Below, one piece after another: positions 1-38,739 of a stretch of DNA of 38,739 nt; position 1 is the first letter of the stretch, and the number at the start of each line of letters is the position of its first letter. The DNA comes from Oscillospiraceae bacterium (GTDB taxonomy: Bacteria; Bacillota; Clostridia; Oscillospirales; Oscillospiraceae), in NCBI GenBank assembly GCA_017624715.1, contig JAGAMN010000061.1:1-38739 (forward strand), read 5' to 3'. The translations under genes were made by a program, and so were the position numbers. Under the pieces are notes generated by a model, which saw only the letters and a program-made list of their open reading frames with translations, was not told where the DNA came from and ran no database searches.

Positions 1-1669
1 GGGAGATAAATATGCCCGTGTGATCTATCTGAAGGACTATGCTTCTTTTATTTCCGATAAGTTTGTCACCAAGCTGACGGATCAGAGCAGGAGCATGATG
101 CTGTCCATCGATATTGTTCCTGTTGCCACCGATGAAGCAGTTCGAGAGGTGGAGCGGAAGATGCTGGGTGTGGAAACCAACATCACCAACTGGCAGCGCA
201 GGCAGAATGCCAACAACAATTTCTCTGCCACCGTTCCCCACGATATGGAGCAGCAGCGCAGGGAAACCAAGGAATACATGGATGATCTCACCGGACGGGA
301 TCAGCGCATGATGCTGGCGGTGCTGACTTTGATCCACCTTGCGGATACCAAGGAACAGTTGGACGCAGACACGGATGCTCTGCTGAAAGTGGGAGCCGAC
401 CATGTATGCCAGATGGCAGTCATGCGGTATCAGCAGCTTGATGGCATGAACACCGCCCTACCCATCGGCACCCGCAAAATTGATACCTTCCGCACCATGA
501 CCACGGAAAGCCTTGCGGCCTTCATGCCCTTTAAGGTGCAGGAGATTCAGGAACCGGGCGGCATCTACTTCGGAGAAAATGCTATCTCCCGCAATCTGAT
601 CCTGTGCAACATGGAAAATCTTTTGAATCAGTCCATGATGATTTTGGGTATCCCCGGTTCCGGCAAGTCTTTCTTCGCAAAGCTGCTGATCACTTCCATC
701 GCCCTTTCTACCGATGATGACATTCTCATTGTTGACCCGGAGGGTGAATACACTCCCTTGGTGCAGGCACTGGGTGGAGCGGCGATCCGGTTTGCCATCG
801 GCGGCACAGACAGGTGGAATGCCATGTCTATGGAAAACGGCTACGGCGAAGGAAACCCTGTTGCCTTTAAGTCCCAGTATATTATGTCTTTGTTGAAACA
901 GGTTGACCCGGACGGTATCGGACCTCACCAGAAGTCCATTATTGACCGTTGCGTATCACAGGTCTACAAGGAGCAGAAGCACACGGATGTGGTTTCTACG
1001 CTCTGTACCTTCCGTGAAAAGCTGATGGAACAGCCCGAAGCCGCTGCAATGGATATTGCGCTGACCATGGAGCTTTACACTTCGGGTTCTCTGGACATCT
1101 TTGCCCATGAAACCAATGTGGACACCAGAAACCGCATTACCTCCTACGATATTCACGATCTGGGCGAGGAATTGAAGCATCCCGGTTTTGTCACTATCAC
1201 GGATGCCGTGCTTAACCGGGTCAACCATAACTGGGCCAGAGGAAAGAAAACTCACGTTATAGTGGATGAATTTCACATTGCCTATGAGAACGAATACAGC
1301 GGCAATTTCTTTACTTCCGCTTGGCGTCAGTTCCGCAAACGCAATGCCTATCCCGTGGCCATCACCCAGAATGTAGACTATCTGTTGGATGCACCGCAGG
1401 CCCGATCCATGCTCAGTAACTCCGAATTTATCGTCATGCTGAATCAGGCAGAGAACGATCAGGAGCAGCTTTCTCAGCTTCTGAACATTCCCCCGGAGCA
1501 GATGACCTATGTGAACGGAGCGGAAGCCGGTTCCGGCCTGCTTCGCTATGGCAATGCACTGGTGCCTTTTATCAACAAGTTCCCCGCTGACACGGAGCTT
1601 TACAAGCTGATCACCACCAGACCCGGCGAAGGTGTATTCGCCAAAGGGCAGGTAGATGACGGTGCATGA
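1..1669 (+). CDS. VirB4/TraE-family conjugation ATPase, 5' end outside window
   Basis: This is the energising ATPase of the ICE type IV secretion system, at the cytoplasmic face of the mating channel. The frame is open to the first base of the window, so the N-terminus is missing and about 555 C-terminal residues are seen. A Walker A motif GIPGSGKS is encoded near 647-670, a hydrophobic strand ending in DPEGEY follows near 722-750, and a Walker B-like HVIVDEFH lies near 1254-1277. The stretch ETNITNWQRRQ before the ATPase core is typical of VirB4 proteins of Gram-positive ICEs. The 3' end overlaps the next gene by 14 bp, which implies translational coupling. The family assignment is firm; the element-specific gene name is not. 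Confidence 0.93.
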   Translation, partial: GDKYARVIYLKDYASFISDKFVTKLTDQSRSMMLSIDIVPVATDEAVREVERKMLGVETNITNWQRRQNANNNFSATVPHDMEQQRRETKEYMDDLTGRDQRMMLAVLTLIHLADTKEQLDADTDALLKVGADHVCQMAVMRYQQLDGMNTALPIGTRKIDTFRTMTTESLAAFMPFKVQEIQEPGGIYFGENAISRNLILCNMENLLNQSMMILGIPGSGKSFFAKLLITSIALSTDDDILIVDPEGEYTPLVQALGGAAIRFAIGGTDRWNAMSMENGYGEGNPVAFKSQYIMSLLKQVDPDGIGPHQKSIIDRCVSQVYKEQKHTDVVSTLCTFREKLMEQPEAAAMDIALTMELYTSGSLDIFAHETNVDTRNRITSYDIHDLGEELKHPGFVTITDAVLNRVNHNWARGKKTHVIVDEFHIAYENEYSGNFFTSAWRQFRKRNAYPVAITQNVDYLLDAPQARSMLSNSEFIVMLNQAENDQEQLSQLLNIPPEQMTYVNGAEAGSGLLRYGNALVPFINKFPADTELYKLITTRPGEGVFAKGQVDDGA

Positions 1670-3602
1670 TATTAAGACGAAGGATGTTCTGCAGAACACA
1701 ATAAAGACTGTTGACCGGACTGCACTTGCTGGGCAGAGGATGAAGGATGCCTATATTCAGACCAAGCACAAGGCAGAACACAGCGTCTATTCTTCGGAAA
1801 GTAATACCGAGGAATATGCCGCCGACCAGATGACAGATGCCGCTTTTAACGTCACCCACGAAGCAGTTCATCAAGTGGATGTGCAGGGCCAGAAGATTAT
1901 CCAGGGCGCACGGCAGAAACTCCAACAGCGGCAGGCCCAAAAGGCACAGCAGCCTACGCAGGATAGTCCGCAACCGTCCCCGGATGCTCCTGCCCCAGAT
2001 GCTCCCCAGCCGGTACAGAACTCTAATATCCCACAAGCATCACAGCCCCACCGGGTATCTCCCGATGGGGCTGTCACAAAGCAGGAAGCAATTCGCAGTA
2101 AGCAGATCGCTTCCGCCAAGGCAGATTTGAAAGCAAAACGGGCATCCCAGCAAATAACGCCCTCTGCGTCAAAGATACCGCAGGCCAATGATATTCCGAC
2201 TACTCCCAGCCAAAGGAAAGTCCCTGGCAGCGTTCACACCCCAGCGGCTAAGACCATAAAGACCGTCGAGAGAACCGGCGAAGCGATCAAGCAGACCGCC
2301 AGATCCGCAGGACGAGCTACTATCAAGGCCCCCGGCAAAACCATTAAAACGGCAAGCTCCACGGTGAAGTCCGTGGAGCAGGTAGGCTCTGCTTCTGTTA
2401 AGACAGCACAGGCAACATTCAAAGCAGCCCAGAAAGCTGCCATTGAATCCGCCAAGGCTGCACAGCGCATCCGGGCAGCAGCGAAAGCAACGGCAACCAC
2501 CGTCAAAGCCCTTGCTGCAGCAGCGTCAAAAGCGGTCAAGGCAATTATTGCGGCGGTGCAGGAGTTGATCACTGCCATCGCTGCCGGTGGCTGGGTTGCC
2601 CTTTTGGTAATCGTTCTGGTTGTTATGTGTTTCGCCGGTATGATGTTTGCCAGTGACGAGGATGACACCGAGATCCTGCCCGTCACCGAGGAAGTAAAAG
2701 CCTACGAGCCGATTATCCAGCAGTATGCCAGAGAACACGGCATTGGGGATTATGTGCTTCTGATCCAAGCGGTGATGATGCAGGAATCTGGGGGCCGTGG
2801 AACAGACCCCATGCAGGCCTCCGAGTGCGGTTACAACACCCTTTATCCCCATGCTCCCGGTTCCATTCGGGACCCGGAGTATTCCATCAATGTGGGCATT
2901 CAGAATCTTGCCGATTGCCTATCGGTTGCCCAATGCGAAAGTCCCATGGATATGGATGCCATTAAACTGGCGCTGCAAGGCTACAACTATGGGCAGGGTT
3001 ATATCACATGGGCCATGAACAAGTATGGCGAATACAGCAAGGCCAATGCCGTGGAGTTCTCCATCAATGCCGCCGAACGGTACGGTTGGAGCAGTTACGG
3101 CGATATGAACTATGTCCCCCATGTGCTGCGTTACTACCCCTTGGGACAGATATTCTATGACCCGGACACCTCAACTCTAATCGTGGAAGTGGCGAGATCC
3201 CAGATTGGCAATGTGGGCGGTGAACCTTATTGGAGCTGGTACGGATTTACAGAACGGGTGGAATGGTGCGCCTGCTTTGTCAGTTGGTGCGCCAACAAAT
3301 GCAGGTATATCGATTCTGGCATTATCCCGAAATTCTCCGGTTGTATCAACGGTGTGGAGTGGTTCAAAGACCGGAGGCAATGGATCGGCAACAGCTTTGA
3401 ACCCAGCCCCGGTATGATTATCTTTTTCGACTGGGATGATGAAGATGGACAGGATGGAAATGCCGATCATGTGGGTATTGTGGAAAAGGTGGAAAACGGC
3501 AGAGTTTACACCATCGAGGGCAACACCTCCGATAGCTGCCGCCAGCGGAGCTACCCGGTGGGGTATTATCAGATCCTCGGCTACGGTGTCCCCGACTATT
3601 AA
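1656..3602 (+). CDS. Membrane-anchored bifunctional wall hydrolase (lysozyme-like plus CHAP), CwlT/orf14 type
   Basis: A 648-residue protein that probably opens peptidoglycan for the conjugation channel. Residues about 1-300 are a long, low-complexity Ala/Lys/Gln/Thr-rich region with repeated KTIKT/AAK-type segments. One strong membrane span follows at about 311-331. A lysozyme/SLT-like domain starts near 350, with its likely catalytic Glu in MMQESGG (about 377). The C-terminal CHAP or NlpC/P60-like domain has Cys538 in EWCACFVSW and His605 in DHVGIVEKV. The start overlaps the VirB4 gene. Tn916 CwlT has the same two-enzyme layout but a short N-terminus; the cytoplasmic basic extension here is unusual. 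No separate VirB6-like gene lies between it and VirB4, unlike Tn916 orf15. Confidence 0.88.
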   Translation: MTVHDIKTKDVLQNTIKTVDRTALAGQRMKDAYIQTKHKAEHSVYSSESNTEEYAADQMTDAAFNVTHEAVHQVDVQGQKIIQGARQKLQQRQAQKAQQPTQDSPQPSPDAPAPDAPQPVQNSNIPQASQPHRVSPDGAVTKQEAIRSKQIASAKADLKAKRASQQITPSASKIPQANDIPTTPSQRKVPGSVHTPAAKTIKTVERTGEAIKQTARSAGRATIKAPGKTIKTASSTVKSVEQVGSASVKTAQATFKAAQKAAIESAKAAQRIRAAAKATATTVKALAAAASKAVKAIIAAVQELITAIAAGGWVALLVIVLVVMCFAGMMFASDEDDTEILPVTEEVKAYEPIIQQYAREHGIGDYVLLIQAVMMQESGGRGTDPMQASECGYNTLYPHAPGSIRDPEYSINVGIQNLADCLSVAQCESPMDMDAIKLALQGYNYGQGYITWAMNKYGEYSKANAVEFSINAAERYGWSSYGDMNYVPHVLRYYPLGQIFYDPDTSTLIVEVARSQIGNVGGEPYWSWYGFTERVEWCACFVSWCANKCRYIDSGIIPKFSGCINGVEWFKDRRQWIGNSFEPSPGMIIFFDWDDEDGQDGNADHVGIVEKVENGRVYTIEGNTSDSCRQRSYPVGYYQILGYGVPDY

Positions 3603-3606
3603 AAAA

Positions 3607-3632
3607 GGATACCACCCAGATGGGTGGTATCC
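3607..3632 (-). terminator. Hairpin terminator between convergent genes
   Basis: A perfect 12-bp stem (3607-3618 with 3621-3632). Read leftward it is followed at once by six T residues, so its best role is to end the leftward agrBD/secreted-protein transcript. It also sits directly behind the hydrolase stop codon and may act in both directions. Confidence 0.8.
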
Positions 3633-3737
3633 TTCCGGTAATAATTTCTTGCAGATGTGACAATGCTCATACTCTTTGCAATATGGCTTGAACCATATTA
3701 TATTCACCCAAAGCGTAAAGCGTTTTATGTAACTAGA

Positions 3738-4292
3738 TTAACCGGCAGCGTTCAGAGATGTTCCGTCAATGAGGACAGTAGAAACACCGTCGGGGATAAT
3801 AACGAAATAAATCAAATCATCCGCATCAAATCCGCCTACAGTGACGGACTGGTAAATTGCACGGGCTACACCTGCATCGTATACTTTGGTGGTCCAGAAG
3901 TTCTTGATGAAAACACGCAAGATGAAATCTCCATCACCGCTGCTAGAACTGATCTGGAAATTAAATTTTACTTTTCCGTTGTGGCCAGAAAAGACATAAT
4001 TAGAGTAAATTGCGGTGTTCGTCGTGTTACACGTAAACGGATACTTTTTGGCAGACAGATCCCATACAGAACTGCTACCAGGAGCGGAGGTTCCGCACGG
4101 GGCTACCATATTTTCGTTTGCGCCCAGCAGTTCTGCCAGCATTGCATCGGCTTCCTCATGAGACATTTCCTGCACAGAAAGAATCTCAGCACCGGAAATT
4201 GTAACATCGGACTCTACTTCAGATGCACTTGCAGGAATGACCATAGCCAGGGTAAGCGCCATTACTAACAATAATGCAGTCATTTTTTTCAT
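3738..4292 (-). CDS. Secreted protein A, agr-linked, unknown function
   Basis: A 184-residue exported protein. The start at 4292 has a GGAGG ribosome site 8 nt upstream. Residues 1-24 are a typical signal peptide ending in a signal peptidase I site (PASA before SEVES). An acidic linker of about 45 residues follows, then a GTSAP motif, then a Ser/Asn/aromatic-rich domain that looks all-beta, with two Cys. The layout of signal peptide, acidic linker, GTSAP and beta-rich domain is shared with the next gene at 4372-4863. It lies on the agrBD strand and ends at a strong terminator, so it may be the last gene of an agr-controlled transcript. I recognise no known family; bacteriocin, matrix or adhesin-like roles are guesses only. 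Confidence 0.82.
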   Translation of the reverse strand: MKKMTALLLVMALTLAMVIPASASEVESDVTISGAEILSVQEMSHEEADAMLAELLGANENMVAPCGTSAPGSSSVWDLSAKKYPFTCNTTNTAIYSNYVFSGHNGKVKFNFQISSSSGDGDFILRVFIKNFWTTKVYDAGVARAIYQSVTVGGFDADDLIYFVIIPDGVSTVLIDGTSLNAAG

Positions 4293-4371
4293 ATGTATAC
4301 CTCCATTCTGTAATCAGTGTATTTTCTCTACTTTATCAACTATTGTGATTGAGCTGTGTGCTACTTACTGC

Positions 4372-4863
4372 TTAGCCGCCAATGATACAACCGCAAGAGA
4401 CATATCCACTGAAATTGGAGGGTGCATTAAAGCTAATGCAGAAGTAATCAGAAGCAGATGCCATCGGGAAGTAGAAGGGTTTTGCAGTATTTGCGGGGAC
4501 GGTGTAGGTAGCTTCGTTAGTGCAGCCACGAGCTACAAATGTCAGATCGGAGGAGGACTTATTGTTAATATATACATAATAACGAGTGCAACCCCAAACT
4601 AACTTGTTAAGCCACAGAGTGGAGTAGGAGGCATTGCCGGAGAAAGACAGGCTTCCCTGGGTTTCACAATTCCAACCTTCGGTGGGTGCAGAGGTACCAC
4701 GTGTCATAGACTCGGTCAGTTCAACATGAGCGCTGCACATGCTCTTAATCTGCTCATCGCTCAGAATGACGTCCGAAGTTTCATCAATGGAAGTAGCAGA
4801 GCAGGGAACGGCAATACTCAGCATCATAGCAACTGCCAGAAGCATAGACATGAACTTTTTCAT
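4372..4863 (-). CDS. Secreted protein B, agr-linked, same layout as protein A
   Basis: A 163-residue exported protein. The ATG at 4863 is chosen because AAAGGAG lies about 9 nt upstream and the protein then begins with a classic signal peptide (MKKFMSMLLAV, cleavage after PCSA). The open frame extends upstream to 5016, but that would bury the signal peptide. An acidic linker leads to MTRGTSAP, which resembles the GTSAP of protein A, followed by a Ser/Asn/Tyr-rich domain with several Cys and a Gly/Cys-rich end. About 175 nt separate it from agrD on the same strand. Function unknown. Confidence 0.82.
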   Translation of the reverse strand: MKKFMSMLLAVAMMLSIAVPCSATSIDETSDVILSDEQIKSMCSAHVELTESMTRGTSAPTEGWNCETQGSLSFSGNASYSTLWLNKLVWGCTRYYVYINNKSSSDLTFVARGCTNEATYTVPANTAKPFYFPMASASDYFCISFNAPSNFSGYVSCGCIIGG

Positions 4864-5037
4864 AAAAACAACTCCTTTCGAAATAGTATAGTTGGCTCTA
4901 GCCATCATCCATTGACCATCGCTGCTGATGGCATACAGCGGTAAAGACAAATCATTCAGATGTGCACAATTCTGGTGATTTATGGCATTTATGAACTGTT
5001 GATCAGACAGATTCATACCTCGTGCGTGTGAATGGAC

Positions 5038-5178
5038 TTAAAGTAATTCATCGGGGACATCCGGCTGATAAAGCATGAACATGCAGGTGTTACTTGTGCT
5101 GGACATGGCAAAGAACAGTGCCGTACACGCCAGTAACCCGCTCAGCTTTACAAACAGCTTTTGCATTGCAATCTTCAT
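5038..5178 (-). CDS. agrD: AgrD-like cyclic autoinducer peptide precursor (46 aa)
   Basis: The precursor of a thiolactone signal peptide, processed and exported by AgrB. The ATG at 5178 overlaps the agrB stop by 4 bp (ATGA), with AAGGAG 8 nt upstream. The N-terminal half is an amphipathic/hydrophobic leader. The core contains STSNTC with Cys32 followed by MFML, and the tail YQPDVPDELL matches the acidic, Pro-containing C-terminal recognition segment of AgrD. Aligned to staphylococcal AgrD-I, CMFML sits exactly where the thiolactone ring CDFIM lies and VPDEL where VPKEL lies. The likely signal is therefore a short N-terminal tail (TSNT or shorter) plus a five-residue ring; its exact N-terminus cannot be read from sequence. 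Short enough to be missed by gene callers. Confidence 0.9.
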   Translation of the reverse strand: MKIAMQKLFVKLSGLLACTALFFAMSSTSNTCMFMLYQPDVPDELL

Positions 5179-5768
5179 GACTGTCGCTCCTTCCTAAATG
5201 TATTTATTACTACAGCCAGCATTATCGACACACATGCCATAGTGCTACCTGCAAAATATAAGATCAACCAAGACGGGATGCTATTCTGCAAAATTAAGAG
5301 ACCTACCGCAACGGATAAGTTGAGCATACCGAGCAGTAAACTTCTTTTACGGTTTTTCTTCCTTTTTACTACATGCAACGGTTTGTTCTTTGCTTCTACT
5401 GGTGAAAAAATATACAGAATGAGCACATTAACAGCGCAAATTATTACCCATGTTCCTTTAGGGATAATGAAGAAATTAAATATAAAAAGATTGATAGCAT
5501 AGAATACAGTGAAAAGTGCAATGCAACTTCGATGAGATCCTGCATGATAACCGCCTCCCGTAAGCCGCATAGGGACAAAACCTACAAGATAAGACATCCA
5601 CCAAAAAGGTTCGCCGCCAATAAATGAGACAATAACAAGAGCCAAGATTCCTGCAATGGAGGATAACACTAGCTCTAAACCATATTTATAAACAGGGATT
5701 TGGCCTTCATGAATAATTTGATCCGATACCATTTGATTTGCTATTTTGAGAGATAGTTGTTGCAACAT
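5175..5768 (-). CDS. agrB: AgrB-like peptide-processing membrane protease
   Basis: A membrane cysteine endopeptidase that removes the AgrD tail and forms the thiolactone. It has 197 residues from the ATG at 5768, which has GGGAG upstream; a TTG further upstream is possible but less likely. About five to six membrane spans are visible. The catalytic pair is His75 and Cys82 in GGGYHAGSHRSC, with the same seven-residue spacing as His77/Cys84 of the staphylococcal enzyme. A basic loop (KRKKNRKR) precedes the last spans, as in the family. The gene overlaps agrD by 4 bp. Confidence 0.93.
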   Translation of the reverse strand: MLQQLSLKIANQMVSDQIIHEGQIPVYKYGLELVLSSIAGILALVIVSFIGGEPFWWMSYLVGFVPMRLTGGGYHAGSHRSCIALFTVFYAINLFIFNFFIIPKGTWVIICAVNVLILYIFSPVEAKNKPLHVVKRKKNRKRSLLLGMLNLSVAVGLLILQNSIPSWLILYFAGSTMACVSIMLAVVINTFRKERQS

Positions 5769-5899
5769 AGTGTAGTCACTCCCGTGTGTTCCTTGCTGCA
5801 AATGTAAATGAAACTTTTTGTATTTTCAACCCGTTAGGCATGAACGGCTTTTCTAGTGTCGCAAAATGCAGTTTGCCCACTTGAAATGATAGCGTATCT

Positions 5900-5953
5900 A
5901 TTATATAATGATAGTTATAGTAGCTTAAAATGTTCTGCCGAAATCGGTATAAT
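5900..5953. promoter_or_regulatory. AT-rich divergent control region of agrB and the XRE regulator
   Basis: The space between agrB and the XRE gene contains a rightward TATAAT at 5948-5953 and a leftward TATAAT at 5905-5900, inside an AT-rich block with short CTAT/ATAG inverted repeats. No convincing -35 box accompanies either hexamer, which fits promoters needing an activator such as the LytTR regulator encoded next door. Operator sites cannot be fixed by eye. Confidence 0.45.
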
Positions 5954-5991
5954 GTCATTGAACATGATATAAACGATTGTGGGGGGACATT

Positions 5992-6315
5992 GTGGATTTG
6001 ATTAGGGACAGGTTAGGCGATATGGTTCGAGAGAAACGGAAAAACCATGGGATCACACAGGAACGACTAGCTGAAAAGGTAAATGTTACTACTGGAATGA
6101 TTGGACAAATCGAGCGTGGAGAGACAATGCCCAGTGTAGAAACACTGGAGGCACTTATTCTCCAATTAGACATTGATCCCCAATCATTATTTTTCGGCTC
6201 AGTCCAGGGCGAGCAGGAATATGCAGAATTGTGCGCAATGATCGCCAAGATGTCTACATCACAACGGCACATTCTGCTGAAATTTGCAAAAATAATCCAA
6301 GAGGATTGCCCTTGA
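5992..6315 (+). CDS. XRE-family transcriptional regulator, divergent from agrBD
   Basis: A 107-residue DNA-binding protein with an N-terminal Cro/CI helix-turn-helix (VREKRKNHGITQERLAEKV, then TGMIGQIERGETMPS, residues about 7-60) and a short C-terminal helical tail. A GTG start at 5992 is preferred because GGGGGGA lies 5 nt upstream; a TTG at 5977 would overlap that ribosome site. Its position between agrBD and the agrA/agrC-like genes suggests it represses or tunes the agr promoters or its own. This is contextual inference. Confidence 0.85.
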   Translation: MDLIRDRLGDMVREKRKNHGITQERLAEKVNVTTGMIGQIERGETMPSVETLEALILQLDIDPQSLFFGSVQGEQEYAELCAMIAKMSTSQRHILLKFAKIIQEDCP

Positions 6316-6400
6316 TACTGAAAATGTGCTGAGTGTATCTGCTGTCGTATTTATCTGGCACAAACAACCAGTCAAGTAGCATGAACAGCATCTCATAACC

Positions 6401-6429
6401 TTGCGAGAGAATTGTTTTTTTGCTAGAAT
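6401..6429 (+). promoter_or_regulatory. Predicted sigma-A promoter of the agrA-like gene
   Basis: TTGCGA (6401-6406), a 17-bp spacer and TAGAAT (6424-6429) lie 34 nt before the agrA-like start codon, whose ribosome site is a G-rich GGTGGGGG. Confidence 0.6.
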
Positions 6430-6463
6430 ATACCCTGTCATAATAAATATAGGTGGGGGTTAT

Positions 6464-7159
6464 ATGGAGAATCTACGTATTGGCATTTGTGATGACGAGT
6501 CCATGGATTTAGCTCAAATTATGGATCTGGTAAAGCTGTATGACCATGAGAATCAGTTCATGGTAACGACTTTTCTGCATGCATCAGATTTACTGGATGC
6601 AGCCACGAAACTGGTGTTTGACATTGTGCTACTTGACATTGAAATGGAACCGCCTAATGGATATGAAATAGCTAAAAAACTGATTGAGCTTCCGGCACCG
6701 CCCGTAGTGATCTTTGCGACCAAAAGTAATGCCTATGCCTTGAAAGGGTATGGAATTGCGGTTCGTTATCTGCAAAAGCCAGTTACAAGAGATGCCTTTT
6801 ATGAAGCCATGGATGCAGCGATTGCTGATGCGATTGCCCACCGTTTGACATTTCAAATCGACAACATGCTAGTATCCATTCGTTTGCGAGATGTACAGTA
6901 TATAGAAACTTTTGGACATTACACCGTAGTGCATACCGATCAAGAGTCTTATCGCTTCCGTAGCACCTTAAAAGAAATGATGGCAAAGCTTCCCAAAGGC
7001 TATTTTGTTTCACCGCACAAAAGCTATATTGTAAACCTGGAACACATTCGGTCTGCATCAGCATCGGAGATTAGCATGAACTGCGGAGTAAAAATTCCCA
7101 TCGGACGCAAACGGATGTCGGACTTCAATGAAGCACTATATCGCTTTCTTGGGAGGTAG
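6464..7159 (+). CDS. agrA: LytTR-family response regulator, AgrA-like
   Basis: A 231-residue two-component regulator. The receiver domain has the acidic pair in CDDE (10-11), the phosphorylation site Asp58 in VLLDIEM and the conserved Lys in LQKPVT. Residues about 130-229 form a LytTR DNA-binding domain (QYIETFGHYTVVHT, then FVSPHKSYIVNLEHI). The ATG at 6464 follows a strong G-rich ribosome site; an upstream ATG at 6401 overlaps the promoter and is rejected. Two bases separate it from the kinase gene, so the two are co-translated. LytTR regulators pair with AgrC-type kinases and typically bind tandem sites upstream of agr promoters. Confidence 0.92.
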   Translation: MENLRIGICDDESMDLAQIMDLVKLYDHENQFMVTTFLHASDLLDAATKLVFDIVLLDIEMEPPNGYEIAKKLIELPAPPVVIFATKSNAYALKGYGIAVRYLQKPVTRDAFYEAMDAAIADAIAHRLTFQIDNMLVSIRLRDVQYIETFGHYTVVHTDQESYRFRSTLKEMMAKLPKGYFVSPHKSYIVNLEHIRSASASEISMNCGVKIPIGRKRMSDFNEALYRFLGR

Positions 7160-7161
7160 GC

Positions 7162-8454
7162 ATGTATATAGCATCTGAGTTGATCGGAGTTATTGCAGAG
7201 ATGCTATTAGCTCATGTATATTTTAAGAGCTTTTTCACAGCATCGGATCGTCCTTGGTGGGTATGTTTTTCCATATATGCTGTCAACGGCATAGTACTAA
7301 CACTATTATCTTTTGCTACCAATGCATCATTTCTAAGGCTGGCGTTCTGTGCTGTTACGCTAACCGGTATAGCTTGCTTTCTGTTTGATGCAAAATTAAT
7401 GCAAGCAATATTTGCAAGTATTAGCTTTTGCGGCCTTTATGTCCTAACAGAAATGATTGCGTTTGGTCTGTTTTCTGTGCTGCAAATTGACGTTCAACGC
7501 ATAATGGCCTATGGCTATTCCCGTGCAATTAGTGTCATTCTGTCACATACATTGTTTTGGCTGCTCGCATTGATAGTGCTTGCTTTGACAAAACGGAAGC
7601 GCAATGCAATCACATTACCGTTTTTATTCACGCTATCTCCCGGATACATTGCAGGAATTCTTTTAGGCTTGCTGTATTGCCGACAAGTGCTCGCCGGCAA
7701 TGATGATATGCCGTCTGCATTTCTTATTGCTGCAGCGGGTTTACTGTATCTGAACATATTGATCGTGCTATATGCAGAAAAAGTACAAAATGCCTCAGAC
7801 CAAAAGCTTCAAATGGAGCTTGCCGAAAGTCATTACACCATGCAGGAACAATATTACGAGCAATTACGTAGTGACCAAGAAGAAACCCGGGCCATGTTTC
7901 ACGATATCAACAAATATATGCAAGCTATGCGTGCTTTGGTCGCAGATGGAAATGAAAAAGAAGCTGGGCAAATGATTGAGGAAACTCAAAAGCTGTTTGG
8001 TAGCCTTGAAACCGTAGTAGATGTCGGAAACAGTGTTGTCAGTGTAATACTGAATGAATACAAATCCAGTGCAGAAGAATTGGACATTCGCTTTGATTAT
8101 GATGTGAGTGTTCCTCATAACTTAGGGGTTACTGCCGTAGATCTCTATGTCTTGTTAGGTAATACATTGGAAAATGCGATTGAGGCTTGTTGTTCGCTGC
8201 CCGAAGATCAACGGTATATTAAACTCCAACTGCGGACATACCATGATATTCTTTTTTATGAAGTCCAAAATCCATTTTCCGCTGATCACCCTAAACGGGC
8301 AAGAGGGAAAAACCATGGCTATGGCTTGAAGAATGTGAAGCGGTGCGTAGAAAAGCACAATGGACACATGAATGTAAGCCAAGATAACGGGAAATTTACA
8401 TTATCCTTGCGTCTTAATAACTGTGTTCCAGATGAACATATAATAGTACGATAG
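7162..8454 (+). CDS. agrC: AgrC-like peptide-sensing histidine kinase (GHKL ATPase)
   Basis: A 430-residue membrane kinase with about six hydrophobic spans in residues 1-205, matching the AgrC sensor domain that binds the thiolactone peptide. A coiled-coil linker follows. The phospho-acceptor is His247 in MFHDINKYMQAM. The C-terminal GHKL ATPase has an N-box (LLGNTLENAIEA) and a G-box (HGYGLKNVKRCV). No kinase A-type dimerisation domain is seen, as expected for the HPK10 group. GGGAGG, overlapping the agrA stop, supports the start. A strong terminator follows after 60 nt. Confidence 0.93.
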   Translation: MYIASELIGVIAEMLLAHVYFKSFFTASDRPWWVCFSIYAVNGIVLTLLSFATNASFLRLAFCAVTLTGIACFLFDAKLMQAIFASISFCGLYVLTEMIAFGLFSVLQIDVQRIMAYGYSRAISVILSHTLFWLLALIVLALTKRKRNAITLPFLFTLSPGYIAGILLGLLYCRQVLAGNDDMPSAFLIAAAGLLYLNILIVLYAEKVQNASDQKLQMELAESHYTMQEQYYEQLRSDQEETRAMFHDINKYMQAMRALVADGNEKEAGQMIEETQKLFGSLETVVDVGNSVVSVILNEYKSSAEELDIRFDYDVSVPHNLGVTAVDLYVLLGNTLENAIEACCSLPEDQRYIKLQLRTYHDILFYEVQNPFSADHPKRARGKNHGYGLKNVKRCVEKHNGHMNVSQDNGKFTLSLRLNNCVPDEHIIVR

Positions 8455-8513
8455 TTGCTTTTGCGCTGACTAATACACCTCCAATATAGACTGAGAACTG
8501 AATCACACATATC

Positions 8514-8547
8514 AAAAGAGCTGTTGCAGTGATGCAACAGCTCTTTT
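8514..8547 (+). terminator. Terminator of the agrAC-like transcript
   Basis: A perfect 15-bp stem (8514-8528 with 8533-8547) with a 4-nt loop. It has A residues on the left and four T residues on the right arm, so it can work in both directions. Confidence 0.88.
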
Positions 8548-8594
8548 CGTATATGTTGTTTGCGCCACCACAATGGTCGTTCATGCCCGCACAG

Positions 8595-8623
8595 TTGAAA
8601 AAGAAAAATGTGTGCTTTACAAT
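8595..8623 (+). promoter_or_regulatory. Predicted promoter of the lipoprotein/ABC operon
   Basis: TTGAAA (8595-8600), a 17-bp spacer and TACAAT (8618-8623) lie 37 nt before the lipoprotein start and just beyond the agrC terminator. The operon therefore appears to be separately transcribed. Confidence 0.6.
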
Positions 8624-8660
8624 ACAGCCAACCCGAAAAGAAAATCCAGGAGGAACTATT

Positions 8661-10154
8661 ATGAAAAACAATAAGGTGGGCAAACAAAAGCTGCTCGAAA
8701 AAAGATTACGTAGTATCACTTTACTTATACTGTGTATCGCCATGCTGACAGCCTGTGCTCCAAATCCTTCTCAGGATTATGTAACCAGCAAAAATGATGG
8801 TGCATTTGAATCCAATATTCAAGAAACAGCACCACAGCAGAATGGGGATGCGACATCTCTGACTCGTACAGGCAGCTTTACGAGTACAGACGGTAGTGTG
8901 GAGTATATTTGGAACATCGATCAAGCAATCATTGATGGCCCAATGCCGGTTGCAGAAGCTGTTCCCTACTTCTTTACACCCGAAGATGCACGGCAGATTG
9001 CAACGGTATTGTTTGGAGATGCAGTTTTCTATGATATTGGCCCTGAATCGGAGCGGTATTACTCCAGAGGAGAACTGGATCGAAAAATCAACTTGCTATC
9101 CAAATATGCTGACGAAGATACCTTGTATGCACTTGTTGGGCCATACGTGATCCATTCAGATTTACAGAAGCTGTTGAGAAGCTATAACCGCCAGTTAGAA
9201 ACAGCACCTACTGATGATCCTCGAAGTATCTGTGACTGGACTTTCAAAAAAGAAAGTTATTATGAGGATGACGGTAAATATGGCATGGGTGATGGAACCA
9301 ACGATCAGTTAAATATTGCTACAACGATTGGAAACTACAGCTACTGTATTGCTGTAGATGTGCGGAATAAAAGAGATTATCAGACAAGTACAATCACCGT
9401 CACCTTGGGAGATGGCAGCAGCTATGTAGAAAGAGAACTCCAACTTGTGGAGCTTTGCATGACCGAAAGGCCAACCCAGGAGCAAATCGATTCTGCCACA
9501 GCAGAAGCACAGCGTTCACTGGACCAAATGGGATTGGGGGAATTCGTAGTAGCGAAAGCATCTGTTTCTGTCATTGAAGCAGGTAGTGTACCCGGATATG
9601 CCATTGTGGTGAATGCGGTTCCCATCATAGAGGGAGTTCCCGGCCTTGTTGGACACACAGGCATTACTGATGCTAATACGGATCTGAATACCGAATCCTA
9701 TGATTCAACCTACCCCATGACTTATATCCGTTTTGTTTACAACGCAGAGGGGCAGTTGATCAGTTTTAGCATGCATGGACTTACTGAGGTTCAAAAAGTT
9801 AGAAATGACAATGTCGCAACTTTATCTACGGATAAACTGTTTGCAAAAGCGCAGACATACCTATCCCTTTTTGATTCTGAGAGTTTAGATGCTATCACCG
9901 GCAATAATGCGTGGGTATTGGCTATCGAAAACGATATTCCCATGGAATCAATTGTTTTCAAAGTTGAAATTACGGGTGTGCAGTATGGCCTTGCCCGCTG
10001 CGATATGGCTGATAGTGACAATGCTTTTTACTACACACCTGCGCTTCTCTTCGAAGGAACCATAAATTTCTACAACAAGAATACTGGGGCCTTGCTTGAC
10101 AGCAGCACTGTCACATTGGTTACGATAAGCGCAGTAGATGGAACGATTGTCTAA
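8661..10154 (+). CDS. Large surface lipoprotein, unknown function
   Basis: A 497-residue lipoprotein. The ATG at 8661 has an AGGAGG-type ribosome site and begins a basic, hydrophobic signal ending in a lipobox (LTAC, Cys about residue 31). The mature part is acidic, without membrane spans, and mostly alternating beta and helix. A VTSKNDG segment just after the lipobox resembles uncharacterised Firmicutes lipoproteins seen beside ABC transporters (possibly the DUF6034 group, not confirmed). It leads the operon with two permeases and an ABC ATPase, so it could be a surface sensor, ligand-binding or shielding factor. It does not resemble classical solute-binding folds. Confidence 0.88.
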   Translation: MKNNKVGKQKLLEKRLRSITLLILCIAMLTACAPNPSQDYVTSKNDGAFESNIQETAPQQNGDATSLTRTGSFTSTDGSVEYIWNIDQAIIDGPMPVAEAVPYFFTPEDARQIATVLFGDAVFYDIGPESERYYSRGELDRKINLLSKYADEDTLYALVGPYVIHSDLQKLLRSYNRQLETAPTDDPRSICDWTFKKESYYEDDGKYGMGDGTNDQLNIATTIGNYSYCIAVDVRNKRDYQTSTITVTLGDGSSYVERELQLVELCMTERPTQEQIDSATAEAQRSLDQMGLGEFVVAKASVSVIEAGSVPGYAIVVNAVPIIEGVPGLVGHTGITDANTDLNTESYDSTYPMTYIRFVYNAEGQLISFSMHGLTEVQKVRNDNVATLSTDKLFAKAQTYLSLFDSESLDAITGNNAWVLAIENDIPMESIVFKVEITGVQYGLARCDMADSDNAFYYTPALLFEGTINFYNKNTGALLDSSTVTLVTISAVDGTIV

Positions 10155-10165
10155 AGAAAAAGTGA

Positions 10166-10192
10166 TTGCACACCGGCATTGCCGGTGTGCAA
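10166..10192 (+). promoter_or_regulatory. Perfect 12-bp inverted repeat before the ABC permease genes
   Basis: Arms 10166-10177 and 10181-10192 are separated by three bases. There is no T run, so it is not a simple terminator. It may be a partial attenuator, an mRNA-stabilising hairpin, or an operator for the GntR protein encoded downstream. Confidence 0.5.
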
Positions 10193-10219
10193 CTGCAAAG
10201 GAATGGAGGAGGTGATAAT

Positions 10220-10972
10220 ATGAAGAACGGAATAGTCAGCGGGTTTCGTCAGGTGAGTAGATTGTGGATGATCGTTGTTCCACTCGCAATTATGGTACTG
10301 ATTATGACGAGTTTCGTTGATCCTCTGATTCGTACATATTGGGAACATTCGTATATCCCGAAAGGGTTTCATATTGAATTGCTAATCCAGGGACTTCGGT
10401 CAAATACTGTTTCCTCCTTCCTGCCGATTCTCGCAGCTCTGCCATTTGGCGGCTGCTTTGTGGACGATTTGAAAAGCAAATTTGCCCGGTTCTTTCTGAT
10501 CCGTAGCAGCTACCGTACATATATCGTGAGCCGCATCATCGTTGGTTTTCTGGCTGGCGGTTTGGCAATCCTTTCCGGTGCGCTGATTGCCTGGGGAACC
10601 ACTGCTGCGATACTGATTCCCATAGAACAGGAAATCGAGGGTATGGAGCCTGCGGCCATAGATGGACTCATCAAGATCTGCTTTCTACTGTTTGTCAACG
10701 GCGGCTTCTGGTCAGTTGTCGGTATGGCCATGAGTACCCTCATGGAGAGCAAGTACATTTCCTATGCGACACCCTTTGTGTTTTACTATCTGCTGGTGAT
10801 CCTATATGAACGGTACTTCTCCGATCTATTTATCATCTATCCCAAAACATGGACAGATCCCACCTCATGGCCCTTTGGCTACTGGGGTGCTGCCATCTTC
10901 TTATTGAAAATGACCCTTATCTTTGCGTTTCTCTTTTCGTTCCGGGCTAGGAGGAGGTTACAGCAGCTATGA
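10220..10972 (+). CDS. ABC-type exporter permease subunit 1
   Basis: A 250-residue integral membrane protein with about six spans and no ATP-binding motif. The ATG at 10220 follows GGAGG-TGATAAT; an upstream ATG at 10166 lies in the hairpin and is rejected. It overlaps the next gene by 4 bp (ATGA). With the second permease and the ATPase downstream it forms a likely heterodimeric ABC-2-type transporter. Neighbouring regulator and VanZ genes point to antibiotic or peptide efflux, or immunity. Substrate unknown. Confidence 0.85.
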   Translation: MKNGIVSGFRQVSRLWMIVVPLAIMVLIMTSFVDPLIRTYWEHSYIPKGFHIELLIQGLRSNTVSSFLPILAALPFGGCFVDDLKSKFARFFLIRSSYRTYIVSRIIVGFLAGGLAILSGALIAWGTTAAILIPIEQEIEGMEPAAIDGLIKICFLLFVNGGFWSVVGMAMSTLMESKYISYATPFVFYYLLVILYERYFSDLFIIYPKTWTDPTSWPFGYWGAAIFLLKMTLIFAFLFSFRARRRLQQL

Positions 10973-11865
10973 AGAAACTCAAGCAAGCCTTTTCCATCGC
11001 CGGGTACAACTTCCGGCTCTGGCGAGGCAATCCCCGAATCGTTGTGACCTTTACCCTGTCCTTTATCCTCTGCTTTCTGCTGACCGATAAGGCAGTTCGC
11101 TTTGCGGTGGAGCATAACACCACCTTGCAGCTCGTGGAGACCTTCATCTGGAGCTTTGGTGACAGTAATTCCATTCTGCTGTCCTCGGTGCTGCTGGTAA
11201 TGCTCTTTGCGGATATGCCCTTCCTGTCCTCCGGCACACCGTTCTATCTTGTTCGGACGGATAGAAGAACCTGGATCACCGGACAGGTCATTTACATCAT
11301 CGCCGCAACCTCTATTTATATGCTGTTCGTGCTGCTGTCCACGATCCTGCTTTCTATGAAGTATGCGTTCCCTGCCAATATGTGGAGCCCCACGGCGGCA
11401 ATCCTTGGCTATACCGGCTCCGGTCAACGCATAGCAATCCCTGCTCTGGTCAAGACCCTGGAAATGAGTTGGCCCTACCAGAGTATGATTTGTATCTTTT
11501 CGCTTATGTTGGGATATGCCGGGGTAATGGTTATGATTATGCTGGTATGCAATCTTCGATTTGGTCAAGCTGCAGGTGTGATTGGTGTGTTTACATTTAG
11601 CCTTTATGGAATCCTCATGCAGCCAGATACCATCCAGCTTCTCCTGCGTCTACCGGATGAAGCCTACTATATTGCCAATGTGCTGATCGGCTGGCTGTCA
11701 CCTCTAAACCATGCTACATTCCATATGCACAACTTTGGCTATGACAAACTGCCCCGGCTGTGGCAGTCCTACACGATCTTTATTTCGCTGATCGTAATGC
11801 TCTATTTCGCCGCTGTCCGTGCGGCCAAACGCTACAACTTTAACTTTACCGGAACGGAAGGATGA
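10969..11865 (+). CDS. ABC-type exporter permease subunit 2
   Basis: A 298-residue polytopic membrane protein with about six spans, starting inside the stop of the preceding permease and ending 4 nt before the ATPase start. Motifs such as DMPFLSSGTPFYLVRTDR between spans 2 and 3 resemble ABC-2 permeases of Firmicutes. It probably pairs with subunit 1 and the following ATPase. Confidence 0.85.
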   Translation: MKKLKQAFSIAGYNFRLWRGNPRIVVTFTLSFILCFLLTDKAVRFAVEHNTTLQLVETFIWSFGDSNSILLSSVLLVMLFADMPFLSSGTPFYLVRTDRRTWITGQVIYIIAATSIYMLFVLLSTILLSMKYAFPANMWSPTAAILGYTGSGQRIAIPALVKTLEMSWPYQSMICIFSLMLGYAGVMVMIMLVCNLRFGQAAGVIGVFTFSLYGILMQPDTIQLLLRLPDEAYYIANVLIGWLSPLNHATFHMHNFGYDKLPRLWQSYTIFISLIVMLYFAAVRAAKRYNFNFTGTEG

Positions 11866-11869
11866 TTTC

Positions 11870-12511
11870 ATGGATGCAATAATCGAAGTTCAAAATGTAA
11901 ATAAGTCCTTTGGCGAAGAACACGTCCTCAAGGATGTGTCCCACAGCTTTGAAACCGGCAAGATCCATGGCATTGTCGGCAATAACGGTTCCGGTAAAAC
12001 GGTTCTAATGAAGTGCATCTGCGGCTTTCTGAAGCCCGACAGCGGCACCATCTTCGTCAATCACAAGCAGGTGGGCAGGGATACGGACTTTCCGGAGGAT
12101 ATAGGCATCATCATTGAAACACCTGGATTCCTTTCTCACCTGTCTGGAACTCAAAATCTGAAAATTCTGGCTTCCTTGCAGAAGAAAGCCAATGACCATA
12201 CCATCCGGGCGGTGTTGGAACAGGTTGGCCTTGACCCGAATATGAAAAAGCCTGTGGGTAAGTATTCTCTGGGTATGCGCCAGCGGCTGGGATTTGCACA
12301 AGCATTGATGGAAGATCCCAACCTGCTGATCCTAGATGAACCCTTCAACGGCCTTGATAAGCACGGTGTTGTCCATATCCGAAACGTCATCAAGGGCCTG
12401 CGGACGGAGGGCAAGACAGTAATCCTAGCCAGCCATAACCAAGTGGACATCGACGAACTATGCGATACGGTGTGCGAGATGGATGCAGGTATTCTGGCAG
12501 TAGTAAGATAG
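11870..12511 (+). CDS. ABC transporter ATPase subunit
   Basis: A 213-residue nucleotide-binding protein with all key motifs: Walker A GNNGSGKT, signature YSLGMRQRLG, Walker B LLILDEPFNGLD and the switch His in LASHNQ. It is short and lacks a C-terminal regulatory domain, like ATPases of lantibiotic-immunity or YtrB-type exporters. The ATG at 11870 is 4 nt after the permease stop. A frame-compatible start at 11819 would overlap the permease and add residues before the normal N-terminus. Confidence 0.93.
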   Translation: MDAIIEVQNVNKSFGEEHVLKDVSHSFETGKIHGIVGNNGSGKTVLMKCICGFLKPDSGTIFVNHKQVGRDTDFPEDIGIIIETPGFLSHLSGTQNLKILASLQKKANDHTIRAVLEQVGLDPNMKKPVGKYSLGMRQRLGFAQALMEDPNLLILDEPFNGLDKHGVVHIRNVIKGLRTEGKTVILASHNQVDIDELCDTVCEMDAGILAVVR

Positions 12512-12534
12512 CAATATCTTCTGCGAGGGAAACT

Positions 12535-12828
12535 ATGGTGATACTCATTTTCAAAAATCGTGATCCAATATATCGTCAAATTGCGGAACAGATCAAAAAC
12601 CATATCATGGTAAGCCAACTAAAACCTGGGGATATGTTGCCCAGTGTCAGAAAGCTTGCTGTTGAATTACATATTGATCCCAATACAGTTCAACGTGCCT
12701 ATCTTGATTTGCGTTTCCAAGGATGGATAGACACGGTTCAGGGAAAGGGGTGCTTTGTAAGCCTTTCACCTCCGATCAGCAACAATGGGAGCAATACAAG
12801 CTATATGGAGGATAATTGCTGTGAATGA
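12535..12828 (+). CDS. GntR-family regulator, YtrA type
   Basis: A 97-residue protein consisting of a winged helix-turn-helix (DPIYRQIAEQIKNHI, then LPSVRKLAVELHIDPNTVQRAYLDL) with almost no effector domain. Short GntR proteins of the YtrA subgroup usually control ABC exporter operons and respond to cell-wall antibiotics. Here it is near the end of the operon rather than first. The start at 12535 lies 23 nt after the ATPase stop, and its end overlaps the VanZ-domain gene. Confidence 0.9.
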   Translation: MVILIFKNRDPIYRQIAEQIKNHIMVSQLKPGDMLPSVRKLAVELHIDPNTVQRAYLDLRFQGWIDTVQGKGCFVSLSPPISNNGSNTSYMEDNCCE

Positions 12829-14233
12829 ATTCATAAAAATGGTACTCAATGAACTCAGGCAAGGAATTGTGCAGGGCATTTCGGTTGCGATCATTGCTGG
12901 TGCAGTAATTGCCTATTCTTATGCCAAGCATAAAGGAAAATACAACGGAGAGAAGCCGTTTCCTTGGCGAAAAACAATTCTGATCTTTCTTTTAGCTGGC
13001 TATTTGGCAGTGTTAGGTTATGCTACGTTGTCCAGACTTGGTGGCATGGGTGCATCGGGATTTAGCTTCCATCCGTTCAGAGCATGGCTGGAAGCATGGA
13101 ACAATTTCTCTGTTACCAGTTGGGCAAATGTGCTGCTGAACATTGCAATGCTGATTCCATTTGGTATTCTTGTCCCTCTTTTGTTCCAGCGATGTAAAAA
13201 ATGGAACTATATGTTGCTGGCCAGTTTGGGGCTGGTACTCTACATTGAAACAACGCAGTATTTTACCGGTAGGGGAATTTTTGATCTTGATGACATCTTC
13301 GGAAATACTTTGGGAGCCATGATCGGCTATTTCCTGCTGATGCTTGTGTTGTCGATATTTGTCGAAAAAGAGAATCGTATTAGGAAAGTTCTGGGATACG
13401 GCCTGCTGGCGATGTTGCCGGTAGCCGCAATTTGTAGTATCTTCATGGCTTATAATCTTCAGGAATATGGTAACTTGCGAGATGCTTACACCTATCAGAT
13501 TGATACCTCAAATATAGAGTGGACGTTGGACTGTGATTTGTCGGACGAGAAGCAGGTTGTTGATATCTATAAGATGGACGTACCTTCACAAGAGGATTAT
13601 GATGCGTTGCGGGATCGCTTCGAACAAGTTCTAGGCGAGGAATTTGAGAGAACAGACTATTACGATGAATCGATTATTTACATGAATCAGTGGAGCGATG
13701 GACCATGTTCTCATTTTCTGACTGTGCAGCGCATTGATGGAAGCTATGAGCTTTCGTATATCTATGACGAAGATCCGACACCGGCAGAAACCGACAGAGA
13801 AACAATCGAGGGACTGTTGAGTGAATATGGTATCGTTATCCCTGAATCTGCAGAATTTTCTTATTTGCACTCAGGTATTCATCTGTTTACTGTAGAACAT
13901 ATTACGGATGGCGATACAATTATCGAAGGAAAAGTTAGTTGTGTCTATAACGAGGATGGTTCAATTTCCAAAATCAACAACAGTCTAATTTATTACACAT
14001 TCCACGGAGAAGAAAGCATTATTTCCGAAAATGAAGCATATGAGAAATTATGTCGAGGAGAGTTTAATGACGAGGCTGGAGTTTTTGAAAGTGCAACAGA
14101 GGTAACTGTTGCGTCATGTGATCTCGAATATCAGACTGATACCAAAGGTTTTATTCAGCCTGTATTCATATTTGAAGTGATTACAGATGTTACCGAAGAA
14201 AGCCTTACCATAATGATTCCAGCACTACAATAG
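12821..14233 (+). CDS. VanZ-domain membrane protein with large C-terminal domain
   Basis: About 470 residues from a GTG at 12821, chosen because GGAGG lies 9 nt upstream and the preceding GntR gene ends at 12828. The N-terminal half has several membrane spans and a VanZ-like domain (residues about 50-205, including WANVLLNIAMLIPFGILVPLLF and DLDDIFGNTLGAMIGYFL). A final span near 205-220 is followed by about 250 acidic residues likely outside the membrane and of no recognised family. VanZ proteins give low-level glycopeptide or lipoglycopeptide protection. The fusion to a long extracytoplasmic domain suggests a sensing or protective role for this operon. Confidence 0.85.
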   Translation: MNEFIKMVLNELRQGIVQGISVAIIAGAVIAYSYAKHKGKYNGEKPFPWRKTILIFLLAGYLAVLGYATLSRLGGMGASGFSFHPFRAWLEAWNNFSVTSWANVLLNIAMLIPFGILVPLLFQRCKKWNYMLLASLGLVLYIETTQYFTGRGIFDLDDIFGNTLGAMIGYFLLMLVLSIFVEKENRIRKVLGYGLLAMLPVAAICSIFMAYNLQEYGNLRDAYTYQIDTSNIEWTLDCDLSDEKQVVDIYKMDVPSQEDYDALRDRFEQVLGEEFERTDYYDESIIYMNQWSDGPCSHFLTVQRIDGSYELSYIYDEDPTPAETDRETIEGLLSEYGIVIPESAEFSYLHSGIHLFTVEHITDGDTIIEGKVSCVYNEDGSISKINNSLIYYTFHGEESIISENEAYEKLCRGEFNDEAGVFESATEVTVASCDLEYQTDTKGFIQPVFIFEVITDVTEESLTIMIPALQ

Positions 14234-14282
14234 CAAATAATAAAAGTTATCGTAAGTATGCTGAAGATAGGAGATTAAGTCT

Positions 14283-14738
14283 ATGGATAACAGCAAAGTG
14301 GTGTATGAGAAAAAATTTCCGCACTTATCGGCGGAGGACTGTGAGCAGCTTTACACCGAAGTGAATACCGATTTTATGGCCGCTGCAAAGAAAGATCCGG
14401 CAATGTTTTGCAAACAGCTTCTTGAAAGCACCATACGGGTAATCATGCCTGATCGAGTAGAGAATTCTGGTTTTTTTATCGCTATGGCAAAAGAAATCGC
14501 AGAATACTATGAAATAGATACTGTTGTCATAGAGCATGAAGATCGTCTAACGGCAGAGTTTCGTATCAACTGTGACGATACATACTCTGGATTAAAGCAA
14601 ATAATCGAGTTCTCTGATGATATTTGTTTCCGCTGTGACAATGGGGATGTGATTCTAAATATCATCTACTATACCCATGCCACCTACCGATCTGGAAAGA
14701 AAATAAAGCCAGAAAATGATTTGGAATTCATGAGATAA
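14283..14738 (+). CDS. Hypothetical acidic cytoplasmic protein
   Basis: A 151-residue soluble acidic protein with no signal peptide, membrane span or recognised motif. The C-terminal half (residues 75-135) looks like alternating strands with several Cys and aromatic residues. An AGGAGA ribosome site supports the start. It sits 49 nt after the VanZ-domain gene and may belong to the same transcript. I do not recognise the family. Confidence 0.7.
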   Translation: MDNSKVVYEKKFPHLSAEDCEQLYTEVNTDFMAAAKKDPAMFCKQLLESTIRVIMPDRVENSGFFIAMAKEIAEYYEIDTVVIEHEDRLTAEFRINCDDTYSGLKQIIEFSDDICFRCDNGDVILNIIYYTHATYRSGKKIKPENDLEFMR

Positions 14739-14755
14739 CATACTATGAAACTGTT

Positions 14756-14784
14756 TTGACAAAAATAAAAGGGTATCATAAAAC
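14756..14784 (+). promoter_or_regulatory. Predicted promoter of the KTR-protein gene
   Basis: TTGACA (14756-14761), a 17-bp spacer and TAAAAC (14779-14784). The -35 box is perfect; the -10 box is weaker. Confidence 0.45.
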
Positions 14785-14794
14785 ATAATGAATA

Positions 14795-15040
14795 GAGCCA
14801 GACGTTTTACGCAGAGCCTACCCCTGAAACGAAAGGAATAGTATGGATAACAAGCAAAATGACTCCAGGTGGATTAGGTGTCCAATTTGTGATAACAAAA
14901 CACGAACCAAAGTATATGCAGATACTGTGATGTTTAATTTCCCACTGTATTGTCAGAAGTGTAAAAAAGAAACCAAAATCGATGTGTTACAACTGAAGAT
15001 GGCCACAAGCAAATGAGCCAGACGAAAAAACGCAGAGCCT
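14795..15040 (+). repeat. Direct repeat flanking the KTR gene
   Basis: Copies at 14795-14819 and 15015-15040 share GAGCCAGACG and ACGCAGAGCCT around a variable T or A run. One lies before the KTR gene; the other starts in its stop codon. Confidence 0.75.
14843..15016 (+). CDS. Cysteine-rich KTR-domain protein (Tn916 orf6 type)
   Basis: A 57-residue protein with two CxxC pairs: CPICDNKTRTKV, containing the KTR motif, and CQKCKK. Together they form a probable zinc ribbon. Proteins of this type are found in the same place in Tn916-family elements, between cargo and the reverse XRE regulator. Function unknown, but a good marker for the cargo boundary. Confidence 0.85.
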   Translation: MDNKQNDSRWIRCPICDNKTRTKVYADTVMFNFPLYCQKCKKETKIDVLQLKMATSK

Positions 15041-15070
15041 GCCTCCCTTTTATACTAGGGAAGCAGGCTC
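15035..15070. terminator. Bidirectional terminator between KTR and XRE genes
   Basis: An inverted repeat with arms about 15035-15047 and 15058-15070, each with one bulged base. It is followed by TTTT rightward and, after four bases, by six T leftward. It separates two convergent genes. Confidence 0.75.
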
Positions 15071-15074
15071 TTTT

Positions 15075-15425
15075 CTATTTAATTGCGGTAGTGTTGCAAT
15101 TTCTTGCCATCTGAATAGCAGCTTGCAGTACAGGAATAATTGCTGTTGCTTCTTCTTCACTGCAATCCGCTACAAGTAGCCGGAGCTGTCTAAGTGCCGG
15201 TGTATCGCAGCGCATTTCCGGATAGAAGATTTCTCTGGAATCGATCTTCAATGCACGAACCAAAGGATACAGTACCTCCAGCTTGGGATTTCCTTTGTAA
15301 TTTTCAATGTTTAGAACGGTGCGAGTGTCCCTACTGATAGTGGCAGCCAATTCAGCTTGCGTAAATCCCGCCTGCTCTCTGGCGACCTTAACAACATCAC
15401 CTAATACACGAGAATAATCCGGCAT
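15075..15425 (-). CDS. XRE-family regulator in the Tn916 orf9 position
   Basis: A 116-residue protein with an N-terminal helix-turn-helix (VVKVAREQAGFTQAELAATIS, then RTVLNIENYKGNPKLEVL) and a helical C-terminus. The start at 15425 has GAGGTGA upstream. Opposite orientation between the KTR gene and the sigma factor matches Tn916 orf9, a repressor of downstream regulatory genes. Target sites are likely in the 313-nt space to its right. Confidence 0.88.
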   Translation of the reverse strand: MPDYSRVLGDVVKVAREQAGFTQAELAATISRDTRTVLNIENYKGNPKLEVLYPLVRALKIDSREIFYPEMRCDTPALRQLRLLVADCSEEEATAIIPVLQAAIQMARNCNTTAIK

Positions 15426-15738
15426 TACAATTCACCTCGGATATATTCTACAATACACTGCGCTTCGATGGAATTCGCCACAATTCATCTCTTTGATGTA
15501 TTGCATTCCATACACTCAATGAAGGAGGTTTCATATTTAAGTGATAAACTTTGCAAGCATTAGAAACTCAAAACTGAATTTCAATGTTTTTGCAAGGGGC
15601 GCTTTAACTCATTAAGTGAACCGCAATTCACATCGGTTTATTTCCAACATCTTGATAACGTAATAGCTGATTTTCGTTGCCGCAGTCCTCCGGTCAATCT
15701 GATTTCTTCAGATTTCAGATTGATTGGAGGTACTACAA
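15426..15738. promoter_or_regulatory. Control region between XRE regulator and sigma factor, with competing hairpins
   Basis: There is no gene in these 313 nt. They should hold the divergent promoters of the regulatory genes. Just before the sigma-factor ribosome site are two mutually exclusive hairpins: 15694-15702 with 15715-15723 (9 bp), and 15697-15702 with 15708-15713 (6 bp). This could be an attenuator or a ribosome-site control. Protein-binding sites are not identifiable by eye. Confidence 0.4.
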
Positions 15739-16212
15739 ATGGATGGAAACCATCCGAACCGAAAGAAAGACAAATTAAATCCCTACACATTATCCGTCGA
15801 GAGTAATACCTGCTACATATCTTTCGCTGACGGTCAGGGGATTTTTCATAAAATGGAAATCAGCAAGGAACTCTATGCTGCATTTAACAGCTTTGAACTG
15901 GACGATATTTCCCAGATGAATGTAGCCAGCCGCCATCTGGAGCAGTCAGAACTGACGGAAGAAACATTGAATCACAGAGCTGCTGATCTCCCGGAGCCTG
16001 TAGAAGATCATGTGTTCCGCAGGATCATGTACGGAGAATTGCACAAGGCAATCGCAAAACTCCCGCCTACGCAGCACAGGCGGCTCCTCCTATATTATTT
16101 CGGAGGGTACACCTATGAGCAGATCGCACAGATGGAGGGTTGCAAGCATCCGGCTATTATGAAGTCGATTGCAGCGGCAGAGAAAAATATCAAAAAGCAT
16201 TTATCAAAGTAG
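15739..16212 (+). CDS. Sigma-70 region 4-type regulator (Tn916 orf7 type)
   Basis: A 157-residue protein whose C-terminal third is a sigma region 4 helix-turn-helix (IAKLPPTQHRRLLLYYFGGYTYEQIAQ, split around residues 110-145, then HPAIMKSIAAAEKNIKK). No region 2 is present, as in the Tn916 Orf7 regulator that helps switch on xis, int and transfer genes. The ATG at 15739 has GGAGG upstream. Confidence 0.87.
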   Translation: MDGNHPNRKKDKLNPYTLSVESNTCYISFADGQGIFHKMEISKELYAAFNSFELDDISQMNVASRHLEQSELTEETLNHRAADLPEPVEDHVFRRIMYGELHKAIAKLPPTQHRRLLLYYFGGYTYEQIAQMEGCKHPAIMKSIAAAEKNIKKHLSK

Positions 16213-16238
16213 CCCCTTAATTACTCTTAAGTATGGGG

Positions 16239-16273
16239 AAGCAGGTGAAGGGGGATGGCTCTTTCACCTGCTT
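16239..16273 (+). terminator. Hairpin behind the sigma-factor gene
   Basis: A perfect 11-bp stem (16239-16249 with 16263-16273) with a 13-nt loop. The core CAGGTGAAGG/TTCACCTG and the bases after it closely resemble the hairpin at 17921-17956. Confidence 0.65.
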
Positions 16274-16353
16274 ATCTTATATAAACGAGGGGTATATTGG
16301 TTTGCTTGTATAACCTGTGATTGTCTCGCCCCATCCGAGACCGGTTATATGGT

Positions 16354-16401
16354 ATTATCAGATTGAGGCCCATGCAATTATTCAGGCCTACATCTGATAA
16401 T
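16354..16401. repeat. Interrupted palindrome before the XerC-like recombinase
   Basis: Outer arms 16354-16363 and 16392-16401 are a perfect 10-bp inverted repeat. An inner AGGCC/GGCCT pair sits at 16366-16370 and 16385-16389. It ends 13 nt before the recombinase start codon, so it is either a recombinase binding or crossover site or an mRNA hairpin controlling its translation. Confidence 0.6.
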
Positions 16402-16414
16402 GGGAGACAGAAAA

Positions 16415-17344
16415 ATGATTGAAGAAAATACAGATAGGCTGATAAGCGTGTACTTACAGTATTGCCAATTTGAAAAGGGATTAAGTGATAAAACAGTTAA
16501 AGCATATCGAATTGATTTGACCCAGTTTGCGCACTATGTTGACGGCGATATCACAATATGTGATAAAGTCCTGATACAGAATTATCTCTCACATCTCCAT
16601 AAACGATATAAAACGAAAAGTGTTAAGCGAAAAATCGCCAGTCTGAAGGCTTTTTTTACTTATCTTGTAGATGAAGAAATCCTGCATGCCAGTCCCTTCG
16701 ATAAACTGCGAATCAAACTGCATGAGCCATTTTTACTTCCCAGAACCATCCCTCTAAGTAGCATCAATCAGATATTGCACAGTGCATATAAAAGGAAAGA
16801 CACACTAAGGAACAAATCTCCTTATCAGTACAATGTTTGTTTGAGAGATATTGCCGTTCTCGAACTTCTCTTTGCAACCGGTATGAGGGTTTCGGAACTA
16901 TGCTCTTTACCATATAGCTCTATTGACCTGCAAGACGGAGTTATTAAAATATTCGGTAAAGGTTCAAAAGAGCGGATTATTCAAGTTAGTAATCCAGATG
17001 TACTCGCTGCAATGAGCTCCTATTATTGTGCATTTTCAGACCAGATTCACGAGGTTGGATGGTTCTTTGTCAATCGCCTGGGAAATCGACTATCAGATCA
17101 GTCTGTCAGAAACATGATTAATACTTATGTGGATCTTACAGAAATCAATCAACATATTACACCACACATGTTTCGTCATTCGTTTGCCACCTTATTGCTT
17201 GAAGAGGATGTGGATATCCGATACATACAGCAATTACTTGGTCACAGTTCTATTACCACAACCCAGATATATACGCATGTAACGTCAAAAAAGCAACGCG
17301 ATATACTCACGAGTAAGCATCCACGTAATAGAATAAAAATATGA
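16415..17344 (+). CDS. XerC/D-like tyrosine recombinase
   Basis: A 309-residue site-specific recombinase with a SAM-like core-binding domain (residues about 1-90) and a complete catalytic domain: Arg158 in TGMRVSEL, His251 and Arg254 in HMFRHSFA, His277 in LLGHSS, and Tyr286 as nucleophile. The ATG at 16415 has GGGAG upstream; an in-frame ATG at 16400 lies inside a palindrome. The size and lack of an arm-binding domain fit Xer-like recombinases rather than an ICE integrase, and this element already has its own int. It may mobilise a small islet, resolve multimers or invert DNA. Confidence 0.92.
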   Translation: MIEENTDRLISVYLQYCQFEKGLSDKTVKAYRIDLTQFAHYVDGDITICDKVLIQNYLSHLHKRYKTKSVKRKIASLKAFFTYLVDEEILHASPFDKLRIKLHEPFLLPRTIPLSSINQILHSAYKRKDTLRNKSPYQYNVCLRDIAVLELLFATGMRVSELCSLPYSSIDLQDGVIKIFGKGSKERIIQVSNPDVLAAMSSYYCAFSDQIHEVGWFFVNRLGNRLSDQSVRNMINTYVDLTEINQHITPHMFRHSFATLLLEEDVDIRYIQQLLGHSSITTTQIYTHVTSKKQRDILTSKHPRNRIKI

Positions 17345-17346
17345 CA

Positions 17347-17386
17347 GCAAAGGCTCCGCACCCAAATACAAGTGCGGAGCCTTTGC
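17347..17386 (+). terminator. Terminator of the recombinase gene
   Basis: A perfect 15-bp stem (17347-17361 with 17372-17386) starting 3 nt after the stop codon. The right arm contains TTT, but no long T run follows. Confidence 0.75.
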
Positions 17387-17460
17387 AATGCAGGATAATT
17401 CCTTATTATCTTTTATTCGCTTCGCCAAATTACTTGCTGCAAGCATTTCGGAGGTAAAGT

Positions 17461-17919
17461 ATGCTTTTGGATTATCAGAAAACCAATTTAGCTAAGCTAG
17501 AAGAGAGCTTGGTTGATAATGATTATATCTGTATCGTAGGAAGCCCCAAAAGTGGCAGAAAAAAAGTAGTTTCGATGCTTCCCTATAAAAATAAATTGAT
17601 AATCAATATGCTACCAAGCAAAAAAAGCTATACAAATTACGATGATTTTCTCAATTCTGTTAAAGGTATTCCGTATTTCAATAAGACTCGAAAGAAATTA
17701 GGAGTCGATTTATCTTTGGCAGGAAATACTGTTGGAATATCAATGCAATTGTCTTCTCACGATCTATTTTCTATTGAGAATGAATTAGTGAAGAGACTCA
17801 TACGATTATCTCGATTCAAAAGAATTATTTTTGTAGTAGAAAACCCGGAATTAATTGACGAAGGAACTCGATCGGTGTTATCTAGCGTTCTAAAGAAAAA
17901 GCATTTAGCCGATAAGTGA
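17461..17919 (+). CDS. Small P-loop-like protein, possibly a truncated ATPase
   Basis: A 152-residue protein with an excellent GGAGG ribosome site 7 nt before the ATG. IVGSPKSGRKKV near residue 25 resembles a Walker A loop, but the Lys-Thr/Ser positions read Arg-Lys. RIIFVVENPELID near residue 120 resembles a Walker B strand. An AAA+ or STAND ATPase would continue for hundreds of residues, whereas this one stops just after the second motif and runs into a terminator. It is either a degenerate remnant or a small standalone protein. It is low in GC compared with neighbours. Confidence 0.65.
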   Translation: MLLDYQKTNLAKLEESLVDNDYICIVGSPKSGRKKVVSMLPYKNKLIINMLPSKKSYTNYDDFLNSVKGIPYFNKTRKKLGVDLSLAGNTVGISMQLSSHDLFSIENELVKRLIRLSRFKRIIFVVENPELIDEGTRSVLSSVLKKKHLADK

Positions 17920-17920
17920 G

Positions 17921-17956
17921 CAAACAGGTGAAGGGACTTTTTCCTTCACCTGTTTG
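17921..17956 (+). terminator. Terminator behind the P-loop-like gene
   Basis: A perfect 14-bp stem (17921-17934 with 17943-17956) followed by TCTTTTAT. Its core and downstream flank resemble the hairpin behind the sigma-factor gene, 1.7 kb upstream. Confidence 0.82.
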
Positions 17957-17963
17957 TCTTTTA

Positions 17964-18432
17964 TAGATGAGCGGGTTTGCACCTTGAAAACAGCATACCC
18001 ATTCATCAAACACATTCCTGTTGTTATTGTGATGAGCATGAGCTACTTTAGCGACTGCGCTGGGATGTGCCTTGCCGGGAAAGCAACAAGATTTCACCTT
18101 TTTCTATTCGGTCTGCTTTGCTTTCTCCGGCTCTGGCACGGAGCGAAAAACAGTTTGCTATAACCGCTGGATGGCTACCAGCGGGGCGATAACCAGCAAC
18201 AGGCATAATGATACTCCCGTCCAGTCACAGCCTCACGCAATGAGGGCGGTCACATGAGAACCATGCGAGGGCGCATAATCGATCCCGTGGAGTTGGTACG
18301 CTGCCAACCGTTTGATGACTTCCCTTGAAAGCCGGGGTGTCGAGGACAAATAGGCGAAACATACTGTGAATCCGTCAATGGGATAGCTATGCCCATTGAC
18401 GGATTCTTTACATAGGATTAGGAGGAAAAGCA
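17964..18432 (+). other. Hairpin-rich non-coding region before the toxin operon
   Basis: About 470 nt without a credible gene: frames are short, lack ribosome sites and resemble nothing. Several short inverted repeats occur, for example CCGCTGG...CCAGCGG near 18164-18184, CCTC...GAGG near 18232-18246 and GTTGG...CCAAC near 18292-18308, ending in the 15-bp stem at 18368-18406. It may be a structured RNA or leader, a transfer-related DNA site, or the decayed end of an older gene. Confidence 0.4.
18368..18406 (+). promoter_or_regulatory. 15-bp stem-loop just before the toxin-operon ribosome site
   Basis: Arms 18368-18382 and 18392-18406 pair perfectly, followed by TTTACAT and, 13 nt later, the AGGAGG of the next gene. 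It reads as an attenuator-like terminator or an mRNA-protecting hairpin. Confidence 0.6.
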
Positions 18433-18684
18433 ATGATTCCCATTGAAACATATTATTCCAATATCATCTTTTCAGCAGAGGGCTGTAAAGACCTGCACGG
18501 TACATTGATTCACACTGAAGATGGCCCGGATGAAATCGAAACCTGCTGGAAGCTGTCCGAAGAAGAACTGAAGCATATCGCACAGACCGGGTGTATCTAT
18601 CTGTACACCATGGGCCGCTGGATTCCTCCGGTGATGCTGTCTGTCAAATCCAAAGTTGATACGGAGGATCGGTGCCATGGCTAA
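18433..18684 (+). CDS. Small acidic protein, candidate partner of the PemK-like toxin
   Basis: An 83-residue acidic protein with an AGGAGG ribosome site. The N-terminal part is strand-rich and the middle has SEEELKHIAQTGCIYLYTMGR; no ribbon-helix-helix or AbrB motif is visible. It overlaps the toxin-like gene by 8 bp, the usual antitoxin position. Similar short proteins occur in clostridial mobile elements without known role. Antitoxin function is contextual inference. Confidence 0.65.
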   Translation: MIPIETYYSNIIFSAEGCKDLHGTLIHTEDGPDEIETCWKLSEEELKHIAQTGCIYLYTMGRWIPPVMLSVKSKVDTEDRCHG

Positions 18685-19207
18685 GACCTATTACCGTGGA
18701 GAATTGTATTACGCAGATCTGGGCAAAGGTATCGGCTCCGAGCAGGAGGGGTATCGCCCCGTGGTGATCATCCAGAACAACATGGGCAACAAATACAGCC
18801 CCACCATCATTGTAGCCCCTGTAACAACCAATCACGAAGCCAAAGCCAAGTTGCCCACCCATTGTTATATCGGTGCTGAAAGCGGTCTGGATACTTCCTC
18901 TGTGATTTTGCTGGAGCAGCTTCGCACCATTGATAAAAAACGGTTAGGCCACTATGTAGGCCGCTTAAACCGAACCCATCTGCGGCAGCTCAATCACGCA
19001 TTAGCAATCAGTATCCATTTAACTGAGCCACAGATCAATAGAATATCGATTTGCCTTTGTAGCATCTGTGCCAAGAAATTCAGCGGCATGGGTGCTTTTT
19101 CTTTGCAGCAGAGGAACCAAGGTCAAAAGACGAAAGAACTCTGTTCGGCCTGCAAGCAAAGACCGGGTGTGGACTATGACATGATTCAAAGAAAGCGAGG
19201 GAAATAA
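18677..19207 (+). CDS. PemK/MazF-family endoribonuclease-like toxin with C-terminal Cys4 extension
   Basis: A 176-residue protein. Residues 1-115 are a PemK/MazF domain (RGELYYADLGKGIGSEQEG, YRPVVIIQNN, IVAPVTTN, VILLEQLRTIDKKRL), which in the family cuts single-stranded mRNA. Residues about 120-176 add a tail with two CxxC pairs (CSIC and CSAC), probably a zinc ribbon, which ordinary 110-residue MazF proteins lack. The ATG at 18677 matches the normal MazF N-terminus. It is followed 2 nt later by the xis start, so toxin and xis are probably co-transcribed. Confidence 0.88.
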   Translation: MAKTYYRGELYYADLGKGIGSEQEGYRPVVIIQNNMGNKYSPTIIVAPVTTNHEAKAKLPTHCYIGAESGLDTSSVILLEQLRTIDKKRLGHYVGRLNRTHLRQLNHALAISIHLTEPQINRISICLCSICAKKFSGMGAFSLQQRNQGQKTKELCSACKQRPGVDYDMIQRKRGK

Positions 19208-19209
19208 CT

Positions 19210-19434
19210 GTGAAAGCGCAGGACGCATATAAAATGATGTTCCGGGACTACCCGGACGTAGTGACTATTGAGCAGATGTGCGAAATGCTCGGCGGCATCA
19301 GCACCAAGACCGGATACCGGCTACTAAAGGATGGCACCATCAAGAGCTTTGTTGTGGGACGTCGCTATCGCATTCCCAAGCTGTATATCTTTGAGTATCT
19401 GGAAATCATGGAGAGAGGAACTGCAAATACGTAA
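19210..19434 (+). CDS. xis: Excisionase (Xis), MerR/AlpA-like helix-turn-helix
   Basis: A 74-residue DNA-binding protein from a GTG start, with a winged helix-turn-helix of the excisionase type (VVTIEQMCEMLGGISTKTGYR, in two parts, then KSFVVGRRYRIPK). It directs Int towards excision by bending DNA at the element ends. It lies 91 nt before int and 2 nt after the toxin gene. Confidence 0.9.
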   Translation: MKAQDAYKMMFRDYPDVVTIEQMCEMLGGISTKTGYRLLKDGTIKSFVVGRRYRIPKLYIFEYLEIMERGTANT

Positions 19435-19525
19435 TTCGCACATTTGCGGCATACTCCCCTGTATGATACGATATTCGTGTCAATGAGGATGTGTCGCTGT
19501 TACAACACAAAAGGAGGATTATTTT

Positions 19526-21007
19526 ATGGTAGCAGGACACCTTAGAGAGCAAAATGGAATTTACCAGATCATTTTGAGCTGGAAAGACATTAACGGCAAG
19601 CGGAAAGGCAAGCAGATCAGTACCGGTCTTCCAGTTAAGGGAAACAAAAAACGGGCGGAACAGATGCTTATGAAAGCCCGCACAGAATTTGACCCGGAGA
19701 GTACCACAAACAATGCGGATATGTTCTTCGGAAAGTTCTTGCAAAGGTGGCTCAAAGACAGAGCCACTTTAATGAATCCCGACCTCTACGCAGGCCATGC
19801 CTACAACATCAAGACAACCATTGGTGTTTACTTTGACGCACATCCCATCAGCCTGCAAAATCTGTCATCCACAGATCTTGAGAACTTCTATGAACATGAA
19901 CGGATGGGGAACAAGGCATCTACCAAGAGCCTGCTGAAACTGCATGAAACGGTGATTACTTCGCTATCTCATGCTGTTGAACAAGGATGGATTTCTGACA
20001 ATCCAGCCGAGCGTGTGAATCCCTGTGTAAAGGATTCTCAGATTCTGTTCACAGCCTTTCTCCAGAGCTGGCTGAAGATGATGAAAACCACCGTAAAACT
20101 GACTACATACTCCAGCTATGCTCAAGCCATCAATAAGAAGATCGTTCCTTATTTCGATGAACATCATCCCGGCCTGCGGCTGACGGAAGTGACTGCCCAG
20201 CATATCCAGGACTACTATACCCATGAAATGCTGGATAATGGGCTGACCGCCAATACCGTCAAGCACCGTCACGCAAATATCCGTAAAGCCTTGCAGTATG
20301 CCTACACCATCGATCTAATCCCCGGCAATCCTGCTGCGAAAGTTGAGTTGCCCAAAATCGAAAAGTATGTAGGCACTTACTACAACGCAACACAGCTTGA
20401 CCAGATGTTCAAAATCTTCAAGGGCGATCCGGCAGAGTTTGGAGTTATCACCGCAGCTTTCTACGGGCTGCGCCGTAGTGAGATCGTCGGTCTGAAGTGG
20501 GATGCAATCGATTTTGAGAGAAAGACCATCACGGTTCGCCATACTGTCACGGAAGCAACAGTAGACGGAAAAACAACGTTGGTCAAGGCAGACAGCACCA
20601 AAACGAAATCCAGCTTTCGGACACTCCCTCTGGTTGCACCCTTTGAACAGATTTTGCTTCGGATGAAAGCAGAGCAGGCACAAAACCGGAAGCTGTGCGG
20701 TAGCTGCTACTGTCAAGAGTATCTGGACTATATCTATGTGAACGAAATCGGAGAGTTGGTCAAACCCGGTTATCTTACCTCCCATGTTCCCGCAATATTA
20801 CAGAAGAATGATATGCCGAAGCTTCGATTTCACGATCTTCGTCATAGCTGCGCTTCTCTCCTGTTCGCACATGGTGTTCCCCTAAAAGAAATTCAGGCAT
20901 GGCTCGGTCATAGCACCATCGGTACAACTGCAAATATCTACACGCATCTGGACGAAAATTCCAAAATTGATTCTGCAAACGCAATCATTTCCATTTTGCC
21001 CTGTTAA
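19526..21007 (+). CDS. int: ICE integrase, tyrosine recombinase with two core-binding-like domains
   Basis: A 493-residue integrase. Residues about 1-60 form an arm-binding domain (GIYQIILSWKDINGKRKGKQIST). Two SAM-like core-binding segments follow: about 70-170 (FFGKFLQRWLKDRATL ... WISDNPAERV) and about 175-280 (LFTAFLQSWLKMMKTT ... LIPGNPAAKV). The catalytic domain has Arg316 in YGLRRSE, His436 and Arg439 in HDLRHSCA, His462 in LGHST and Tyr472. It is about 90 residues longer than Tn916 Int, explained by the apparent domain duplication. AGGAGG lies 8 nt before the ATG. The last gene of the element, next to the tRNA-Leu target. Confidence 0.95.
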   Translation: MVAGHLREQNGIYQIILSWKDINGKRKGKQISTGLPVKGNKKRAEQMLMKARTEFDPESTTNNADMFFGKFLQRWLKDRATLMNPDLYAGHAYNIKTTIGVYFDAHPISLQNLSSTDLENFYEHERMGNKASTKSLLKLHETVITSLSHAVEQGWISDNPAERVNPCVKDSQILFTAFLQSWLKMMKTTVKLTTYSSYAQAINKKIVPYFDEHHPGLRLTEVTAQHIQDYYTHEMLDNGLTANTVKHRHANIRKALQYAYTIDLIPGNPAAKVELPKIEKYVGTYYNATQLDQMFKIFKGDPAEFGVITAAFYGLRRSEIVGLKWDAIDFERKTITVRHTVTEATVDGKTTLVKADSTKTKSSFRTLPLVAPFEQILLRMKAEQAQNRKLCGSCYCQEYLDYIYVNEIGELVKPGYLTSHVPAILQKNDMPKLRFHDLRHSCASLLFAHGVPLKEIQAWLGHSTIGTTANIYTHLDENSKIDSANAIISILPC

Positions 21008-21014
21008 GAAAGAA

Positions 21015-21054
21015 AAACATCCTTAAACCTGCTTTCACAGCTTTAAGGATGTTT
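21015..21054. terminator. Hairpin between int and the tRNA gene
   Basis: A perfect 13-bp stem (21015-21027 with 21042-21054), A-rich before and T-rich in the right arm. It can stop int transcripts from the left and tRNA transcripts from the right. Confidence 0.8.
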
Positions 21055-21059
21055 GCCAA

Positions 21060-21145
21060 TGGTGCCGCTAACCGGACTCGAACCGGTACTGAGTAACCTC
21101 AGGCAGATTTTAAGTCTGCTATGTCTACCATTCCATCATAGCGGC
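21060..21145 (-). tRNA. tRNA-Leu(UAA), intact, with encoded CCA
   Basis: This 86-nt gene folds fully. The 7-bp acceptor stem (GCCGCTA with TAGCGGC) is perfect. The D stem is ATG/CAT, the anticodon stem GCAGA/TCTGC closes the loop CTTAAAA (anticodon TAA), the long variable arm CTGAG/CTCAG is typical of class II tRNA-Leu, and the T stem ACCGG/CCGGT closes TTCGAGT. CCA is encoded. It lies between int and a broken tRNA-Leu and is probably carried by the element. It differs from the broken copy at many positions, so it is not a recent duplicate. Confidence 0.93.
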
Positions 21146-21248
21146 GCATTATTTATTCTTCATCCCTCCTCCCAAACCCAATCCAGTACAGGAGGGGGCA
21201 ACAGGAGGGATGCAGAAATCTAAGAAAAACGAAATTCAAAAAGTCGGC

Positions 21249-21333
21249 TGGTGCCAACAGGTTTTCAAAAGGGTGTACCAAACGACCCCAGCGATTTTAA
21301 GTCCCCTGTGTCTACCGATTCCACCACAGCGGC
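21249..21333 (-). pseudogene. Disrupted tRNA-Leu(UAA), right attachment site candidate
   Basis: These 85 nt have tRNA length and an encoded CCA. The 5' half (acceptor GCCGCTG, D arm, first anticodon-stem strand, loop CTTAAAA) is a normal tRNA-Leu. Past the anticodon loop it fails: the anticodon stem has a G-G mismatch, the acceptor 3' strand TGTTGGC pairs poorly with a C-U mismatch, and no proper T arm forms. The break falls at an 11-bp sequence (21293-21303) also present in the intact tRNA (21106-21116). This fits integration in the anticodon loop, with the element supplying a poor 3' half. Whether it is charged is unlikely but not provable here. Confidence 0.75.
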
Positions 21334-21344
21334 GGCTATCGGTT

Positions 21345-21373
21345 ATTTTAACACACTTTCCCGAACCCGTCAA
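21345..21373 (-). promoter_or_regulatory. Promoter of the disrupted tRNA-Leu
   Basis: Read leftward: TTGACG (21373-21368), a 17-bp spacer and TAAAAT (21350-21345), 11 nt before the tRNA 5' end. It overlaps nothing but the gap after the HD-domain gene and would read on into the intact tRNA-Leu. Confidence 0.65.
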
Positions 21374-21374
21374 G

Positions 21375-21950
21375 TCACAGCTGGTCCAGATTCAGGCTGT
21401 AGGCGCCCAGACAGTTGTCCAGAAACCAGTCAAGCTCTTCCCTATCCATGGCCTTCATGGCGTCCCAGGTCTGCTTGGCGGCAGAGTCGAATTCCGTGTT
21501 GCCGGCCTTCTGCTCTTCCAGACACTTGATGTGGGCCGAGAGCTTGTCCGCCGCCTTGACGATGGGGTTCACCGCCTCGTCATCCTCCAGCACCAGATGC
21601 TCATAAGCCTCCCGCAGCTGGGCCGGGATCATGGTCAGCAGCCGCTCTCCCGCGATCCGCTCCACCTGCTTGTAAGCATCCTTGATCTCGGGATTGTAGT
21701 ACTTGATGGGGGTGGGCATATCGCCGGTGAGGATCTCGGATGCATCGTGGTACAGCGCCGCCACGGCGCAGTGGTCCGGGTCCGGGCCGTCGAGCTTCAG
21801 AATGTCCCTGCGGATCAGGGCCAGGGCATGGGCCAGCACCGCCACCTGGTGGGAATGCTCGGAAATGTTCTCAGAAAAGGTATTGCGCATCAGGCCCCAG
21901 CGGGTGATGTAACGCATTCTGCCCATCAGGGCATAAAATTCATTTGCCAT
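21375..21950 (-). CDS. HD-domain nucleotidase, YfbR-like
   Basis: A 191-residue metal-dependent phosphohydrolase. The HD signature is spread over SEHSHQVAVLAH (about residues 30-41), ALYHDASE (about 66-73) and a later KAADKLSAH with the Asp ligand. The starting segment MGRMRYITRWGLMRNTFSEN is characteristic of YfbR-type 5'-deoxynucleotidases, which hydrolyse dNMPs. First complete chromosomal gene beside the element; last in a leftward gene group with the TPR and HAD genes. Confidence 0.9.
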   Translation of the reverse strand: MANEFYALMGRMRYITRWGLMRNTFSENISEHSHQVAVLAHALALIRRDILKLDGPDPDHCAVAALYHDASEILTGDMPTPIKYYNPEIKDAYKQVERIAGERLLTMIPAQLREAYEHLVLEDDEAVNPIVKAADKLSAHIKCLEEQKAGNTEFDSAAKQTWDAMKAMDREELDWFLDNCLGAYSLNLDQL

Positions 21951-21962
21951 GTTTTCTCTCCA

Positions 21963-23012
21963 TCAATGGGCAATCACAAACTGCCAGCGGTCCTTGATAT
22001 CCTCTGGGCAGGCGGCCAGCAGCTTTTCGTAGGCCGCTGCAATGGCCACGGCGTAATAATCCTTCAGCTCCACCACATAGCCCCGGTCGTTTTTGCCCAG
22101 GCCCACATTGGGGATCTCCTCCAGGAAGGGGAAGGCACTCAGCAGCTGCTTTGCCACGGGCGTCAGGCCCTCGTCGTACTTTTCCCGGTCCAGAAGGGCC
22201 TTCATCTCACCCTCGTAGCGGGCAAACCACTGCCAGAAGGCAGCGATTTTTTCTTCATCCACGCTGACTTCAAAGAACATGGGATCGGTGCCTGCCAGAA
22301 TGCCGTCGGTATTCTTCTTGACGGCGGCGCAGACCTCTTCTCCCTGGGTCTTCAGGATCGCGAGACACGCCTCCACCCGGTCTGCTTCACCCCGGATGGC
22401 ATAAAGGACCGCTTCTGCCGCAGCCCGGCCGGGGGCATCGGGGCAGAGAGTCCGGGAATTCTCCAACGCCGCCTCCGCTTCGTCATAGCGGTGCTCCATG
22501 GTAAGGCAGGAGGCCAGGTTCGTATAAACAGAACCCAGGATGATCCTGTCGGCATCGCTCAGTCCGGTGGCTGTGAAGCAATCGATTGCCTTGTGGAAAT
22601 GCTCCTCCGCCTCCCGGCACATCCGGGCGCCGAGATAGAATTTTGCCACCTTCAGGTAGGGCAGATAGAATCGGTGGCCGCACTGGTTGGCATAGGTATA
22701 ATAGGCCAGCATCTGTTCCTGGCTGCCGGCCATCTCGCTGTACAGGCCGAAGCAGAACAGCAGGGCCGCCTTGTCCGCCTCATTGGCAACGGCCTTTTGC
22801 AGGGCTTTCAGCTTAATGAGAGCCTGGGCCAGATTCTTATTTGTGATGTGGTTCAGCGCCGCGGTCAGATGGATCCGGGCCTGGAGGTTATTAGCAAAAG
22901 CAGGCTCCAGAATGGGACCGAAGGCACGCATATGAACGTCCCAGCTTTTACGGACGTCGGGCTTGTCAAAGGCTTTTCTTGCCATCTTGTCTGCAAGGGA
23001 TTCTTTTTTCAT
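21963..23012 (-). CDS. TPR-like helical-repeat protein, unknown function
   Basis: A 349-residue soluble protein made mostly of paired helices. Repeats such as AALLFCFGLYSEMAGSQEQM, LKVAKFYLGARMCREAEEHF and LASCLTMEHRYDEAEAALEN resemble tetratricopeptide repeats in residues about 80-190. The C-terminal 130 residues are a distinct domain without recognised motif. It sits 12 nt after the HAD gene. Probably a protein-interaction scaffold. Confidence 0.75.
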   Translation of the reverse strand: MKKESLADKMARKAFDKPDVRKSWDVHMRAFGPILEPAFANNLQARIHLTAALNHITNKNLAQALIKLKALQKAVANEADKAALLFCFGLYSEMAGSQEQMLAYYTYANQCGHRFYLPYLKVAKFYLGARMCREAEEHFHKAIDCFTATGLSDADRIILGSVYTNLASCLTMEHRYDEAEAALENSRTLCPDAPGRAAAEAVLYAIRGEADRVEACLAILKTQGEEVCAAVKKNTDGILAGTDPMFFEVSVDEEKIAAFWQWFARYEGEMKALLDREKYDEGLTPVAKQLLSAFPFLEEIPNVGLGKNDRGYVVELKDYYAVAIAAAYEKLLAACPEDIKDRWQFVIAH

Positions 23013-23024
23013 CGGATACTCTCC

Positions 23025-23663
23025 TTATATATTACAGATGATCGCTTCAATGGCCTCCGGCAGTTCCTCAGGCCTCCGGCAGAAATGGGACGCACCGGCT
23101 TTTTCCAGCACATCCTCGTCCCGGAAACCCCACAGAACGCTCAGACAGGGAACGTCTGCGTTCTTCGCCGTGGCGATGTCCACCTCGCTGTCCCCCACAT
23201 AGATGCAGGTTTCCGCGCCGATGGCCTCCATGGCGGCGAAAACCATATCCGGTGCCGGCTTGCGGGGACATCCTGCCACCTCGCCTCTGGCATAGAGGCC
23301 GGGGAAATACTGGTCGCACAGGGGCCTTACCGCCACATCGGGCTTATTGGACACGATGGCCATGGGGTATTTCTTCCCCAATTCCGCCAGGGCGTCCATG
23401 ATACCGGGGTAGGGCCCGGTCTTGTCCTGGCAGTGGACATCGTAGTATTCATGAAAGGCCGCCAGCACCGCGCCCACATTTTCGCCGCCCTCGGTGGCCC
23501 GGATCAGCAGATTCCGGGCGCCGTTGCCCACAAACTGCCGCACTTCCTCCGTCGTCCGCTCCGGATAGCCGAACCGGCGCAGGGCATAATTGGTTCCGTC
23601 GGTCAGGTCCTGGAGGGTATCCAGCAGGGTCCCGTCCAGATCCCACAAAAGTCCGATCTTCAT
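23025..23663 (-). CDS. HAD-superfamily phosphatase, phosphoglycolate phosphatase-like
   Basis: A 212-residue hydrolase with motif I DLDGTLLDT (nucleophile Asp9), a helical cap, motif II VSNKP, Lys in CPRKPAPD and motif IV VGDSEVDIATAKNA. This is the Gph/PpaX-type subfamily that removes phosphate from small metabolites; the substrate cannot be read from sequence. The start codon directly abuts the dnaC stop. Confidence 0.9.
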   Translation of the reverse strand: MKIGLLWDLDGTLLDTLQDLTDGTNYALRRFGYPERTTEEVRQFVGNGARNLLIRATEGGENVGAVLAAFHEYYDVHCQDKTGPYPGIMDALAELGKKYPMAIVSNKPDVAVRPLCDQYFPGLYARGEVAGCPRKPAPDMVFAAMEAIGAETCIYVGDSEVDIATAKNADVPCLSVLWGFRDEDVLEKAGASHFCRRPEELPEAIEAIICNI

Positions 23664-24647
23664 TTACATCCCCCAGTTCTTTTTCACCCGGATGTCATCG
23701 CCCAGGAAGGCCACCCGGGTAAAGCTGCCCCGGAGCCGGGAGGCGATCTGGGGAGAGTACCGGCGGCTCAGGTCCTCGGTGTTCAGGTTGGTGGAAATGA
23801 TGATGGCCTTACCGCACAGCAGCCGGTCGTTGATCAGGTTATAGAGGGCGGCAGTGACGAACTGGCCGGGCATTTCGGTGCCCAGATCATCCACGATCAG
23901 CAGGTCGCACTGACCGTACTTTTTCACTTCCTCCCGCGCCTCCTCGTCGCCGCTGAACTTGGCCCGCTCCAGCTTGGAGAACAGGTGGCCCGCGCTTTCA
24001 TAGACCACGGAGTAGCCCCGGTCGGCCACGGTACGGGCAATGCAGGCAGACAGGAAGGTCTTGCCCAGGCCCGTATCACCGGAGAACAGCAGATTGCCGG
24101 ACTTCTCGGAGAAGCCATAGGCATATTTCCGGCAGGTCTGGTAGGTCTTGTCCATGACGGTGCGGATGTTGACATTCCATTTGGGGTCGATCCGGTCGGG
24201 GTAGTAGTCCAGCCGGAACTGCTCGAAGGATTCCCGGCCCACATTCAGGAAGGTCAGCTCCTTCTTCTGCTCCTGACGGCATAGCTCCGACAGGCACTCA
24301 CACATATTCGAGCCCATATAGCCGCTGCCGCCGCATTTTTCGCAGATGGGGGTCTCGTCCAGATAGCCCTCTTCAAAATACGTCCGGGCCAGAGCCTCCC
24401 GCTCCTGCTGCAGGGCCAGATTCTTCTCCTTCGCGGCATTCATGGCCGCCTGGACGTCGCCGCCCTGGGAGAATACCGCCTGGGCCGCCAGGGCCATGGT
24501 CAGCCGCAGCTGCCGGTCGATTTCCCGGAGCCGGGGCACCTGCTCATAGGCTGTGTAGAGATGCTGCTGATTTTCGGACTCCCGGTCCGCCTTGGCTTCC
24601 GCGAGCCTTGCTCTTGCCCGCTGAATGACTTCCGCGCTGTATCCCAT
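23664..24647 (-). CDS. dnaC: DnaC/DnaI-like helicase loader ATPase
   Basis: A 327-residue AAA+ protein that loads the replicative helicase. The N-terminal helical region is followed by a Cys-rich zinc-binding segment (CEKCGGSGYMGSNMCEC, about residue 105-121), Walker A GDTGLGKT, Walker B LLIVDDLGTE, and sensor residues in IISTNLN and RLRG. GGAGGG upstream overlaps the end of the DnaD-type gene. Pairing with a DnaD-domain gene is the usual arrangement for primosome proteins in Firmicutes. Confidence 0.93.
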   Translation of the reverse strand: MGYSAEVIQRARARLAEAKADRESENQQHLYTAYEQVPRLREIDRQLRLTMALAAQAVFSQGGDVQAAMNAAKEKNLALQQEREALARTYFEEGYLDETPICEKCGGSGYMGSNMCECLSELCRQEQKKELTFLNVGRESFEQFRLDYYPDRIDPKWNVNIRTVMDKTYQTCRKYAYGFSEKSGNLLFSGDTGLGKTFLSACIARTVADRGYSVVYESAGHLFSKLERAKFSGDEEAREEVKKYGQCDLLIVDDLGTEMPGQFVTAALYNLINDRLLCGKAIIISTNLNTEDLSRRYSPQIASRLRGSFTRVAFLGDDIRVKKNWGM

Positions 24648-24650
24648 GGT

Positions 24651-25526
24651 TTATCCCTCCCTCAGCATTCTGGCGATGGCCGCCTGTTCGTCGGCATCCA
24701 GCTGGCGCTGGCCGCCCTGGGCGGCGGTACCGGGCTTCCGGTCGCCGGTGCGGATGGCTTCCGCTGTCATAAGGCCCGCCTCGTGCCAGCGGGTCAGTAT
24801 CTTATTCATGTAGGCCCAGCTCAGGCCGCCGGTGTTCAGACAGGTCCGCTCATAGGCCATGGAGATGACCTCGTCGTCGAAGCCCATGTCGATCCAGGCG
24901 CTGGCGTAGCGCTCCTCCGCAGCGGTAAGACTGCGGCCGTAGATCTGCAGAATGTCCATCAGCCGGGACATTCTGGAATTTCGGACATTCTGGGTCTGGA
25001 TAAAGGCCGCGGCCTCCTCCATGGTGTCGATTCCCTGCTCCGCCCAGCGGTAGGCTTCCTTCTCAATGGACAGGAGGCTCGGAGAGCGGAGTTTGCCCTT
25101 CTGGCGGGCCCGGTCCTTACAGTAGCTCACCAGCACGGACACCACTTCCTCCGGCAGACCCAGATAATTGGTAAAGCCCAGAATGATCTTCCGGTCCTCC
25201 ACATGGATGGGCCGGCCCAGCAGCCGCTGGATCTCATCGCAAAGCGACTGGAAGGCATTGCCCGCCGCCAGCACATCGTGCTCGGAATAGCTGGGTCGCT
25301 CACCGGCCATGATGCGGCAGGGCTTCTCGTCGCAGTAAAGGCCCAGCTGGCGCAGTGTCGCCATGGCGCAGCTGACCCGGGAGGGGCTCATATTCAATTC
25401 CCGCTCCGCGCCCTCGGGGGCGTTTCCGGCGTGCAGATATATGTACAGCAGTGCGCTGTCGCCGCTGGCGGCGCTCAGAAGTCTGCGCAGCTGAGAGCCT
25501 TCTATTGTGACCGTTTCAATATTCAT
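24651..25526 (-). CDS. DnaD-domain replication initiation protein
   Basis: A 291-residue protein from an ATG at 25526 with GAGGAG 7 nt upstream; the open frame continues further upstream but lacks a ribosome site and is unlike the family. The N-terminal winged-helix-like part (residues 1-100) is followed by a DnaB_2/DnaD domain, with the C-terminal helix pair MGFDDEVISMAYERTC and SWAYMNKILTRW typical of this family. It acts with DnaC in helicase loading. Confidence 0.9.
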   Translation of the reverse strand: MNIETVTIEGSQLRRLLSAASGDSALLYIYLHAGNAPEGAERELNMSPSRVSCAMATLRQLGLYCDEKPCRIMAGERPSYSEHDVLAAGNAFQSLCDEIQRLLGRPIHVEDRKIILGFTNYLGLPEEVVSVLVSYCKDRARQKGKLRSPSLLSIEKEAYRWAEQGIDTMEEAAAFIQTQNVRNSRMSRLMDILQIYGRSLTAAEERYASAWIDMGFDDEVISMAYERTCLNTGGLSWAYMNKILTRWHEAGLMTAEAIRTGDRKPGTAAQGGQRQLDADEQAAIARMLREG

Positions 25527-25719
25527 TCCGTGCTCCTCTAAAACTCGATAGTTAATGACATTATACCACAGCTTTCCCCCGGGGACAACGGCGATGGAGG
25601 GCAGAAATTCGGAGAATTTCCGCCAAAGTTTTTGGCACACCACAGGATATTGTGGCCGGGAGACAATTTTACCACGAATGGTCGATGGATTCACACGAAA
25701 TGTGCGATCACAAAAACAC

Positions 25720-25741
25720 GGGCGCCCCGATTGGGGCGCCC
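25720..25741 (-). terminator. GC-rich terminator of the Cys/Asn-rich mini-gene
   Basis: A perfect 9-bp GC stem with a 4-nt loop. Read leftward it is followed by GTGTTTTTG. Confidence 0.8.
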
Positions 25742-25767
25742 TGGAATCTTTTGTTAAGGGTTACCGC

Positions 25768-25911
25768 TTAGCAGCAGCCGCAGTCGTTGCGCTCGCAGTT
25801 GTTCCAGTTGTTGTTGCCGCAGCCGCAGTTGCAGAACAGCAGGATCAGAATGATGATCCACCACCAGTTGTTGTTACCGAAGCACCCGCACAGACCGTTG
25901 TTGTTACACAT
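25768..25911 (-). CDS. Cys/Asn/Trp-rich single-span mini-protein
   Basis: A 47-residue protein with GGAGG before the ATG at 25911 and its own terminator. One membrane span (WWWIIILILLF) is flanked by nearly mirror-like polar segments rich in Asn, Cys and Gly (MCNNNGLCGCFGNNN before, CNCGCGNNNWNNC after). Nine Cys in 47 residues. It resembles in style the small Gly/Asn-rich sporulation or coat proteins of Firmicutes (YjcZ-like), but no firm family is recognised. Confidence 0.8.
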   Translation of the reverse strand: MCNNNGLCGCFGNNNWWWIIILILLFCNCGCGNNNWNNCERNDCGCC

Positions 25912-26018
25912 AATGACTACCTCCGAAAATTTTTTGTTGAGCTTTGCTGCCCACACTCCATGTTATGACCGGAGGCGAAAAATGTGCCGCAGCCAGGAAG
26001 CGGCTGCGGCAGAAATTT

Positions 26019-26711
26019 TTACAGAGCCCGAAGGCCTTCCACCAGAGCGGTCTTGCCGGCGGTCTTGTCGTCCTTCATCTTGATGATGCGGGCAGGGCAG
26101 CCTGCCACGACGGCATTGGCGGGAACGTCATTGACAACCACCGCACCGGCGGCCACCACGGCATTCTCGCCCACATGGCAGCCCTCGATGACCACGGCGT
26201 TGGCGCCGATGAGCACATTGTCCTCAATGATGACGGGGGTGGCGGAGGCGGGTTCGATGACACCTGCCAGAACAGCGCCGGCGCCCACATGGCAGTTCCT
26301 GCCCACGGTAGCCCGGCCGCCCAGAACGGCGCCCATGTCGATCATGGTGCCCTCGCCGATGACAGCGCCGATGTTGATGATGGCGCCCATCATAATGACG
26401 GCGTTCTTGCCGATCTCCACCTGCTCGCGGATGATGGCGCCGGGCTCGATGCGGGCGGGAATATTCTTCATATCCAGCATGGGAATGGCAGAATTGCGGC
26501 AATTGTTCTCGATCTCGATATGGGCAAATTCATTGGCTTCCAGCACGGGAGCGATGTCCTTCCAGTCGCCGAAGACGATCTTCTGACCCTCGGCGGCGCC
26601 CCAAACCTGACAGCCGGGGAACTCTACGGGAGTTTTTTCCCAGACATAGACCTTCACGGGGGTCTTCTTTTCGGACGTGCGGATATATTCAATGATTTCC
26701 TGTGCATTCAT
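26019..26711 (-). CDS. dapH: Tetrahydrodipicolinate N-acetyltransferase
   Basis: A 230-residue acyltransferase of lysine and diaminopimelate synthesis that transfers acetyl from acetyl-CoA to tetrahydrodipicolinate. Residues about 85-210 are a left-handed beta helix of hexapeptide repeats ([36 protein letters not shown]). The N-terminal [23 protein letters not shown] is typical of DapH. The ATG at 26711 has GGAGGA upstream. Divergent from the deacetylase and aminotransferase genes of the same branch. Confidence 0.95.
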
Positions 26712-26781
26712 GGTATTTCCTCCTCGGTTCGTTTGCTTATACACATCCTACCACCAATCAATCCAAAACACAAGACAGAAA

Positions 26782-26810
26782 TTGACATAAGAATGAATTT
26801 ACAGTATAAT
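26782..26810 (+). promoter_or_regulatory. Consensus sigma-A promoter of the deacetylase/aminotransferase operon
   Basis: A perfect TTGACA (26782-26787), 17-bp spacer and perfect TATAAT (26805-26810). This is an unusually strong promoter, between dapH and the operon. Confidence 0.85.
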
Positions 26811-26850
26811 TATTCAAATTTCAACTGACCCCAGGATGGAGCTGAACCAT

Positions 26851-27935
<1,085 letters not shown>

Positions 27936-27939
<4 letters not shown>

Positions 27940-29063
27940 TTCCTTTGAATTCCAACTTATCCGGCCTGAAGCGGAGCCAGATCCGGGTCTACACCAATCT
28001 GGCCCGGGAGGTCGATGATTGCGTTATGTTAACCATTGGTGAGCCGGATTTCGACACACCGGAAGCCATCAAGCAGTCTGCCATGACCGCTCTGGCGGAA
28101 AACCAGACCCACTACGCCCCCAACCAGGGCACTGCTGCCCTGCGCCAGGCTGTGGCCGATTTTGAAGCCAACCGCGGCAATCCCGTAACCGCCGATCAGG
28201 TGCTCATCACCATCGGCGCCTGTCACGCTTTGTTTACCGCCTTGCTTGGCATTCTGAATCCCGGGGAGGAGATCATCGTCCCCACTCCCGGCTTTGGCCT
28301 CTATGAGACCATCGCCACCATCGCCGGCGCGAAAACCGTCCCTCTGGACATTTCCAAGACCGGCTTTCAGATCACGAAAGAGGCCCTGGATGCCGCCATT
28401 ACGGAGAAAACCAAGGCCATCATCGTCAACTCCCCCTGCAATCCCACCGGCGCGGTGTTCAATGCCGAGAGCCTGCGCGCCATCAAGGACGCGGTGCTGG
28501 GAAAGCCCATCTTCGTCATCAGCGACAATGTGTATAATCAGCTGAGTTATGTAAACTGCCCCGATCTAAGTCTGGAGCCGGACCTGAAGGACCAGCTGAT
28601 CCTCTGCCAGAGCTTCTCCAAGCCCTACGCCATGACTGGCTGGCGGGTGGGATATCTGGTGTGCCCCGGCTATGTGATGGACCGGCTGCTACTGCTGAGC
28701 GCCGCGGAGATCACCGCGGTGCCTACCTTCCTGCAGGAGGCTGCCATTACCGCCCTCAGGACCGATCCTTCCCCCATGCGGGAGATCTACCGCCAGCGCC
28801 GGGATTTTGTCTGCACCCGGCTGCGGGAAATGGGCCTGACCTTCCCGGAGCCCGAAGGCGCTTTCTATGTGTTCGTGGACATTTCCAGCTTCGGCATTCC
28901 TTCGGGAGAATTCTGCGCCCGGATGATCAAAGAGGCCAAAGTCGCCGCCGTCCCCGGTGCCTGCTTCGGTGCGGAGGGGTACATCCGCCTGTCCTACTGC
29001 ACCGGTGACGCAGAGCTGAAAAAAGGCATGGACCGAATGGAACAGTTCATCAGGGAATTATAA
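27936..29063 (+). CDS. patA: PLP-dependent aminotransferase, PatA-like (predicted N-acetyl-DAP aminotransferase)
   Basis: A 375-residue class I/II fold-type I aminotransferase. The family motifs GEPDFDTP, APNQGTAALRQAV, NSPCNPTGAVF and the PLP Lys in SFSKPYAMTGWRVGY are all present. It overlaps the deacetylase gene by ATGA. With dapH opposite, the most likely reaction is glutamate-dependent amination in the acetylase branch of lysine synthesis. Broad-specificity aromatic or aspartate transamination remains possible. Confidence 0.88.
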
Positions 29064-29099
29064 ATTTCAGTTTTTCGAGCAGCTAAACACCACGCCATC

Positions 29100-29128
29100 G
29101 TAGGGCGGGGGGCATGCCTCCGCCCTAC
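29100..29128. repeat. Short GC-rich intergenic palindrome
   Basis: Arms GTAGGGCGG (29100-29108) and CCGCCCTAC (29120-29128) pair perfectly around an inner GC-rich GCATGC. The style is that of dispersed REP-like palindromes; no second copy is in this window. It follows the aminotransferase gene by 36 nt. Confidence 0.6.
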
Positions 29129-29172
29129 AAACTAGTTGTAAAATAAACTCCAATCTGACATACATATAAAAT

Positions 29173-29200
29173 AACCCGGCAGTCCGAGGACTGCCGGGTT
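29173..29200. terminator. Terminator between convergent aminotransferase and symporter genes
   Basis: An inverted repeat with 12-13 bp arms and a tiny loop. Leftward it is followed by ATTTTATATG. It can serve both genes. Confidence 0.8.
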
Positions 29201-29212
29201 GTCGTATGCAGT

Positions 29213-30481
29213 TTACTTTTTCGCAGCCAGGCGCTTGGTGAGCCAGTCCTTGCCGTCCACGAAGCGGGCAACGATGTAGCTGGCAACATAGTCGCCGGCG
29301 GCGTTGACCATGGTGGCGGGAGGATCGACCAGATTGCCCAGGGCAATGGCGATGGGGTAGGCAATGGCCATCTGGTCGGGGAAGAAGATGGTGCACAGCA
29401 CCAGCTCGCCGGTACCGCCGCCGCCGGGAATGCCGGACATGGCAACGGAGGAGAAGATAGCCACGATGATGGCAAGGATTGCCTCGCCGGTGCCGAAGTC
29501 CTTGCCGAAGATGCCGAAGAGGAAGGCCACCTTGATGATGGCGGACATGGCAGAGCCGTCCATGTGCATGGTTGCGCCCAGGGGCAGAACGATGTTGCTG
29601 ATATCCTTGCTGATGCCGGTGTCCTCAGCGGCTTCCATGTTGGTGGGAATAGTCGCAACAGAGGAGCAGGTACCGAAGGAAACGGCTGCAGGCTTGAACA
29701 GGTGGCTGAACATCACCTTCACAGCGCCCTTGCCGCCGCCGAAGCGGGCGTAGATGGGGAAGAAGACGAACATGTAGGCAAAGCAGAGCACATAGTAGAT
29801 GATCAGGGTGCGGCTGTAGTCGCCGATCAGCTCAGGGCCGTAGGTGGCAACCAGAGTGGCGAAGAAGCCGAAGAAGCCGACAGGTGCATAGAAGGTGATG
29901 ATGCGGACCACATTCATGATGCACTTGGTCACGTCCTCCAGCAGCTTTGCGGTCATGGTCTGCTTGCCGCCGGCCATCTGAATGCCGAAGCCGCACAGAA
30001 TTGCGAAGACGATCAAAGGCAGAATGGCTCTGCGGCTCCACAGCTCGGAGAAATCGGGCTTGGTGAAGAAGTTGATGATCATATCCGCAACGCCCAGAGT
30101 TTCGCCCACCTCACCCTCGGTGACGGTGTACTGACCCTGGACCAGGGGGAAAACACGGCAGATGATGTACATGATCAGGGCGGCGATGCCTGCAGTGACG
30201 CAGAAGGTGACCACGGTGGTGCCCATGATCTTGCCGGCCTTTTTCATATTGTCCATATTGGCGATGGCGGAAGAGATGGAACAGAACACCATGGGAACCA
30301 CGATGCAGAACATCAGATTGATAAACAGGGTACCCAGGGGCTCCAACACCGTTGCGCCCGCATCAATGATCGCACCGTCGGCATCCTTCACAGCGGGCCA
30401 AAGGGCGCCCACGACGCAGCCCGCCACAATGCCGGTGAGCATCATGATAATGAAGCTGTAATTTTTCAGGAATTTCTTCAT
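29213..30481 (-). CDS. Dicarboxylate/amino acid:cation symporter (DAACS family)
   Basis: A 422-residue membrane transporter with eight or more spans. Family signatures are visible: SFGTCSSVATIPTNMEAAED (Ser-rich re-entrant loop), PLGATMHMDGSA, PGGGGTGELV and NLVDPPATMVNAAGD. Members import glutamate, aspartate, serine or C4-dicarboxylates with sodium or protons. The start has GGAGGAT upstream. Divergent from an AraC regulator, its probable controller. Confidence 0.93.
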   Translation of the reverse strand: MKKFLKNYSFIIMMLTGIVAGCVVGALWPAVKDADGAIIDAGATVLEPLGTLFINLMFCIVVPMVFCSISSAIANMDNMKKAGKIMGTTVVTFCVTAGIAALIMYIICRVFPLVQGQYTVTEGEVGETLGVADMIINFFTKPDFSELWSRRAILPLIVFAILCGFGIQMAGGKQTMTAKLLEDVTKCIMNVVRIITFYAPVGFFGFFATLVATYGPELIGDYSRTLIIYYVLCFAYMFVFFPIYARFGGGKGAVKVMFSHLFKPAAVSFGTCSSVATIPTNMEAAEDTGISKDISNIVLPLGATMHMDGSAMSAIIKVAFLFGIFGKDFGTGEAILAIIVAIFSSVAMSGIPGGGGTGELVLCTIFFPDQMAIAYPIAIALGNLVDPPATMVNAAGDYVASYIVARFVDGKDWLTKRLAAKK

Positions 30482-30535
30482 GGGAAATCCTCCTTGTTAT
30501 TTTTTCACTTTCCCCGCTATTGTACAGCGCATGGC

Positions 30536-30576
30536 TTGCAAAATAAACGCATTTTATGCTATCATTATTGCAAAAA
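30536..30576. promoter_or_regulatory. Divergent control site with inverted TTGCAA repeats
   Basis: Rightward TTGCAA (30536-30541), an 18-bp spacer and TATCAT (30560-30565) precede the AraC gene. The block ends in the inverse, TTATTGCAA, so an inverted repeat with about 9-bp arms spans 30536-30574. It is a plausible operator for the AraC-type protein. Confidence 0.45.
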
Positions 30577-30597
30577 ATGCTATATGGAGTACACGCC

Positions 30598-31452
30598 ATG
30601 TCAAAAGGATATGAAAGCCGGGGTTATCTGCTGGATGACTACCGTCTGTTCCACCTGTCAGAGCCCCAGGCCGGACACATCGACTACCACTATCACGAAT
30701 TCTGTAAGCTCCTGCTGCTGGTCTCCGGCAGCGGGGAATACGCGGTGGAGGGCCGCCGCTATCGCCTCCGGGCCGGGGATATCGTCCTCATCGGCAGCCA
30801 CTGCGTCCACCGGCCGGAATTTGAGTCCGGCGCTCCCTACGAGCGGATCATCATCTACATTTCCCCGGAATTTCTGCGGCGTCAGTCCGGGCCGGACTGT
30901 TCGTTGGAGGACTGCTTCTCCGGTCAGGCAGGCCATGTCCTGCGGCCGGAGGAAAAGGAGCGGCGGGAGCTCTTCTCCCTGGCTGCCCGGCTGGAGCGGG
31001 AGCTGCGCCGGGAGGAATACGGCCATGTGGTGCTGGGCAACGGACTGCTGCTGCACCTGCTGGTGGAGATCAGCCGCAGTCTGAGAAATTCCAGCGAGCC
31101 GGTTCCCGGCCCCGTCACCCCTCACAATGACCGCATCGCGGACATTCTTGGCTACATCAATGAGCATCTGGCGGAGGATGTGACCATCGACAGCCTCTCA
31201 GAGCGGTTTTACATCAGCAAATACCACATGATGCGCCTGTTCCGTCAGGAGACAGGCCAGTCCATTCACGCCTATCTTTCCGACCGGCGGCTGCTCCAGG
31301 CCCGGGAGCTGATCGCCGGCGGCATGAGCGCCACGGAAAGCTGCTTCCGCTCTGGCTTTCGCAGCTATTCCTCCTTCACCCGGGCCTACTCCAAGCGCTA
31401 CGGAACCACCCCCACCGGAAGATCCAACCAGCTGGAGGAAACCTACGAGTAA
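30598..31452 (+). CDS. AraC-family transcriptional regulator
   Basis: A 284-residue regulator. The N-terminal cupin (residues about 15-130, with YHYHEFCKLLLLVSGSGEY and DIVLIGSHCVHRPEF) binds an effector. The C-terminal double helix-turn-helix (residues about 180-280) includes SLSERFYISKYHMMRLFRQ and ATESCFRSGFRSYSSFTRAYSKRYG. The ATG at 30598 has TGGAG upstream. Divergence from the symporter suggests it senses the transported compound. Confidence 0.92.
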   Translation: MSKGYESRGYLLDDYRLFHLSEPQAGHIDYHYHEFCKLLLLVSGSGEYAVEGRRYRLRAGDIVLIGSHCVHRPEFESGAPYERIIIYISPEFLRRQSGPDCSLEDCFSGQAGHVLRPEEKERRELFSLAARLERELRREEYGHVVLGNGLLLHLLVEISRSLRNSSEPVPGPVTPHNDRIADILGYINEHLAEDVTIDSLSERFYISKYHMMRLFRQETGQSIHAYLSDRRLLQARELIAGGMSATESCFRSGFRSYSSFTRAYSKRYGTTPTGRSNQLEETYE

Positions 31453-31466
31453 TGCAGAATTATGGT

Positions 31467-31544
31467 GTGCGCGAAGCGCACGATTTAAAATGTTTTCGCA
31501 GAAAACTCCTCAATTTTGCATTTTGCATTCAGCATTCTGCATTT
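31467..31544. repeat. Left intergenic repeat block before secA
   Basis: It contains a tight GTGCGC/GCGCAC hairpin (31467-31481) and a run of 7-bp units of the type TGCATTT/TGCATTC (31512-31544). An 18-nt part (31519-31536) recurs in inverted orientation at 34369-34386 behind secA. Confidence 0.75.
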
Positions 31545-31669
31545 CGCACCTCAGTGCATCAATCTGCAATTTGAATTGTTCACAAAATCGTCTTTCATTC
31601 CCTTTACAGATGTGCTATACTTAGTTAAATTGGTTCTAAATCGCCATTTTGCATTGAAAGGAAATTTTT

Positions 31670-34345
<2,676 letters not shown>

Positions 34346-34353
34346 CCTCGTCC

Positions 34354-34435
34354 AAATGCAAAATGCATAATGCTGAATGCAAAATGAAGTGATATGCGCT
34401 GGAATTTTGCATTTTGCACTTTGCATTCTGCATTT
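34354..34435. repeat. Right intergenic repeat block behind secA, self-complementary
   Basis: Two runs of AATGC-type 7-bp units face each other (34354-34387 and 34403-34435), so the block can fold into a long imperfect hairpin. It shares an exact 18-nt segment, inverted, with the block before secA. Confidence 0.75.
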
Positions 34436-34450
34436 CATGGAGTTTTTACT

Positions 34451-35257
34451 ATGTCTATTATTACACAAAAAATTGGTACATTGGAGATTTTGACCGCCGA
34501 AGGAATCTCCGCGGCCCACTGCTTCACCACCCGCTTCGGCGGGGTGAGCACCGGGCCGCTTGAGAGCATGAATATCGCCATCAAGCTGGATGAGACCGAG
34601 GAAAATGTGGCGGAAAATTTCAGAATCCTGGGCAAGGCCCTGGGGTTTGAGATCTCCGACCTGGTGCTGACCCGCCAGACCCACACCGACTGGGTCCGGC
34701 CCGTGACCCGGGAGGACTGCCGGGGCTGCTTCCACCGGGACTACCCCGAGTGCGACGCTTTGGTCACCAATACCCCGGGGGTGGCGCTGACGGTGTTCAC
34801 CGCCGACTGCACCCCCATCCTCCTCCACGATCCCGTCAACGGTGCCGTGGGCGCCGCCCACGCAGGCTGGCGGGGCACCGCCGCAGGTATCGCCGCCAAA
34901 ACGGCCCGGGCCATGGTCCGGGAATACGGCTGCGAGCCCGGAAACATCCGGGCCGCCATCGGCCCCAACATCGGCTATTGCCACTTTGAGACTGATGACG
35001 ATGTGCCCAAGGCCATGCTCGCCGCCTTCGGCGAGGAGGTGCGGCCCTTCATCTACCCCTCCGGGGAAAAGTTTTTCCTGGACTTAAAAGAAATCAACGC
35101 ACTGGCGCTGCGCCGGGCGGGAGTGACCCACATCGAATGCAGCACAGACTGCACCATGTGCCAGCCCCACCGGTTCTGGTCCCACCGGGTCACCGGAGGC
35201 ATCCGGGGCTCCCAGGGTGCCATCATCGTATGCAATTCAAAGGAGGGAAGCGTATGA
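34451..35257 (+). CDS. Laccase-domain/purine nucleoside phosphorylase-like protein (YlmD/PgeF family)
   Basis: A 268-residue enzyme of the multicopper-oxidase-like "laccase domain" family. The metal-binding set is visible: HTDWV, CDALVTNTPG, TADCTPILLHD, HAGWRGT and CSTDCTMCQPHRFWSHR. Family members act on nucleosides (adenosine deamination and phosphorolysis) or peptidoglycan fidelity (PgeF). The ATG at 34451 has TGGAG upstream; the earlier frame start lies in the repeat block. It overlaps the next gene by ATGA. Confidence 0.93.
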   Translation: MSIITQKIGTLEILTAEGISAAHCFTTRFGGVSTGPLESMNIAIKLDETEENVAENFRILGKALGFEISDLVLTRQTHTDWVRPVTREDCRGCFHRDYPECDALVTNTPGVALTVFTADCTPILLHDPVNGAVGAAHAGWRGTAAGIAAKTARAMVREYGCEPGNIRAAIGPNIGYCHFETDDDVPKAMLAAFGEEVRPFIYPSGEKFFLDLKEINALALRRAGVTHIECSTDCTMCQPHRFWSHRVTGGIRGSQGAIIVCNSKEGSV

Positions 35258-36846
35258 AACGAATCCTAACCCTGCTGCTGTGTCTGGCCATGACAGCCGG
35301 TCTTTTTGCCGGCTGCGCCGCTGAGAACAGGCCCTACATCCCCAGCGGCGACGCCCTGGTCTACGACGACACGGACCTGAACCAGCTGAACCAGGACGAA
35401 GAAAAGGAGCCTCAGGAATTCTCTCTGGCCTACTATTCCGACCGCTCCCTGAACCCCATCACTTCTACGGACTACACCAACCGGACCATCTTCTCGCTGG
35501 TGTATCAGGGCCTGTTCAGCGTCAACAGCGACTACGAGGCCGTACCCATCCTCTGCGACCGGTACGAAGTCTCCTCCAATTACAAAATCTACACCGTCTA
35601 CCTCCGGGAAGATGCCCGTTTCTCCGACGGCTCCGTCCTCACCGTGGATGATGTTCTTGCGAGCTATGAAGCCGCCCGAAACAGCAAGTACTTCGGCGGC
35701 CGCTTCACCCACATCGCTGACATCTCCGGCTCCGGCACCGCCATCGTCTTCACCCTCAGCGTGGAGATGGAAAATCTTTTGCTGCTGCTGGACATCCCCA
35801 TTGTCAAATCCACGGAGGTGGAGGCAGAATCCCCCCTGGGCAGCGGTCCTTACATGCTGGAAAAGACAATGACCGGCGCCCACCTGCGAAAAAATGCCGA
35901 CTGGTGGTGCTCCTCTCCCGACCTGGTGGTCCGGGCCGAGGCGATCCCGCTGATCAGCTGCGATTCCCCTACGGCCATCCGTGACCAGTTTGAATTTGAG
36001 GACGTGGGTCTGGTCTGCGCCGATCCCTGCTCCGACTCCTACGCGGATTTCCGCTGCGACTACGAGGTCTGGGACTGCGAAAGCGGCGTGTTTCTGTTTC
36101 TGGCCGTCAACGTCAAATACAGTGAGTATTTTGAAGACAACGCCCGGGTGATCTCCAACCTGACCTACGGCATCGACCGGGAAACCCTGGCAGAAGACAA
36201 CTACCGGGGCTTTGCCCAGGCGGTGACCCTGGCTGCATCCCCCAGCTCCCCTTACTATTCCATGGGTCTGGCCTCCAAATATGACTATGACCCGGTGCAG
36301 CTGGTCAACGCCGTCAACAACGCCAAAAAGCCCGAGGAGCCCCTGAACCTGCTGGTCAACCGGGACGACAGCCTGCGGCTGCGCACCGCCCGGGACATCG
36401 CCCAGATGCTTACCGACTGCGGTCTGGAGACCGTCACGGTGGAAAAGAACTCCAGTGATTTCCAGAAGTGGATCCTGGCGGGCAACTATGATATGTACCT
36501 GGGCCAGACCCGGCTGTCTGCCAATATGGACCTGTCCCCCTTCTTCAAGCCCTGGGGCGATATGAGCTATAACGGCATCTCCGATGAATCGCTGTACTCC
36601 CTGTGCAAGGATGCACTGGAAAACAGCGGCAACTACTATACTCTGCACCAGGCCGTGGCCAACGACGGCCGCATCACCCCCATCCTCTTCTGTAATTACG
36701 CCGTCTACGCCGAGCGCGGCCTGCTGACGGACCTGCAGCCCTCCCGGGACAATGTGTTCTACTACACCCTGGGCCGCAGCGAAGCCGACGCCCTGATCCC
36801 CATCGATTACGACTCCACCGGTGACGTCGTGACCGGCGTGGGCTGA
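35254..36846 (+). CDS. Orphan extracellular solute-binding lipoprotein (family 5, peptide/nickel type)
   Basis: A 530-residue lipoprotein. The lipobox is LFAGC (Cys about residue 21). The SBP family 5 pattern follows: LNPITSTDYTNRTIFSLVYQGL, YTVYLREDARFSDGSVLTVDDV and the later NLTYGIDRETL. Such proteins deliver oligopeptides, nickel or opines to ABC importers, but no permease or ATPase gene is adjacent. AGGAGG lies before the start inside the laccase-domain gene. It may feed a distant transporter or act as a sensor. Confidence 0.9.
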   Translation: MKRILTLLLCLAMTAGLFAGCAAENRPYIPSGDALVYDDTDLNQLNQDEEKEPQEFSLAYYSDRSLNPITSTDYTNRTIFSLVYQGLFSVNSDYEAVPILCDRYEVSSNYKIYTVYLREDARFSDGSVLTVDDVLASYEAARNSKYFGGRFTHIADISGSGTAIVFTLSVEMENLLLLLDIPIVKSTEVEAESPLGSGPYMLEKTMTGAHLRKNADWWCSSPDLVVRAEAIPLISCDSPTAIRDQFEFEDVGLVCADPCSDSYADFRCDYEVWDCESGVFLFLAVNVKYSEYFEDNARVISNLTYGIDRETLAEDNYRGFAQAVTLAASPSSPYYSMGLASKYDYDPVQLVNAVNNAKKPEEPLNLLVNRDDSLRLRTARDIAQMLTDCGLETVTVEKNSSDFQKWILAGNYDMYLGQTRLSANMDLSPFFKPWGDMSYNGISDESLYSLCKDALENSGNYYTLHQAVANDGRITPILFCNYAVYAERGLLTDLQPSRDNVFYYTLGRSEADALIPIDYDSTGDVVTGVG

Positions 36847-36880
36847 TAAGCCAATCTGACTACCGGAAAGGAATACGATC

Positions 36881-37999
36881 ATGAAGCATAAATCCAATTT
36901 TTCCGTTCTGACCGCCCTGATCCTGATTCTGGGCATTCTGCTGACCGGCTGCGCCGGCTCCCCTGCCCCCACCGAGCCTCCCACGGAGGCTCCTACCCAG
37001 GCGCCCACCGAGGCACCCACCGAAGCTCCTACCGAAGCCCCCACCGAGCCCACCGAGGATCCCTCCGCCTTGGAGGAGGATGTGGCCCGGAACCCCCTGA
37101 ACGGCCAGATCATCGACGGCCTGCACACGGGCCGCACCTTCGCAGTGGTATTCAACAACGCCAAGCCCGCCATCCCCCAGCACGGCATCAGCCAGGCGGA
37201 TATCCTTTTTGAATTCCTGGCCGAGGGCGGCGTCACCCGCTGCGTGGGTCTGTTCAGCGACATCGAGGATGTGGAAGTCCTGGGCTCCATCCGCAGCGCC
37301 CGGAAATACTTCGTCAGCCTGGCACAGGCCTTCGATGCGGTGCTGATCCACGCCGGCGGCAGCGACGAGGCCCTGATCTATATTGAAAACAACGGCTTCG
37401 ACGACATCGACGGCATCAAGGGTTACGCCGGCTCCGCCTTCTACCGGGATCAGGATCGTCGCAAGGCAGGCTACGCTCTGGAGCACACCCTGTTCACCAG
37501 CGGCGCCAATCTGCTGGAGTGTGCCGCCGGCCGGGGCCACGCCCTGGAGCGTCCCGACGGCGTCAACTACGGTCTTCTTTTTGACGAGGATGTGGTTCTG
37601 GAAGGCCAGGACGCAGGCTCCATTTCCATTACGTATGCAATCGGCGAAAAGGTCACCTCCCTGACCTATGACGAAGCTGCCGACAAGTACCTGTCCCATC
37701 AGTACAAGGGCGCATGGATCGACGGCGAAACGGGCGAACAGCTGGCCTACACCAACGTCATGGTGCTCTATGCCGACACCTCCTATCAGGACGACCACTA
37801 TCTGCTGACCATCAACCTGACCGGCAGCGGTACGGGCTACTTTGCCTGCGGCGGCAAGATGGTTCCCATCAACTGGCAGCGCAGCGGAGAATCCGACATG
37901 TTCTTCTTCACTTATGAGGATGGAACCCCCGTCACCCTGGAAGTTGGCAGCACCTATGTATCCGTGGTGCCCGCGGGCAGCGATGTGTCCTGCGAGTAA
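36881..37999 (+). CDS. DUF3048 (YerB-like) lipoprotein
   Basis: A 372-residue lipoprotein with lipobox LLTGC (Cys about 24). A low-complexity Pro-Thr-Glu-Ala linker made of PTEAPTEAP-type repeats (residues about 27-63) follows, as a flexible surface spacer. DUF3048 begins near residue 75 (RNPLNGQIID, FNNAKPAIPQHGISQADI, GSIRSARKYF) and runs to the end. Function unknown; homologues lie in many Firmicutes. 34 nt after the solute-binding gene, likely the same transcript. Confidence 0.92.
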   Translation: MKHKSNFSVLTALILILGILLTGCAGSPAPTEPPTEAPTQAPTEAPTEAPTEAPTEPTEDPSALEEDVARNPLNGQIIDGLHTGRTFAVVFNNAKPAIPQHGISQADILFEFLAEGGVTRCVGLFSDIEDVEVLGSIRSARKYFVSLAQAFDAVLIHAGGSDEALIYIENNGFDDIDGIKGYAGSAFYRDQDRRKAGYALEHTLFTSGANLLECAAGRGHALERPDGVNYGLLFDEDVVLEGQDAGSISITYAIGEKVTSLTYDEAADKYLSHQYKGAWIDGETGEQLAYTNVMVLYADTSYQDDHYLLTINLTGSGTGYFACGGKMVPINWQRSGESDMFFFTYEDGTPVTLEVGSTYVSVVPAGSDVSCE

Positions 38000-38053
38000 G
38001 CATATTGTCCCAATCTGAACCGTAAATATCCCTGTTTTTTTCAGTTTTGCCAG

Positions 38054-38082
38054 TTTACAATCCATTTTGGGTATTGTATAAT
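38054..38082 (+). promoter_or_regulatory. Promoter of gap
   Basis: TTTACA (38054-38059), a 17-bp spacer and TATAAT (38077-38082). Two copies of TTTGTACAG follow at 38086-38094 and 38106-38114, 20 bp apart, covering the likely start site; a repressor could bind there. Confidence 0.7.
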
Positions 38083-38168
38083 GGCTTTGTACAGAAATCC
38101 CGGTTTTTGTACAGTATTTCTATCTAACATACCGCATTCAGCGGTAATTTGAAATGGAGGAAATTCCC

Positions 38169-38739
38169 ATGTCTGTTAAAGTTGCTATTAACGGTTTTGG
38201 CCGTATCGGCCGTCTGGCTTTCCGTCAGATGTTCGGTGCTGAGGGTTACGAAATTGTTGCCATCAACGACCTGACCTCTCCCAAGATGCTGGCTCACCTG
38301 CTGAAGTATGACTCCACCCAGGGTGCTTACGCTGCTCCCTTCGGTGCTCATACCGTCGAGGCCGGCGAGGACAACATCGTTGTCGACGGCAAGAAGATCA
38401 CCATCTACGCCAAGGCCAACGCTGCTGAGCTGCCCTGGGGCGAGCTGGATGTTGACGTCGTCCTGGAGTGCACCGGTTTCTACTGCTCCAAGGCAAAGGC
38501 TCAGGCTCACATCGACGCCGGCGCCAAGAAGGTCGTTATCTCCGCTCCCGCTGGCAATGACCTGCCCACCATCGTTTACAACGTCAACCACGAGACCCTG
38601 ACCAAGGAAGACAACATCATCTCCGCTGCTTCCTGCACCACCAACTGCCTGGCTCCCATGGCTAAGGCTCTGAACGATCTGGCTCCCATCGAGGCCGGCA
38701 TCATGTGCACCATCCACGCTTACACCGGCGACCAGATGA
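38169..38739 (+). CDS. gap: Glyceraldehyde-3-phosphate dehydrogenase, 3' end outside window
   Basis: The glycolytic NAD-dependent enzyme. The first 190 residues are seen and the frame is open to the window end. The N-terminal Rossmann motif is [10 protein letters not shown], and the catalytic Cys156 lies in [11 protein letters not shown]. The ATG at 38169 follows GGAGGAA. Strong codon bias and a consensus promoter fit a highly expressed gene. Confidence 0.97.

What the first reader, a model, noticed from the sequence alone, without database searches (positions are those of the whole stretch)
3738..8547. Complete agr-type quorum-sensing locus as ICE cargo in the tetM slot
agrB, agrD, an AgrC-like kinase and a LytTR regulator are all present and look intact, and they lie between the conjugation genes and the orf6/orf9/orf7-like genes of a Tn916-family element. 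A mobile, self-contained peptide-signalling system could couple cargo expression or transfer to the density of carriers, or interfere with host agr systems. The divergent layout with an XRE regulator between the two halves differs from the one-operon staphylococcal agr.
Basis: partly seen in the sequence, partly recalled or inferred. Interest (0 to 1): 0.82.

Follow-up and report, generated by a model that had tools for sequence, protein, structure and literature searches.

The report
Quorum-sensing circuit carried by conjugative element
A mobile DNA element in a bacterial genome carries its own complete-looking cell-to-cell signalling circuit, and the sequence suggests that this circuit switches on some of the element's own cargo genes when enough carriers are around.

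Summary
Window 3600-8547 carries an intact-looking agr-type circuit (AgrB, AgrD, GHKL kinase, LytTR regulator) as two divergent operons bounded by terminators. It lies between a CD1110-family VirB4/lysozyme-CHAP transfer module and a KTR-XRE-sigma-xis-int right end that stops at a tRNA-Leu. "Tn916-family" is half right: the right end resembles Tn916, the transfer genes are CD1110-type. The element's left half is off the contig, so conjugation is inferred. None of 120 congeners shares the agr part at DNA level. In this genus agr loci sit near this right end far more often than chance (4 of 16) and fall in separate parts of the AgrB tree: repeated gains.

New here: a LytTR-type composite promoter (two half-sites 21 bp apart, 7 bp, TTGAAA, 17 bp, -10) occurs exactly twice in the window, before agrB and before a lipoprotein/ABC-transporter operon. 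The same geometry precedes agrB in four related loci and further genes in three of them. Best reading: a peptide quorum circuit that induces itself and ICE cargo. Control of transfer is unsupported. Mobile agr is known from phages; this is a new variant.

The parts
20..1669 (+). VirB4-like conjugation ATPase, CD1110 family, C-terminal part (cut by contig start)
   Evidence: NF045971 692 bits against cut-off 325
1656..3602 (+). Lysozyme-like + CHAP transfer protein
   Evidence: PF13702, PF05257
3605..3634 (-). Terminator hairpin (followed by T6 on the minus strand) closing the leftward operon
   Evidence: sequence printed, read by eye
3738..4292 (-). Secreted protein of 184 aa (signal peptide judged by eye; beta-rich low-confidence model)
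   Evidence: no Pfam family at E 0.1
4372..4863 (-). Secreted protein of 163 aa, weakly similar to the 184-aa protein (E 0.02)
5038..5178 (-). AgrD; predicted peptide ends ...STSNTCMFML before YQPDVPDELL
   Evidence: TIGR04223 41.9 bits; alignment
5175..5801 (-). AgrB peptidase (likely start ATG 5768; ATGA overlap with agrD)
   Evidence: PF04647; alignment; start region
5824..5868 (-). LytTR-type double half-site plus -35 before agrB
5897..5915 (+). Predicted XRE operator (imperfect palindrome) over the -10 of the xre promoter 5881-5909
   Evidence: 16 of 19 to a consensus from three relatives, P 0.001; promoter
5977..6315 (+). XRE-family regulator
   Evidence: PF01381
6464..7159 (+). LytTR response regulator (likely start ATG 6464)
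   Evidence: PF04397 + PF00072; sequence
7162..8454 (+). AgrC-like GHKL sensor kinase
   Evidence: PF14501; alignment
8514..8547 (+). Terminator closing xre-lytTR-agrC
8556..8623 (+). Second LytTR-type site and promoter, before the lipoprotein/ABC operon
8661..10154 (+). DUF6034 lipoprotein (likely start ATG 8661; lipobox by eye)
   Evidence: PF19499; sequence
10166..12511 (+). Two membrane proteins (10166-10972, 10969-11865; permeases by position, no family hit) and ABC ATPase (11819-12511)
   Evidence: PF00005; TIGR03740 192 bits, below its cut-off of 310
12460..14738 (+). GntR regulator, VanZ-like protein (12785-14233), 151-aa protein (14283-14738)
   Evidence: PF00392, PF04892
14843..16212 (.). 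Tn916-like right-end module: KTR (14843-15016 +), XRE (15075-15425 -), sigma factor (15724-16212 +)
   Evidence: PF14205
18656..21007 (+). MazF-like protein, excisionase-like HTH (19210-19434), tyrosine integrase (19526-21007)
21060..21145 (-). tRNA-Leu(taa): likely attachment site, element/chromosome boundary
   Evidence: same tRNA beside a 97% identical integrase in G397

Best explanation
An integrative element of the CD1110 conjugation type carries a self-contained agr-type peptide quorum circuit as cargo. AgrB processes AgrD to a thiolactone peptide (inferred from family). The GHKL kinase senses it and the LytTR regulator binds two half-sites 21 bp apart, 7 bp upstream of the -35. That induces agrB-agrD with its two secreted-protein genes (autoinduction) and the separate lipoprotein/ABC-transporter operon. 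The XRE protein binds a palindrome over the promoter of the sensing operon and sets its level. The lipoprotein plus two-membrane-protein ABC transporter most likely protects the envelope, like lantibiotic immunity (LanI/LanFEG); the secreted proteins are the partner product. Shown: genes, integrity, element context, recurrence, shared site architecture. Inferred: peptide structure, binding, direction of regulation, function of the cargo.
For: Genes and residues. Element context and tRNA-Leu boundary. GC 0.528 transfer, 0.419 agr, 0.446 ABC, 0.584 chromosome. Composite site exactly twice in 38.7 kb, 0 in 100 shuffles (the pattern was read off these two sites). Relatives-only matrix: best minus-strand position in the window is the agrB promoter (14.8 bits). 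G174, G335 and G148 show the site before agrB and again before other genes; TTG at exactly +7 in 5 of 7 secondary hits, P 1.3e-7 (one of the five is the window's, seen before). G252 has it before agrB. XRE operator: consensus built on G174, G335 and G282 is met in the window and not in G148, where I saw no xre. agr near this right end in 4 of 16 congeneric loci, expected 0.11. agr with a lipoprotein, two membrane proteins and a similar ABC ATPase also in G174, G019, G236; with the ABC set but no clear lipoprotein in G250 and G355.
Against: The window's second site scores only 10.0 bits with the relatives-only matrix; positions inside virB4 (690, 14.4), at 13509 (12.0) and 36782 (10.2) score higher. 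The consensus scan found no site in L035, L038, L097 or L141; it also missed L032, where the matrix found one, so it is not sensitive. A scan with the staphylococcal consensus found nothing beyond chance. The ATPase is below the lantibiotic-protection cut-off and the membrane proteins hit no family. The ABC cassette occurs in congeners without AgrB nearby, behind other regulators. Secreted proteins have no reliable fold match. The left half of the element is missing. G366 shares 18188-28687 at 99.98%, so binning of this contig may be wrong.
Confidence: 0.65

Rival explanations
1. The circuit works, but its main job is to control the element's own excision or transfer at high carrier density, as Rap-Phr does for ICEBs1; the ABC operon is a side target.
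For: Peptide control of the ICE ICEBs1 is established (recalled; PMC6158512 and PMC8032392 seen only as search listing and start of abstract). Circuit and transfer genes are adjacent.
Against: A hairpin separates the transfer gene from the circuit. No further site in the window at up to 3 mismatches. The right end has its own XRE/sigma pair of orf9/orf7 type.
Confidence: 0.12
2. The agr part and the ABC part are unrelated cargo that happen to be neighbours; the shared promoter element is coincidence or a duplicated stretch.
For: A terminator separates them. The cassette occurs without agr in congeners. The window pattern was read off the two sites.
Against: The same site geometry precedes further operons in G174, G335 and G148; agr with a similar ABC set recurs in other families (G236, G250).
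Confidence: 0.16
3. The circuit is an ordinary resident agr system of the genus that was merely overrun by an element end.
For: agr loci exist in 15 of 121 genomes of the genus, 10 of 16 loci without a marker of my set in the fetched stretch.
Against: The nearest AgrB rows are G335 (same genus, itself beside an integrase) and two other genera (G148, G174); other congeneric agr loci are far in the tree; no DNA-level match in the rows listed for congeners; GC departs from the chromosome.
Confidence: 0.05

Closest known systems
agr of Staphylococcus aureus (recalled) and agr-like loci of Clostridia
   Same: AgrB, AgrD, GHKL kinase and LytTR regulator; peptide with Cys and four residues before the acidic tail; paired half-sites at about a 21-bp period (S. 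aureus geometry recalled).
   Different: Two divergent operons with an XRE gene; on a mobile element; Rfam found only a tRNA and a pemK leader in 1-21300, no RNAIII; predicted targets are an ABC/lipoprotein operon and secreted proteins.
Phage phiCDHM1 agr3 (PMC3901668, passages read)
   Same: agr genes on a mobile element. The authors also note agr3 of C. [quoted passage not shown] they report agr cassettes in three Paenibacillus phages.
   Different: phiCDHM1 has agrD, agrB, agrC but no response regulator; here the circuit is complete, on a conjugation-type element, with predicted targets.
ICEBs1 RapI-PhrI (recalled; PMC6158512 and PMC8032392 seen as search listing and start of abstract)
   Same: ICE with its own peptide signalling.
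   Different: Different signalling family; there transfer is controlled, here cargo is the predicted target.
Lantibiotic immunity LanI + LanFEG (recalled; TIGR03740)
   Same: Lipoprotein + two membrane proteins + short ABC ATPase; the best-scoring model for the ATPase is lantibiotic protection in the three loci tested (window, G250, G174).
   Different: Score 192 against cut-off 310; lipoprotein is DUF6034; no lantibiotic biosynthesis family among the cargo proteins scanned.
Tn916 and Tn1549/CTn-type elements (gene orders recalled)
   Same: Right end KTR-XRE-sigma-xis-int; CD1110-type VirB4 and CHAP proteins.
   Different: Mix of both; agr cargo in the slot, and no tet gene among the proteins scanned.

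Membership tests
agr-type quorum-sensing system | AgrB peptidase with conserved His/Cys | tested here: met
   PF04647 105 bits; H86, C93 invariant in 4 sequences
agr-type quorum-sensing system | AgrD cyclic-lactone precursor | tested here: met
   TIGR04223 41.9 against 19 bits
agr-type quorum-sensing system | GHKL kinase and LytTR regulator, adjacent | tested here: met
   PF14501, PF04397; the staphylococcal AgrC model itself is not met, 22.5 bits against 500
agr-type quorum-sensing system | Peptide is made and sensed by this kinase | not testable with these tools
   needs synthesis and reporter
CD1110/Tn1549-type ICE | CD1110-family VirB4 and CHAP protein | tested here: met
   NF045971 692 against 325 bits; PF05257
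CD1110/Tn1549-type ICE | Relaxase, coupling protein, left end | tested here: inconclusive
   contig ends inside VirB4; the two PF03432 relaxases of this genome are on other contigs beside their own recombinase genes; coupling protein not searched
Tn916 family | orf6/orf9/orf7, xis, int right end | tested here: met
   PF14205, XRE, sigma, HTH_17, Phage_integrase; identity of the orfs with Tn916's is by order and domain, not by direct comparison
Tn916 family | Tn916-type orf16-orf13 transfer genes incl. TcpC | tested here: not met
   VirB4 is CD1110 family, followed directly by lysozyme+CHAP and then the cargo
LanFEG lantibiotic protection | ATPase over TIGR03740 cut-off | tested here: not met
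   192.2 against 309.75 bits
LytTR binding site | Two half-sites about 21 bp apart next to a -35 | tested here: met
   by sequence only; the recalled staphylococcal consensus itself was not found beyond chance

The most novel reading that the evidence does not exclude
A conjugative element uses its own private peptide signal to count carriers. At high carrier density it induces secreted proteins that act on neighbours without the element, while the co-induced lipoprotein/ABC transporter protects carriers: a quorum-gated, element-encoded attack-and-immunity module. ICEs in this bacterial order have built it repeatedly, plugging interchangeable sensor modules onto one ABC cassette.
Probability: 0.25. 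Interest if true: 0.85.

Novelty: new variant of a known kind. Interest (0 to 1): 0.62.

Why it matters
Mobile agr genes were known from phages, in the case I read without a response regulator. Here a complete-looking circuit travels as cargo of a conjugation-type element, and its likely regulon can be read from promoter sequence: the same double half-site stands before the signal genes and before a cargo operon. That turns the vague idea of density-dependent cargo into a two-promoter experiment, and suggests that quorum control of cargo recurs in such elements.

Tried and rejected
AgrB by protein in plasmids gave 6 of 72,556 records, each under 30% identity. A LytTR scan with the recalled staphylococcal consensus found nothing beyond chance. 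The 17-base core of the composite site in IMG/VR gave 17 stretches, which I take for chance hits; their surroundings were not examined.

AlphaFold models without alignment: 163-aa protein pLDDT 53.6, not searched; 184-aa protein pLDDT 59.6, Foldseek best E 2.4e-3 and none at 0.001. The rows are generic beta-sandwiches, some from toxin binding domains, others from carbohydrate-binding modules; I take none as evidence of function.

Considered and rejected: fixed resident agr and pure Tn916; agr as transfer switch is kept as a rival.

Dropped before counts: of the 49 AgrB rows one (G156:C11) was never fetched, so the 46 loci cover 48 rows. The tree leaves out L104 and L109 (not given) and L098 (under 150 aa). 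In one search sixteen locus ids were skipped (copies of the window and short loci overlapped by longer ones). One search's distance test assumes uniform placement, rounded genome sizes, and ignores contig ends. In one search the marker proteins came from the window, L031, L036 and L038, so those rows partly match themselves; relaxases in L031 and L038 are confirmed by Pfam, a recombinase of L036. Several other marker hits are only 22-26% identical.
Full report
1. What is there. The contig (G000:C58) is the window itself, 38739 bases. From the left: the C-terminal part of a VirB4 ATPase of the CD1110 family (NF045971, 692 bits, cut-off 325), a lysozyme-CHAP protein, the cargo, then a right end made of a cysteine-rich KTR protein (PF14205), an XRE regulator and a sigma factor, a second XerC/D-like recombinase, a MazF-like protein with a pemK leader RNA, an excisionase-like HTH and a tyrosine integrase. 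A tRNA-Leu starts 53 bases after the integrase. The same tRNA and a 97% identical integrase stand together in congener G397. GC is 0.528 in the transfer genes, 0.419 in the agr part, 0.446 in the ABC part, 0.435 at the right end and 0.584 in the chromosome. The left half of the element is not on the contig.

2. The circuit. Leftward: agrB, agrD and two secreted-protein genes, with no terminator-like site listed between them on that strand and a hairpin with T6 at the end. Rightward: xre, LytTR regulator, GHKL kinase, closed by a 15-pair terminator at 8514-8547. AgrB, AgrD, the kinase and the regulator pass their family cut-offs and keep the residues that are invariant among relatives. So the locus is two divergent operons bounded by terminators.

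3. It is cargo and it recurs. Against 121 genomes of the genus (own included) the rows listed for window 1-20000 show matches to the ICE backbone and to the ABC cassette at 64-100%, but none longer than 61 bases in 3.7-10.3 kb (lower-scoring rows were not listed). AgrB (PF04647, 1e-8) is in 15 of 121, 16 loci. The XRE of the right end is in 12 of 121, 13 copies. Four of the 16 AgrB loci (G000, G013, G349, G363) lie within 20 kb of such a copy; expected 0.11, P 1.5e-6; leaving out the window 3 of 15, expected 0.09, P 5.6e-5. In the AgrB tree of 58 rows the window groups with loci of G335, G148 and G174 (100/96), while the other element-linked loci (G013 with G212; G349; G363 with G019; G250) stand elsewhere. 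I read this as more than one gain. At order level AgrB (1e-10) is in 38 of 295 genomes; of the 46 loci looked at, 12 hold at least one marker of my set, some at only 22-26% identity; in the genus 6 of 16. CHAP genes of this type: 48 rows in 36 of 295 genomes; 3 of the 48 rows (window, G250:C21, G212:C8) have an AgrB within 10 kb, so agr is a minority cargo.

4. The partner operon. After its own promoter comes a DUF6034 lipoprotein, two membrane proteins and an ABC ATPase, then GntR, VanZ-like and a 151-aa protein. The ATPase's best model is lantibiotic protection (TIGR03740), below cut-off, in the three loci tested. An ABC ATPase at least 38% identical lies in the same fetched stretch as AgrB in 7 of the 60 loci (window, G174, G019, G236, G250, G349, G355). 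I did not measure how common this ATPase is away from agr. In congeners the cassette is fronted by an OmpR-type regulator and kinase (G377; G412:C80), an ECF-type sigma gene (G349, G019:C62) or an M56-like membrane sensor (G007, G015); these names are by eye. A BlaI-type repressor is confirmed by Pfam in G349. Sensors look interchangeable.

5. The regulatory link. Comparing the agrB upstream regions of five loci showed a direct repeat at a 21-bp period in three relatives (L031, L147, L030). Scanning whole loci with each locus's own repeat returned, besides the agrB copy, seven secondary hits. Five of them have TTG exactly 7 bp after the second half-site: window 8556; G174 10132, before secreted protein-lipoprotein-permease-permease-ABC; G335 838, before a signal peptidase gene, and 8681; G148 899, before a radical-SAM/ketosynthase/M16/ABC-exporter cluster. 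Two do not (L031 8836, L030 10731). Chance of 5 or more of 7 is 1.3e-7; the window's one had been seen. In the window the composite TTTGCGNC-N11-CGTTCATGCC-N7-TTGAAA occurs at 5824-5865 (-) and 8559-8600 (+) only, 0 in 100 shuffles, each followed by a 17-bp spacer and TACATT or TACAAT. With a matrix from the relatives alone the agrB site is the best minus-strand position of the window (14.8 bits); the lipoprotein site gets 10.0, and a position inside virB4 14.4. G252, not used for the matrix, has the site before agrB. The consensus scan found none in L035, L038, L097 or L141, but it also missed the G252 site. A palindrome over the xre promoter matches a consensus from G174, G335 and G282 at 16 of 19 (P 0.001) and is not found in G148 (best 13 of 19, P 0.61), where I saw no xre gene.

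6. Mechanism. Most likely: peptide, kinase, LytTR regulator, double half-site, induction of the signal operon (with both secreted proteins) and of the lipoprotein/ABC operon; XRE as autorepressor of the sensing operon. Genes, order, sites and recurrence are shown; peptide chemistry, binding, sign of regulation and cargo function are inferred. The G148 relative, where the site precedes what looks like a modified-peptide cluster, and the lantibiotic-protection likeness of the ATPase favour an antimicrobial/immunity theme.

7. Known or new. agr on phages is in print, in phiCDHM1 without a response regulator (PMC3901668, passages); the same paper calls one C. difficile agr3 a possible mobile locus. 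PMC5225093 (passages) reports agr3 in RT014 genomes; the passages do not tie it to a conjugative element. PMC12940132 (passages) has cyclic-lactone clusters in gut genomes and tallies conjugative elements among its gene clusters; the passages do not say whether the two coincide, so overlap with this finding is possible there. My searches for agr on conjugative elements listed no paper whose title or abstract start describes a complete agr circuit as ICE cargo; the lists were capped and the library lacks most subscription journals. DUF6034 is in no held paper.

8. Cautions. Draft, mostly fragmented genomes of many contigs; G366:C77 is 99.98% identical to window 18188-28687, so this contig or that one may be mis-binned, or the region moved recently. 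Site discovery used few loci and was partly post hoc. On re-checking I lowered confidence from 0.68 to 0.65, because the negative scan also missed a site and higher-scoring off-target positions exist in the window.

Noticed in passing
window 18188-28687 and G366:C77 (L133): 99.98% identity over 10.5 kb, chromosome flank included, between two species-level genomes: mis-binned contig or very recent transfer.
   Followed up: partly
L030 (G148:C125) 899-8580: A LytTR-type site precedes a short Cys-rich ORF, a radical SAM protein, a ketosynthase, an M16-type peptidase and an ABC exporter: looks like an agr-controlled modified-peptide cluster. Transposase-like ORFs (by eye) lie between kinase and regulator and downstream of the exporter.
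   Followed up: partly
L130, L131, L132, L136, L137, L143, L156: DUF6034-type lipoprotein and/or permease-permease-ABC cassettes in congeneric stretches behind different regulators (OmpR pair, ECF sigma, M56-like sensor), in L130 partly as tandem copies.
   Followed up: partly
L035 (G282:C2:80000-99999): agrC-lytTR-xre downstream of a Tn916-type lysozyme/TcpC transfer module (two ORFs between), with AgrB reduced to a 100-aa piece.
   Followed up: partly
window 16400-17919: A second XerC/D-like recombinase and a 152-aa ORF sit between the sigma gene and the MazF gene; in relatives such as L136 and L138 sigma and MazF genes are close neighbours, so this may be an insertion.
   Followed up: no
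window 18205-18290: pemK leader RNA (RF02913, 43.6 bits against 34.8) upstream of the MazF/PemK gene.
   Followed up: no
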